DNA from: a virus
Virus record (IMG/VR): IMGVR_UViG_3300035698_030421
Span: 1-46,363 of that record
DNA: 46,363 nucleotides
Direction: 5' to 3' (one strand)
Below, in pieces: positions 1 to 46,363 of the stretch. The notes below the pieces were generated by a model that saw nothing but the letters and a program-made list of their open reading frames with translations, made no database searches and was not told where the DNA came from. Each line of letters begins with the position of its first letter. The stretch's first letter is position 1. The position numbers and the translations under genes were made by a program.

Positions 1-89
1 AAAGGTAATTCAACTTCTTCACGAAAACTAATTTGTTCGCTGTCTCCTAAAAGAGGTTCTATTTGTTTTAATATTTTTTTCTTTGACAT
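1..89 (-). CDS. 5' part of a small phage gene cut by the window edge
   Basis: An ATG at 89-87 opens a reading frame that stays open for 29 codons to base 1 and ends in ...REEVELP. The opposite end of the window carries, on the same strand, an open frame beginning LPARIEGV with no convincing start of its own. Joined, the two give a continuous protein whose centre (ELPARIEGV) matches the LPARVEGV motif of the neighbouring gene at 112-393. I infer this is the start of the gene that ends at 46104. The exact bases at the joint do not match perfectly (about one base differs in a GGTAAT(T)C overlap). The ribosome binding site is weak (GAAAG). Function unknown. Confidence 0.55.
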   Translation of the reverse strand, partial: MSKKKILKQIEPLLGDSEQISFREEVELP

Positions 90-111
90 ATTTTCTTTCA
101 ATTAATAATTA

Positions 112-393
112 TTAATCCTTTTCTGATTCTGTTAGGGGCTTGTGATTTTGCCAGCTATTTTTTGGCTTTTTATTTTTATAGAAAACTCGCTCAACCCCTT
201 CGACTCTTGCTGGCAATTTTATGGGAATTTGTTTTTCACCAGTATTTAACAAAAACATCAAGCCAGTTGGCTCACCATTAGCATAATCAATCATTATTTT
301 CTCAGCTCCATTTTTAACCAAGAGCTTTTGAATCTCATCGATAGTCTTTTCAACATTGATACCAGTAGTATAGTTTTTTATATTTTTTCTCAT
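112..393 (-). CDS. Small phage early protein with LPARVEGV motif, unknown function
   Basis: 93 residues from the ATG at 393. This start is chosen over upstream ATGs because GAGAGGA lies just upstream and the preceding microgene stops at 395. The protein has an N-terminal helix-rich part (TTGINVEKTIDEIQKLL), a strand-rich middle (GLMFLLNTGEKQIPI) and the motif LPARVEGVERVFY near residue 65. In my recollection of phage proteins this segment is normally followed by a helix with a WxxAQLALIE-like sequence. That half is missing here but present in the next gene of the same arm (46104-46363). It lies in the early/recombination operon. No enzymatic motif is visible. Confidence 0.7.
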   Translation of the reverse strand: MRKNIKNYTTGINVEKTIDEIQKLLVKNGAEKIMIDYANGEPTGLMFLLNTGEKQIPIKLPARVEGVERVFYKNKKPKNSWQNHKPLTESEKD

Positions 394-394
394 A

Positions 395-502
395 TTAATC
401 CTCTCTTTCATCCTCTGTTTCTGCGGCACACTCCTCATAGTGGTCAACATCATAATCCTCATCAATCCATTTTCCGCAGTAGGGGCATTGTGCTACACTC
501 AT
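395..502 (-). CDS. 35-residue zinc-finger microprotein
   Basis: Short gene opened by an ATG at 502-500 that overlaps the TGA of the upstream HTH gene (ATGA). It is preceded by GGAGAAGT and stops one base before the next ATG. The product has a Cys-x2-Cys ... His-x3-Cys arrangement (CPYCGKW, then HYEEC) followed by a very acidic tail, so it can plausibly bind one zinc ion. Tight packing with both neighbours and good zinc ligands argue that it is real despite its size. Function unknown; possibly a protein- or nucleic-acid-binding accessory of the recombination operon. Confidence 0.7.
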   Translation of the reverse strand: MSVAQCPYCGKWIDEDYDVDHYEECAAETEDERED

Positions 503-708
503 ACTTCTCCAAACTCCTCCAACTTCTTTAAAATAGTCTCTTTTTTATAACGCCTATCACCTCGACTATTGACTCGAATAGCTTCAATAGCTCCTCGCTT
601 CTCCCACCTCTTGAGGGTAAGGGGGGAAACTCTAAATAACTTTGCTACCTCTCCTATCAGCAACAAATCTGGCAGATTGTTCAAATCTAGTTTTTCATCA
701 TTTTTCAT
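499..708 (-). CDS. MerR/excisionase-type helix-turn-helix DNA-binding protein
   Basis: 69 residues. Residues about 14-60 read IGEVAKLFRVSPLTLKRWEK ... RRYKKETIL, the winged HTH of the MerR/HTH_17 group: a first helix with GEVAKLF, a recognition helix with SPLTLKRWE, and a wing with the conserved R-x-Y. With no effector domain it resembles phage excisionases and small early regulators. No integrase is seen, so a transcriptional role is more likely than excision. It overlaps the RusA gene upstream by four bases (ATGA) and the zinc microgene downstream by four. Confidence 0.85.
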   Translation of the reverse strand: MKNDEKLDLNNLPDLLLIGEVAKLFRVSPLTLKRWEKRGAIEAIRVNSRGDRRYKKETILKKLEEFGEV

Positions 709-1037
709 AAGACCTCCACTTCTAATCTGGGATTTTTTTTATCCCATTTTTTATATAAATAAATTTCTACTATCTGTTTGTCATTCTCATAAACTATCCT
801 TTCCATTGCATCAAATAAGAGCTTATTGCCTCCATCTAAGTCACGTTCTCGTTTCAAGAAGTATGTAACTTTTACACACACATCCTCTTTCAAAGTAGGT
901 TTCGGCATCCATGCCTCTTTAAGCATCCAACCTGCCTCCTGTTTCCAGTCTCTAGCTTTTGTTGTAAGAAACACACCCCTTCTGGTTCTCATGTAAATGT
1001 GGTTTGTAGTAGGGGGGAGTGGTAGTTTAAGATTCAT
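705..1037 (-). CDS. rusA: RusA-family Holliday junction resolvase
   Basis: 110 residues, close to the family's usual ~120. RusA dimers bind four-way DNA junctions and nick them symmetrically. The N-terminal LPLPPTTNHIY is the family signature. Acidic residues of the active site fit D66 and D68 (RDLDGGNK) and D86 (ENDKQI), with D76 nearby; known RusA uses three aspartates in this layout. It probably resolves recombination or replication intermediates before packaging. It sits with a RecB-like nuclease and a candidate ssDNA-binding protein in one operon and overlaps its upstream neighbour by 11 bases. Confidence 0.9.
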   Translation of the reverse strand: MNLKLPLPPTTNHIYMRTRRGVFLTTKARDWKQEAGWMLKEAWMPKPTLKEDVCVKVTYFLKRERDLDGGNKLLFDAMERIVYENDKQIVEIYLYKKWDKKNPRLEVEVL

Positions 1038-1290
1038 TTTTTTCCTCTTCTTCTCTTGCCTCTATTTCTTTAAGCATTTTTTTATCGAAACTAACGCAAT
1101 ATGGACATGGAAATTCACGTGTATGACCACCATCATAATGCTCTACTATGAAGCCTTTATTATCACAAAAATCACAATATCTATCAGGATTTCTAAAACA
1201 CCTTTTTTCATGAATTTCCATGTGATATTTAGTTAATATCTTTTTGCAAAAATCACACTTGTATCTTTGAATCGTTTTAACTTTTTTCAT
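1027..1290 (-). CDS. Two-zinc-finger protein
   Basis: 87 residues with two candidate zinc sites. The first is CDFCKK with His and Cys further on (HMEIHEKRC, residues about 13-32). The second, about residues 39-63, has CDFCDNKG and then CPYC. The C-terminus is acidic and helical (KEIEAREEEE). Such small zinc proteins are common in phage recombination operons and may bind DNA or partner proteins, but the role cannot be stated. It overlaps the upstream gene by 14 bases and the RusA gene by 11, so it is certainly part of the operon. Confidence 0.8.
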   Translation of the reverse strand: MKKVKTIQRYKCDFCKKILTKYHMEIHEKRCFRNPDRYCDFCDNKGFIVEHYDGGHTREFPCPYCVSFDKKMLKEIEAREEEEKNES

Positions 1291-1459
1291 TTCTAGCCTT
1301 TCTCCTAGCTCTATGCTTCTGGTTACTAGTCAAGATTGGTTCTGGTTTTTCTCTCAACCTTTTAATCGTATAAATTGACTCGTCAACATTGATGGGCTTT
1401 TTTCTAGCCTCAACTATTTTTACTGTTTTGTCTTTTTTATTGATTATTTTGTATTTCAT
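1277..1459 (-). CDS. Small basic protein, unknown function
   Basis: 60 residues, strongly basic, with a C-terminal RARRKARNEK run. The ATG at 1459 overlaps the TGA of the small membrane-protein gene upstream. Basic charge suggests nucleic-acid contact, but no fold is recognised. Confidence 0.7.
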   Translation of the reverse strand: MKYKIINKKDKTVKIVEARKKPINVDESIYTIKRLREKPEPILTSNQKHRARRKARNEKS

Positions 1460-1617
1460 TTTTTAAAAACTATGTACTTGTTAAAAACTATCATTATTCC
1501 AAATGTTAATAAAAACCCTGAGAAAAGTGGGTACCCTGTGAGGGCAAGGTCAAGTAATATGATTACGCTCAAAGTTACACTTACAAAGAACAGTTTAATC
1601 ATCTTTTCCATCATCAT
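1456..1617 (-). CDS. 53-residue two-helix membrane protein
   Basis: Small gene with three consecutive ATG codons (1617-1609) and a TGA at 1456-1458 overlapping the next ATG (ATGA), which supports translation. The product has two hydrophobic stretches (about residues 9-26 and 32-50) separated by TGYP, so it is probably a two-pass inner membrane protein with a lysine-rich N-terminus. No strong ribosome binding site is visible, and an internal ATG at codon 6 is an alternative start. Function unknown. Confidence 0.6.
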   Translation of the reverse strand: MMMEKMIKLFFVSVTLSVIILLDLALTGYPLFSGFLLTFGIMIVFNKYIVFKK

Positions 1618-1673
1618 AAATTTATTGTTATTTGATTCATTCCCGCCCTCAACTAGAGAGCGGTATCAATCAA

Positions 1674-2066
1674 CTAACTTTTCTTAACTGGCCTGTGGTA
1701 GAAAGCGAAGTTATGATAACCTCGACCACTCTTCTTGGAAGTTTCCTTGCCAAGATAGACAATCTTTACTTCCTCACCGATAAAGATTCCGCCGAACCTT
1801 CCATCAAGTAAAGAGCTTCCCCAGACTCCAACCTTGCTACCATCTTTTTTCTCAATGGTATACATGTTAGAGTTATTTTCACCGACATTTTCTTGCTTAC
1901 CGACATAAGTACCAACTAAGGTATCATTCTTTTTCTCAAAACTGTAAATGTCATCTGACATAGGGTTTACTTCCTCCCACTCTCCGCCGTCACCAAGAGC
2001 ATCTTTTACCTCTTGCTCTTTAGCATCAGCTTCCAATCCTTCTATAAAATCATCTCCTTTTGCCAT
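1674..2066 (-). CDS. Probable single-stranded DNA-binding (OB-fold-like) protein
   Basis: 130 residues with an acidic N-terminus (residues 1-35), then a strand-rich core: DTLVGTYVGKQENVG, MYTIEKKDGSKVGVWG, GGIFIGEEVKIVYLGKE. The alternating strands and the G-EEVKIVYLGK element are typical of phage OB-fold ssDNA-binding or recombination-associated proteins, and it stands next to a RecB-like nuclease and a RusA resolvase. No sequence signature proves it, so the assignment rests on fold impression and context. The start has an excellent ribosome binding site (GGAGG). Confidence 0.55.
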   Translation of the reverse strand: MAKGDDFIEGLEADAKEQEVKDALGDGGEWEEVNPMSDDIYSFEKKNDTLVGTYVGKQENVGENNSNMYTIEKKDGSKVGVWGSSLLDGRFGGIFIGEEVKIVYLGKETSKKSGRGYHNFAFYHRPVKKS

Positions 2067-2081
2067 ATTGCCTCCTTTTGG

Positions 2082-2744
2082 TTATTTATAACCAATACTT
2101 TGTAACATTTTTCTATTTTTAAACTCCCAAATTCTTTTGGCAGCTAAAAATATGCTGAAATTCATATCAGCTTCAACATGATTATAGTTGCCATTTTCTG
2201 CTAAGCCAACAATAAATGCTCTCTTGGTTCCCTCAGCTCTGCTATAAGCAGCCAGTTGAATATGAGCTTCATCATAGACCTTGCCATCTTTACTGCTTTT
2301 GAAGTCAATCAAACACTCTTCACCGCCAATTTTTGCTTTGAGGTCAAGGGTTCCAGCATACATATGCTCTTTGCTAACAACAGTTTTCTCATGCTCAAGA
2401 AACTCTGGGTTAAAATCATTAACCCATTTTTGAAATGCCTCAGCATAACCTTTGAGCTCATCATCAACCATGTCAATTGCTTTTTTACCAAACTTGTAGT
2501 TTTCAGCCATTCTGTGAACCAAAGTTCCTCTGGTAGCTGCTTTTTTACTAGTCCTGTATGGAGCTGATAAAGCTGCTCTCTCATCAAGAGTAGGGTCTTT
2601 GGCCATAGCATAGTAAACTTGTTGCCCGTACCAATACCGAAGGGCTGGTTTGTCAATAATTTTCAAGACATTTGTGACTGAGACATATGGTTTGTCGTCT
2701 AGCCAGTAAAATCCTGCTCGTCTTTTTTTTGTTTTATCTGCCAT
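2082..2744 (-). CDS. PD-(D/E)XK nuclease, RecB/Cas4-like exonuclease
   Basis: 220 residues. The motif order of the RecB-family nuclease core is visible: RGTLVH (His near 77), GTLDL (catalytic Asp near 134), LIDFKSSK (Asp near 147, Lys near 149) and QLAAY near 163-167. These residues coordinate metal for 5'-3' or single-strand exonuclease activity. With the coiled-coil protein upstream, the candidate ssDNA-binding protein downstream and RusA, it forms a recombination/end-processing set. Phages use such enzymes to generate single-stranded ends for annealing or to process concatemers. Confidence 0.88.
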   Translation of the reverse strand: MADKTKKRRAGFYWLDDKPYVSVTNVLKIIDKPALRYWYGQQVYYAMAKDPTLDERAALSAPYRTSKKAATRGTLVHRMAENYKFGKKAIDMVDDELKGYAEAFQKWVNDFNPEFLEHEKTVVSKEHMYAGTLDLKAKIGGEECLIDFKSSKDGKVYDEAHIQLAAYSRAEGTKRAFIVGLAENGNYNHVEADMNFSIFLAAKRIWEFKNRKMLQSIGYK

Positions 2745-2752
2745 AAATTTCC

Positions 2753-3898
2753 TTATAATTTTTTAATACTATCTCTTAAAGCGTTGATAGCTACTTCAAC
2801 TGCACAATCGGTTGCATTGAGAATATCTTGAGCTTCTTTACTTTTAACAGCAGGATATTCAATGTTCTCTAAAAAATTAGCAAATAATAGTAACTTTTCT
2901 TTATCTGGTGCTAATAGGGCTTTCTTCTTTGCCTCTTCCTCAGCACGTTTTTCAGCAGCAGCCAATTCTCTAGCATCACGCTCCCTTTTTTCCTGAGCTT
3001 CTTTTGCAGCTTTCAATTTGTTTTCAGCGGCTTCCCTCTTTTCTCTTTCAACCTTGAGCCTAGCATCCTCTTCCCTCTTCGCCTTTTCTTTGGCTACTCT
3101 CTCGGCCTCAAGCCTTTTTTCCTCAGCTCTTTCTTTCTTCTCAGCGTCAAGCTTTAGCTTCTCATTTTCTTTTCTAGTTTTTTCCTGCTCATCATCACTT
3201 ACTTTTTTTCTTTTTTTAGCTTGAGCTAGGGCATTACTATATTTTTCCTCAGTAGTATCTACTGACAATACAAATGGGGCTTCAACAAAATCATGATATT
3301 TTGCAAGCTCAAACTTCCTTTCTCCAAGTAATATTTCTCTTTTTTCCTGCTCAATCCGCTCTTCCTCGGCTTGTCTCTCAGCTTCCTCTTGAGCTTCAAA
3401 CGCTTTTTTAGATGTCTCAAGTAGTTTTTCAAAAGCTATTGTTGATAGTTTTTCAGGGTGTAGGTTGTAAATTTCAACATCATCCACATACTTACTAAGC
3501 TCTAAAATTCTTTCAGCTTCCATTTTGTCATCTTTTTCTTTTCGAATTAGTTCTACATATTTTTCTTGTTTCTCCAGATGTTGTTCAACTGGAACAATCA
3601 AAGCTTTAATAATATTGGCCATGCCATCAATCGCCTTGCCCTCTCTGATAGACTGAGCTTTCAATTCTTTTCTGACAACTTCAACTTTGTTGATTCTAAT
3701 GTGACGAAGCTCTTTTCTAAGATTTTTGGCCTCTCTCATTTCCTCTATCTGGCCAACATTGTCAACAACAATAGCCTTTGCTTTTTCAGAAAGCTCTTGT
3801 GCCTCTTTATATGATTTCCCAAAACTATCCATTAAGGTTTGAATTTTGTTTTCGTTTAAGCCACTCTCTTGAGCAACCAGTGTTAGTTCATTTGACAT
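2753..3898 (-). CDS. Long coiled-coil protein of the recombination operon
   Basis: 381 residues. Residues about 165-330 are an almost unbroken charged coiled coil rich in Glu, Lys, Arg and Ala (runs of AEEERIEQEKRE, EKRLEAERVAKEKAKREED). Residues about 1-130 form a separate helical domain, and a small C-terminal domain (about 330-381) ends with VEVAINALRDSIKKL. Proteins of this shape often precede RecB-like nucleases in phage operons and may act as recombination accessories. No ATPase motif is present. The start (3898) has AGAGGAAAA upstream and the gene overlaps its neighbour by 11 bases. Confidence 0.7.
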   Translation of the reverse strand: MSNELTLVAQESGLNENKIQTLMDSFGKSYKEAQELSEKAKAIVVDNVGQIEEMREAKNLRKELRHIRINKVEVVRKELKAQSIREGKAIDGMANIIKALIVPVEQHLEKQEKYVELIRKEKDDKMEAERILELSKYVDDVEIYNLHPEKLSTIAFEKLLETSKKAFEAQEEAERQAEEERIEQEKREILLGERKFELAKYHDFVEAPFVLSVDTTEEKYSNALAQAKKRKKVSDDEQEKTRKENEKLKLDAEKKERAEEKRLEAERVAKEKAKREEDARLKVEREKREAAENKLKAAKEAQEKRERDARELAAAEKRAEEEAKKKALLAPDKEKLLLFANFLENIEYPAVKSKEAQDILNATDCAVEVAINALRDSIKKL

Positions 3899-4151
3899 CT
3901 TGATTTTCCTCTTTCTTCAACTTTTTAGTTTCACTAATTTTCTGTTTCACCTCATCACTCCAAGGCTTACCTTTATTCCAAGCTGGTTTCCCCTTCCTGC
4001 CCTCAGAGATAGCAAGTTTATGCTCTGCTGTTAGTTCCTTTCCCTTGTTCCAGGGAACAGAGCCCTTTTTACTAGCAACTATTTTTTCTTTAGTCTCTTG
4101 AGTTAAAGACTTTCCTTTGTTCCAGGGTTCATGTTTTGATGTAAATGACAT
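3888..4151 (-). CDS. Stand-alone NUMOD3-repeat DNA-binding protein
   Basis: 87 residues from the ATG at 4151, preferred because GAAAGG lies six bases upstream. Three copies of the NUMOD3 core PWNKGK/AWNKGK occur, each followed by a helix of the type LTQETKEKI, LTAEHKLAI or WSDEVKQKI. NUMOD3 is a small DNA-binding module normally attached to GIY-YIG or HNH homing endonucleases. No nuclease domain is present here, so the gene is either a remnant of a homing endonuclease or a free DNA-binding protein. Confidence 0.85.
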   Translation of the reverse strand: MSFTSKHEPWNKGKSLTQETKEKIVASKKGSVPWNKGKELTAEHKLAISEGRKGKPAWNKGKPWSDEVKQKISETKKLKKEENQDVK

Positions 4152-4164
4152 ATTTACCTTTCTT

Positions 4165-4407
4165 TTATGACACATTTTGTGCCAATTGTTTTTTATCTAA
4201 TAAAAATTGTTCCTTTAAATCATCATGAGAGCAGTTATTCCCGCAAGATTTGCAAGAATAATGACTAAACTCCATTTTCTCTGGCCCATTGGGAGGGACA
4301 AAACCATTATTTTCCCATATCTGTGAAAGTGTTTCTCCACAATTGGGACAGTTGAAAAAGTCAGTTAGTTCTTGGAGGGTATTTGGTTTGGGGTTCATCT
4401 TGTTCAT
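4165..4407 (-). CDS. Zinc-ribbon protein
   Basis: 80 residues with CPNCGE near residue 20 and CKSCGNNC near residue 53, a classic four-cysteine zinc ribbon. The ATG lies only nine bases downstream of a perfect -10 box and has no ribosome binding site, so the transcript should start at or within a few bases of the start codon. Unknown role; small zinc ribbons in early phage operons may contact host polymerase or nucleic acid. Confidence 0.75.
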   Translation of the reverse strand: MNKMNPKPNTLQELTDFFNCPNCGETLSQIWENNGFVPPNGPEKMEFSHYSCKSCGNNCSHDDLKEQFLLDKKQLAQNVS

Positions 4408-4416
4408 AATGACTGT

Positions 4417-4445
4417 ATTATACTACATTAAGCACTACTTGTCAA
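4417..4445 (-). promoter_or_regulatory. Consensus sigma70 promoter for the 4407 gene
   Basis: On the minus strand TTGACA (4445-4440), a 17-bp spacer and TATAAT (4422-4417): both boxes match consensus exactly. The start codon of the next gene is nine bases beyond the -10 box, predicting a leaderless or nearly leaderless mRNA. Confidence 0.88.
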
Positions 4446-4449
4446 TAGT

Positions 4450-4698
4450 CTAAAATCCTGCATTTAATGATTCCCATTTCTCATCCATGCTCATTTGCTC
4501 AACAGTTTTTTTAGAATCATCTTTTTTAGGAAGAGGAGCTTTTTTAGCAAGTCTCTTACAACCCTCCATAATTTCATGAATAGTCATTTTTTTACTAGGA
4601 TTTCTATTGCCACCCCAATATTCATCTTGACAATTAGTGTCACAAAAACATTCTTCATCTGGAAGTGGCTTGTTACAAGCTCGACAGAAGCTATTCAT
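4450..4698 (-). CDS. Treble-clef zinc-binding protein
   Basis: 82 residues; the N-terminus reads CRACNKPL ... CFCDTNCQDEY, a four-to-six cysteine zinc-binding unit resembling the small treble-clef proteins common in phages. The rest is helical and lysine-rich. The ATG follows directly on the TAG of the upstream gene. Function unknown. Confidence 0.75.
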   Translation of the reverse strand: MNSFCRACNKPLPDEECFCDTNCQDEYWGGNRNPSKKMTIHEIMEGCKRLAKKAPLPKKDDSKKTVEQMSMDEKWESLNAGF

Positions 4699-4962
4699 CT
4701 ATTTTTTAAATTTAGTAACTCTACTTACAGGTTTATGAGGCCCACCAGTATTTTTCTTTTTTAAAGGTTTTTTTCTAGGCTTTACTAATTTAAGCTGAGT
4801 AATGTCAAATGAAAATGGTTCTTGTGGGACATTATCTTTGAGCTTCTCACTTTGAACAGTCATCCTGTCACAACCATTAATCCATTTGGTAATTCCAATC
4901 ACAATTCCCTTGAAAGGGGTAATTGTATCTTTTACTCTATCTCCTAGTTTTATTTCTGACAT
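4699..4962 (-). CDS. KOW/SH3-like small protein, unknown function
   Basis: 87 residues. Residues about 1-58 look like a small beta barrel (IKLGDRVKDTITPFKGIVIGI) of the type seen in phage proteins that start LGDxVxDxxTGFxG; the last 25 residues are a basic tail (KPRKKPLKKK). The ribosome binding site GGAAT is close to the ATG. Possibly nucleic-acid binding; role unknown. Confidence 0.7.
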   Translation of the reverse strand: MSEIKLGDRVKDTITPFKGIVIGITKWINGCDRMTVQSEKLKDNVPQEPFSFDITQLKLVKPRKKPLKKKNTGGPHKPVSRVTKFKK

Positions 4963-5034
4963 AAATTCCTTTTTTTATATATGAGCCTCCAAAACGTCTA
5001 CAAATGAGAGCGGCCTAGAGACCCATGCTAATAA

Positions 5035-5256
5035 TCATTTATTAATTTCTTTTTCAAGAATCGACAAAGAATCTTGAAGCATGTAGTAGTGCTCTTTATA
5101 AGCATCCAACAATTGACTCAATGTTTCTTCATCGGCATTTTTAAGTGGGAAGCTTCGTTCGAGCTGAGATAGGTTCCAAGAAATTTGAGAAACAGTTTTT
5201 AAAGCTGTTCTCATACGAAGAACCTTGCGGTATGTGGTTAGTCTTTCATCTATCAT
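5035..5256 (-). CDS. Small helical protein, unknown function
   Basis: 73 residues, predicted all-helical, with leucines at heptad-like spacing. It is preceded by a perfect sigma70 promoter whose -10 box ends nine bases before the ATG, and no ribosome binding site is visible, so a leaderless mRNA is expected. It lies at the border between the lysis genes and the early operon. Confidence 0.65.
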   Translation of the reverse strand: MIDERLTTYRKVLRMRTALKTVSQISWNLSQLERSFPLKNADEETLSQLLDAYKEHYYMLQDSLSILEKEINK

Positions 5257-5265
5257 TGTTTTTGT

Positions 5266-5294
5266 ATTATACTATATAATTGCAATATTGTCAA
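5266..5294 (-). promoter_or_regulatory. Consensus sigma70 promoter for the 5256 gene
   Basis: TTGACA (5294-5289), 17 bp, TATAAT (5271-5266) on the minus strand. The spacer contains the palindrome ATTGCAAT (5279-5286), eight bases upstream of the -10 box, the same spacing as in the promoter at 6482-6510. Confidence 0.9.
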
Positions 5295-5298
5295 TCCT

Positions 5299-5502
5299 CT
5301 ACTTACCTATATCTTCATTACTGTTTCGTTTTCCAAAATAAGCGGTAATGACTGAACCAACAGTGGTAGCAATGAGGGTTAAAACTTCATTTGAAATTGT
5401 GGCTCCATTCAATGAGCCAATTACTACAATAAAAAGAAGTATCATTGCCATTACTGCAAGAATGCTTCTAGTACTTTTCATGAAAGATAATGCATTTTTC
5501 AT
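5299..5502 (-). CDS. Probable holin
   Basis: 67 residues with two hydrophobic segments (about 13-30 and 40-57) split by a short polar turn (NGATISNE), a charged N-terminus and a polar C-terminus (YFGKRNSNEDIGK). This is the usual size and topology of small phage holins, which form the membrane lesion that releases or activates the endolysin. It follows the endolysin gene (5691-6476). Start supported by AGGAGAAA. Confidence 0.7.
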   Translation of the reverse strand: MKNALSFMKSTRSILAVMAMILLFIVVIGSLNGATISNEVLTLIATTVGSVITAYFGKRNSNEDIGK

Positions 5503-5690
5503 ATTTTCTCCTATTATTGTTAATTGTTACCTCGAGTAGAACTTGTTAGCTCTTTATTTTAAGATTTTTATTAATTTTATGAGTTACATATCATTAAAAA
5601 TGACCTAAAATTATGTTGATTCATAAGCCTTTTAACTAAAATACCCAAAATAGCAGTCAACTGATGCTTCTGATAAAATCCCATATACAT
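5503..5690 (-). other. Spacer between endolysin and holin genes with a possible 37-residue ORF
   Basis: 188 bases of AT-rich sequence. One small frame (5577-5690, starting ATGTATATGGG directly after the endolysin stop, weak AAAGG upstream) could encode 37 residues, but its composition is not convincing. I see no strong promoter or terminator here. Confidence 0.3.
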
Positions 5691-6476
5691 TTAGCCTTTA
5701 TAAGTGACAGAATCAAGCTTCAATCCATTTACTTCTTTTGGAAAGCCCTCTTTTTCAACGATAACCTCTTTAATTACTTCAATCTCTTTTACTTCTGCTG
5801 GCTGAGCTTCAAGCTGTTTGGCTCTTCTTCGGGCAGAACCAAGGTGTCCACCTTTTGCAGCATCTTCACTTCCCCATTCACATTTATCTTTACCACCCAA
5901 ATGTCCTTTTAATGTTCTTTTAGCAGCAGCAACATTAGGCATTCCCAAATATTCTAGTAATTCGTTCATATTTTCCTTTTCTGGGGCATTCCCAATTTTA
6001 TTAATAATTGTGTACCCCTTCCATAAGGGATATTTTGCAGTTGGTTCTACATCTTTTTTTGGCCAAGTATAAGGGTCTCTTATTTGTTTGTTACCAATGT
6101 AGCCCACCCAATGTCTATCATTGGGAGTAGCAATAATGCCATCAAAGTCAACTTCCACCAAACAAATGCCATTTTTATCTGCCGCTAGCTTAATTTCAAC
6201 TTTTTCATAAGCATAGCCTCTCCATTGAAATTTTAACCAGGGAATAGCCAAATGAATCCTGGTCCAATTAACCAAGTTGAAAACACCACTTTGACCTTCG
6301 ACATAAACTTTATGCTCGATAAATCTTCTATTTACTTCGTCTGGGGTAAGTTCTGCAAGCATGGCAATGCAAGTGACAGTGCAACCATGTGAACCGATTG
6401 TAGTTTTATTGTTTTTGCCCCAACCAAGGCGAATGGCAGCCCACCTGGGGTTTCTTTGAGAAAGGGTTTCTGACAT
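5691..6476 (-). CDS. C39-like cysteine peptidase domain protein, probable endolysin
   Basis: 261 residues. Residues about 1-160 resemble the papain-like C39-type fold: Cys in SHGCTVTC (C32), His in DRHWVGYI (H122) and Asp in IRDPYTW (D134) give a Cys-His-Asp triad. Such domains occur as cell-wall peptidases in phage lysins. The C-terminal ~90 residues (basic RRRAKQLE, then an acidic VKEIEVIKEVIVEKE segment) may be a wall-binding or linker region. It lies between a coiled-coil membrane protein and a holin candidate. The -10 box ends only five bases from the ATG and there is no ribosome binding site, so translation may be leaderless. Confidence 0.75.
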   Translation of the reverse strand: MSETLSQRNPRWAAIRLGWGKNNKTTIGSHGCTVTCIAMLAELTPDEVNRRFIEHKVYVEGQSGVFNLVNWTRIHLAIPWLKFQWRGYAYEKVEIKLAADKNGICLVEVDFDGIIATPNDRHWVGYIGNKQIRDPYTWPKKDVEPTAKYPLWKGYTIINKIGNAPEKENMNELLEYLGMPNVAAAKRTLKGHLGGKDKCEWGSEDAAKGGHLGSARRRAKQLEAQPAEVKEIEVIKEVIVEKEGFPKEVNGLKLDSVTYKG

Positions 6477-6481
6477 ACGCC

Positions 6482-6510
6482 ACTATACCATATTATTGCA
6501 ATTATCTCAA
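6482..6510 (-). promoter_or_regulatory. Promoter for the endolysin gene, overlapping the upstream gene end
   Basis: Minus strand TTGAGA (6510-6505), 17 bp, TATAGT (6487-6482). The spacer carries ATTGCAAT (6495-6502). The -35 box overlaps the 3' end of the 6502-6732 gene. The ATG begins six bases downstream of the -10 box, so the start site should fall at the start codon. Confidence 0.8.
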
Positions 6511-6732
6511 TCTATTTTTAACAAAATCAAATATAAGGCTAAAAATACCTGCGATTGTTGCTGAAACTATCATCACTCCAATTCCAATCTTACCAAGCAT
6601 GTTGTCTACCTTGCTTTCAACTAGGTCAACTTTTTTGGTGTTGGCTTTAATATCCTTGCTCAGTCTGTCATCAATACGATTGACTACTTTGTGGACATCT
6701 TGAAGTAATTCGTAATTTGTTAGTTTTGACAT
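6502..6732 (-). CDS. Coiled-coil plus single-helix membrane protein of the lysis region
   Basis: 76 residues: a helical N-terminal half with heptads (LLQDVHKVVNRIDDRLSKDI, KVDLVESKVDNML) and one transmembrane helix about residues 49-68 (IGVMIVSATIAGIFSLIF), ending in basic KNRLR. The layout resembles XhlA/haemolysin-type or BhlA-like lysis accessory proteins. It is next to the endolysin and holin candidates, so a membrane lysis role is likely but not proven. Confidence 0.65.
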   Translation of the reverse strand: MSKLTNYELLQDVHKVVNRIDDRLSKDIKANTKKVDLVESKVDNMLGKIGIGVMIVSATIAGIFSLIFDFVKNRLR

Positions 6733-8333
6733 TACAACTCTTCCTCATCTTGTGGCATCAAGTAGTCTTGAATAGTGCGTCTTGTTGTTTTTGGAGCAAG
6801 CGTTTTAACAGCTTTACTGGCTCCACTTTTAACTTGAGATGTTCCAATTGTATCAAGAATCTTTGGCAAGAGAATAGCGGTGGCAGCACCAGTCAAAGCT
6901 CCACCTTTAGCGTCACCCTTTTTACTGCCTACATAGCCACCAACTGCCCCGCCAACAACTCCCCTAGTAATTGGCCCTCCACTGATTAATGCAGGGAGCA
7001 TCCTTGAGAAAATAACATTTGTAATTGAGCCAATTTTACCTTGACCTTTGGCCAAAGCCTCTTTGCTCCAAGATTCAATTATCTTCCAATTGTGATAATC
7101 ATTCATCATTTTTTTCCAAATAGGATAACCAGCATCATCGGCAGCTTGACTTAACAAAGAACGTCCTTTGTTGTTCATCAACTGATAGGCTCTAGTTTGA
7201 ATTTCTTTAACACCAGATGGAGTTTTACCTTGTTCATAGGCTTTGCGAGCTTTGTCACCAAAATCTTTGAGCAATGTATATGTTTCATCGAAATCTTTCA
7301 TGTTTGGTTGTTTGGAACCCTTGAGCAATTCATCACTTGCTTCACCAGCTTTTGCAGTGAGTAATTTTACTCCTTCACCAAAATTGGTCTTTATTTTGTT
7401 GAGTGCTTTAATTGTTTTGGCATCTTTTAATCTAATAGCTTGAGTAATTTCATCATCTAGTGCAGAAGTAATATTGTTAAAATCAATTGGTGGAAGTTCT
7501 TTAGAAAATTGTTTAGAGAATTTTTTAGTGTCATCAGCAAGAGAACTTAAGGTTGTACCAGAGCTTTGAAAAAGTTTTTTTGGATTAAGCTCCATCTTTT
7601 TATTAGCTATAAATTCAAGAGTTTCATTAACGCCAGTTCTTTCAGCAGTTTCCTTGAACCCTTCTTTAATTCCCTTGACAATTTGACCTTGAGATGGTTG
7701 CAAAATTTGAGAAGCAGCATCTCTTTTCATTCCTTGGATAGTCCCTTTTACCCCTTTAGCAGCCGCCGTGTCACCAATTGCGGCAGTAACTTTAGTAAGT
7801 AATTTTTTAGCAGGGCCAGTAGCAGCAGAAAAAACTTTACCAAAAATATAGTCAAGAGCTAATTCACTTGAGGCTTTTTTAATTTGAATTTGTTCTTCAC
7901 TAGCATCTTTTCCAGCTCCAACAAAAGGGATTGTTTTTTGAGCAAATTCTTTACCCATTTTCATAGGATTTAAAACGCCACTCTGTTTCAGTCTCTCTTT
8001 AATTGGAAGCTTCATTAACTCTTCTCGTTTTTTATCTTCTTCCTCAGCATTAGGTCTAGTAGTATCAAGGCTCCCCGTGGCAACACCCTTGGCAAGTTTA
8101 ATATTTTCTGGGTAAAGGAAATTGGCAACACCCTCAGCAGCTTTTCCAACTCCACCAGCTACCTTTTGAACTGCATTTTGTGGTTGAGCTTGAGGTTGAG
8201 CATCACCAACCATATCCTGATATTGAGGATATTTTTGAATCATCATTTGCCCCAATTCAGTATCATCCATATCCTGATATTGAGGAAATTTTGTCTTAAT
8301 CGTCTGGCCGAATTGTTGTAATGTCATTGACAT
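6732..8333 (-). CDS. Probable internal virion / DNA ejection protein
   Basis: 533 residues. The N-terminus contains a duplicated motif FPQYQDMDD / YPQYQDMVG (residues about 15-42), a feature I associate with phage internal virion proteins; the DNA shows the same duplication (8213-8231 and 8270-8288). The middle is long helix, and residues about 440-500 are glycine/alanine-rich and hydrophobic (SGGPITRGVVGGAVGGYVGS), suitable for membrane insertion during DNA entry. It is the last of three consecutive genes after the stabilisation protein, as with the P22 gp7-gp20-gp16 ejection set. Confidence 0.6.
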   Translation of the reverse strand: MSMTLQQFGQTIKTKFPQYQDMDDTELGQMMIQKYPQYQDMVGDAQPQAQPQNAVQKVAGGVGKAAEGVANFLYPENIKLAKGVATGSLDTTRPNAEEEDKKREELMKLPIKERLKQSGVLNPMKMGKEFAQKTIPFVGAGKDASEEQIQIKKASSELALDYIFGKVFSAATGPAKKLLTKVTAAIGDTAAAKGVKGTIQGMKRDAASQILQPSQGQIVKGIKEGFKETAERTGVNETLEFIANKKMELNPKKLFQSSGTTLSSLADDTKKFSKQFSKELPPIDFNNITSALDDEITQAIRLKDAKTIKALNKIKTNFGEGVKLLTAKAGEASDELLKGSKQPNMKDFDETYTLLKDFGDKARKAYEQGKTPSGVKEIQTRAYQLMNNKGRSLLSQAADDAGYPIWKKMMNDYHNWKIIESWSKEALAKGQGKIGSITNVIFSRMLPALISGGPITRGVVGGAVGGYVGSKKGDAKGGALTGAATAILLPKILDTIGTSQVKSGASKAVKTLAPKTTRRTIQDYLMPQDEEEL

Positions 8334-8334
8334 A

Positions 8335-9600
8335 TTATCTTATTCCTAATGGGTCATCCCCCTCTCCACTGACCCAATCTGAGCCAAACTTAGATGATAA
8401 CCCTTGTTCAATTGCATCAAGTTGTGATACCGCAGTTGGACCCAAAACTTTCAACTCTATTGCGTCTGGAAGCAGGTCAAGATAAAAGTCTCTATCTTTA
8501 TCAGACAAACGACCTCTCTCATAAAGTCTGGCCAAATCCATTCCGAGTAAGCTTTTAGCAACTTTAATTTTTGCTGCTTCTGGGGTTTTTGGAACAATGC
8601 CCAATAATTTACCTGGGTCTATTAATTCTCTATAATTTTTTAATTGTTCTTTGATGCCACTCATTGTTTTCTTTTCATCATCACTAATTGGTCTACTAGC
8701 CATAGCAACAACTACATCATCTCTGTTAGCCATTGGAACATTGGTAATTTTCATATCACCAGAGGTAATTCTATCAACGTAACTATTTACAGCTTGAGTA
8801 TTAGCTCCACCCATAGAGTCATACATTCCCCGAAGGTCTTGCATACTCTCATTAGCTGGGCCCCATGGACTATATTGAGTATAAGTGCTCATCAAAGTAC
8901 TGAAATCAACACTGTCACCATATTTAGCGAATAAATCTTTTGGAGTCATTTTTCCCTTAATATCAGCAGTAGCATTGGCCTGCAAAGCTTCTGCGGAACC
9001 AGGGGCACCAGACTTAGCCAATTGAGCCTTTTGATAAGCAGTCATTTTTTCATAAGGAAGCATAGCAAGTTCATATGATTGTTTTAATTGTTTCTCTTGT
9101 GCCTCTTGTTGGTCGGCCTGTTGCTGCATACCAGCAGCCTGTTGATATTCACTGAAAGCATTTTGATATTTAGTTTGAGCAGAATCAGCTAGAGCTTTGG
9201 CCGAAGTAACAACTCCTTGATAACCAGCTACACCCTCTCCAACAACATCTGAAACGTCGCCCATTCTTTGAGTAAGTAAATCAGAGGTATTTGAATATTC
9301 TTTAAGTTCTTGGCCAACATGTTCACTAACTAATTTTCCTTTAGTAAAAGGATTGAAAATACCTTGATATTTCTCTCGAGCTACAGCAGGAGCAGAAAAA
9401 TAACTAGACATAGCATCGTTGCTTTGTTCAATTAAATCTTTATTGTAGCCAAGCTTTTTGTTCAAAGCTTCTTTCAATTTAAAAGAAAGAGTAGCAGAAT
9501 CACCAGCAACTTTTGCATACTTTTCAGATGCAGCAGAAGCCCCCTCCTTGGCTGGAGCGGTGGCTGATTGAATGTCGGTTAAGTAGTCTTGTACTGCCAT
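8335..9600 (-). CDS. Probable internal virion / ejection protein
   Basis: 421 residues from the ATG at 9600; a longer version would need a TTG start overlapping the upstream gene. It is alanine- and glutamine-rich and strongly helical (long runs such as AKALADSAQTKYQNAFSEY and QQQADQQEAQEKQLKQ), with no enzymatic motif. Position between two similar genes and composition suggest a virion protein ejected with DNA. Not assigned to a named family. Confidence 0.55.
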   Translation of the reverse strand: MAVQDYLTDIQSATAPAKEGASAASEKYAKVAGDSATLSFKLKEALNKKLGYNKDLIEQSNDAMSSYFSAPAVAREKYQGIFNPFTKGKLVSEHVGQELKEYSNTSDLLTQRMGDVSDVVGEGVAGYQGVVTSAKALADSAQTKYQNAFSEYQQAAGMQQQADQQEAQEKQLKQSYELAMLPYEKMTAYQKAQLAKSGAPGSAEALQANATADIKGKMTPKDLFAKYGDSVDFSTLMSTYTQYSPWGPANESMQDLRGMYDSMGGANTQAVNSYVDRITSGDMKITNVPMANRDDVVVAMASRPISDDEKKTMSGIKEQLKNYRELIDPGKLLGIVPKTPEAAKIKVAKSLLGMDLARLYERGRLSDKDRDFYLDLLPDAIELKVLGPTAVSQLDAIEQGLSSKFGSDWVSGEGDDPLGIR

Positions 9601-9602
9601 AA

Positions 9603-10373
9603 TTATAATAAACTTCCCCAATCGGGATTTTGATAATATTCTTTTCTACCAATATCATATTGAGTCATAGCTTCTCCTCTTTGACCCAAAACACCTCCAG
9701 CAATAGCACCAGTTTTTTCTCTTTCAGTATCTTTCTGGAATCTAGTTGTACCCTTGGCTATATCCTCAAGTTGTCTCTGAGCACCCGTTTCAGTGTTCGA
9801 AACATTGTAATCAGATTTTCTAAGGTAATCTTGTAATCCAGACTGAGATTCTTCTTTTGTTTCAGCAACATCTCTATTTTTAAGACCAGAAAAATATAAC
9901 CCTTTACTCGAGTAGCCTTCTTTAATTCCTCGAAGAAGCTTATCTAAGTTTTTGCCATTTTGTTCTACAAAAGAATCTTCTTGTGCTTGAAGCTCAGCTA
10001 CCATTTTTGTTTTATCTTCACCAATTCTTTCCTTAGTAGTGCTAACATCCGTCAAGTAATCAGAAAGAATTTCATCATAATATGGCTCAAACTCAGCCGT
10101 TGAAATTTCCTCAGCAGCTTTTTCATCAAAATAAAAAGGATTAACCTCACTATATTTAGGAGGAGCACCTGGCATCATATCGGAAATTGTCTTGATGTAG
10201 TCATCAACAGAAGGAATATTCACCCCAGAAGAAGAAGCAGAAACATCACTATATTTACCAGTAGAATCATACTGTTTTTTGGCAGCTTCATAGCTACCAT
10301 CACCCTTTTCCCTCAATCGGTTAAGTTCAGATTGTTGCCCATTTTCGGCCATGTATGTGTCAAAAGGTTTCAT
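9603..10373 (-). CDS. Probable virion/ejection-complex protein
   Basis: 256 residues, acidic and helical, with an early motif TGKYSDVSASSSG that echoes TGKYADVGY in the neighbouring Thr/Ser-repeat protein (10375-10776). It ends with DIGRKEYYQNPDWGSLL. No enzymatic residues are evident. By position it is the first of three ejection-protein candidates. It begins one base after the stop of the repeat protein. Confidence 0.5.
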   Translation of the reverse strand: MKPFDTYMAENGQQSELNRLREKGDGSYEAAKKQYDSTGKYSDVSASSSGVNIPSVDDYIKTISDMMPGAPPKYSEVNPFYFDEKAAEEISTAEFEPYYDEILSDYLTDVSTTKERIGEDKTKMVAELQAQEDSFVEQNGKNLDKLLRGIKEGYSSKGLYFSGLKNRDVAETKEESQSGLQDYLRKSDYNVSNTETGAQRQLEDIAKGTTRFQKDTEREKTGAIAGGVLGQRGEAMTQYDIGRKEYYQNPDWGSLL

Positions 10374-10374
10374 A

Positions 10375-10776
10375 TTAAGTAGTTGTAGTACTAGTTGATG
10401 TTGAGGTGCTAGTGCTTGTACTTGTAGATGTAGAAGTACTCGTGGTTGTCGAGGTGCTCGTACTTGTGCTTGTACTAGTACTAGTTGTCGTTGTAGATGT
10501 AGAGGTTGTCGTGTACCCTACATCGGCATATTTGCCAGTTTCATCAGTATAAAGTTTTAATTTCTTATTCTCCTTATCATAATACATTTTACCAGTTTCT
10601 CCCAGAGGAGCATGTCTTGGTTCATATCCTTTAATCTGGAGCGGTCGATTCATTATTGTGTCATCAATAAAATCGTCCATGTCTTTTATTTTTTTAGAAT
10701 CCTCATCTTTAACAAGAAGGGGATTAAATTTGTTCCTCCAGCTATTATTTTGTTGTTTTAATTCTTCTTCTTTCAT
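10375..10776 (-). CDS. Thr/Ser-repeat tailed virion-module protein
   Basis: 133 residues. Residues 1-88 form a charged domain with GKMYYDKENKKLKLY near 63-77, resembling the GxxYYDxxxxxxxxY beta motif of the 30759-31007 protein. Residues 89-133 are 45 consecutive Thr or Ser, running exactly to the stop. It is one of four genes in this phage with such a tail and lies between the stabilisation protein and the ejection proteins, so it is probably a structural component. The repeat could be an extended, O-glycosylatable linker or surface brush (inference). Confidence 0.7.
   Translation of the reverse strand: MKEEELKQQNNSWRNKFNPLLVKDEDSKKIKDMDDFIDDTIMNRPLQIKGYEPRHAPLGETGKMYYDKENKKLKLYTDETGKYADVGYTTTSTSTTTTSTSTSTSTSTSTTTSTSTSTSTSTSTSTSTSTTTT
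10378..10512 (-). repeat. Thr/Ser codon repeat, 45 codons
   Basis: Every codon encodes Thr or Ser in an alternating pattern with TTT/TTTT interruptions. Codons are mixed (ACA, ACT, ACG, ACC; AGT, AGC, TCT, TCG, TCA), so the DNA is low-complexity but not an exact tandem repeat. Confidence 0.95.
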
Positions 10777-10777
10777 A

Positions 10778-12295
10778 TTAAATTAAATTAGGCAATGGTG
10801 TGTAAAATATATCAAATCCAAGCACTCTGTTACTTTGACCAGAGCTGCTATCAATTCCTTTAAATTTAACTCTATTTCCAACAATATCTTTACCAAATTC
10901 AAAGTAAAGCTCTTTTTTAAATGACTTATACTTTAAAATTGGTTTCCATGGGCCATCATCAATACTGTAAAAAAGCCTGGTTCTTTTTCCTTGTTCAACA
11001 TATATTTTTACCGCTTGAAATAATGCCCTAGCATGAACCCCTGCTACATAATAATTGTGAGTTTCAAAATATGACCTGATTCTTGTACCATCAAAATCGT
11101 TATCATCATCACTAATTTGATATATTTTCCCATCACTAGCTCCAAAGTGAATAAAGTCTTCTGCTGAAACTAACCCATCGTAAGCTTTGTCAGAATAATC
11201 ATACTCATATGAAGTATCATCATAAGTCACTTCTGAGCGGTCATCTCTATATCTGGCAAAAACTCTTGGCTTATGAGCTAATGACCCAACGCTCCACCTC
11301 ATCCTTGCAACATCTAAAACAGCAATACATTTATTAATACTAATATTCTTTTTTTCATTTACTACATCATCTAAATAAATAACGTAATAATCACCCTTTT
11401 TATAAGCACAAAGTCTTTCTAAATTAATTGACTGAACGCCATCAATAATTGGCTGAATGGCTCTTGAGAGTTTGATAATCTCATTACCTCTAACTCCATA
11501 AACACCATCTTTATAAAAATAAATTGTGTAATCTAAAACATTAACAATTGTTCGACTATTGTTTGTACCTGGAGCACCAGGAAATTGGTAAAGAGTATTT
11601 GTATCATACCTCCATAAAGATTCTTCTTTAAAAACAAGCAGACGATTAAAATTCTTACCAAGACCTTTAATTTTATCCCCATCTTTGGGAGAAACATCAA
11701 AATAAAGTCCAGTGTCACTCATGTCCCAAGTAATGTTGTAACTTGTATCTGGGAGCTTGGAAATTGCCACTCTTGATGGATGTTCAACATTTGACACATC
11801 GAGGTTGGCCATATAAAGTCTATCTAAAAATGGTAAAACATATCTAGCTTTTGGAGCCCCGCTTAAATTTGTTGCACTACTCCAAGCACTTCCATTATAA
11901 AAATAAGAGGCATCGGTTCTATTAACTGCAAATAATCCATCTAAAAATGTGGCAAATTCAAATCTTGTGCCAGTGGTAAAAGAGAGACTTTGAGCAGTCC
12001 AGGTATTGTCACTTGGGTCAAACACGTGCATGTCTATTGCTGAGCCAGTATCGGCGGCAACAACTTCTTTTTGATTATTTCCATAATAAAAAGGTGCTAG
12101 TCCAGCAATATCAGTTGCATCGGTAATATCACTTCCTCTTTGAGCATATCCAGTCACCTTCCTCAAGGCCCCAAGCTCTTCTAAATCCCAATTACTAATT
12201 AAATAAAGCTCATCGGCAGCAACCATAAATGGGGATACAGACATTTGCATCCCTCCAGAAAGGTCTCTGATAGGATATATTTCCCAATTTTTCAT
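10778..12295 (-). CDS. P22 gp10-like packaged-DNA stabilisation protein (tail hub propeller)
   Basis: 505 residues with repeated beta-propeller-like blades: GLAPFYYGNNQKEVVAA, FEFATFLDGLFAVNRTD, ARYVLPFLDRLYMAN, RLLVFKEESLWRYDT, YTIYFYKDGVYGVRG. This order of strands with conserved D-x-L-F/Y and FK-ES-L-W elements matches the stabilisation protein of P22-type podoviruses, which closes the portal channel below the adaptor. It comes immediately after the adaptor-like gene, as in P22 (gp4 then gp10). Confidence 0.7.
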   Translation of the reverse strand: MKNWEIYPIRDLSGGMQMSVSPFMVAADELYLISNWDLEELGALRKVTGYAQRGSDITDATDIAGLAPFYYGNNQKEVVAADTGSAIDMHVFDPSDNTWTAQSLSFTTGTRFEFATFLDGLFAVNRTDASYFYNGSAWSSATNLSGAPKARYVLPFLDRLYMANLDVSNVEHPSRVAISKLPDTSYNITWDMSDTGLYFDVSPKDGDKIKGLGKNFNRLLVFKEESLWRYDTNTLYQFPGAPGTNNSRTIVNVLDYTIYFYKDGVYGVRGNEIIKLSRAIQPIIDGVQSINLERLCAYKKGDYYVIYLDDVVNEKKNISINKCIAVLDVARMRWSVGSLAHKPRVFARYRDDRSEVTYDDTSYEYDYSDKAYDGLVSAEDFIHFGASDGKIYQISDDDNDFDGTRIRSYFETHNYYVAGVHARALFQAVKIYVEQGKRTRLFYSIDDGPWKPILKYKSFKKELYFEFGKDIVGNRVKFKGIDSSSGQSNRVLGFDIFYTPLPNLI

Positions 12296-12302
12296 ATTTT
12301 AA

Positions 12303-13490
12303 TTACCACTTATTTATTCTGTCTGATTCAGAGTAAGAGCCAGACCTACCATACCTATTAGCCATTGCCCTATTACCTCTAAATGTTTTGAAACTTCTAG
12401 GGTATGGAGTTTTTAGCCTCATTTGTTCAAGAATCTTGAGCATGTTTCCAAATTCGTTTTTATGGTAAGTAGCTCGAGAATCATTGTTTTTATCTTCCTC
12501 CACCTCACTTGCGGCATAGTGCATATAAAGGTCGGAAAGAGGAATTGGCAATTCATCACCAAAGCTATTTATGTCTGCAAGAATCTTGAAATAAATAAGA
12601 GTACATGTATATCCAGCAGTAGTAGGCTTAGGGCCAAGCTCGACTGTTTCATTAATCTCATCAATGGTGTAGTGATTCAAATTGTCACTTGGGTCAGCAT
12701 CTTGGTCTCTATAAATAGAATCAAAATCTACTTTTGTTCTGTATCTTAAATAATATTCATTATCAGTAGTCCCATCATCAAGTCGATATTTTAATCTGTA
12801 GCCTCTGTCATAATTATCTGGCCAATCATAAGCCTTGACACTTGCTTCGGTTAAAAACTCATACTCAGCTTTTAAAAATTTCCAACGCCTATTTAAACCT
12901 CTGACAATATCATGGACAGTGTTGAATGAGGCCATGATGTCTTTATCAGAAACACTGGTATCATTTTCAGTTTTAGTTTTTTTTCTAACTCTTTTAATTA
13001 CCCAACCAACCTGACTTCTTGTAAGTCCACTACCAGGGGTAGTATCAGACCAACCAGAATACTTTTCAGTAGCAGAATTATAATATCTTGAGCGATAGTA
13101 GTAAGTAGCATCACCATCTTGATGAACATAGGTAGTATTATCTTTGCCCCAATCAAATGACCCAGAAGTAACTAAGGCTTGCCATTCAGCACTAGCAGAA
13201 GTTTTAAATTGAAGGTCATATTGATTCCAAAGAATTTTTTGAATTGGTTCATCTGCATCGTGTTCATGGCCAAGTGCCGTTATTGTCAACGAAGAAACAT
13301 TGGGAGGAGTTGCTGTTAAATCTGTAACCTCAGCTTTTTCATTACCCTGGCCACCAATCAAAAGAAGGTCATTATCAGCAAAATTAGAACTATCTTCAAC
13401 ATAAAGAGTTGTTCCACTTGAATAATCAGTAGAGACTATTGTATAAGGCTCATCTAATATTTTTGGATTTCTAAATGTTATTATTCTCAT
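12303..13490 (-). CDS. Head-tail adaptor-like protein with N-terminal Ig/FN3-like domain
   Basis: 395 residues. Residues about 1-85 are beta-rich (YSSGTTLYVEDSSNFADNDLLLIGG), and about 90-165 look like a fibronectin-III/Ig unit (YDLQFKTSASAEW ... YYYRSRYYNSATEKYSGWS). From about 185 a helical adaptor-like domain follows (DIMASFNTVHDIVRGLNRRWKFL ... YRLKYRLDDG ... ELPIPLSDLYMHYAASEVEE), similar in style to gp4/gp6-type connectors that bind under the portal. The N-terminal extension is unusual for an adaptor. Neighbouring genes encode the stabilisation protein and fibres. Confidence 0.6.
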   Translation of the reverse strand: MRIITFRNPKILDEPYTIVSTDYSSGTTLYVEDSSNFADNDLLLIGGQGNEKAEVTDLTATPPNVSSLTITALGHEHDADEPIQKILWNQYDLQFKTSASAEWQALVTSGSFDWGKDNTTYVHQDGDATYYYRSRYYNSATEKYSGWSDTTPGSGLTRSQVGWVIKRVRKKTKTENDTSVSDKDIMASFNTVHDIVRGLNRRWKFLKAEYEFLTEASVKAYDWPDNYDRGYRLKYRLDDGTTDNEYYLRYRTKVDFDSIYRDQDADPSDNLNHYTIDEINETVELGPKPTTAGYTCTLIYFKILADINSFGDELPIPLSDLYMHYAASEVEEDKNNDSRATYHKNEFGNMLKILEQMRLKTPYPRSFKTFRGNRAMANRYGRSGSYSESDRINKW

Positions 13491-13491
13491 A

Positions 13492-14754
13492 TTATTTTGC
13501 CATAAGTGCTAATATTACTGACCCACCAGCATTGGTTTTCTTTTGGATATATTTTAATACTACATATTCTGGTTCATTTGATGAGCTTTCAGCAGAGGTA
13601 TTTGCACTAGCATATCCTGGGTTTGAGCTAGCGGTAGTAGCTGCGGTGTGAGAGTGGTCTTGTGCAAGGTCTTGAGCTCCAGACCCTTCATTTTCTTTTC
13701 TGTTATCAGATATAGTGCTAAATGTAACAGCATGAGTGTGGCCACTAGTTGAAGTATGTGAGTGAGATTGAGCAGCGTGAGTATGAGTATTTGAGCCACC
13801 AGTGTCACCGATGCTTCCACTAGATGTAGTGATTTTAATATATTTATCAGTTAGGTTTGGAGTCCCATTATCACCATCACAAAGTTTCCATCCAGATGGA
13901 ATAACGCTCTCTATTGTCATTGCAATTCCATTAATAGGAATACTAACTCCAGCAGCAGCTTTGTTTTGATAAGCCATTAACATTTTATAAGCTGGCTCAA
14001 CTGTTTCAGCAGTAACTAGAGAATCAGCACAAGAATTAATTGACTCAGTACCAGTGCCAAAAGAAGCACTGTGAGTATGGTCGCCAATATTTAAACCAGA
14101 AATTACCTTGTTGTCCCCATTTACACCAGATGAGCCTCCAGTAGTAGCACCTCCTTGGGTGTGAGTATTTGTGGTATGTGTATGGGTAATATCATGAGTA
14201 TTGGTTGTGCTTCCACCAGTGCCACCAGCGTTTCCGCTAGTAGCCGCCCCTTTAACATATTTATTGTTCAAATTAATTGTAGAATTGTTTCCGTCGGTTA
14301 CTTTTAAATTAGAATTAGAGGGAGCAGATGTTTGGTCCCAAAGCAATATTCCATTAACAGGAACTTGTTTAATAGATGATTTAATAAAAATTAACTCAAA
14401 ATACGGAGGGTTATTGCTTGCGGCACCATAGGTAACAGCCGTAGTATCTGTAGTCCCACCAGAGGCAGCACCAGAAGTTCCGCTATGAGTGTGGCTTTTG
14501 TTTGACGCATCATTGCTAGAAGCAGACGAACCAGTTCCGCCAGTAGAATTGCCACTAGTATAAGTATGGGTGTGAGAATTTAAAGCGTGACTGTGTGCTG
14601 GAGAAGTGTGGGTATGAGTAGAATTACCACCAGTTACCTCAGCCTCCTCAGCTCCACTAACCTTAGCAAACTTACCATCCAGAGCAGTATATCTACTCCA
14701 GCCGCTTGGTATGCTAGCGTGATTTCCGTACCATGGTATTATGATGTCTGACAT
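13492..14754 (-). CDS. Tail fibre/collar protein with three tandem His-rich collar repeats
   Basis: 420 residues built of three similar blocks (about 1-130, 130-268, 268-420). Each has an entry of the type SGW/GWKLCDGDN-x-PNLTDKYIK, a glycine-rich turn (TGGSNTHTH), a cluster of HTH/HSH pairs and an exit like EPEYVVLKYIQKK. This is the phage tail collar pattern; in T4 gp12 and related fibres the H-x-H histidines bind metal along the trimer axis. It likely forms a trimeric fibre tip involved in host contact. Confidence 0.85.
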   Translation of the reverse strand: MSDIIIPWYGNHASIPSGWSRYTALDGKFAKVSGAEEAEVTGGNSTHTHTSPAHSHALNSHTHTYTSGNSTGGTGSSASSNDASNKSHTHSGTSGAASGGTTDTTAVTYGAASNNPPYFELIFIKSSIKQVPVNGILLWDQTSAPSNSNLKVTDGNNSTINLNNKYVKGAATSGNAGGTGGSTTNTHDITHTHTTNTHTQGGATTGGSSGVNGDNKVISGLNIGDHTHSASFGTGTESINSCADSLVTAETVEPAYKMLMAYQNKAAAGVSIPINGIAMTIESVIPSGWKLCDGDNGTPNLTDKYIKITTSSGSIGDTGGSNTHTHAAQSHSHTSTSGHTHAVTFSTISDNRKENEGSGAQDLAQDHSHTAATTASSNPGYASANTSAESSSNEPEYVVLKYIQKKTNAGGSVILALMAK

Positions 14755-14760
14755 TATGTT

Positions 14761-14952
14761 TTATTCTTTTTTTTCAATAATTTGAGCCACTCTATAATAA
14801 TTCTTTTTAATTAATTCCTTTGCTCTTTTAATAGCCTCCTCCTCAGTTTGTGCAAAAAGTTCCAATACACAAACATCCACCAGTTGAGTTGGAACTGGTT
14901 CACGTTGATAAGCCTGTATAACAAAAACTGTTTCTATAATATTTTCTTTCAT
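14761..14952 (-). CDS. Small protein between fibre genes, unknown function
   Basis: 63 residues, predicted beta-alpha: a strand-rich first half (ETVFVIQAYQREPV) and a helix with AQTEEEAIKRAKELIKKNYY. It resembles short phage proteins with a T/SEEEAIKRA helix of unknown role, and might be a fibre chaperone or accessory. It has tight spacing with both neighbours (5-6 bases). Confidence 0.6.
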   Translation of the reverse strand: MKENIIETVFVIQAYQREPVPTQLVDVCVLELFAQTEEEAIKRAKELIKKNYYRVAQIIEKKE

Positions 14953-14957
14953 ATATT

Positions 14958-15455
14958 TTATTTATTCTGCCCCAAAATAAACCCATCGTAATTACCTGTT
15001 GATGTGCAGATAAATCCAAAAACATCTGTTTTGTTGGCGGTTGTTGATAATGTTGGAGCGGTATTATCGTCCCAATTAATAGTACTAAACCAAGTAATTG
15101 TTCTACTTCCAGTAGCATCTTGAGTAGACCTGATAACAAAAACCTGTCCAACACTAACATTAGAAAGAGTAATTGTAATTGCCGCAGCATTCAAAGCTAC
15201 ATTGTGAATATTTTTTAAACTTAAATTTAGTGTGACTTTTCCACCAGCAGGAGTATTGGCTTGAATACCAAGACCTTTGCGAATTTTATAATCTTGAGAA
15301 GCAACAACCGCAGAAGCATCAACTCCAACCTTGGCCTCCAATGCCTCTAAAGCATCATTGGCATTGATGTGTTGAGTAGAGTGAGCTGGGGAATTTAATT
15401 TATCACTACTAGCTGGATTGCTTAACGAATCTAGGGATGTTGGAAAATCTACCAT
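14958..15455 (-). CDS. Small tail fibre/structural protein
   Basis: 165 residues. The N-terminus (SLDSLSNPASSDKLN, then HSTQHINANDALEALEAKVG, residues about 8-44) is a motif common in phage fibre proteins: a helix that often trimerises at the top of a fibre. The remaining ~115 residues are beta-rich (KVTLNLSLKNIHN, ITITLSNVSVGQVFVI, SRTITWF) and end with NYDGFILGQNK. Likely a receptor-facing or fibre-cap domain. Confidence 0.65.
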   Translation of the reverse strand: MVDFPTSLDSLSNPASSDKLNSPAHSTQHINANDALEALEAKVGVDASAVVASQDYKIRKGLGIQANTPAGGKVTLNLSLKNIHNVALNAAAITITLSNVSVGQVFVIRSTQDATGSRTITWFSTINWDDNTAPTLSTTANKTDVFGFICTSTGNYDGFILGQNK

Positions 15456-15480
15456 ATATTTATCCTAATTATTATTAATA

Positions 15481-17919
15481 TTATTGTACAAAGATATTTG
15501 GTTCCCCGTCCTCAACAATTATATCAGGACCATCGGGATAATCAAAAGTAGTAGTTGTGCTGGTACTACTAGAAGTTGAGGTAGAAGTAGAGGTACTGGT
15601 TGAAGATGAGGTGCTTGTGCTTGTAGTTGTAGTAGAAGTTGACGTACTTGTAGTTGTACTTGTCGATGTACTGCTCGAAGTTGAAGTGCTAGTACTCGTG
15701 CTGGTTGAAGTCGAAGTTGAACTACTTGTAGACGTTGAAGATGAGGTTGAAGTAGTTGTAGTCGAAGTTGAAGTGCTAGTAGTTGTTGAAGTTGAGCTAG
15801 AAGTTGAAGTTGAGCTTGAGGTACTGGTACTTGTAGTTGTGGTACTAGTTGAACTGGAAGTTGAAGTACTTGTACTTGTAGAGGTACTAGTTGAAGTGCT
15901 CGTGCTAGTGGTTGTACTTGTCGATGTGCTGCTTGAAGTTGAAGTAGAAGTTGTTGTGGTGCTGGTACTTGTGCTAGTTGAAGTAGAAGTACTTGTACTT
16001 GTAGTCGTTGAAGTTGAGCTACTTGTAGAAGTAGTTGTCGTTGAAGTGCTCGAGCTAGTGCTTGTAGAAGTTGAAGTAGACGTTGAGCTTGAGGTAGAAG
16101 TTGAAGTTGTAGTGGTCGATGTTGAACTAGAAGTTGAAGTACTTGTGCTTGTGGAAGTACTACTAGAAGTTGAGGTCGAAGTTGTAGTGGTTGAAGTACT
16201 TGTGGAAGTGCTCGAACTAGTACTGGTAGAAGTTGATGTTGAAGATGAAGTGCTTGTAGTAGTAGTAGAAGTAGAGCTACTTGTTGAGCTACTTGTTGAA
16301 GTACTAGTTGATGTTGAACTGGAAGTACTGGTAGTAGTTGTTGAAGTTGAAGTAGAAGTGCTTGTGGAGGTACTTGTAGAAGTGCTACTTGAGGTAGAAG
16401 TGCTTGTAGTTGTTGTAGAGGTACTGCTAGAGGTTGAAGTAGAAGTAGAGGTACTTGTACTAGTGCTTGTGGAAGTTGAAGTAGTTGTGGTCGATGTTGA
16501 TGTACTACTTGAGGTACTACTTGAGGTTGAAGTACTGCTCGATGTTGACGTTGAAGTGGTAGTAGTTGAAGTACTGCTTGAGGTTGATGTGCTGGTACTA
16601 GTAGAAGTTGTAGTACTTGTACTACTTGATGTTGAAGTAGAAGTTGTTGTGGTGCTGGTTGAAGTGGAAGTACTGGTAGAAGTGCTCGTTGAACTAGAGG
16701 TACTGGTTGAGCTACTTGTTGAAGTGGTTGTTGTACTTGTAGAGCTACTTGTTGAAGAACTCGTGCTTGTAGAAGTAGATGTGGAAGTTGAAGAACTAGT
16801 TGAAGTAGACGTGCTTGTGGTAGAAGTTGAAGTGCTTGTGCTGGTACTTGTAGAGGTAGATGTTGAAGTACTAGTACTCGTGCTAGTAGTAGTTGTTGTT
16901 TGGTTACTGAAACTTAAAAAATTACCAGCATCCATCATCGTGTTATATTGAACAGTGTCCCAAGCAGCACTTCTAAAAGCATTAGAAACACGAATTAAGT
17001 TAAAAAGACCAATCCAAGGAGAGTAATTAGATGACCACCAATATTGTTTACCAATTTGAAGCCCTAAATTATTTGTTGAAATTGCACCAGAATTAGCTTT
17101 GCTGTTGCTTGTATTATTGACAACAACATACATTAAGTTATTATCTGTATCTAATTTACCAACAACATAGTACCAAGTATTAAGCGTAGTTGAAGCAGAT
17201 GATTCTAAAACATTTTCGCCAGCAGCTTCATATCTAAAACCACTTGCCGCTTTATGATGTAAATTATAAACTCCCCAATCAGCACCAGTAGCTTTGGTAA
17301 GCATCCCATCTTCATATGTAGCTGTCCATGAAGTCGGATAACATAAACATTCAAGCGTCTGGTCGCCTGTAATATCTAAATCTGAATCATCTGGAAAAAT
17401 AATCTTTGTAGGCACTGTAGTAGTACCATTCATCTCTACTGCTCTAGCCCCATATAATTTACCAGTATTATTTCTATCCTCATCTTCTTCTGTAGTGGAA
17501 TCGGCTACATGGCCAGAAGCATCAGTAAAATGACTTGAAGACTCTGTTAAATGGGCAACAAATACAAATCCATTTGACCAAGTTCCAGACTTATCTTCAT
17601 TTGAAGAAGCATCTGAATCGTCATAATACATATAAACAACAGTGTCGGTTGTACCATTCAAAGAAGGAATTTTAACCCATGCCCAAAGCTCTTCTGAGCC
17701 CTCAGTATTAACGAAAACAACTAAATCGTGACTTAACTTTGTCTCTCCATCACTAGAGGTAAAAACAATGTCATTTCCATCAGACCTAGTATTAGCAAAT
17801 AAGTCATTAGCATCATCAGTCAATTTAACCAATATAGGAATATTGGCCTCTGTTGAAGGAACCTTTGTAGCATCTATAGTTATTGTTTGCCTTCTTAGAA
17901 AGCCTGAATACCATGCCAT
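15481..17919 (-). CDS. Giant Thr/Ser-repeat fibre protein with DUF2341 and LamG-like head
   Basis: 812 residues. Residues about 1-125 match the DUF2341 type (WYSGFLRRQTITIDATKV ... VVYMYYDD). About 130-335 form a concanavalin/LamG-like jelly roll (GKLYGARAVEMNGT, WTATYEDGMLTKA, NTWYYVVGKLDTDNNLMYVVVN, GLFNLIRVSNAFRS), the sort of domain that binds carbohydrates. Residues 341-791 are 451 consecutive Thr/Ser. A 21-residue C-terminal tail with PDIIVEDGEPNIFV follows, similar to the tail of the next upstream protein. Most likely a virion fibre whose repeat forms a long extended stalk or glycosylated brush. Confidence 0.75.
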   Translation of the reverse strand: MAWYSGFLRRQTITIDATKVPSTEANIPILVKLTDDANDLFANTRSDGNDIVFTSSDGETKLSHDLVVFVNTEGSEELWAWVKIPSLNGTTDTVVYMYYDDSDASSNEDKSGTWSNGFVFVAHLTESSSHFTDASGHVADSTTEEDEDRNNTGKLYGARAVEMNGTTTVPTKIIFPDDSDLDITGDQTLECLCYPTSWTATYEDGMLTKATGADWGVYNLHHKAASGFRYEAAGENVLESSASTTLNTWYYVVGKLDTDNNLMYVVVNNTSNSKANSGAISTNNLGLQIGKQYWWSSNYSPWIGLFNLIRVSNAFRSAAWDTVQYNTMMDAGNFLSFSNQTTTTTSTSTSTSTSTSTSTSTSTSTSTTSTSTSTSSSTSTSTSTSTSSSTSSSTSTTTTSTSSSTSTSSSTSTSTSTSTSTSTTTTSTSTSSSTSTTTSTSTSTSTSSSTSTTTTSTSTSSSTSTSSSTSSSTSTSTTTTSTSTSTSTSTSTSTSTSSSTSTTTTSTSTSSSTSTSTSTSTSTSTSTTTTSTSSSTSTSTSTSSSTSSSTSTTTTSTSSSTSTSTSTSSSTSTSTSTTTTSTSTSSSTSTSTSTSTSSSTSTTTTSTSTSSSTSTSTSTSTSSSTSTTTTSTSSSTSTTTSTSTSTSTSTSTSTTTTSTSTSSSTSTSTTTSTSTSTSTSTSTSTSTSSSTSTTTTSTSTSSSTSTSSSTSTTTSTSTSTTTTSTSSSTSTSSSTSTSTSTSTSTSTSSSTSTSTTTSTSTSTTTTSTSTSSSTSTSTSTSTSSSTSTTTTFDYPDGPDIIVEDGEPNIFVQ
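15547..16899 (-). repeat. 451-codon Thr/Ser repeat with ~75-nt higher-order units
   Basis: Every codon is Thr or Ser. The protein alternates T-S with SSS and TTT interruptions and a recurrent TTTT block; TTTT-to-TTTT distance is usually 25 residues (most units 23-29), giving a quasi-period of about 75 nt. All four Thr codons and all six Ser codons occur, so the DNA is not an exact repeat. Confidence 0.95.
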
Positions 17920-17922
17920 AAT

Positions 17923-19278
17923 TTAAAATGCATTATCTACTATAATATTCATATCATTATCCTCGATATATATTTCTGGAGAAAATGGATATTCCTCAGT
18001 TATTGATGTAGTTGTGCTGGTAGTCGTTGAACTGCTTGTTGATGTCGAACTTGAAGTTGAAGTCGATGTGCTAGTAGATGTACTTGTTGAAGTTGAAGTA
18101 GTAGATGTACTAGTTGAGGTTGAGCTTGAGGTTGAAGTTGTTGTGGCGGTAGAATAAGTACAATAAATAGAGCAAATAAAAGTTCGATAATATTCAGGAG
18201 TTAGTGGGTCAGGATATGTAGGAAAGTTATCTGAACTATAAGTATCTTGTGCTGATGTATTAGATGGAGCCCCAGTATCTAATTTAATACTTCTACTGTT
18301 TTCACACCAACTAACAAGCCAATAGTCAATCGCCGTTATTGCAGGAGGAGAAGTAAAATCACATTCAATCCAATCTGGAGTCCAACCAGGGCCCTTTACA
18401 GATTCAGTAGAATCAACAAGGCTAAGGTCAGATTTTTTATACAAAGCACATGAGTTGTCATCAGCCGTACTTGACCCAACAAAAATACTGATACTATCGG
18501 CATTTCCTGCTCCACCAGTAGCCCAGCTCCCATAAATATCATCATTGCTTTGGCCTGAAGCACCTTCGCCAGTCCATCCAAATGTAAGTCCAGCAGCATG
18601 TTTTATTGGATAAACAGCATTGTTTAAAAAATCTTGAGGAATAGTAACTGACAATATTTTATTTTCAACATCAATATTTAATTCTCCCCAAACCCAATTA
18701 CCATTAGAATCTTCAATTCTTGGTCTATAAATATGAAATGCTTTACCAACCCTATACAGCTTACTTCCTGCATAATTTGCAGGACAATTTTTATAATAAA
18801 CAGCATATGACCCAATTATATTTTCAGGTCTGTCAAGACCATTATCAATTTCCTCTTGAGTTAATTCTGGTTGATACCAAAAATCAAGCCCCTTAGTCTC
18901 AATAGACATCTGAATTTTATTTGATTTAGGTTTTTCTTTTAAAATAACCTCAAATTCATAACCTCCTTCTCTTAATTCTTCAGAAGGTGGTAATTGATAA
19001 AATTTTGCTTCTCTTTTGTTTGAAACCCACTTGATTTCTTCATCATTTGATTCAACTACAGAATTATCTTCTTGGTCCAATAATCGAGCTGAAAAATTCA
19101 CCTCGTTGTCCCAACGCATTAATTTTACTTGTGGAAAAAATTTACTTGGTTCTTTAGAATCACCAATTTCAACTTCAATCTTATCTCTCCAATCGCTTTT
19201 CTCAACCCTGCTAAATGTGTTGTCTTTAAGGATATATTTTTCTAATGCTTCTGGAGAGAATTTTGTTTTATCTATCAT
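17923..19278 (-). CDS. Structural/fibre protein with Thr/Ser repeat and shared C-terminal tail
   Basis: 451 residues. The N-terminal ~230 residues are beta-rich and include ENIIGSYAVYYKN, RPRIEDSNGNWVWGELNIDVEN and IPQDFLNNAVYPIKHAAG, a pattern I have seen in metagenomic phage structural proteins. About 235-375 form a further beta domain (FGWTGEGASGQ ... DYWLVSWCENSRSIKLDT). About 379-425 are 47 Thr/Ser residues, and the last 26 residues (EYPFSPEIYIEDNDMNIIVDNAF) parallel the end of the 812-residue neighbour. It is the first tail gene after the terminator that ends the glycan cassette. Confidence 0.7.
   Translation of the reverse strand: MIDKTKFSPEALEKYILKDNTFSRVEKSDWRDKIEVEIGDSKEPSKFFPQVKLMRWDNEVNFSARLLDQEDNSVVESNDEEIKWVSNKREAKFYQLPPSEELREGGYEFEVILKEKPKSNKIQMSIETKGLDFWYQPELTQEEIDNGLDRPENIIGSYAVYYKNCPANYAGSKLYRVGKAFHIYRPRIEDSNGNWVWGELNIDVENKILSVTIPQDFLNNAVYPIKHAAGLTFGWTGEGASGQSNDDIYGSWATGGAGNADSISIFVGSSTADDNSCALYKKSDLSLVDSTESVKGPGWTPDWIECDFTSPPAITAIDYWLVSWCENSRSIKLDTGAPSNTSAQDTYSSDNFPTYPDPLTPEYYRTFICSIYCTYSTATTTSTSSSTSTSTSTTSTSTSTSTSTSTSTSSSTSTSSSTTTSTTTSITEEYPFSPEIYIEDNDMNIIVDNAF
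18004..18144 (-). repeat. Thr/Ser codon repeat, 47 codons
   Basis: Uninterrupted Thr/Ser codons with the same alternating pattern and mixed codon use as the other three repeats of this genome. Confidence 0.95.
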
Positions 19279-19289
19279 TAAAATTGTAC

Positions 19290-19322
19290 AAAAAAATAAG
19301 ATACTTTATACAAGTATCTTAT
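19290..19322 (-). terminator. Intrinsic terminator ending the glycan cassette
   Basis: On the minus strand an 11-bp perfect stem, ATAAGATACTT / AAGTATCTTAT (19322-19312 with 19306-19296), with a five-base loop, is followed directly by a run of T (19295-19290). A smaller hairpin (GTGGT-TAT-ACCAC) lies just upstream. It separates the last glycosyltransferase gene from the tail genes. Confidence 0.88.
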
Positions 19323-19349
19323 CATTAAACGTGGTATAACCACCAGCTT

Positions 19350-20312
19350 TTATAGTTCGACAGTGTTTATTTTATGGGTCCTACCTCGAGCAACAGTAGG
19401 ATGGTGGCCTGGTTTTTCCCATAAAGAAGTCCAATTGTTCCACCGATACGAATTGTCAAAAACTATACCTTGTTCTTTTAACTGTTCTTTGGCCTCTTTA
19501 GAAACATCTGGTGAGCCAGAAGAGCCCCACTTGTGGTATACCCAAGAACGAGAGCTAGCAACAAGTCGATATTTTCCCCCTCCCCAATCTGGGTCATAGC
19601 AACGAGCGTTAAAATCATAATCTTCACCGCCACCAGGGTAAAACTTTTCATCAAATAAGCCAACCTTTTCAAGCAAATCAACCCTTATGGTTGTTCCCCA
19701 CATGGCAATGCCGTCAATCCAGCCATGAACTTTATTAATCAGCCAATCGTAACCCTCTGGAGTCCTGCTTTTTTCCAAATCTACCCTATACCCTTGCTCA
19801 TCAAGATAAACAACTCCACGACCATCCTCGGTTAATATTCGCCCCTCTGGTGCTTTCCCGCCATAGCCCCAAGCTGCCTCTTTTGGTGACATTGGGTTCA
19901 CTCCCATGCAGTTTGGCCCAACCATCTTGAAAGTTTCTTTAATCCCTTCCCACCATTTCTTATTAATAAACTCAACATCATCATTGTACAAACTCACAAA
20001 AGGAGTTTCAGATAACCTTATGCCAGTGTTCATAGCCTTAGCAAATCCAAGGTTTCTATATGGCCTCAAGTAAACATGAACATAATCTTTAATCTTGTCA
20101 TAAACCCCAAGTGGCGACTGGTCAATTACAATAACTCTGAAAGTTTCTGGGTCAGTAAATTTGTAAAGACTCTTGAGCATCGGCTCAATCATGTCGTGAC
20201 GAATGATGGGAATAACAAAGGTGTTTTCAACCTGTTTCTTAGTAGTATTTGGGTTAGCTTCAATATTCAAATTAGTTTGAATATCGGAAAACTGGTCTTG
20301 TTGAATGGTCAT
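19350..20312 (-). CDS. Family-2 (GT-A) glycosyltransferase
   Basis: 320 residues. A GT-A core is visible: FVIPIIRHDMIEPMLKSLYK at about 32-51, VIVIDQSP at 60-67, NLGFAKAMNTGI at about 87-98, YNDDVEF with the DD metal-binding motif at about 109-115, and GGGEDYDFNARCY, the ED acceptor-side motif. Such enzymes transfer a sugar from a nucleotide donor to a saccharide or protein acceptor. It is the last gene before the cassette terminator and overlaps the methyltransferase gene by 41 bases. Start supported by GGAGCAAG. Its acceptor is unknown. Confidence 0.88.
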   Translation of the reverse strand: MTIQQDQFSDIQTNLNIEANPNTTKKQVENTFVIPIIRHDMIEPMLKSLYKFTDPETFRVIVIDQSPLGVYDKIKDYVHVYLRPYRNLGFAKAMNTGIRLSETPFVSLYNDDVEFINKKWWEGIKETFKMVGPNCMGVNPMSPKEAAWGYGGKAPEGRILTEDGRGVVYLDEQGYRVDLEKSRTPEGYDWLINKVHGWIDGIAMWGTTIRVDLLEKVGLFDEKFYPGGGEDYDFNARCYDPDWGGGKYRLVASSRSWVYHKWGSSGSPDVSKEAKEQLKEQGIVFDNSYRWNNWTSLWEKPGHHPTVARGRTHKINTVEL

Positions 20313-21339
20313 GACTTGCTCCTATAAACTCGACATTATCCTTGCCGAAAATACTTTTTAATTTATCACTGTAAGTAACCTCGTGGTCGCCACTATGTCC
20401 TTCAAGGAAAAAGTATTCCCGCATAATTTGCGGTAAATAATCTGGCATACCCAACTGTTGAACACTCAAATAAAGAACAATATCAAATTGTTTTTCACCA
20501 GTAAGCTTTTGAATCATGGAATAAACATCCTGGCCCCTATGGTCAAAATTACCTCCAAAATAATCAATATTGAAAAATCCAAGGTGGTTGGACATTTCAA
20601 AAGCTCCAATGATAACTTTGGGCAAATCTAATCCAACAACATATTTTGCACCACGCCTCAAACATTCTTGAGCCATGTGACCACCAGAGCAACCATAGTC
20701 AATAACAGTTTTTCCATTAAAATCAATTTCACTTAGCTTATATGCTTGTAATCTTAAGAAATTTCTCTGGCCATCTATATTCAGCTCTTTTACTGTTTGG
20801 TATGGCTTTGGGTTACTACCCCAAGTAACATTTTCAGAAAATGATTTTTTAAGATAGGTTTTATAAATTTCTTGGTTAAAATTATAATGAGAAAAATCAA
20901 CAATATATTTTTTGTACTGGTGATTAGGGTTTGGGTCAATTGAATCAACTGAAATTCCATATCGACTTCTAACTTGAAGAACCTTTTCAACAAGTGATGG
21001 GTCAAAAATACCACGCTCATCATCTTCTAAAACCTCAATAACTTGTGCATAGTATTTTCTCTCTGGAGTCTCTAAAATAACTACGTCAAAAATTCTGGGG
21101 GCCAACCCATTAAAAGCATATAGATTTTGAATCTTCGTACAATCCATAAAGTTGTTATTCTTCCAAAGAAAAACCCTAACATTATCAGTAAAATTATCAA
21201 TAAAAATTTTAAGGCCCAACCTTCTTTTAGTTCGATTTTCTCCATAATAATCCTCCATTTTAATATCAGTGGAAACATAAGAGTAACTACCTTCTTTAAA
21301 TGATGGCTCTGGTACCTTATTGAGCTTAATTGTTTTCAC
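20272..21339 (-). CDS. SAM-dependent methyltransferase with N-terminal extension
   Basis: 355 residues if started at the GTG at 21339, which has GAGGAA upstream; a TTG at 21354 is also possible. The C-terminal half holds a class I methyltransferase core: KTVIDYGCSGGHMAQECL (motif I), KYVVGLDLP (motif II) and FDIVLYLSVQQLGM (motif IV region). The N-terminal ~165 residues are of unknown fold (VRVFLWKNNNFMDCTKI). Context suggests O-methylation of a glycan or a glycosylated protein, but a protein or small-molecule target cannot be excluded. Confidence 0.8.
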   Translation of the reverse strand: MKTIKLNKVPEPSFKEGSYSYVSTDIKMEDYYGENRTKRRLGLKIFIDNFTDNVRVFLWKNNNFMDCTKIQNLYAFNGLAPRIFDVVILETPERKYYAQVIEVLEDDERGIFDPSLVEKVLQVRSRYGISVDSIDPNPNHQYKKYIVDFSHYNFNQEIYKTYLKKSFSENVTWGSNPKPYQTVKELNIDGQRNFLRLQAYKLSEIDFNGKTVIDYGCSGGHMAQECLRRGAKYVVGLDLPKVIIGAFEMSNHLGFFNIDYFGGNFDHRGQDVYSMIQKLTGEKQFDIVLYLSVQQLGMPDYLPQIMREYFFLEGHSGDHEVTYSDKLKSIFGKDNVEFIGASHDHSTRPVFRYSN

Positions 21340-22435
21340 GTGGATTCCTCGCAATAACTAATATAGAAGTATTTTTATCATCAGAATATCGTTCTTGGTC
21401 TTCTGGACCATAAACATATTTAACTTCATCAACTATAAACATTGAAATAAAATTTTTCCAAGAGTCTTTATCCACAAGCTCTCCTCCACACTTGGCACCG
21501 CTCCCAGGGAAAGCGATTAAAACTCTTCCACCAGGCTTAAGAATCCTGCTAATATTGTGATAAGCAGCGTTTGGGTCTTTAATATTGTCATGCATTCCAA
21601 TAAACAAAATACCATCGTATGAATTATCTGGAATAGCTTGGTCACAAATATTGCCAACAATGTCAGTTCTATTTTCCTCAGTAATTTGGTCAGTTACTTG
21701 TTGAACGTCCATGGTTTTAAAATCACAAAAAAGGCCAGGATTAACAAAGTAGGAACTATATTTCCAAAAACGATGTGTCCCAACTTCAAGTATTTTGTTT
21801 CCATTTTTAAAGAAACTGGCAAATTTTGGCAAAACCTCTGAATGAAGCACCGCCCTTCCTTTGCTTCTCATAAAATTAAATCCTTCTCGTTTGAAAATAT
21901 TTTTCATAGTTAATTCCTTTATTTTTAATAATTCTGGTATTAATTCAACTTCTATATTATCCCAAAAGTGAAAGAAAACAGCTTTGGCCAAAACACCATC
22001 TTTTACTGCCGCTCTAATTCCCACACAATCTGGGTCTGCATAAACTCCATATTTTTCAGAGATAAAATTTACTAACTCTACTCTACCAAATCCATCCCAA
22101 TCATCCCAGCCGTTCCAGGGTAAATACCACCTAGTTGGCCTTACTCCAAAAATACGCTCCATTTCCTTAATACTTTTAATTAAATGCTCTTCAATAACTG
22201 AAACTGATTCCTGTGCGTAATTAAGGTGAATCCAGCCATGTAGTTGCAAATCAAAATCATTAATATTTTGCTTTACATATTGGATAGCCTCACTTTGTTC
22301 ACTTTTAACAACTATATCCATTAACATTGATAAAGTTAGTTTTTTACCACTAGCTTTAAAAAGCTGATGAATTTTTTTGAATTTATCAAAGTTATTACCA
22401 ACTCCCTGTGGAAAGTCATCTAGTCGATATATCAT
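21326..22435 (-). CDS. Polysaccharide deacetylase-like / methyltransferase fusion
   Basis: 369 residues in two parts. Residues about 1-180 look like a NodB-type deacetylase: YRLDDF (Asp pair at 6-7), LHGWIH (His 66 and His 70, the HxxxH metal site), a later RWYLPWNGWDD and a C-terminal His (FFHFWDN). From about 205 a class I methyltransferase follows: KILEVGTHR, SYDGILFIGMHDNI, ISRILKPGGRVLIAF. The enzyme could de-N-acetylate a sugar and methylate the product or a neighbouring position. ATGA-type overlap with the upstream glycosyltransferase. Confidence 0.8.
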   Translation of the reverse strand: MIYRLDDFPQGVGNNFDKFKKIHQLFKASGKKLTLSMLMDIVVKSEQSEAIQYVKQNINDFDLQLHGWIHLNYAQESVSVIEEHLIKSIKEMERIFGVRPTRWYLPWNGWDDWDGFGRVELVNFISEKYGVYADPDCVGIRAAVKDGVLAKAVFFHFWDNIEVELIPELLKIKELTMKNIFKREGFNFMRSKGRAVLHSEVLPKFASFFKNGNKILEVGTHRFWKYSSYFVNPGLFCDFKTMDVQQVTDQITEENRTDIVGNICDQAIPDNSYDGILFIGMHDNIKDPNAAYHNISRILKPGGRVLIAFPGSGAKCGGELVDKDSWKNFISMFIVDEVKYVYGPEDQERYSDDKNTSILVIARNPRENN

Positions 22436-23349
22436 TTCATTAAATTATCTATTTCTTTAAACATTTTATCTTCACTATAATTATCTTTTATTATTTTTCT
22501 AAAAAAACTTCGTGGAGCTTTTAAAAGTTCTACTGCTAATTTAGCAGCTTCACTTGGAGTATTATAAATTAGCTCCTTTGGCCAAACCTCTTTAGACCCA
22601 AACCAGTTATTAATTACAGTAGGAATGCCTTTGGCCATAGCTTCTGCTGCAACATAGGAAAAAGCCTCTTTAAAGGATGAAACAATCATCAAGTCTTTAT
22701 CATTCAGGTAATGGTTCATATCATCAACTGGCCCATCAATAATCACATTAAAACCAAGGTCTTGTGCCCTATATTGAGCATATTTTTTCCACCATCTTGG
22801 GTCATATCCCTCGGTTCTCAAATGAAGGTCCCAAGCTCCTGGCTCAAGTTTATTGAGCTCATAAACAACGTCTATTGCTCCAGCAATATTCTTCCCAATC
22901 CATGCCCTACCAACAAAAACAGCTTTTTTCTTTTCGTGAGGTGGTCGTTTTATTTTCTCGATTAATTTAAAATGTCCAATATTAACTCCAGGGGGAATAA
23001 CCTTAATTTTCTCTGGTGGGCAATTCCACTCTGGTTTACTTTGCATCATTTTTTTATGAGCTTCGTTTAGAAAAATTATATAATCAATTTTATTCCAATC
23101 AAAACGCACGTAATAATTCATGTAATTTTCAACATCAAGAGCTCTAACAATAACCTTCTTTTGCCTTGGCATTTTCTCTGAATAATAAACCACATTAGCT
23201 GCGGCAAAATCATAAAACACCACATCACACTCACTGTGAATTTCAAGGTTACAAATGTGCTTATGCACCGTATGTCCCTGAGCCTCCCAGCGACTTATTA
23301 GTTGCTGAGAAAATTTAAACTTGTTTGGGTCTGCTACTCCTATTATCAT
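22432..23349 (-). CDS. GT-B glycosyltransferase (GT4-like)
   Basis: 305 residues. The C-terminal donor domain shows KIKVIPPGVNIGHF, KAVFVGRAWIGKN and KEAFSYVAAEAMAKGIPTVI with the E-x7-E motif, as in GT4 retaining enzymes. The N-terminal domain is short but includes DVVFYDF and DYIIFLNEAHKKMM. It overlaps the acetyltransferase gene upstream and the deacetylase-fusion gene downstream by four bases each. Confidence 0.86.
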   Translation of the reverse strand: MIIGVADPNKFKFSQQLISRWEAQGHTVHKHICNLEIHSECDVVFYDFAAANVVYYSEKMPRQKKVIVRALDVENYMNYYVRFDWNKIDYIIFLNEAHKKMMQSKPEWNCPPEKIKVIPPGVNIGHFKLIEKIKRPPHEKKKAVFVGRAWIGKNIAGAIDVVYELNKLEPGAWDLHLRTEGYDPRWWKKYAQYRAQDLGFNVIIDGPVDDMNHYLNDKDLMIVSSFKEAFSYVAAEAMAKGIPTVINNWFGSKEVWPKELIYNTPSEAAKLAVELLKAPRSFFRKIIKDNYSEDKMFKEIDNLMK

Positions 23350-23744
23350 AAAAATATATCCTTTCTTTTTTTAGCTGGGCTTCCTGCCCATACCTCATTA
23401 TATGGAACATCTTTAGTGACTATGCTTCCTGCTCCAATTACTGCGTTTCTTCCAATAGTTACCCCTGGTAAAATTATTGCATAACTAGCTATCCATGCTC
23501 CAGACTCAATAGTTACTGGCTTAGAGCCAATAGCTTGCTGCCTATCAATTCCCAAACAACGTATATCATGAGTGCCAGTAAGAATTTTAACACCATGACC
23601 AAAGAAAACCTCATCTTGAATAGTAACTTGCCCTTGACAATCTATTACCCCCTCAAGACCAGGGGCTTTAACATTTTTTCCAATAATAGGTTTTTTTCCT
23701 ATATTTAAGTAAAGATATTTAAAATTAAGATTATTTAATTGCAT
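23346..23744 (-). CDS. Hexapeptide-repeat O-acetyltransferase
   Basis: 132 residues with left-handed beta-helix repeats (VTIQDEVFFGHGVKI, VTIESGAWIASYAIILPGVTIGRNAVIGAGSIVTKDV) and the catalytic His in TGTHDI, ending AGSPAKKRKD, as in maltose/galactoside O-acetyltransferases. It uses acetyl-CoA to acetylate a sugar hydroxyl. It is shorter at the N-terminus than typical ~180-residue members. Placed between two glycosyltransferases, it likely decorates their glycan. Confidence 0.9.
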   Translation of the reverse strand: MQLNNLNFKYLYLNIGKKPIIGKNVKAPGLEGVIDCQGQVTIQDEVFFGHGVKILTGTHDIRCLGIDRQQAIGSKPVTIESGAWIASYAIILPGVTIGRNAVIGAGSIVTKDVPYNEVWAGSPAKKRKDIFL

Positions 23745-24558
23745 CTTCCCATTTTTTAATTTTTATATTCCAATCCCACTTGCTCATGTTTGGGATAACA
23801 AACTCCCTGTCTTTTATTCTTTTTACAAATGCCTGAACAGTTCTTTCCACAATTTGATGTGAGGGAAGTATCTCTGGAGCAACACCAACCTTGGTTGAAA
23901 TAACTGGAATCCCCATAGCCGAAGCTTCCATAATAGGCATTGGATAACCTTCCCAAGATGAAGTACAAACTAAAACATCAATGTGAGAATAGTAATTGGC
24001 CATATCACTATGGTTTTTAACATAATCTTTTTCTTTCAAATGTGGCTTTAAAGTAAAGTGTTTCCCTAGTGGCAAATAAAATTCCTCATATCCTTTTTTC
24101 TCTTTATGGCCAGACATAGCTCCAACCCAGCCCACTCTAGGATTGGGGGGAATCACGACTGTTCCAAAAACTGTTTTCCACTCAAAAACCTTTAAATCAA
24201 CACCAGCCTGAACTTTTTTCACATTATCCCTATAAGCAATATGCTTAAAAGAAATATCAGAAGTAACAAAGGCTCGATAGTACTTAGTAGTATCATAGCC
24301 ATCCATTTCAAACTGCTCGTGAAAAATGCAAATGGTTTTTTCATAAGGAATATTTTTCCAATTCATCCAAGGAGCAAACAATATTATTCTGTCATATTGG
24401 TCAAAATCAAGTTCCTCTTTGGGCAAATCTTTTCCTCGATATTTTCGATAGTCACACTCATATTTAATATCATAGTCATGTTTACCAAATCTTTTTACCG
24501 CTTGAGCAATATGGTCAAAAGCCCAACCTGGAAAATTAGGCATTAATAAAATTTTCAT
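23731..24558 (-). CDS. GT-B glycosyltransferase (GT4-like), short
   Basis: 275 residues. The donor domain contains RVGWVGAMSGHKEKKG, IDVLVCTSSWEGYPMPIMEASAMGIPVISTKVGVAPEIL (in pieces: SSWEGYPMP, then E-x7-E) and ends KIKKWEDAI. The N-terminal acceptor domain is about 130 residues (YDRIILFAPWMNWKN, ICIFHEQF). It is smaller than most GT4 enzymes (350-400 residues). Overlaps upstream methyltransferase by four bases. Confidence 0.85.
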   Translation of the reverse strand: MKILLMPNFPGWAFDHIAQAVKRFGKHDYDIKYECDYRKYRGKDLPKEELDFDQYDRIILFAPWMNWKNIPYEKTICIFHEQFEMDGYDTTKYYRAFVTSDISFKHIAYRDNVKKVQAGVDLKVFEWKTVFGTVVIPPNPRVGWVGAMSGHKEKKGYEEFYLPLGKHFTLKPHLKEKDYVKNHSDMANYYSHIDVLVCTSSWEGYPMPIMEASAMGIPVISTKVGVAPEILPSHQIVERTVQAFVKRIKDREFVIPNMSKWDWNIKIKKWEDAIK

Positions 24559-25076
24559 AGTTTATATCCGTAATCTGGATGCTCCCAACCTACCAGTGGC
24601 TTATCATCAACAGCTCTTTTTTTAACTGCTGATATTCTGGCATCTCTGCTACCATCGTACCAAGTCTTTAAAACTTCAAAATCACTTCCAATTTGTTTAA
24701 TAACCTCTTCCATTGTTAGCCCTACAAAATGATAATTTCCATCTCTGTCTTGATTCCCAAAAAGAAGTTGAGAGAATCTATCAATATTTTTATTTTTAGA
24801 ATACTCCGCAAATAATCTCTCACAATCAGGGAACCTTAACTTTAAAATGCCACCAGGCTTTAAAACTCGTTTCCAATCATCTAAAACCTGCCTCCAAACT
24901 CTCCAAGATACATGCTCTAAAATATCCTTAGCAAAAACCTCATCAACCGACTCATTTTCAAAAGGAAGCTTATCTGTTACATCATGAGCCAAATCAACTC
25001 CATCATTAGCATAAAAGTCAATATTTATATATCCCTCAAGTATTATTGGTCCACATCCTATATTCAGTTTTTTCAT
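24555..25076 (-). CDS. Small class I SAM methyltransferase
   Basis: 173 residues. Motif I KLNIGCGP at 3-10, acidic motif II NIDFY at 18-22, motif IV DEVFAKDILEHV at about 46-57 and post-motif RVLKPGGILKLRFP at about 69-82 define a methyltransferase of the type common in glycan clusters. The target is unknown; a sugar hydroxyl is likely by context. Overlaps both neighbours by four bases. Confidence 0.88.
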   Translation of the reverse strand: MKKLNIGCGPIILEGYINIDFYANDGVDLAHDVTDKLPFENESVDEVFAKDILEHVSWRVWRQVLDDWKRVLKPGGILKLRFPDCERLFAEYSKNKNIDRFSQLLFGNQDRDGNYHFVGLTMEEVIKQIGSDFEVLKTWYDGSRDARISAVKKRAVDDKPLVGWEHPDYGYKL

Positions 25077-25801
25077 GAATTTCCTAAAAAATCATTTGTA
25101 ACTTGTTTTAAATCATCCACTGGCATTGGCCAAATTGGATTATGTCCATGGTCTTTTACCTCCATATCTCCATAGCCCCAATTCCCATCTTCTCCAAAAA
25201 GGTGCCAACACCTAATGTTAGTGGCCCAACCAACTTTCCAATTTTTTGCTCTCATTCGTTTACTAATCCAAAGTTCTTCATGGCCTCTTAATTCTCTTTT
25301 ATCTTTCCAGGCTCCAAGCCCACAAACAAGGTTTGTGTCCATAATCCTCATGTACCCTGGCACATGAGAAAATTCAGTTACATCCTTAGAAGCATCTGAA
25401 AAAACCTCCTTCTCATTTGTACCGACCAAAATTTGCGGTCGAAGAGCAATCGCCCCATACTCAGGATTCTCTTCCATAAGCTTGATAAGACGTTCAAGCC
25501 AGTCCATTCCATTATCAATTCGTTTAGGCACCAAAATATCATTGTCAGTAGAAATAAAATAACTAGATTCAACAAATTGCATTCCCAAGTGCTTAGCTGC
25601 TTCAAGGCCGATGTTCCTATCAAGCTTGATGTAAATATCTGATTGACTTGCATAAACTTCCCTTGCTTCTTCACTAGACCCATTATCAATAAGAATAAGT
25701 CTGTAAGGATAATTAGTATTTTTTCGCAATGCTCTCAAAACAAGAATAGTAAATTCCTCTCGCTTCCAAGTGGTCATTACAATATCAATTGGTTTTTTCA
25801 T
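25073..25801 (-). CDS. Family-2 (GT-A) glycosyltransferase
   Basis: 242 residues. PIDIVMTTWKREEFTILVLRAL at the N-terminus, LILIDNGSSEE at about 35-45, NIGLEAAKHLGM at 63-74 and the DXD-type motif STDND at 84-88. LRGHEELWISKRM (about 176-188) fits the acceptor-side ED/HEE region. Inverting GT-A enzyme acting in the cassette; donor and acceptor unknown. Confidence 0.88.
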   Translation of the reverse strand: MKKPIDIVMTTWKREEFTILVLRALRKNTNYPYRLILIDNGSSEEAREVYASQSDIYIKLDRNIGLEAAKHLGMQFVESSYFISTDNDILVPKRIDNGMDWLERLIKLMEENPEYGAIALRPQILVGTNEKEVFSDASKDVTEFSHVPGYMRIMDTNLVCGLGAWKDKRELRGHEELWISKRMRAKNWKVGWATNIRCWHLFGEDGNWGYGDMEVKDHGHNPIWPMPVDDLKQVTNDFLGNS

Positions 25802-25979
25802 TTTCTATTTCTTTTTTAATAAATTCTTTAAATACTAAAACAAAAGCTCTTGGAAAATTAATATTTTGATTCATTTCATTAGTTACTTCAATTTCAAGAA
25901 TTGTAGCAATTTGTTGAAAACTCATGTTAGCTTCTATAAGTGATTCAAATTTATAAAAGATTTTATCTATGTCTATCAT
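25785..25979 (-). CDS. Small helical protein in the glycan cassette, unknown function
   Basis: 64 residues from the ATG at 25979, preceded by GGGAGAACAGGG and overlapping the TGA of the gene upstream (ATGA). Helical, mixed charge (DKIFYKFESLIEANMSFQQI). No recognised domain. Confidence 0.65.
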   Translation of the reverse strand: MIDIDKIFYKFESLIEANMSFQQIATILEIEVTNEMNQNINFPRAFVLVFKEFIKKEIENEKTN

Positions 25980-26188
25980 TCCCTGTTCTCCCAAGGCTTA
26001 TTACCTTTTAAATATGTAAGAGCTACACCGATTCTCATACGAGCATCTTGAGCATGTCTGAGAGCAATGTTAATTTCTTCATGAGCTGGAATTGGCATCA
26101 TTGCCTTTAAAGTTTCTAACTTTCCAATTGTTTTAGAAAGCCTTCCTCTTAATTGCAAACATTTTTGTTCAGCATTGTCTGTATTCAT
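25976..26188 (-). CDS. Small two-helix protein, possibly of the Acb2/Tad1 hairpin type
   Basis: 70 residues predicted as a helical hairpin: helix 1 about 8-30 (KCLQLRGRLSKTIGKLETLKAM), a proline turn (MPIPAHEE), helix 2 about 38-60 (INIALRHAQDARMRIGVALTYL). The second helix with AxxxxQxARMxxGxAL resembles small phage proteins I associate with the Acb2/Tad1 cyclic-nucleotide sponge fold. The resemblance is weak and made from memory; another helical hairpin function is equally possible. Overlaps neighbours by four bases on each side. Confidence 0.45.
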   Translation of the reverse strand: MNTDNAEQKCLQLRGRLSKTIGKLETLKAMMPIPAHEEINIALRHAQDARMRIGVALTYLKGNKPWENRE

Positions 26189-26889
26189 AATTTCCTTTCA
26201 CCCCTAATTTCTACAATATATGGGGATGTATTAATATGTTGTGGTTCAAAATGTCGAGTTAGCATATAGAACATGGCCCAATCATCACCCCATGGATTGC
26301 CCAAATCATCCTTGTCGCCATACATTGCCTCAACTTCTCTATATCTAAGTTTCATTTCACGGCCAAATTCATATGGGTCATTTGTCTCTGGTAAGAAGCC
26401 AGTTTGTTGCAAACATTCTTTTTTAAACATGAAACCACCGCTCATCACATCACCAGACTTAAACTCTTCTAATTTAAGATGTTGCTTAGACATTCTGACT
26501 TGAGACTCCCACTTATTCCAAGTAACAATGCCTCCAAAATTAAAAACCTTTTTATCTGGGTATTTTTCAATAGCCTGATTCATTACCTCTAAATAATAGG
26601 GAAGATAATAGTCATCAGCATCAAGCCAACAAATCCATTCACCCTCGGCAGCTCTCATGCCATCATTTCTTGAAAAAGCTCGTTGTTTAGCAATGTCGTG
26701 TTTTATGACTCTAAGGCGAGGCTGTAACTTCTCTATAAACGGCTTTAGAGCATCAAACGTGCCATCAACAGAGCCATCATCAACAATGATGTGCTCCCAA
26801 TCGGTAAAAGACTGATTAAGCACACTCAACACGTTTCTTTTAATTGTTTTTTCGCTATTGTGAGCTGGGGTAATAATTGAAAATTTCAT
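26185..26889 (-). CDS. Family-2 (GT-A) glycosyltransferase
   Basis: 234 residues of a textbook GT2 enzyme: FSIITPAHNSEKTIKRNVLSVLNQ, IIVDDGSVDGT with DDGS at 37-40, a helix FSRNDGMRAAEGEW, and the metal-binding CWLDADD at 88-93. Transfers a sugar from a nucleotide donor. Overlaps both neighbours by four bases, so it is co-translated with the cassette. Confidence 0.92.
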   Translation of the reverse strand: MKFSIITPAHNSEKTIKRNVLSVLNQSFTDWEHIIVDDGSVDGTFDALKPFIEKLQPRLRVIKHDIAKQRAFSRNDGMRAAEGEWICWLDADDYYLPYYLEVMNQAIEKYPDKKVFNFGGIVTWNKWESQVRMSKQHLKLEEFKSGDVMSGGFMFKKECLQQTGFLPETNDPYEFGREMKLRYREVEAMYGDKDDLGNPWGDDWAMFYMLTRHFEPQHINTSPYIVEIRGERKL

Positions 26890-27206
26890 AATTTGACTCC
26901 CTGTATTTTATTTCTATGTTGATAAGCGTTACCTACTACCAAAATACTGTGCATCGGTTTTAAATGTTTGCCCAAATTCCACCCCATTCTCTTATAGTCC
27001 CAATCAACAATTATGTATTTTACATCAGACGGCTCAATTAAATTCCTGATACAAACAATGTCGTGCTCATAAATTCTTTTGCCCTGATAGTCATGTTTTC
27101 CAGTAAATTCATTCTCAATATCTCCAATACCACAACCTTCGTTTTCACGCCTAAATCGCTTTTTCCCCTTGGACCATGTACGGCGGTTAGTCTTTCTTAT
27201 TTGCAT
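26886..27206 (-). CDS. YopX-like protein
   Basis: 106 residues. Residues about 33-55 read EFTGKHDYQGKRIYEHDIVCI, the YopX/DUF1064-style pattern (F/YTG-x-D-x-x-GK-x-I-Y-E-x-DIV), and the C-terminus has ILVVGNAYQHRN, matching the usual VVGNIYEN end. The N-terminus is basic (RKTNRRTWSKGKKRFRR). YopX-like proteins are frequent phage beta-barrel proteins without known function. Its place inside the glycan cassette is odd. Confidence 0.75.
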   Translation of the reverse strand: MQIRKTNRRTWSKGKKRFRRENEGCGIGDIENEFTGKHDYQGKRIYEHDIVCIRNLIEPSDVKYIIVDWDYKRMGWNLGKHLKPMHSILVVGNAYQHRNKIQGVKL

Positions 27207-27486
27207 TTTCTTTTGCTTTCAACTCTTGTTGCTCTTTTTTAGCTTTCAATTCTTGCTGCTTTTTCTTAACATCAAAACCATCAGGAACAGTAAACTCAAG
27301 AACAATGGAATTATTTTTACCAGGAACTTTTCTTATAGATAACAACTCTGGGTAAAAACCAATGTGTTCAATAAAGTTAATAGCAAGCAAATTTCTACCA
27401 ACTTTATCTTTAAGTTTAAACTCGTCACTTCTAAATAATCGAGGTTTTTTTACCCCTGGTTTATTTTTTTTTGGCAACGTATTCAT
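27187..27486 (-). CDS. Small basic protein in the glycan cassette, unknown function
   Basis: 99 residues; a basic N-terminus (KKNKPGVKKPRLFR), a small alpha/beta middle (NLLAINFIEHIGFYPELLSI, SIVLEFTVPDGF) and a Lys/Gln/Glu helix at the C-terminus (two tandem KKQQELKA/KKEQQELKA repeats). Overlaps the dehydrogenase gene by 26 bases and the YopX-like gene by 20. Not recognised. Confidence 0.6.
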   Translation of the reverse strand: MNTLPKKNKPGVKKPRLFRSDEFKLKDKVGRNLLAINFIEHIGFYPELLSIRKVPGKNNSIVLEFTVPDGFDVKKKQQELKAKKEQQELKAKENANKKD

Positions 27487-28252
27487 AGTTGAGTTTCTCT
27501 ACTAATTGTAACAATGGTTTTTGAAACTTACGATTAAAAGCCTTATTATCTTTTGGCAAACACATTCCTCCAAATCCACGTTTCCCATCCAATCCCACAT
27601 CAAGGTGATTTTCACCAATCCATTTTCTCCTGTACAAAGCTTCTTTGACTACTTCATAATCAGCAGGATTTTCCTCACCATCACAAACATCATAAATAGT
27701 TTCTCCGAAAATAACCTTCATGGCATAAAAATTATTAATGGCCAATTTAATCATTTCAGAAGTATCAGTATTTGTATGTATATAATGTGTATCTTTACTT
27801 TTAACTGCTTCTTTATAAAGTCCCAAAACCTCTTCTCCAAAAGACTTCATTTCATCGCTACCAACAACTACCAAGTCAGGGTTAAAAGTATCTTGGCCAA
27901 TTGTCCTCATGGTCAAAAACTCTGGGTTATGAACCATGCACTTAATACCAAGTTGGTCATTAATATTCCTAGTAGTACCAGGGATAACAGTCGAGCGATT
28001 AATGTAAATTTTTTGACCACCTCCAAGTTGCTCAATCTGCCTAACAATCTCTAAAATATGTTTAGTTTCATATCCATGCTCAGTATTAGGGGTAGGAAGA
28101 CAGAGGAAAACATACCTCTTCTTTTCAGCAATTTCCTTGAGAGTCATCGTAGAATCATTGAGGGCAAAATAATCATCAATTTTAAACAACTTCCTAGTGG
28201 CTCCGCCAATTATTCCAGTTCCACCGATGACTACTGCATTATCTAATTTCAT
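27461..28252 (-). CDS. Nucleotide-sugar dehydrogenase, C-terminally short
   Basis: 263 residues from the ATG that overlaps the upstream TGA. It has the signatures of the UDP-glucose/GDP-mannose dehydrogenase family: NAD site GGTGIIGG at 10-17, YINRSTVIPGTT, HNPEFL, EMIKLAINNFYAMKV (Lys 170, Asn 173/174) and the catalytic Cys in GFGGMCLPKD (C231). Family members oxidise a UDP- or GDP-hexose at C6 to a uronic acid. Typical enzymes are about 400-440 residues; the C-terminal nucleotide-binding domain is absent here, so either a partner supplies it or the substrate differs. Confidence 0.82.
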   Translation of the reverse strand: MKLDNAVVIGGTGIIGGATRKLFKIDDYFALNDSTMTLKEIAEKKRYVFLCLPTPNTEHGYETKHILEIVRQIEQLGGGQKIYINRSTVIPGTTRNINDQLGIKCMVHNPEFLTMRTIGQDTFNPDLVVVGSDEMKSFGEEVLGLYKEAVKSKDTHYIHTNTDTSEMIKLAINNFYAMKVIFGETIYDVCDGEENPADYEVVKEALYRRKWIGENHLDVGLDGKRGFGGMCLPKDNKAFNRKFQKPLLQLVEKLNYEYVAKKK

Positions 28253-28458
28253 ACTTTTTCGTTCCAAAATTCTTTATCTTTTTCTACATCAGACTTTGAA
28301 AAGGCATACAAATGCTCTACATCAAGACCCTTGGCACAAACTGCACAAAAGCAAATATATCTTTTTTCATGTGGCAAGTTTAGAATAGCTTTTCCTCCTA
28401 GCAAATCATTGCCACATCTACTACATATTGTTGGGACTGTCTCAATTCTTTTAGGCAT
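28249..28458 (-). CDS. Zinc-binding small protein in the glycan cassette
   Basis: 69 residues with CSRCGN near residue 12 and CFCAVC near residue 36, enough for one zinc site. Overlaps the first glycosyltransferase gene by eight bases and the dehydrogenase by four. Function unknown. Confidence 0.7.
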   Translation of the reverse strand: MPKRIETVPTICSRCGNDLLGGKAILNLPHEKRYICFCAVCAKGLDVEHLYAFSKSDVEKDKEFWNEKV

Positions 28459-29779
28459 AAATTAATGGTTCCAAGTTATTTTTTAATACTGCGTTTAAAT
28501 TCCTGTTTTTTCTCAAGTGAATCTGCATGGCCAAACTTGGGTCATATCTCAAGTGATAAGCAATTTTAGCTGCTGTCCCATGATGATAACGAGCCTCAAA
28601 ATCTTTACGAGCATATTCAGGAGCATCGTCTGGACCATATTTAGTATTGGTTCTACTATCTTTTCCATAAGTCTCAGCCAAATCAGCCATCACATCCCAA
28701 TTACTTGCATATTTCTTGTAAATAGCATTAGGTCCATAAATATCTCTCATTGGAGGGAAGTCTTGATTAAGCACCATGACTGCTCCGCCGACTCCAGCTT
28801 CTTGGGCAGTAAGAGAATATGTTTCACTAACAGAAGAATGAATATAAACATTTGAATATTGAAGCCATTTAGTAACTTGCTCCCAAGATACTCTGGTTTT
28901 CCACGATTCATCGAACTCAGAGGCAAAGATAAGCTCTTTGGAACTTAGCTTTAGGTCAATGCCTAAGTTTTTTAATTCTTCTCTATAAGAAACCTTATCG
29001 CCTCCAGTTGAATGGAAATCAAAAATAATCAATCTTACACTCATATTAATCTTCTTCAACTCGGCCATGGTCTTAATTACCATCTCAACCTGTTTTCCTC
29101 TATCGAGGCGTATTGGATACACACATACCGCATCTGCACCAGCAATGTCTTTCTCGTTAAATAATCTGGTAGAAACTTCATCAAATCCATAATAAGCAGC
29201 TAAGTCAATTGGATGTGGAACAACCTTAACTTTTTCCGCACCAACATTAAAGTTTCTAGCAATAGACTCAGTTGAGATATTGTTAAAAGCAACATAGAAC
29301 GAATTTGGGAATGGTTTTTCAATAAGTTTTAAATATTCTTCTTGGAAGAATGGCCTCAAATTGGCCAGGGTATAAGGAGCAGTTGCACTATGAATCCAAT
29401 GCATCCACTTGATATTTGGAAGTTCAGCAGCAATTTTGCGAGCAGCTAGGTTATGTTTTAAAGCGGCTGGCTGATAAATATAGTCATGAGTTAAAACAAC
29501 GTCAATATCTTTTAAATGTTCTTTTAAAGAAACATAAAGTTTTTCTACATCAGCATCGAAAGTATCATCTTTCTTAATAACATTGTGACAATTAACAGCA
29601 GGAATTTTTCTAATTTCAGCATCTTTGTAAGCTTCAATCGGTTTAAAATGCTCAGAAACAATAACAACGGGTTGAAAACCTCCCATTTTAAGCATTTTAA
29701 TTTGGTCTTGAACGACTCTGTTGAGAGAGTAAGCTGGGTCAGCAGCATTAAAATTGGTAGCAATACATACTTTTTTCAT
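28451..29779 (-). CDS. GT-B glycosyltransferase (GT4-like), first gene of the cassette
   Basis: 442 residues. Rossmann-like N-domain (CIATNFNAADPAYSLNRVVQDQIKML, DVVLTHDYIYQPAA, MHWIHSATAPYTL) and C-domain with KVKVVPHPIDLAAYYG, VCVYPIRLDRGKQVEMVIK and SVSETYSLTAQEAGVGGAVMVL, the E-x7-E region of GT4 enzymes. It is the promoter-proximal gene of the cassette, with an AGGAA ribosome binding site. Substrates unknown. Confidence 0.87.
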   Translation of the reverse strand: MKKVCIATNFNAADPAYSLNRVVQDQIKMLKMGGFQPVVIVSEHFKPIEAYKDAEIRKIPAVNCHNVIKKDDTFDADVEKLYVSLKEHLKDIDVVLTHDYIYQPAALKHNLAARKIAAELPNIKWMHWIHSATAPYTLANLRPFFQEEYLKLIEKPFPNSFYVAFNNISTESIARNFNVGAEKVKVVPHPIDLAAYYGFDEVSTRLFNEKDIAGADAVCVYPIRLDRGKQVEMVIKTMAELKKINMSVRLIIFDFHSTGGDKVSYREELKNLGIDLKLSSKELIFASEFDESWKTRVSWEQVTKWLQYSNVYIHSSVSETYSLTAQEAGVGGAVMVLNQDFPPMRDIYGPNAIYKKYASNWDVMADLAETYGKDSRTNTKYGPDDAPEYARKDFEARYHHGTAAKIAYHLRYDPSLAMQIHLRKNRNLNAVLKNNLEPLIYA

Positions 29780-29816
29780 ATTTGATTCCTATTATTACAA
29801 TTTACATTCTTGCAAT

Positions 29817-29845
29817 AACATACATCAAAAACTTAGTATTGTCAA
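29817..29845 (-). promoter_or_regulatory. Sigma70-like promoter of the glycan cassette
   Basis: Minus strand TTGACA (29845-29840), 17-bp spacer, TATGTT (29822-29817), followed by a leader of about 30 bases with an AGGAA ribosome binding site before the 29779 start codon. It sits between the head gene ending at 29855 and the cassette. Confidence 0.78.
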
Positions 29846-29854
29846 TCTTCAATT

Positions 29855-30142
29855 TTAAGCAGAAGTGTAAGAAAGTTTTGCTCCACTTCCAGACAATACT
29901 GCATAGGCACCAGAAACCATTTTGATTGGATGTGGGAAAGCGATTGAATCATTTCCACCTGCTATAGCAGCAAGTTTATAAATCTCAGTTCCATTTCCAT
30001 CAATACTAGCGTCAATAACAGCAGTAGCGGCAGCTCCGCTACCAGCAACTAGATGTAAGCTATAAATTTCTTTTCCAGCCACAGCAATTACTCCAGTAGC
30101 ATCAATTCTTGCTGGGGTTACAGGTGATAATTTTGTAATCAT
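29855..30142 (-). CDS. Small head decoration-like protein
   Basis: 95 residues, almost entirely beta and small residues: ATGVIAVAGKEIYSLHLVAGSG, AVIDASIDGNGTEIYKLAAIAGG, HPIKMVSGAYAVLSGSGAKLSY. This composition is typical of small phage virion proteins (decoration or tail-knob proteins). Head genes lie upstream. No family named with confidence. Confidence 0.6.
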   Translation of the reverse strand: MITKLSPVTPARIDATGVIAVAGKEIYSLHLVAGSGAAATAVIDASIDGNGTEIYKLAAIAGGNDSIAFPHPIKMVSGAYAVLSGSGAKLSYTSA

Positions 30143-30151
30143 AATACTCCT

Positions 30152-30700
30152 TTAAAATTTACCTGGCCTACTTCCCATGGAATGAGTTGGGGCAATATCA
30201 TCTTTAGCACCATCTCCATACCAGCCAACACCATCTTTATCATAAACTACTTTTTGAATCCTATTTCCAATTTTCTCCTTAGTAGGTTTGCCAGATGCAA
30301 TTCCTTTCATATCGGAATTGCCAAATTCTTCATTTTCTAATTGTGAACGAGTCTTGCCAATTTCTCTAGGGACCATTTTCCCCTTTGAAGAAATTACATT
30401 TGATTCGTCTTTATGTTCTTTTTTACATTTTGCCTCATGTTTTTCAAGAGCTAATTTGCTCTTACAATCTCTTTGACAATATTGACAAATATGTTTTATG
30501 GCTGAATCAGCCTTTTTTGTTTCTTTAGTTTTAACCTCTTGTAAAAATCCGTAGGTTGCTAAAAAATGGTCAGCTATCACATATAGTTCTTCTGGGAAAA
30601 GCATTGTTTTGCCAGCTTCAATCTCGTATATAGTTCCAGCTCCATCAGGTCCATAAACTACCTGAACTTTTTTTATGTGAGGGTTTTTTATAGCTCTCAT
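30152..30700 (-). CDS. Zinc-finger-containing head-region protein
   Basis: 182 residues from the ATG at 30700 (AAAGG upstream). Residues about 1-55 form a beta domain (KKVQVVYGPDGAGTIYEIEAGKTMLF), followed by a C2HC/C2H2-like finger HICQYCQRDCKSKLALEKHEAKC at about 68-90 and a long polar C-terminal region (GKMVPREIGKTRSQLENEE). Possibly a head-completion or morphogenesis factor; unknown. Confidence 0.6.
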   Translation of the reverse strand: MRAIKNPHIKKVQVVYGPDGAGTIYEIEAGKTMLFPEELYVIADHFLATYGFLQEVKTKETKKADSAIKHICQYCQRDCKSKLALEKHEAKCKKEHKDESNVISSKGKMVPREIGKTRSQLENEEFGNSDMKGIASGKPTKEKIGNRIQKVVYDKDGVGWYGDGAKDDIAPTHSMGSRPGKF

Positions 30701-30718
30701 AATTTTACCTTTCGCAAA

Positions 30719-30747
30719 GTAGGGGAGCAGAATTTCCACTCCCCTAC
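30719..30747. other. Perfect 9-bp hairpin between two head genes
   Basis: GTAGGGGAG (30719-30727) is the exact reverse complement of CTCCCCTAC (30739-30747). In the minus-strand transcript it lies between the Thr/Ser-tailed gene and the zinc-finger gene and is followed only by a short TTT, so it is a weak terminator, attenuator or mRNA-processing hairpin. Confidence 0.6.
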
Positions 30748-30758
30748 AGAGTTACTAT

Positions 30759-31007
30759 TTAACTAGTTGTCGTGCTCGTGCTCGTGCTTGTACTTGTTGA
30801 AGTACTTGTTGTAGTCGATGTTGAAGTCGATGTTGAAGTACTTGTCGATGTGGTCATTAGTTGACCGACCCAAGTTGTTCCGTTGTATACCATGAACGCA
30901 TTGGTTGCTGTATCGTAATAGACTTCCCCTAGCTTTGGAGCAGATGGGGGAGTTGTAGCAGTACGAATACGACCACTAAATTTTTGAAAATGTGTTCCAT
31001 TTGACAT
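30759..31007 (-). CDS. Thr/Ser-tailed small protein next to the major capsid gene
   Basis: 82 residues. Residues 1-51 carry the motif GEVYYDTATNAFMVYNGTTWVG, frequent in phage fibre and capsid-fibre proteins; residues 52-82 are 31 Thr/Ser residues that run to the stop. It starts 31 bases after the major capsid gene, so it may be a high-copy capsid fibre or decoration protein that displays the repeat on the head (inference). Confidence 0.7.
   Translation of the reverse strand: MSNGTHFQKFSGRIRTATTPPSAPKLGEVYYDTATNAFMVYNGTTWVGQLMTTSTSTSTSTSTSTTTSTSTSTSTSTSTTTS
30762..30854 (-). repeat. Thr/Ser codon repeat, 31 codons
   Basis: Shortest of the four Thr/Ser tracts, with the same T-S alternation and TTT interruptions and mixed codons, ending directly at the stop codon. 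Confidence 0.95.
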
Positions 31008-31037
31008 AATGTGGTCTCCTTTATTTCATACTACTTA

Positions 31038-31952
31038 TTAATTTGAGAATGCACTGGCATCGCCCTGGGAACCCCAAACACCTTTCCAATCGGAAAAGCC
31101 TTTAGAGAAACGCATTCTAGCTTTGTATAGACCCATGCCAGTATCAAACGCATTGTCTTGTTTGAACTCAGGTCTAACACGCCAGAACCAAGTCAACAGG
31201 TGAACCATGTCATCTAGCAAGAACCAAGAGGTTGAGCTAGTGAGATAGTGCCAAGCAACCTGCTTCATGCCCATACCACGGTAGTAGTTTAGGTCATTAT
31301 CAGCAGTTTCAGGTCTACCATCAGAATCCAAAAGGATTGCTCCAGTTTTCCTAAGTGCTCTCCCTGTAACCAGAGTTTTAGCCTCCACACCAATTTTCAT
31401 CCCTTTGTCATCAACTTGTCCTTCAATTGCTTGAAGTCCTGTGTCGAGATTGGTCTCATTCAAAGCAATACTAGTAGCACTAGCATTAGATTGAGCGGTC
31501 CCGCCGTCAGCACGTGGGTGAGAAGTAGAACACAAAGGTTTGGCATCACCGCCTTGAAAAGTAGTACTGAAAGCATTATTTAGCACGGATGCGGCATAAT
31601 ACTCAGCAGTTCTACGAGCGGCCAAAGCCAATTGGCCTGGTTTTCTATTCATAATTCTGTACAAGTCATCCTCATACATTTCTTCTGAAATTTTGAAGCC
31701 TTTGGTATATTTCTTATGAGTGTATGTGACATCGTACATTTGTACAGGGTCTTCATAAGCTAAATTACCGCCTTCGCCAGTCTCAGAAAAGTAACCGAAT
31801 CCAGAAGTGGCAGAATCTTTTTCATCCTGCTTATCTGAGGATTCTATATGAAAGATTTGCGGAAACACTTCAGGAATTTCCTTGTAGCGGTCGTCATAAA
31901 TCTCTCTAAATCCTGGCTCTAACAGGTCTGCAAATGTTTGTCGTAAAGCCAT
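31038..31952 (-). CDS. Major capsid protein (Mu gpT-like, HK97 fold)
   Basis: 304 residues. The sequence FADLLEPGFREIYDDRYKEIPEVF at the start, VTYTHKKYTKGFKISEEMYEDD, LAARRTAEYYAASVLNNAF and PLCSTSHPRADGG fit the Mu-like gpT major head protein family, which has the HK97 fold. Length matches the family (about 300). It lies after the scaffold and a decoration-like protein, the normal order. Confidence 0.9.
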   Translation of the reverse strand: MALRQTFADLLEPGFREIYDDRYKEIPEVFPQIFHIESSDKQDEKDSATSGFGYFSETGEGGNLAYEDPVQMYDVTYTHKKYTKGFKISEEMYEDDLYRIMNRKPGQLALAARRTAEYYAASVLNNAFSTTFQGGDAKPLCSTSHPRADGGTAQSNASATSIALNETNLDTGLQAIEGQVDDKGMKIGVEAKTLVTGRALRKTGAILLDSDGRPETADNDLNYYRGMGMKQVAWHYLTSSTSWFLLDDMVHLLTWFWRVRPEFKQDNAFDTGMGLYKARMRFSKGFSDWKGVWGSQGDASAFSN

Positions 31953-31987
31953 GTTACCTCCTTATAATATTTTCTTAATAAATTTTG

Positions 31988-32524
31988 TTATTCAGCTACT
32001 TGAGCGTATGGGAAACCTGCCCATTCGCCAATTCTAAATAATCCCTGAGTAGCAGCGTCACCAGTATCAGGAGATAATCTCCAGAACTGGAGAGCACCTT
32101 TGCTCTCAGTATTTGTATCTGCATTAATTTGTGCAGCACTTACCAAATCATGATATTGGAATCTCATTGCTTCGGTTAAATCTCCATCAGCAGTGTTTTT
32201 GAACAATGCAAATGGGTCGCTACAAACGATTGCCTTAACCTTTTTATCACTGGTATTGTCAGAGGCGGACACATATGTTTTAGTGCTTGGAGTCCAAGTA
32301 CCATCATATGAATCTGTGTTGGCATTATCTAAATCAATACCATCCTTATTAACAATAGCCATAACGATGCCGTGAACTAAACTACCAACAGTACAACGCT
32401 GAGCGTAACCTGCGGAAGTATTCACTGCTTCACCAACAGCAATAGTTTTAGAATTTCCAATAATTTGGTGGACCATCACTGGATTATCGGCACCTAAAAG
32501 GTGTCCATGTAATTCAAAAGACAT
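31988..32524 (-). CDS. Head decoration-like protein
   Basis: 178 residues, beta-rich: KTIAVGEAVNTSAGYAQRC, VHGIVMAIVNKDGIDLD, KVKAIVCSDPFALFKN, and a C-terminal GLFRIGEWAGFPYAQ. Position between scaffold and major capsid, and its composition, suggest a capsid decoration or stabilising protein. Family not certain. Confidence 0.6.
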   Translation of the reverse strand: MSFELHGHLLGADNPVMVHQIIGNSKTIAVGEAVNTSAGYAQRCTVGSLVHGIVMAIVNKDGIDLDNANTDSYDGTWTPSTKTYVSASDNTSDKKVKAIVCSDPFALFKNTADGDLTEAMRFQYHDLVSAAQINADTNTESKGALQFWRLSPDTGDAATQGLFRIGEWAGFPYAQVAE

Positions 32525-32535
32525 AAGTCCTCCTA

Positions 32536-33402
32536 TTATTTAATACCTAATATTTTTTTCTTACCTCGAACGTAAGCCTCTCGGCCTCCTGGCATTTTAG
32601 CAGCAACCTTTTCTTCCTGTGAAGTAAGTTTTATGTCACCATCTTTTTGTGACCCTCCGCCAGATTGTGAAGAAAGTTCAGCGTTGGCATTTTTATTGCC
32701 TCCCCTAACTGCCTCGAGTGTATCTTTTAACTTTTTATCTCTTCTAATTGCGACATCATAAGCGTCTTGTAAAAAGTCGCCTAATTTTTCAAGTGGAACT
32801 GTTTCGCCAGGTTTTACCCACTTGCCCATGTGTTTGCCGATTGCTTTTCTAACTTCCTTTTGGGTCTCTTCGTCTAAATTGTTAATTCCTTTAGTAGATT
32901 CGAAATCTTTTACAATTTGTCCTTGAAGAACACCCCTTGCGGCTGAATCGGTTACTGGTGCATCTGTTTGCGTTTTATTGTCGCCATTATCGTTGTTGTT
33001 GTTTTGTGGCATAGGTTTTCCTGAAAGCTTATTTCTAATTAAGTTGAGAAGTTTTTCGTCGTGATAGATGACATCCAAAATAGGTGCGACATCTTGCTCA
33101 AACCTCTCAGCATCCTTAAGTTTTCCTCCTTGAGTAGAAATCTTTTTTTCTGCCTCCCGATAGGAAGACCAAAAATCATTCATACTCTTGAAGCCACGTT
33201 TTTGAGCTTGTTCAGATACATCGGCTTTACCCTCAGCATCTAAACCATCGTACCAGTCTGGTTGACCTTTATCTCCGCCCTGACTGGAGTTGGGCGAGGT
33301 GGGTTGTGCTACTGTGGTTTGTCCTCCTTCATCTCCCGAGCCTTTGTCGGCATCTGGATTTGGATTTGGGTCCGCATTTTTAGGTGTAACATCTTCTGGC
33401 AT
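32536..33402 (-). CDS. Capsid scaffolding protein
   Basis: 288 residues with a low-complexity, Pro/Asn/Gly-rich acidic N-terminus (about 1-50), a helical middle (KSMNDFWSSYREAEKKI, APILDVIYHDEKLLNLI) and a basic C-terminal end (GGREAYVRGKKKILGIK). This organisation and its place before the capsid genes are typical of scaffolding proteins, whose basic tail binds the coat protein. No protease motif is present. Confidence 0.8.
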   Translation of the reverse strand: MPEDVTPKNADPNPNPDADKGSGDEGGQTTVAQPTSPNSSQGGDKGQPDWYDGLDAEGKADVSEQAQKRGFKSMNDFWSSYREAEKKISTQGGKLKDAERFEQDVAPILDVIYHDEKLLNLIRNKLSGKPMPQNNNNDNGDNKTQTDAPVTDSAARGVLQGQIVKDFESTKGINNLDEETQKEVRKAIGKHMGKWVKPGETVPLEKLGDFLQDAYDVAIRRDKKLKDTLEAVRGGNKNANAELSSQSGGGSQKDGDIKLTSQEEKVAAKMPGGREAYVRGKKKILGIK

Positions 33403-33502
33403 ATAATTCCTTTCTGTAATTTTGGGCCCCTTGGGTTCCCCTACATTCGAATGGTGAGGCCCCTACGCCAATAGGGTTTCCTCTAATGTATTCACTAAAA
33501 GT
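33403..33502 (-). promoter_or_regulatory. Structured 5' leader of the head operon
   Basis: About 95 bases between the head promoter and the scaffold ATG. The minus-strand RNA can form CCCTA-TTGGCG-TAGGG and has several complementary G4/C4 runs (GGGGCC, GGGGAACCC, GGGGCCC) in an otherwise AT-rich genome. The ribosome binding site AAAGGAAT lies at the end. No U-tract is present, so it is not a standard terminator. Confidence 0.5.
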
Positions 33503-33531
33503 ATTATCACGTAAATAGATTGCAATGTCAA
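33503..33531 (-). promoter_or_regulatory. Promoter for the head genes
   Basis: Minus strand TTGACA (33531-33526), 17 bp, GATAAT (33508-33503). It overlaps the end of the transglycosylase gene. An ATTGCAAT palindrome (33519-33526) adjoins the -35 box inside the spacer. Confidence 0.78.
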
Positions 33532-34076
33532 ATTTTAATATCAGGATTCAAATTATATCCTTTGTCTTTAGGGCCATACCAGGCATTCCAGCCTTGTTCT
33601 TTTTGAATAATTTTAGCCATAGCAGCGTTAAAAATTGGATTCTTCATTTGCTCGTAACTGTTAATTCCATACTCTTCAAGCACATGTTTTTTGCGATTCA
33701 TGAAATCTTTAAAAGTGTCTGAGTTAATTTGAAAAAGACCAGTATCAACACTCTTGTTTTTGTTCACCCCTTGTGCTTCTGGGTTATAACCAGACTCAGT
33801 TTGGGCCACAACCGCACTTCGAGTAGCATCTTCTGGAAAATATTCTTGTAAAACGCCCGCAACTTCTGGGGAAGGCTGGGCAATTTGTTCTCCATAAGGA
33901 GTAGCATCAAAAATATACTCATCAAGAGCTGGATTCTGTGAAGCTGGAGCTGGTGTTTTCTCTGGAGGTGGAGTAACACTATCAGTATGACCCTCTGGAA
34001 GTGGACTCAACAACTCTTGGTCGTCTTTTTTGTCAAAAACACCAAAAATCATCTCCAAAAACTGTTTTATATCCAT
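33528..34076 (-). CDS. Lytic transglycosylase (SLT-like), probably virion-associated
   Basis: 182 residues. The C-terminal ~105 residues form a lysozyme-like SLT domain: catalytic Glu in AQTESGYNP (E94), then DTGLFQINSDTF (GLFQIN at 113-118). The N-terminal 75 residues are a proline-rich linker. Located between portal and head genes and away from the lysis cassette, it probably travels in the virion and opens peptidoglycan during DNA entry. Start overlaps the upstream stop (TAATG). Confidence 0.85.
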   Translation of the reverse strand: MDIKQFLEMIFGVFDKKDDQELLSPLPEGHTDSVTPPPEKTPAPASQNPALDEYIFDATPYGEQIAQPSPEVAGVLQEYFPEDATRSAVVAQTESGYNPEAQGVNKNKSVDTGLFQINSDTFKDFMNRKKHVLEEYGINSYEQMKNPIFNAAMAKIIQKEQGWNAWYGPKDKGYNLNPDIKI

Positions 34077-34378
34077 TATTTTTTAGTTTTTTCTTTTTTA
34101 GGGCTATCTTCTTTAGCTTCAAGCTGTTCCAAAGCGACAACGGCACCATTGACCTCTCTTTTAATGAGATTCATGGCAGAAATGCGACCACGATAGAACG
34201 CTTTCATGGTTGCCAACTTAATTGGCTCCGTTTCTGGATAGGAAACAATAGAATTTTTGTCTTTATAGACCCTATTGCTCATCACTTCCTGTAAAATTTC
34301 CCACTCTGGATAAGAGGAAAGCCTTATCATAGCTTGTAAATGTTCTGGGTTTAGGGCAGGTTTTTGTTTTATTGCCAT
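34076..34378 (-). CDS. Small protein after the portal gene, unknown function
   Basis: 100 residues, helical, ending in a basic tail (SPKKEKTKK). Contains EWEILQEVMSNRVYKDKNSIV and YRGRISAMNLIKREVNGAV. Small helical proteins in this position are common in podovirus-like genomes, but no function is assigned. Confidence 0.65.
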   Translation of the reverse strand: MAIKQKPALNPEHLQAMIRLSSYPEWEILQEVMSNRVYKDKNSIVSYPETEPIKLATMKAFYRGRISAMNLIKREVNGAVVALEQLEAKEDSPKKEKTKK

Positions 34379-34390
34379 AAGTTCCTTTCT

Positions 34391-36613
34391 TTAAAATGCG
34401 GCACCCATCGTATTAGCAGTTTGTTGAGTCTGTGCTTTTTGCGGAACTGCTGAATTTCCCTGTTGTCTCACTGCGGTTGGACCCGATGGTGGACTATAAG
34501 AAAACTCAGATGCTCCAGACCCCTGCTGCGACTGTGCTCTGTGTTCTTGAGCTTGAATTTCCCCAAGAACGTGCTTAGTAATATTATTTAATACTGGCGA
34601 ATCTGCTTCAAGTTCCATTATCTCAGGACTGTTGATGTATGCAATATGTACCTCGGTATGTTTCTCTGGTGCATATGGAGTTGAAGGCATCTCTTTACCT
34701 TGAGACATTTGCTGATTTTCAATGGTAGCAACCTCAATTGACTTTTCAACCACTCCCTCTTGATATTTCTCCTTGACTGACTTCTCTGGTTTAAACTCAT
34801 CTGGGTCAAAGTCATGAACCTCGGCCAAAGCATCACCCAACTTAATAGGGTCATAAGCTCCAGTGCCAAGGGCAACTTGAATAAGGCGGTCAAACATGAG
34901 TGAAACCTTCTCTTGTTGTAGAGGTTTAGAAACAGGCAAAGTTGGAGATGGCTCAATTTTAACGTCAAATCTACCATGTACAGGATTAATAAGCTCTGGA
35001 GAAGCTTCAAAGAAAAATGCTTCTTTGCTTTTTTTAACCTGAATACCGCTCTCAGTTGGAACAAGCATCTTGTTGTCCATTCTGATTTTTCGATATTTTT
35101 CCTCATGTGGCTCACCATCAACCATTCTCAATCTATCTTTCAAATAAGCTCCACGAACAGCCATCTTATATTTCTTACTACCTTTTTCACCAAGAATTTT
35201 TTCAACTTTTGGAATAGTATAAAACTGTCTAATGTTAGATTCTCTGAGTAATCCCATCTGGTAAGTAGTAAGATTCCTGAGTAACCAAATCTTTGAACGC
35301 AACCTCTTGAGAGTAGCTTCCTTCAAAATAGCCGACTCTGTAGCAGTAGTCGCTTTTGAAACAGCCTGCATTCGGTCATCATAACCAGTAACTCTGACAG
35401 CATCTTCATCGAGCCTATCCATAGTAAGGAAAGTGCTTCTGGAAATATCACCATACTCAATGGCCTTAACATTATCCACGTCATCAACTGGCACCAGCAT
35501 GTGTGGCCTTGAGATAACATCTTCATCATCCAGTTCCGTTTCACGATTAGAAACCAAGAAGCCTTTGTCAATATCCAAGTGGTTCCTATCAATCACCATC
35601 CTGCGGAAAGTTTGTTGCTCTTCTTGAATCGACTCCAAAAGCTTAGCTTCACCTGTACCATAAAAGTGGTGAGAGCGAAGAATATCAACGACCCTAACAA
35701 ATGGAAGTCTCTTGTGATTGTATGGATTGGGCCCATGAACAATCATCACATCATTAGCAACAACGAACATGTGGTCAGAATATTTATCCCTACCAGGAGT
35801 AGGCCTCATGCCCCAGAACCATAGAACCTCAACTTGTCGAGTTTTATCAATTCCCTCTGGTGGTTTGTAAAATTCATAGTAATTAGTGTCTCCACCCTTG
35901 GCCTCAACATATTTAGCATTATCCATTGGGTCCCAAACTTTACCCTGAAAGAAATTCTTAAAATCATCAATATCCATGAGAGTTCTACGGACACATTCTT
36001 TAGCAGAAAATGCTCCAGTGAATCCCCTGGCAAATTCATCAACCCAAAAATCCTCTAGCTTAACTGTCTCTGCAAACAAATCATCATAATCAATAACTTC
36101 CTCATCTTTATAAACAGCACCTTTTTTATCATCCATTCTGTCAAACCACTGGCACATGCGTTTTTCTTTTCGATAGTAGTCTTGCAAAATACCAGTCCCA
36201 CGAATCAAAGCATCTTTAACAGCTTTGTAAATTTCCAAATCAGTGCGGCCAACCTCCCAGGCAAAATCAGAGACCTCGTTAAAAACAACAGCCCGAGGTT
36301 TATCCTCAAATCCACGAGGATTGTATCTGGGCCTCATATTCTGGTCAATAATTTCGGAGAGTTGTGATTCTACAATGGCGGTAGTAGTTGGAACAGGAAT
36401 ATTTGATTGCCAATCGTCATCAGTTTTTTCTTCCCTGAACATTTCATATTGTCTATCAGCTTGGTCCCAATCTTTTTCATATTTAGCTCGAGCATCACCC
36501 ATTTGTTGCTTTCGCTCATAAACATATTGCAAATCTAAAAGCTCATTGCCCTCTGGCTGATACTTTGAACGAATTTTGTACTCTTTCTTTTTTTTAGGAG
36601 TAGGTTTGGACAT
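34391..36613 (-). CDS. Portal protein
   Basis: 740 residues, similar in size to P22-type portals (~725). Recognisable portal features: an N-terminal clip/wing region (ANDVMIVHGPNPYNHKRLPFVRV), the stem-crown segment (LLESIQEEQQTFRRMVIDRNH) and the ATTATESAILKEATLKRLRSKIWLL helix seen in portal proteins. The C-terminus is a Gln/Pro-rich tail. It forms the dodecameric vertex ring through which DNA is pumped. It follows the large terminase by two bases. Confidence 0.88.
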   Translation of the reverse strand: MSKPTPKKKKEYKIRSKYQPEGNELLDLQYVYERKQQMGDARAKYEKDWDQADRQYEMFREEKTDDDWQSNIPVPTTTAIVESQLSEIIDQNMRPRYNPRGFEDKPRAVVFNEVSDFAWEVGRTDLEIYKAVKDALIRGTGILQDYYRKEKRMCQWFDRMDDKKGAVYKDEEVIDYDDLFAETVKLEDFWVDEFARGFTGAFSAKECVRRTLMDIDDFKNFFQGKVWDPMDNAKYVEAKGGDTNYYEFYKPPEGIDKTRQVEVLWFWGMRPTPGRDKYSDHMFVVANDVMIVHGPNPYNHKRLPFVRVVDILRSHHFYGTGEAKLLESIQEEQQTFRRMVIDRNHLDIDKGFLVSNRETELDDEDVISRPHMLVPVDDVDNVKAIEYGDISRSTFLTMDRLDEDAVRVTGYDDRMQAVSKATTATESAILKEATLKRLRSKIWLLRNLTTYQMGLLRESNIRQFYTIPKVEKILGEKGSKKYKMAVRGAYLKDRLRMVDGEPHEEKYRKIRMDNKMLVPTESGIQVKKSKEAFFFEASPELINPVHGRFDVKIEPSPTLPVSKPLQQEKVSLMFDRLIQVALGTGAYDPIKLGDALAEVHDFDPDEFKPEKSVKEKYQEGVVEKSIEVATIENQQMSQGKEMPSTPYAPEKHTEVHIAYINSPEIMELEADSPVLNNITKHVLGEIQAQEHRAQSQQGSGASEFSYSPPSGPTAVRQQGNSAVPQKAQTQQTANTMGAAF

Positions 36614-36615
36614 AT

Positions 36616-38133
36616 TTAATATAAGTATCTATTTTTCCTCTTATTCCTTCCCTTTTTCTTGGGAGGGAAAGCGGCTGCGACTGCATAGGCTAGGGCATCT
36701 ACCAAGTCATCATGCTTACCCTTTGGAAATCTAGTTAATTCATCTTCCAAATAGTCATTGAAATCAAGGTTACTATTATGATATATGTTACCACGCATAT
36801 AATACGGCTGCAAAGAACGTATTCTCTTTTCTTTACTTTCTCCACTCTCGGGCCTCACTTCACGAATCGGCATGTGAACTTTTCTCGTTTTAGCCTCATT
36901 TGCAATATAATTTTGCAGCGTTTTTTGAAAAGCAACTGTTTCTATCAAGACACTCACTGGATTAAACTTCTGATAAGTGGCAATTATCTCGTCAACCATC
37001 TCTTTTTCCTTGTATCTGCCACGCTTTACTTCAAGAATATAAATATTTTCCCAAATATCCATGCCAATAGTGACAATGGCGGTATAATCTGCTCTCTCCT
37101 TGAGTGAAATAGCTGGGTCAATTGCGGTAAACTTTACTAATTTTCTGTTCTTCATCTCAGTTTCATCATAATCTTTGAACCAAGAACGCCTAAACACGGC
37201 CAACTCATCATCAATTGGCTCATTTTGATACTGGCAGGAAAAGTCATATAAACCTTTTTTGTTCAAAAGTCCACTCAAATGAGCCTTACTATACTTCCCT
37301 GGCCAGAGAATTTTACCTTTGGTGATAACATAACCTCCTTTTTCACCCCTCTCGATGACGGCATTAGCAATAGCTCGGCGGTGAAACACACTAAACTCTC
37401 TTGATTCTGGATTTTTCTTGTCCATGAGCATCCCGTAGAGGTCATCATCATGCCAACGGGTACCAATCACAATCAATTCCCCACCTGGCTCAAGCAAATC
37501 GAGCAAATCCTTGTAGGCATATTTAACTTTTTCAATCTGTTCTTTGGTATTAATATTCTCTCGGTTATGTGGGTCATCAACGATAATCAAGTCATAGTGC
37601 TGAGAAACAAGGGAACCTCCCAAGCCATAAGCAATCAGGTTCACTTCTTTAGCTCTAAAAGATTCTTTACTCTTAAACTGCACCATGTTGTCAGTCCACT
37701 TAGCAACATCAGTGCTTAAATCGCCCCAATACTTATGAATTTGTTTGTTAAACTTGAGGTGGTTTTTAATCTGGCGAAGAAAAGCCTCAGCCATGTTGGA
37801 AGTAGCATTACCAATCAAAATACGAACATTCTTATTTTTCAAAGTTCTCTGGAGAGAATAACCCACTGTAATTAGTGTGGACTTGAGATGGCCACGGGGC
37901 ATGAGGATGAGTTTAAATTTCTTGGTGCCATGTTGCACAAAATCGCACAACTCCTGTTGGTCCTCAACTAACTTAGCTCTAGGCCTACCAGAATCATCTT
38001 TACCTCGCTCTACTTGGAGAATTTCTTTATTAAAAAGAAAAAGGTCATTGAGATAAGCTTGTTGTGCTAATTCCTCAATAGCCTTCTTTTTTTCAATATA
38101 AAGCTTGACAAGTTGTTGTTTTTGTTCATCCAT
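36616..38133 (-). CDS. terL: Terminase large subunit
   Basis: 505 residues. ATPase domain with a deviant Walker A (LMPRGHLKST, about 78-86), Walker B IIVDDP (183-188) and coupling motif IGTRW (223-227). The RNase H-like nuclease domain starts about 335 with AIDPAISLKERADYTAIV (Asp 339) and ends with HDDLVDALAYA (acidic pair near 478). It packages DNA into proheads and cuts concatemers. Length and motif order are complete. Confidence 0.95.
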   Translation of the reverse strand: MDEQKQQLVKLYIEKKKAIEELAQQAYLNDLFLFNKEILQVERGKDDSGRPRAKLVEDQQELCDFVQHGTKKFKLILMPRGHLKSTLITVGYSLQRTLKNKNVRILIGNATSNMAEAFLRQIKNHLKFNKQIHKYWGDLSTDVAKWTDNMVQFKSKESFRAKEVNLIAYGLGGSLVSQHYDLIIVDDPHNRENINTKEQIEKVKYAYKDLLDLLEPGGELIVIGTRWHDDDLYGMLMDKKNPESREFSVFHRRAIANAVIERGEKGGYVITKGKILWPGKYSKAHLSGLLNKKGLYDFSCQYQNEPIDDELAVFRRSWFKDYDETEMKNRKLVKFTAIDPAISLKERADYTAIVTIGMDIWENIYILEVKRGRYKEKEMVDEIIATYQKFNPVSVLIETVAFQKTLQNYIANEAKTRKVHMPIREVRPESGESKEKRIRSLQPYYMRGNIYHNSNLDFNDYLEDELTRFPKGKHDDLVDALAYAVAAAFPPKKKGRNKRKNRYLY

Positions 38134-38143
38134 GTTAATATTT

Positions 38144-38707
38144 TCAGTTTACAATTTTATTTTGTCCAGGGACCCAAATTCCACTATCTTTCACATGGTC
38201 TTTATCAGCCATACGGCCAGAAATCTTATCCACAGTATTTTCACAACGAGTAGCAAGAATATGGAGAGCGTTTAAATCATAAAAACTTTGGCCAGTAATT
38301 ATAATTCCTTGCCCATAGCCCCTACCAGTTTCCCTATCTTTAAAAGTGAGATTAATTTTCTCTTCTCCAACCAGGCCGATTTTCCAGGTGAACCTATCTG
38401 TCCAGTCAATTGTTTGACAAATCTTGTAAAAAGCTTCACCAAGCTTGATGGTATAGCGAAGTTTGGTTTGACGATTCTTGTCCATTTCCTCCATGGCTTC
38501 TTCATGAGCCTGAGCCTCAACTTTATCAACTTCTCCCTGAACTTTAACCACAGCCTCAGCAGCTTTGTCCTCATCTATTTGGCCAACCTCATCCAGATAC
38601 TCACCACCAGCTCCCTTAGCTTTTACCAAAGAACGCTCCTGCTCCATAACTGTTTTAGATTTTTTGTCGGCTTCTACTTTGCCTTTCAGGTAATCGTTAA
38701 ATGACAT
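38144..38707 (-). CDS. Packaging-region protein, unknown function
   Basis: 187 residues from the ATG at 38707, directly after the stop of the zinc microprotein; an upstream start would overlap it. N-terminal half a charged coiled coil (EVDKVEAQAHEEAMEEMDKN), C-terminal half a mixed fold (WKIGLVGEEKINLTFKDRET, FYDLNALHILATRCENTVD). It lies between the small and large terminase genes, so a packaging or head-assembly role is possible. Not recognised. Confidence 0.6.
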   Translation of the reverse strand: MSFNDYLKGKVEADKKSKTVMEQERSLVKAKGAGGEYLDEVGQIDEDKAAEAVVKVQGEVDKVEAQAHEEAMEEMDKNRQTKLRYTIKLGEAFYKICQTIDWTDRFTWKIGLVGEEKINLTFKDRETGRGYGQGIIITGQSFYDLNALHILATRCENTVDKISGRMADKDHVKDSGIWVPGQNKIVN

Positions 38708-38709
38708 AG

Positions 38710-38913
38710 TTAAAAATTTGACCCAAAGCTCATGTCGTTTCGACCAAGCTTGTTGGGAGATTTTCTTTCTCCATACTTGATACATTCTCCACAAAGCCAC
38801 CTATCTTCAAACAAGGTTAATTCTGTTTGGTCATTACAAGCCTCACAAAAACCCATGGTGGTCTGAGAAGCTTTAGCAAATTTTGTTTTTTTGCCTCTAA
38901 TTTTCTTCGTCAT
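38710..38913 (-). CDS. Zinc-ribbon microprotein
   Basis: 67 residues; CEACND near residue 18 and CGEC near residue 36 form a zinc ribbon, flanked by a basic N-terminus (KKIRGKKTKF). Start overlaps the upstream TGA (ATGA). Role unknown. Confidence 0.72.
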   Translation of the reverse strand: MTKKIRGKKTKFAKASQTTMGFCEACNDQTELTLFEDRWLCGECIKYGERKSPNKLGRNDMSFGSNF

Positions 38914-39065
38914 TTTAATGTTTCCAAAAACTTTTTAATTTTTTTTAAATCTTCCAAATTTTCTCCTCCAACATGAAGGTTCCAACCACAATCGCAATTT
39001 AAGTTGCATGTTGCCTCACTTATTAAATTAAATTTTCCTAGTTTTTTCATTTTTTCTTCAGGCAT
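38910..39065 (-). CDS. 51-residue cysteine-rich microprotein
   Basis: Small gene with a strong AAAGGAG ribosome binding site four bases before the ATG (39065-39063) and a TGA overlapping the next ATG. The product contains CNLNCDCGWNLHVGG (about 19-33), with three Cys and one His that could bind a metal, then a helical Lys/Glu-rich end. Signals at both ends make it very likely real. Unknown function. Confidence 0.72.
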   Translation of the reverse strand: MPEEKMKKLGKFNLISEATCNLNCDCGWNLHVGGENLEDLKKIKKFLETLK

Positions 39066-39079
39066 ATTACTCCTTTTTA

Positions 39080-39277
39080 TTAATTTTTAATATCATTGTC
39101 CTCCTCTAAAATTTCTACCATTTTACTCATCACAATATCAAAATCTTGTTTTCCCAACAAGACGGCGACTGGCTTTTTTCTCTGAGTCAAGTAAATAACT
39201 TCGCCATTTTTGGCATCATTAATATTTTTGGATATATTTTCGTTGAACTCAACGATGGACATGTTAGTTATGTTCAT
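39080..39277 (-). CDS. Phd/YefM-family antitoxin-like protein without a toxin
   Basis: 65 residues. MSIVEFNENISKNINDAKNG and EVIYLTQRKKPVAVLLGKQDF (about residues 6-46) are the dimerisation/DNA-binding fold of Phd/YefM antitoxins, which repress their own operon and neutralise a toxin. The C-terminal toxin-binding helix is short (KMVEILEEDNDIKN), and no RelE/Doc toxin gene is adjacent. It may protect against host toxin-antitoxin defence or act as a regulator. GGAGG precedes the ATG, which overlaps the small terminase stop region. Confidence 0.8.
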   Translation of the reverse strand: MNITNMSIVEFNENISKNINDAKNGEVIYLTQRKKPVAVLLGKQDFDIVMSKMVEILEEDNDIKN

Positions 39278-39830
39278 TTATTACCTCCGCTTCTTGGGCA
39301 TCACCCCTCATAATTGCAAATAATTCTCGTTGCTGTTCATCAAGTTTTTTCAAACCTTTTTTCAACTCAGTCGCTGTCATTTTAACGGCAGCTTGTTCGA
39401 TTGAATCCTCAAGAGATTTGTTTCTTTGAGTACCTAAATACCCTTTAACTTTCAAGAACATCTCAATACCTTTCAAGGCGTTGGCTGGAGTAGCATCAGA
39501 AAGGTTCTTGCTCCCCGCATCAATAATTTCCTTCAAAGCTCCAACCGCAAAATCTTCATCTAGGTTCATTTTCTTGAGTGCAATATCAAGAGCCTTTTGA
39601 ATCTTGGGAAGCTTTAAAATAGTATGGCCCAAATTAGAATTAAACTTCTCCTTGCCATCATAAGCCACTCGAGCAGCCTCAGTAGCATTACCAGTTTTTA
39701 GATATTCAATCACAAACTTTTTTTGTTTGAGAGTTAATTTCCTTTTCCTAGTTTCTTGAATATGTGCCCTGACCTTGGGACTAGTTAGTATTTTACGGCC
39801 AAATTTTCTGCCGTGGCTACCTCTAGGCAT
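39264..39830 (-). CDS. terS: Terminase small subunit
   Basis: 188 residues. LTLKQKKFVIEYLKTGNATEAARVAY at about 33-58 is the N-terminal HTH of the terminase_2 small-subunit family, which recognises the packaging site. A helical middle follows (ALDIALKKMNLDEDFAVGALKEII) and a C-terminal oligomerisation region. First substantial gene of the late leftward operon; GAGGA precedes the start. Confidence 0.9.
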   Translation of the reverse strand: MPRGSHGRKFGRKILTSPKVRAHIQETRKRKLTLKQKKFVIEYLKTGNATEAARVAYDGKEKFNSNLGHTILKLPKIQKALDIALKKMNLDEDFAVGALKEIIDAGSKNLSDATPANALKGIEMFLKVKGYLGTQRNKSLEDSIEQAAVKMTATELKKGLKKLDEQQRELFAIMRGDAQEAEVINEHN

Positions 39831-39834
39831 AATG

Positions 39835-39921
39835 TTAATTCCTCATTGTTGTCCAAATTATAATTAAATAGATGCTCCCTAAAAAAAGAGAAAACTCTAT
39901 AATGAATCCTAAAAACTCCAT
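39835..39921 (-). CDS. Possible 28-residue membrane peptide upstream of terS
   Basis: Short frame starting ATGGAGTTTTTAGG and stopping four bases before terS. The product is hydrophobic (FLGFIIEFSLFLGSIYLIIIW), so it could be a single-pass peptide. No ribosome binding site is visible; it might instead be leader sequence. Confidence 0.35.
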   Translation of the reverse strand: MEFLGFIIEFSLFLGSIYLIIIWTTMRN

Positions 39922-39950
39922 AATGTCAACATAGCACGAACCCAGCATTA

Positions 39951-39979
39951 TTGCAATTACACATACTATGGTGTATAAT
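39951..39979 (+). promoter_or_regulatory. Rightward promoter overlapping a leftward one
   Basis: TTGCAA (39951-39956), 17 bp, TATAAT (39974-39979). Its -35 region is part of ATTGCAAT (39950-39957). The transcript would run into a terminator at 40002, giving an RNA of about 40 nt. Confidence 0.75.
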
Positions 39980-39984
39980 AACAA
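39956..39984 (-). promoter_or_regulatory. Leftward promoter candidate facing the terS operon
   Basis: Minus strand TTGTTA (39984-39979), 17 bp, TGTAAT (39961-39956). Weaker than its plus-strand partner, with which it overlaps completely. The shared spacer holds an imperfect dyad (TTACAC / GTGTA). Confidence 0.5.
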
Positions 39985-40001
39985 TACCCCCAATAGAAAT
40001 T

Positions 40002-40026
40002 GCGAGTGATGCTACACTCGCTTTTT
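40002..40026 (+). terminator. Intrinsic terminator 20 bp after the rightward promoter
   Basis: GCGAGTG (40002-40008), loop ATGCTA, CACTCGC (40015-40021), then TTTTT. Perfect 7-bp GC-rich stem. Ends the short transcript from the promoter at 39951-39979. Confidence 0.85.
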
Positions 40027-40084
40027 CGCTTTTATAGCAAAATTGCTTATTATTGCATAAACTGCAAGAATAAAAAAAATCAAG

Positions 40085-40113
40085 TTTATCTCATAAGAGT
40101 AGGCGTTTGTCAA
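40085..40113 (-). promoter_or_regulatory. Leftward promoter, inverted copy of the 40958 promoter
   Basis: Minus strand TTGACA (40113-40108), 17 bp, GATAAA (40090-40085). Its sequence from TATTGACAAA through CTACTCTTATG matches the rightward promoter at 40958-40986 almost base for base. It points to the terminase operon and may be its main promoter. Confidence 0.7.
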
Positions 40114-40198
40114 TACTTTTTGTCAATATTGCACCTCGTTTTTTTTAGTGTAATAATGAGAGCAATGAGAAATTCTTTTATAAAATTTAAGAAAATAG

Positions 40199-40240
40199 AA
40201 CCTAGTTACTGCGGGAGGAGTAGCTAGGTTTTGTCTTTTT
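40199..40240 (+). terminator. Long-stem hairpin with U-rich tail
   Basis: AACCTAG-T-TACT (40199-40210) pairs with AGTA-G-CTAGGTT (40219-40230), a 12-bp stem with one T-G wobble and loop GCGGGAGG, followed by TTGTCTTTTT. This looks like a rightward intrinsic terminator. The loop is ribosome-binding-site-like, so a regulatory RNA hairpin is an alternative. Confidence 0.72.
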
Positions 40241-40950
40241 GATAATGAGTCTGGGGGTTTAAATAGGCTGAATCGACTTAACCCAAATAAAGTAGCCTAA
40301 CCAAAACTTGATGCGTTCCAGACAGCACTCTGGAAAGTCGGAAATAAGCTTTGGACCTGCGGGAAAGTGAGAGGTGCCCTTTTGAACAATAGGTTAGGCC
40401 CTCTCCCCCTGAGTGAAAAAGTCTCAGGTGGCTTTGATACAAGGAGTAATGATCTTGTTTACGCCAATGTAATTGTTCGAAGCTACAAGCTTCATCTTCT
40501 TCTCTTAACTGTAAGGGGGGTACCCTCTTATCTCGAGTCAAAAATCAATAGATTTCCAAAAACTAGTAACAAGTTACAGGCTAGCCAAGCAGCTTGAGGC
40601 ATGTTGCAATGTCTGGGGCAAAATGTTGCTGGAGATTTGTGTCACTCTCAGTGAGGGGCCCCTGGGTTCCTAACATCCATAGTCGAGGGTGGGGGGGGTC
40701 AAACTATGTCTCATGTCGCACAATATACCTTATGCGACACATGTACCAGGCTACAAGCTCCAAACAACAAGCAACTAGCCACTAGCAACAGGGCACATGC
40801 ACCCAATTGACATGGTATGAGCACCTAGCAACATGTAGCATGGTATGAGTAATATAGTAGTTTGTGACCTTAAGTCCCACGCTTCAAGCTCACACCCCAC
40901 CTACGCACCCACTACTTACAGCCCATTGAATATAGCCACAAGGTACATAA
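40241..40950 (+). ncRNA. Candidate large structured non-coding RNA region
   Basis: About 0.7 kb without a convincing gene on either strand, more GC-rich than its surroundings and full of complementary segments. Hairpins include TTCCAGA/TCTGGAA (40316-40335), CCTGAG/CTCAGG (40408-40428), GAAGCT/AGCTTC (40479-40493), TCACT/AGTGA (about 40642-40654) and TGTCGCA/TGCGACA (40714-40739). CCTAACC (40296-40302) pairs with GGTTAGG (40392-40398), crossing the stem GAGAGG/CCTCTC (40369-40374, 40400-40405): a pseudoknot. Also present are a G8 run (40691-40698), the palindrome AGGGGCCCCT and a direct repeat CATGGTATGAG (40811-40821, 40839-40849). Large ornate phage RNAs such as GOLLD and ROOL have this size; I cannot match either from memory. 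An origin is an alternative. Confidence 0.5.
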
Positions 40951-40957
40951 CAGACTA

Positions 40958-40986
40958 TTGACAAATGACTACTCTTATGGTATAGT
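40958..40986 (+). promoter_or_regulatory. Rightward early promoter
   Basis: TTGACA (40958-40963), 17 bp, TATAGT (40981-40986). It leads the rightward operon whose first gene starts at 41022 with an AAAGG ribosome binding site. Near-identical inverted copy at 40085-40113. Confidence 0.88.
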
Positions 40987-41021
40987 CTACTTATTATTAG
41001 ATGAATAGATGAAAGGTCAAC

Positions 41022-41177
41022 ATGTTAAATGTCCCGCTACCCCCTCACAATATAATTGTGAATCAACCCCCAATAATCAGCCAAGAGGCACTAGATACAG
41101 TTTACCCCCAACGCTATAGCTTGGATGATGTGCGTATCATTGAATTGGTCACAGCTTGGGAAGAGCAACAGCAATGA
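41022..41177 (+). CDS. 51-residue early protein, unknown function
   Basis: First gene after the rightward promoter; GAAAGG lies five bases before the ATG and the TGA (41175-41177) overlaps the next ATG. Product proline-rich at the N-terminus (VPLPPHNIIVNQPPII) with a helical end (SLDDVRIIELVTAWEEQQQ). No known domain. Confidence 0.7.
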   Translation: MLNVPLPPHNIIVNQPPIISQEALDTVYPQRYSLDDVRIIELVTAWEEQQQ

Positions 41178-41353
41178 CAACATTCTACAAGAAGCTAGTA
41201 TCACTCGACCCAGACAGATACATCAAAATTACACACCTTGAAGCACTAGAGGGTTACAAAACCTATATTGGTTACTTCATTGAGGCATACAAGAAAGTTA
41301 CAAATTGCGGTGTGCCCAAAACATTCCACGAGTGGCTATTAACAGAGATATAA
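41174..41353 (+). CDS. Small early protein, unknown function
   Basis: 59 residues from the ATG at 41174, which overlaps the previous stop (ATGA); this is preferred to an upstream TTG. Helical: FYKKLVSLDPDRYIKI, THLEALEGYKTYIGYFIEAYKKV. No recognised family. Confidence 0.68.
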   Translation: MTTFYKKLVSLDPDRYIKITHLEALEGYKTYIGYFIEAYKKVTNCGVPKTFHEWLLTEI

Positions 41354-41369
41354 CAACAATAATATAAAT

Positions 41370-41384
41370 GACTGCAAAGCAGTC
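41370..41384 (+). promoter_or_regulatory. Hairpin just upstream of a ribosome binding site
   Basis: GACTGC-AAA-GCAGTC, a 6-bp stem with a 3-base loop, ends three bases before the AGGAG that serves the 41398 gene. Could shape translation or stabilise the 5' end of a processed mRNA. Confidence 0.5.
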
Positions 41385-41397
41385 GAAAGGAGCCAAC

Positions 41398-41664
41398 ATG
41401 GCAGACAAAAAATATAATGGGTGGGCAAACTACCCAACATGGAGAATCAAGCTTGAGATATTTGACTCACCGCTTGACATATTTGAAGACAGGGACGAGG
41501 TGACAGCCTATGAGCTCGAGGAATACGCAGAAAATACAATCACCCAATATGATGAGTTTTCAGGGTTAGCGGTTGACTACGCCATGGCATTTATATCAGA
41601 TGTCAACTGGCATGAGATTTCCACAAGTATCAATGAAGATTTAAAGGAGGCACAATGCAAGTAA
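41398..41664 (+). CDS. Conserved phage protein with NGWxNYPTW motif
   Basis: 88 residues from the ATG at 41398, chosen because of AGGAG seven bases upstream. The N-terminus KYNGWANYPTWRIKLEIF is a widely found phage motif (NGW-x-NY-x-TW) of the DUF7249 type as I recall it; the rest is acidic and helical (EDRDEVTAYELEEYAENTI). Function unknown. Confidence 0.75.
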   Translation: MADKKYNGWANYPTWRIKLEIFDSPLDIFEDRDEVTAYELEEYAENTITQYDEFSGLAVDYAMAFISDVNWHEISTSINEDLKEAQCK

Positions 41665-41764
41665 CTAACATGATGTGCTCAAGGCGGTTCAATATAATCA
41701 TGACGCTAATATCGGGGTCAATTGGGATGTGATTGAATACTGGATTAATGAGATAAAAAGCTAG
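41655..41764 (+). pseudogene. Small early gene with an apparent frameshift
   Basis: An ATG at 41655 with a perfect AAAGGAGG site opens a frame that looks non-coding after residue 7 and stops at 41732. One frame over, from about GTG 41676 to the TAG at 41762-41764, the translation becomes protein-like (QYNHDANIGVNWDVIEYWI...). A -1 shift near ATGATGTG would join MQVTNM to that segment. Either a recent frameshift, a sequencing error or a programmed slip. Product unknown. Confidence 0.45.
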
Positions 41765-41861
41765 TTACTAGATGAAGGGTGCAAGCTTACTTGTGCCCCT
41801 CACTGTAGCAATTAGATGAATGCCACTGGCTACAGGTGGCACGATGAAAGGTTATATTTTT
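41765..41861 (+). promoter_or_regulatory. Hairpin-rich leader of the clamp-like gene
   Basis: Two hairpins precede the gene at 41862: GGTGCAAG/CTTGTGCC (about 41778-41798, two G-U pairs) and TGCCAC/GTGGCA (41821-41826, 41836-41841). AAAGG follows ten bases before the chosen ATG. Confidence 0.45.
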
Positions 41862-42329
41862 ATGACAAATAAAATCATAGCTATCGCCCAAGTGGTAGAC
41901 AATAAAAGCTATAAAATAGCATTGACTTGCGTCAACTTCACAGGCAAGGAGGCAGTAACAACCGATGGCTTTATCTTGGCTAAGACTCCATGCGAGAGCA
42001 AGCCAATCAAGCTTGACGCTCAGCCCATTGCTAAAATGAAGAAGAATCATCTTCTAGATATAGAAAGCGGGAAAATAACAGACTTCAAAACTGTTACTGT
42101 ACTCGACCAGTTAGAGCTTGAATATCCCGATTATAAGAAAATCATTCCAACGGGCAACACTCATTTATCTGTAGGGTTGGGGCTTAATGTTCTAGAAAAG
42201 CTAGTCAAAGTCATGAAGAAGAATGGTGATAGCCACATTAAGCTTGATTTTAACAAAGACAGCTTGAAGGCAATCACTGGAACCTTGAAAGATATTGAAT
42301 TGGTTATAATGCCATTTAGAATAGATTAA
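41862..42329 (+). CDS. Reduced beta sliding-clamp (DnaN)-like protein
   Basis: 155 residues from ATG 41862 (AAAGG upstream); ATGs at 41820 and 41844 are possible. Features reminiscent of the bacterial beta clamp: GKEAVTTDGFILAKTP (about 28-43, compare AVATDGHRLA), LELEYPDYKKIIPTG (83-97) and the C-terminal LVIMPFRID, like the clamp's terminal YVVMPMRL. E. coli DnaN is 366 residues with three domains; this is less than half, so a ring would need more subunits or it may be a mimic that diverts host clamp partners. No phage polymerase is seen. Confidence 0.65.
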   Translation: MTNKIIAIAQVVDNKSYKIALTCVNFTGKEAVTTDGFILAKTPCESKPIKLDAQPIAKMKKNHLLDIESGKITDFKTVTVLDQLELEYPDYKKIIPTGNTHLSVGLGLNVLEKLVKVMKKNGDSHIKLDFNKDSLKAITGTLKDIELVIMPFRID

Positions 42330-42383
42330 CAATTAATTGCTACGGCGTTAGTTGCATAGAACAGGATACAAGCGGGATGAGTG

Positions 42384-42414
42384 GGTTGTGAGTGATGAGC
42401 CACAACGGACAACC
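42384..42414 (+). promoter_or_regulatory. Possible alternative-hairpin element
   Basis: GGTTGTG (42384-42390) can pair with CACAAC (42401-42406) or with ACAACC (42409-42414), mutually exclusive stems in the 130-base spacer upstream of the 42462 gene. No U-tract follows. Confidence 0.3.
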
Positions 42415-42461
42415 TGGGCATGTTGTTAAACTGCCTGATAATATTAACTAGAAAGGACACC

Positions 42462-42653
42462 ATGACATTTAAAGACATGACATTTAAACAACTCAAGGAT
42501 TTAACCTTGGAACTGTATGACATTATTTATATAAACGACTGCTCTAGCACTAAGGATTTAATAAATTTGGATGGATGCTTTGCTGAGTTAGGGCGTAGAG
42601 GTTATGAAATAAATATTATTAACAAGTTAAATATTAGTAAGGAGGTAGAATGA
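42462..42653 (+). CDS. Small early protein, unknown function
   Basis: 63 residues from the ATG at 42462 (AGAAAGGA upstream). Starts with two similar stretches (MTFKDMTFKQL); helical with ELGRRGYEINIINKL. Overlaps the next gene by four bases. No known domain. Confidence 0.7.
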   Translation: MTFKDMTFKQLKDLTLELYDIIYINDCSSTKDLINLDGCFAELGRRGYEINIINKLNISKEVE

Positions 42654-42856
42654 CGCACAAATACAACAAGGCACTAGGCGATTTCTTCAAGCAAATAGCT
42701 AATAGTGGCTATCAAGAGGATGAAGAGACCACCAAGAGGCTAGAACAGCTCGAGCAAATACGTGATAGATTGTGTGATGGGGATAAAAACGACCCCATGA
42801 GAGCTGATTTTACACTCGGCACCATGATGGCAATACATCATCAGGTTGTCGTTTAA
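42650..42856 (+). CDS. Small acidic helical early protein
   Basis: 68 residues with a strong AAGGAGG ribosome binding site and ATGA overlap with the gene before. Helical and charged (EDEETTKRLEQLEQIRDRLC). Function unknown. Confidence 0.72.
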   Translation: MTHKYNKALGDFFKQIANSGYQEDEETTKRLEQLEQIRDRLCDGDKNDPMRADFTLGTMMAIHHQVVV

Positions 42857-42874
42857 ATTAACAAGTAGTATAAT
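42846..42874 (+). promoter_or_regulatory. Promoter for the membrane-protein gene
   Basis: TTGTCG (42846-42851), 17 bp, TATAAT (42869-42874). The ATG at 42887 is 12 bases beyond the -10 box, leaving a leader of about 6 bases; GTTGCAAT (42878-42885) sits at the start point. Confidence 0.65.
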
Positions 42875-42886
42875 AAGGTTGCAATT

Positions 42887-43138
42887 ATGACAATATCTAT
42901 GCAAATCTCGCTAATCTATGCAGTGGTGGCTACAATCGCCCTATTGGTTCTAGCTTTCAAGCTGGGGTATAAAACAGAAGAGAATAAGAATTTAAAAAGG
43001 AAGTGTAGCGATTTAATCATCTCACTCAAGGGCAAAAATGAATCAATCAAGTTTCTCAACTCCTCAATAGCTACTATGAAGAGTACCCTAGGTAATCAGC
43101 GTAGGATAATCACCTCACTTACAGTTAGAAGGAAATAA
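42887..43138 (+). CDS. Membrane-anchored coiled-coil protein
   Basis: 83 residues: one N-terminal transmembrane helix (about 6-27, SLIYAVVATIALLVLAFKLGY) and a helical exterior (KNLKRKCSDLIISLKGKNESIKFLNSSIATMKS). The layout is that of an inner-membrane spanin or a membrane regulator. It lies in the early operon, not the lysis region, so the role is open. Confidence 0.65.
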   Translation: MTISMQISLIYAVVATIALLVLAFKLGYKTEENKNLKRKCSDLIISLKGKNESIKFLNSSIATMKSTLGNQRRIITSLTVRRK

Positions 43139-43197
43139 TGTTTGATGCATTTATCACAGTGACAGTATTAGTTATTATTCTTAGAATATTCAAATGA
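43138..43197 (+). CDS. 19-residue hydrophobic peptide
   Basis: ATG at 43138 shares its A with the upstream TAA, and the TGA overlaps the next ATG. Product hydrophobic (FITVTVLVIILRIF), likely a membrane peptide. GAAGGAAATA upstream is a fair ribosome binding site. Confidence 0.45.
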   Translation: MFDAFITVTVLVIILRIFK

Positions 43198-43280
43198 AAG
43201 AAGAAATATATATAGAAGTACCTCGCCTCAATCGCAAGATTAAAGCGGGGACACTCCTCAAACTAGCCGAAAGAATCTAG
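43194..43280 (+). CDS. 28-residue basic peptide
   Basis: Starts in an ATGA overlap with the hydrophobic peptide gene; product EEIYIEVPRLNRKIKAGTLL... is basic and strand-helix-like. Translational coupling is the main support. Confidence 0.45.
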   Translation: MKEEIYIEVPRLNRKIKAGTLLKLAERI

Positions 43281-43293
43281 TAATAAAGGAGTT

Positions 43294-43377
43294 GTGATTA
43301 CTTTGCCAAAAAGCACCAAGTTTGTTCTTAATAATGAATTTGAAATAGATAGAGCGTTGACTAACGAGCCCGTTTAG
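43294..43377 (+). CDS. Possible 27-residue last gene of the rightward arm
   Basis: AAAGGAG precedes a GTG (43294) by two bases, or a TTG (43303) by eleven. The frame ends with a TAG at 43375-43377 that lies inside the end of the converging gene (43361-43705). Weak support. Confidence 0.35.
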   Translation: MITLPKSTKFVLNNEFEIDRALTNEPV

Positions 43378-43705
43378 GCCTCTTCCCTTGGAGTGGCTTG
43401 ACTCTACCTTTATATTTTTCAATACGCTGACGCTCGTATTCTTCTCGAGTATATCTTACCTTCCTAAGCTTTAGAACCTCACACTCACATTTTTTACATA
43501 GCTTAAAATGGCTCCATCTCCATGCAACATCATTATTCACCACGCCACAAACATCACATGTTCTTTGGTCTAGGTCTTTTATCTTTTTCCAGTGCCTCCA
43601 GTAAATACCAGAAGCACATTGCCGACTAACATTGAAAAGTTTACCTAGAAGTTTATATGAGTACCCCTTGTGCTTTAGTTTGTAAGCAATTTCACCTCTT
43701 GTCAT
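43361..43705 (-). CDS. HTH plus zinc-ribbon DNA-binding protein
   Basis: 114 residues. Residues about 3-45 resemble a helix-turn-helix (IAYKLKHKGYSYKLLGKLFNVSRQCASGIYW); about 50-78 have CDVCGVVN and CKKCEC, a zinc ribbon; the C-terminus is highly basic (KGRVKPLQGKRPKRAR). Probably a regulator or a nucleic-acid-binding adaptor. It converges with the rightward arm. Confidence 0.75.
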   Translation of the reverse strand: MTRGEIAYKLKHKGYSYKLLGKLFNVSRQCASGIYWRHWKKIKDLDQRTCDVCGVVNNDVAWRWSHFKLCKKCECEVLKLRKVRYTREEYERQRIEKYKGRVKPLQGKRPKRAR

Positions 43706-43916
43706 TTAATAGTTGTTTCTCTGTTACGTACCTTTCAAAGCTGAATATCCACCTGGCTCCCCATAGGCAGTTAATTTGGATAATGTGAAAGATACCAATA
43801 TCAATTGATGGCTTCAATAGCCCAAAGTAAAAGTGAAATTTTCCTATGGCTACGTGAAAACTAATAAGCCCGTTTCTAACTATCCACCACTTGATTCTTG
43901 TTGGTATTTTTTTCAT
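43692..43916 (-). CDS. Small aromatic-rich protein, possibly membrane-associated
   Basis: 74 residues from the ATG at 43916, right after the Fic stop; a GTG at 43952 would overlap the Fic gene. Rich in Trp, Phe and Ile (IKWWIVRNGLISFHVAIGKFHFYFGLL). No clear ribosome binding site. Unknown function. Confidence 0.55.
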   Translation of the reverse strand: MKKIPTRIKWWIVRNGLISFHVAIGKFHFYFGLLKPSIDIGIFHIIQINCLWGARWIFSFERYVTEKQLLNDKR

Positions 43917-43917
43917 A

Positions 43918-44406
43918 TTATTTAAACCATTGATAATACTCCTGTTTTTCACTATCGTTGATAACTAATATTGGTAGCCCAGCCTTAACTCTTTGCCAGT
44001 TCATGAAAATACGGCCAGTGCGACCGTTGCCATCAACAAAGGGGTGGATATGTTCGTAAGAAACGTGCCAAAATTTAGAGGCATCCTCTTTACATTGAAC
44101 AGAGGCATTGACTGCCTTACACCACGATTGAATCGACTCATTGATTTGAGAATAGTGTTGCCCCTCTCTACCGCCAACCCAAACAGGGACAGTTCTAAAA
44201 TATCCCTTCTCATCTGGCATGAGTGGTTGGTGAAGCATGAGGATTTTGTGAGTCTTTAGAATGACTCCAGGGCTCATCTTCTCTTGGCCGATACAATACT
44301 CCCAAGCCAACTTAGCTTGTTTAAAGCTTTTCCCATCGTAAACACCTTCAATGGCGTTACTTTCCTCTAGGAATCGGTTGAGATTTTTGTTTTGTTTTTT
44401 TGGCAT
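43918..44406 (-). CDS. Fic-domain protein with N-terminal inhibitory motif
   Basis: 162 residues. The Fic signature HPFVDGNGRTGR at 121-132 is complete, with catalytic His 121; Fic enzymes usually transfer AMP (or another phosphoryl group) from a nucleotide to a protein hydroxyl. The N-terminus has SNAIEG at 16-21, matching the (S/T)xxxE(G/N) inhibitory helix of class II Fic proteins, which blocks ATP until released. The flap region PVWVGGREG (about 74-82) is also visible. Likely a regulated modifier of a host protein during infection. AAAGGAA precedes the ATG. Confidence 0.92.
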   Translation of the reverse strand: MPKKQNKNLNRFLEESNAIEGVYDGKSFKQAKLAWEYCIGQEKMSPGVILKTHKILMLHQPLMPDEKGYFRTVPVWVGGREGQHYSQINESIQSWCKAVNASVQCKEDASKFWHVSYEHIHPFVDGNGRTGRIFMNWQRVKAGLPILVINDSEKQEYYQWFK

Positions 44407-44743
44407 TGATTCCTTTGTTAATTACCCATACCAAAAAATGCTCAAATGAGTTATTTGGTACAGGTATAAATAAGTCTTTAATTTTTCTTTGAATTAATAT
44501 TATCTTATCCTGAGTAAGCATTACCTCTGTAGGAGTTGGTTTTCTCTCCATGACCCAAACTACCCTAACCCATTCTGGCCCAAAGCTTCTATCAACGTCA
44601 ACTGGAGCGAGCATCTTATCGAGTAGGCTTGATTCCTTTTGCTTTAAAGTTTTATACTCTTCTGATTCAGTCACTTTTCTAAACTCTACATCTCGATGCT
44701 TGAGAAATTCATGGTATTGTTCAGCTAATTGTTTTATTGTCAT
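44357..44743 (-). CDS. Protein preceding the Fic gene, unknown function
   Basis: 128 residues from the ATG at 44743 (AAAGGGA upstream). Helical N-terminus (IKQLAEQYHEFLKHRDVEF), middle SFGPEWVRVVWVMERKPTPTEV, and a C-terminal basic tail. It overlaps the Fic gene by 50 bases, so the two are co-translated; it could be a partner or regulator of the Fic protein, but nothing in the sequence proves it. Confidence 0.65.
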   Translation of the reverse strand: MTIKQLAEQYHEFLKHRDVEFRKVTESEEYKTLKQKESSLLDKMLAPVDVDRSFGPEWVRVVWVMERKPTPTEVMLTQDKIILIQRKIKDLFIPVPNNSFEHFLVWVINKGINAKKTKQKSQPIPRGK

Positions 44744-44937
44744 TTTGTTCCCTTTAATAAAAAGTATATTCCAACTAGTAATATGATTACTAAGCCGATT
44801 GCTAATGGAATGAGGGTAGGTGACAATACCCACCACCAAGACCAATTAATTGATTTAGTTAGTTTTAGTACTATAAATACTATGGTTAGAAGGCCTAAGA
44901 AGCCTATTCCTCCTGAACTGTTTGATGTTTGTGACAT
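44740..44937 (-). CDS. Two-helix membrane protein
   Basis: 65 residues: GIGFLGLLTIVFIVLKL (about 10-26) and LSPTLIPLAIGLVIILLVGIYFLL (about 38-61) joined by INWSWWWV. This W-rich two-pass protein type recurs in phages (LTIVFIVLKLxxxIxWSWWWVLSP); function unknown. Stop overlaps the next ATG. Confidence 0.8.
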   Translation of the reverse strand: MSQTSNSSGGIGFLGLLTIVFIVLKLTKSINWSWWWVLSPTLIPLAIGLVIILLVGIYFLLKGTK

Positions 44938-45027
44938 ATTTCCTTTCCTAATTAGTTTTAAATTTCCAAAATTTATTCATTTCTTTAATATAGTTAATAG
45001 CTGAGTGTATATTGGTTTATTCATAGG

Positions 45028-45453
45028 TTAATTTGAAATAGATTTATGTCTACCAGTAACATCTTCAAAAATATGTTTTATTCTTAAAATCTCTAGGTAT
45101 TTTATACTTTCTTTCTCTGAAATAGTGTCAAATCTTTTGTATAATTCTTCAGATATATCAGCTATAAATTTTTCTTTATCTTCTTCTGTATATACTGCCT
45201 TGGGTTTGTTTTGGGCTTTTAGTTTGGCTAATAATTCTTTAACACGCCATACCTCTAAGGAAGCACCAAACTGTTTGTCGTGATAGCTTTCTTTTTTTAC
45301 AAGTTTTTCAAATTCTTTAAACATATCAGAAAGTTTATATTCATTCTCGCAACTGCTGTCACAGATTAAGCCATTGTCGTTGATGTGGTCATATTTAAAA
45401 TCTAAGTCCATCAATCTCTCTTCCACTGATAGTTTAGGTTTTGTAGGTTTCAT
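45028..45453 (-). CDS. Helical early protein, unknown function
   Basis: 141 residues, mostly helical and charged (MFKEFEKLVKKESYHDKQ, VWRVKELLAKLKAQNK). Contains CDSSCENEYKLSDMF near residue 32. No recognised domain. It follows a small membrane protein gene by three bases. Confidence 0.65.
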   Translation of the reverse strand: MKPTKPKLSVEERLMDLDFKYDHINDNGLICDSSCENEYKLSDMFKEFEKLVKKESYHDKQFGASLEVWRVKELLAKLKAQNKPKAVYTEEDKEKFIADISEELYKRFDTISEKESIKYLEILRIKHIFEDVTGRHKSISN

Positions 45454-45455
45454 AG

Positions 45456-45593
45456 TTAGTTAGTAATACTCCATTCAAAATATTGTTGAATCAGCATAGC
45501 TACTCCCCACAATGCTATAACTGCTGTTATTCCCATTCCAAAGTGGAAACCAAACTCGTATCCATTTGTTATTTCTATTTGTTGTTCTTTCAT
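45456..45593 (-). CDS. 45-residue single-pass membrane protein
   Basis: Good ribosome binding site (GGGAGA) before the ATG at 45593. Product: polar N-terminus (KEQQIEITNGYEFGFHF), one hydrophobic helix (GMGITAVIALWGVAMLI) and QQYFEWSITN. Function unknown. Confidence 0.65.
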   Translation of the reverse strand: MKEQQIEITNGYEFGFHFGMGITAVIALWGVAMLIQQYFEWSITN

Positions 45594-45629
45594 AGTGTTC
45601 TCCCTAGGTTCATTTCTTTAATATATTTC

Positions 45630-45812
45630 TTACTTGTTTGCACATTGTACTGTCCTGCTAAATTTTCTCAACCTCTTTTTAAGCTCTCTAAGTCCTCTGT
45701 TCCACCCTTCTACAAATCCTTCATAAAACTCTCCATCCTCTTCTGAGTAAGCACAGTCTGATTTGGGGCTCATTGTTTCTTTAGCAATATTATATATGGT
45801 CGCAAAATCCAC
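45630..45812 (-). CDS. Small acidic/basic protein, unknown function
   Basis: 60 residues if started at GTG 45812, or 47 from the ATG at 45773. CAYSEEDGEFYEGFVEGWNRGL then a basic helix (RELKKRLRKFSR). The EGFVEGWNRGL element suggests a helical hairpin. No family recognised. Confidence 0.6.
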   Translation of the reverse strand: MDFATIYNIAKETMSPKSDCAYSEEDGEFYEGFVEGWNRGLRELKKRLRKFSRTVQCANK

Positions 45813-46107
45813 TCCTAGTGTGCCAAGCCTTTGGGTCTACTGCACATTTTTGGCAGTGGTGAGTCATTATTGCCATGAGTTGAATAACTTTATATCCAAT
45901 TTTATCGTTGGCCAGACACTCTCTGCTATCAAATCCGTTCAGTCTTTCCTCTTCTTCTTGCAAAAACCTGGCCCAATATCTCAACTGTCCACCCTCTAGC
46001 CTCATCACAGAGTCACACCAATTTTCAGCTATGGCCAAGACCATTGGTTCACACAACTTCATATCGTAGGCATTGCCCATTCGTTTTAAAAATTGTTGCT
46101 TAGTCAT
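45790..46107 (-). CDS. Helical early protein, unknown function
   Basis: 105 residues, helical; cysteines and histidines near the C-terminus (MTHHCQKCAVDP, HTRSGFCDH) could bind zinc. Overlaps the upstream gene by four bases (ATGA) and the downstream one by 23. Confidence 0.65.
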   Translation of the reverse strand: MTKQQFLKRMGNAYDMKLCEPMVLAIAENWCDSVMRLEGGQLRYWARFLQEEEERLNGFDSRECLANDKIGYKVIQLMAIMTHHCQKCAVDPKAWHTRSGFCDHI

Positions 46108-46363
46108 TGTTCATCTCCACTGCCTAATAAATTGTCAGATTGATAGTGTTCAAAAACAGTTTGATTACCCATCACTACATAGGGTAAAAATACCTCTTCA
46201 AATTTAACCATCTCAGTTTCAATCAAAGCCAATTGAGCATCAATCCAATCATGTATGTTTTTCCAAGCCGTTCTTTCTACCTGTTTCAACCCTGCTCTAG
46301 TCAATTGGTTTAAATTTGCACCATACATAACTTTAGCCACTCCCTCAATTCTGGCTGGTAATC
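46104..46363 (-). CDS. 3' part of the junction gene with WxxAQLALIE motif
   Basis: The frame is open to the window edge and reads LPARIEGVAKVMYG..., then RTAWKNIHDWIDAQLALIE and VKFEEVFLPYVVMGNQTVFEHY. This is the C-terminal half of a common small phage protein of unknown function. No good ribosome binding site lies at internal GTG/ATG codons, so the true start is probably the ATG at 89 on the other window end. Confidence 0.65.
   Translation of the reverse strand, partial: LPARIEGVAKVMYGANLNQLTRAGLKQVERTAWKNIHDWIDAQLALIETEMVKFEEVFLPYVVMGNQTVFEHYQSDNLLGSGDEQ

What the first reader, a model, noticed from the sequence alone, without database searches (positions are those of the whole stretch)
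40241..40950. 0.7-kb ornate non-coding region: possible large phage RNA
No convincing gene, many perfect hairpins, and a 7-bp long-range pairing (40296-40302 with 40392-40398) that crosses a stem (40369-40374 with 40400-40405). The region follows a terminator and precedes the early promoter. Large structured RNAs (GOLLD, ROOL) are known from phages and have this size; this may be one or a new class.
Basis: partly seen in the sequence, partly recalled or inferred. Interest (0 to 1): 0.7.

Follow-up and report, generated by a model that had tools for sequence, protein, structure and literature searches.

The report
Phage structured RNA beside host dif
This non-coding stretch of a phage genome appears to encode a previously undescribed folded RNA of about 270 bases, and it also carries a copy of the recombination site that its probable hosts, the tiny Patescibacteria (CPR bacteria), seem to use to separate chromosome dimers.

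Summary
The region is non-coding and its first ~270 nt are a conserved structured RNA, but it is not a 0.7-kb ornate RNA. One relative, L003 (large terminase 75% identical), keeps the fold while rewriting the sequence: 10 of 14 pairs in two helices change on both sides; 9 of 12 hairpins recur in place (2.2 expected, p<0.001); alifold z reaches -8.3 against -2.9 at worst in 41 coding control windows. The 40474-40581 block is structured on the + strand only. No Rfam family matches, GOLLD and ROOL included. The 3' half (40540-40950) is not unusually structured. It holds a G-tract shared by four related phages and a 24-bp palindrome (40715-40738) that is single-copy in about 42% of sampled Patescibacteria genomes and absent from 248 genomes of another phylum. 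It has the 11-6-11 layout of a dif site and is identical to a Parcubacteria chromosomal copy; the phage has no detected recombinase of its own. I read the region as the control and maintenance region of a Patescibacteria phage: a stand-alone RNA, possibly replication-linked, plus a borrowed host Xer site. Transcription and function are unproven.

The parts
40085..40113 (-). Putative late promoter TTGACA-17-GATAAA reading towards the small terminase; its core is an inverted copy of the early promoter
   Evidence: Inverted repeat 40087-40115 / 40956-40984, 86% complementary; sequence
40195..40240 (+). Terminator-like hairpin with U-tract, upstream of the RNA
40241..40246 (+). Candidate -10 box GATAAT for the RNA; no -35 recognised
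   Evidence: Read from sequence; unverified
40253..40520 (+). Core of the conserved structured RNA
   Evidence: Alifold z-scores, pair counts, shared hairpins
40255..40284 (+). Helix P1: 40255-40259 with 40280-40284; crosses helix A to give a probable H-type pseudoknot with loop AAAUAAAG
   Evidence: Sequence of window and L003; inferred, two bases out of register in L003
40264..40299 (+). Helix A: 40264-40270 with 40293-40299 (L003 UGUAGAG/CUCUACA), five of seven pairs changed on both sides
40316..40335 (+). Hairpin H2 with conserved loop CAGCAY, five of seven pairs changed on both sides
40369..40405 (+). Stem GAGAGG (40369-40374) with CCUCUC (40400-40405); AGGGGG/CCUCCU in L003 with a one-base shift
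   Evidence: register judged by eye
40408..40428 (+). Hairpin CCUGAG/CUCAGG (L003 CCUUAAGA/UCUUAAGG)
40439..40458 (+). Hairpin ACAAG/CUUGU with conserved loop motif AGUAA (L003 CAUAG/CUAUG)
40479..40493 (+). Hairpin GAAGC/GCUUC
40499..40520 (+). Hairpin rich in G-U pairs around CUUAACUG (L003 has a similar one in place); gives the + strand preference
40687..40700 (+). G-tract GGGTGGGGGGGGTC, found at the same place in L003, L283 and L285
   Evidence: enrichment near phage palindromes
40713..40740 (.). dif-like site, ATGTCGCACAA-TATACC-TTATGCGACAC (24-bp palindrome 40715-40738)
40743..40891 (+). Degenerate repeats GTNCCANGCTNCAAGCTC (40743-40760, 40874-40891; a further copy at 40475-40492)
   Evidence: role unknown
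40958..40986 (+). Early promoter TTGACA-17-TATAGT

Best explanation
The intergenic region between the divergent late and early modules of a Patescibacteria phage holds two separate things. (1) A structured RNA on the + strand, core about 40253-40520, which probably opens with an H-type pseudoknot and continues with hairpins whose sequences change while their pairing is kept. Shown: conserved pairing and, for its last block, strand preference. Inferred: that it is transcribed, from just before 40253. (2) A copy of the host dif site at 40713-40740. Shown: same sequence class as a single-copy Patescibacteria chromosomal site, identical 24-mer in a Parcubacteria MAG, no tyrosine or serine recombinase detected in the phage. 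Inferred: host Xer recombinase acts on it, to resolve phage genome multimers and/or to integrate at host dif. For the job of the RNA I commit only weakly (about 0.3) to a role in starting replication: a folded transcript that runs into the conserved G-tract and stays hybridised there as a primer, as in ColE1 RNA II. The stated confidence is for the two-part identification, not for the primer role.
For: RNA: RNAalifold z -8.3 (40243-40369) and -6.6 on + against +1.1 on - (40474-40581); coding control of the same two phages, 41 windows, lowest z -2.9; 10 of 14 pairs double-changed, while sliding partners by 1-3 columns leaves at most 1; 9 of 12 hairpins in place in L003 against 2.2 expected. dif: genome hits almost all Patescibacteria; one place in each of 12 of 12 genomes; 152 of 362 genomes at <=1 mismatch, nearly all single, reversed-pattern control 0; one place in 22 of 23 phage records; in a control phylum only the genome chosen for its hit matched; PF00589 in 8 of 9 hosts and none in three phage records; no PF00239. 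Primer guess: G-tract in four relatives, clamp-like protein 41820-42329, no polymerase or initiator among the larger ORFs scanned.
Against: Only two sequences support the RNA; R1 finds no third. No clear -35 for its promoter and no terminator after it. Most stems outside the last hairpin are Watson-Crick only, so the 5' half does not itself choose between strands (z -8.3 and -8.6). The terminus position of the chromosomal site is not convincing: about 60 kb from the GC-skew switch in one complete genome and about 220 kb in the other. The G-tract could instead be a packaging site, being next to terS. Nothing tests primer formation.
Confidence: 0.7

Rival explanations
1. The RNA is a long 5' leader of the early genes (cis-acting), for instance an antitermination or other control element, read through the dif site and early promoter into 41022 onwards.
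For: Same strand as the early genes and no terminator-like site reported between the core and the early genes apart from a weak one at 40479-40493.
Against: A strong separate promoter at 40958 would make early transcripts without it; the leader would be about 770 nt.
Confidence: 0.25
2. The RNA is a stand-alone trans-acting or structural phage RNA (regulator, decoy, or packaging-motor RNA) with no link to replication.
For: Complex fold with conserved loops (CAGCAY, AGUAA) and a probable pseudoknot; lies beside terS.
Against: No partner or target known; no relative in Rfam.
Confidence: 0.3
3. The conserved fold acts as single-stranded DNA at a replication origin rather than as RNA.
For: The 5' half scores equally on both strands (z -8.3 and -8.6) and its stems are almost all Watson-Crick.
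Against: The 40474-40581 block is structured on the + strand only, through G-U pairs; the A-rich crossing loop is typical of RNA pseudoknots (general knowledge).
Confidence: 0.13
4. The palindrome and G-tract are parts of a packaging (cos) site, not a dif site.
For: They lie next to terS in the window and L003, and the G-tract is enriched near the palindrome in phages (74 of 116 vs 48 of 500) but hardly near chromosomal copies (24 of 118 vs 78 of 518).
Against: The palindrome is a single-copy chromosomal sequence in 152 of 362 Patescibacteria genomes, which a phage packaging site would not be; this argues only for the G-tract being cos.
Confidence: 0.1
5. Chance: hairpins and alignment artefacts in an AT/GC-mixed intergenic region.
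Against: Double changes, in-place hairpins and z-scores far outside the controls.
Confidence: 0.05

Closest known systems
GOLLD and ROOL large phage RNAs (Rfam)
   Same: Structured non-coding RNA in a phage intergenic region
   Different: No match to either model; core about 270 nt; no tRNA in the window
ColE1 RNA II replication primer
   Same: Folded RNA of a few hundred nt followed by a G-stretch; host-dependent replication (analogy from general knowledge)
   Different: No sequence relation shown; promoter and primer formation not established
dif/Xer sites, especially single-recombinase systems (XerH, XerS, Legionella XerL; PMC5357621, PMC9765430)
   Same: About 28 bp, 11-6-11 palindrome, single copy per chromosome; several hosts show one Xer-type protein
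   Different: Own sequence class; no description in Patescibacteria found in the held library
IMEX, mobile elements exploiting Xer, such as VGJphi, CTXphi and LME-1 (PMC5357621, PMC9765430)
   Same: Carries a host dif mimic and no detected recombinase of its own
   Different: A tailed dsDNA phage of about 46 kb with terminase and portal, probably infecting Patescibacteria; integration not shown

Membership tests
GOLLD / ROOL / any Rfam family | Covariance-model score at gathering threshold | tested here: not met
   0 matches in window and L003; permissive search gives only chance-level hits
Conserved structured non-coding RNA | Compensatory changes that preserve helices in a homologue | tested here: met
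   10 of 14 pairs double-changed; 0 of 500 shuffles as high; slid structures at most 1
Conserved structured non-coding RNA | Is transcribed | not testable with these tools
   No expression data available
dif site | Two about 11-bp inverted arms around a 6-bp centre | tested here: met
   Base profile over 114 phage sites; definition from PMC5357621
dif site | One copy per chromosome, conserved across a taxon | tested here: met
   12 of 12 single; 152 of 362, nearly all single; control phylum negative
dif site | Lies near the replication terminus | tested here: inconclusive
   Two complete genomes sampled: about 60 kb and about 220 kb from the skew switch
dif site | Host encodes a Xer-type recombinase | tested here: met
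   PF00589 in 8 of 9 hosts tested; xer-like genes 1.4 and 6 kb from the site in G006 and G005
dif site | Recombined by Xer | not testable with these tools
   Needs a biochemical or genetic assay
IMEX (Xer-exploiting mobile element) | dif mimic on the element and no recombinase of its own | tested here: met
   Site at 40713-40740; no PF00589 or PF00239 in the contig, which may be incomplete
IMEX (Xer-exploiting mobile element) | Found integrated at host dif | not tested
   No close relative of this phage was found in 380 Patescibacteria genomes
ColE1-type RNA primer origin | Promoter, folded RNA, G-stretch, RNase H cleavage to a primer | tested here: inconclusive
   Folded RNA and G-stretch present; promoter weak; cleavage not testable

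The most novel reading that the evidence does not exclude
A new RNA class in phages of Patescibacteria acts in starting phage replication, next to a conserved G-tract and a captured host dif site, so that phage copies are made by host machinery and kept as monomers by host Xer.
Probability: 0.22. Interest if true: 0.82.

Novelty: new variant of a known kind. Interest (0 to 1): 0.62.

Why it matters
It gives an undescribed phage RNA with direct covariation support, and a simple sequence signature (GTCGCACAATNTANNTTNTRCGAC) that appears to mark the dif site of much of the Patescibacteria and of many phages that probably infect them. The signature could help to assign phages to these largely uncultured hosts without CRISPR spacers, and it makes Xer-dependent phage maintenance in the candidate phyla radiation directly testable.

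Tried and rejected
Rfam at gathering and permissive thresholds, on window and L003: nothing credible. DNA similarity to known phages and plasmids: chance only. IMG/VR pattern scans on conserved RNA blocks: only L003, otherwise chance. TerL relatives L283-L285 do not hold the RNA by nhmmer or by R1 (L283 also with filters off). The TerL search of 380 Patescibacteria genomes gave two distant matches only. R1 over 381 genomes of one class found nothing. I first took the palindrome for an RNA hairpin; its occurrence in unrelated phages and, once each, in chromosomes showed it to be a DNA site. A protein-coding reading was rejected for lack of a convincingly conserved frame. The 3' half as RNA was rejected. 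An earlier count gave the palindrome as 40719-40742; the correct position is 40715-40738.

Full report
What was checked. The stretch 40241-40950 lies between a minus-strand late block that begins with the small terminase (39264-39830, Terminase_2) and plus-strand early genes. It holds only small ORFs. The promoter core recurs as an inverted copy at 40087-40115, so the region sits between two divergent promoters.

Homologue. One IMG/VR contig, L003, has a large terminase 75% identical and a corresponding gene order around the region. Its intergenic region (reverse strand 4190-5120) aligns with the window in short blocks separated by variable sequence. No other homologue was found by pattern scans, terminase searches or model R1, so the comparison rests on two sequences.

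The RNA. RNAalifold against column-shuffled alignments gives z -8.3 for 40243-40369, -4.6 for 40280-40419 and -6.6 for 40474-40581 on the + strand; for the last block the minus strand gives +1.1, while the first block scores the same on both strands. The coding stretch terS to terL of the same two phages gives no window below -2.9. Helix A (40264-40270 with 40293-40299) and hairpin H2 (40316-40335) have 14 pairs, 10 of them changed on both sides; sliding the partners by 1-3 columns leaves at most one. Hairpins of at least 5 bp sit at the same place in both phages nine times out of twelve, with 2.2 expected and none of 1000 shuffles as high. A short helix P1 (40255-40259 with 40280-40284; L003 GGGGA/UCCCC) crosses helix A, so the RNA probably begins with an H-type pseudoknot containing the A-rich loop AAAUAAAG; this is inferred, because P1 is two bases out of register in L003. 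Folding energy alone would not have revealed the RNA (z -1.6). The + strand is preferred mainly because the last hairpin (40499-40520) uses G-U pairs in both phages. No Rfam family matches.

The 3' half. From 40540 to 40950 the sequence folds like shuffled sequence. It contains a G-tract (40687-40700) found at the corresponding place in L003, L283 and L285, and the palindrome GTCGCACAATATACCTTATGCGAC at 40715-40738.

The palindrome. The profile over 114 sites is RYGTCGCACAA - 6 bp - TTNTRCGACRY, an 11-6-11 layout; most of the core was fixed by the scan, so only the positions left open are informative. A scan of genomes of 84,980 prokaryote species again stopped at its limit, with nearly all named records in Patescibacteria. 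Twelve of 12 such genomes hold it at one place. In a sample of 362 Patescibacteria genomes 152 match with at most one mismatch, nearly all once, while the reversed pattern matched none. In 249 genomes of another phylum only the genome that had been chosen for its hit matched. Of 23 phage records, 22 hold it at one place. The window's 24-mer is identical to that of a Parcubacteria MAG (L291) and of G153. Hosts encode a Xer-type recombinase (8 of 9), while the contigs of the window, L003 and L283 do not; the window also shows no serine recombinase. This is what a dif site carried by phages should look like. The expected terminus position is not established: two complete genomes gave distances of roughly 60 and 220 kb from the GC-skew switch. 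Near phage sites the G-tract is enriched (74 of 116 against 48 of 500), near chromosomal sites hardly (24 of 118 against 78 of 518).

Mechanism. Shown: conserved RNA pairing, and the presence of a Patescibacteria-type dif site. Inferred: host Xer resolves phage multimers or integrates the phage. Weakly inferred: the RNA serves the start of replication, because it precedes a conserved G-tract and the 46-kb contig shows a clamp-like protein, RusA and an exonuclease but no polymerase or initiator among the larger proteins scanned. A cis-regulatory leader and a trans-acting RNA remain nearly as likely.

Known kinds. The site works like the dif mimics of IMEX elements (PMC5357621, PMC9765430). The held library gave no description of such a site in Patescibacteria, though most subscription papers are not held, so absence there is weak evidence of novelty. 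The RNA belongs to no family in Rfam 15.

Noticed in passing
L283:7679-10264: The large terminase ORF of this relative is interrupted by an intein-like insertion (861 aa in all).
   Followed up: no
window 15481-17919 and 17923-19278: Proteins carry very long Thr/Ser-only repeat tracts, with a strong local GC-skew reversal at 15-17 kb.
   Followed up: no
window 19350-29779: A cluster of genes that look like glycosyltransferases, methyltransferases, an acetyltransferase and a sugar dehydrogenase inside a phage genome, perhaps for surface modification; judged from the ORF sequences only.
   Followed up: no
window 43918-44406: Fic/DOC-family protein (PF02661, E 2.3e-13).
   Followed up: no
window 3888-4175: Small protein with three NUMOD3 motifs (PF07460, E 1.2e-16), a motif usually found with homing endonucleases.
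   Followed up: no
L106, L118, L125 and other viral loci around the palindrome: A motif TAACAGGGGT(A/C) recurs on either side of the dif-like site in several phage contigs and may bind an accessory protein.
   Followed up: no
G112 (C21, C26), G154 (C1, C3), G256 (C6, C7): A few Patescibacteria genomes hold two copies of the site, which could mark integrated elements, extra replicons or contamination.
   Followed up: no
L283 reverse strand, about 5690-5660: The relative L283 has a near-perfect + strand promoter (TTGACA-17-TATAAA) upstream of its own hairpin-rich intergenic region, which model R1 does not recognise as this RNA.
   Followed up: partly
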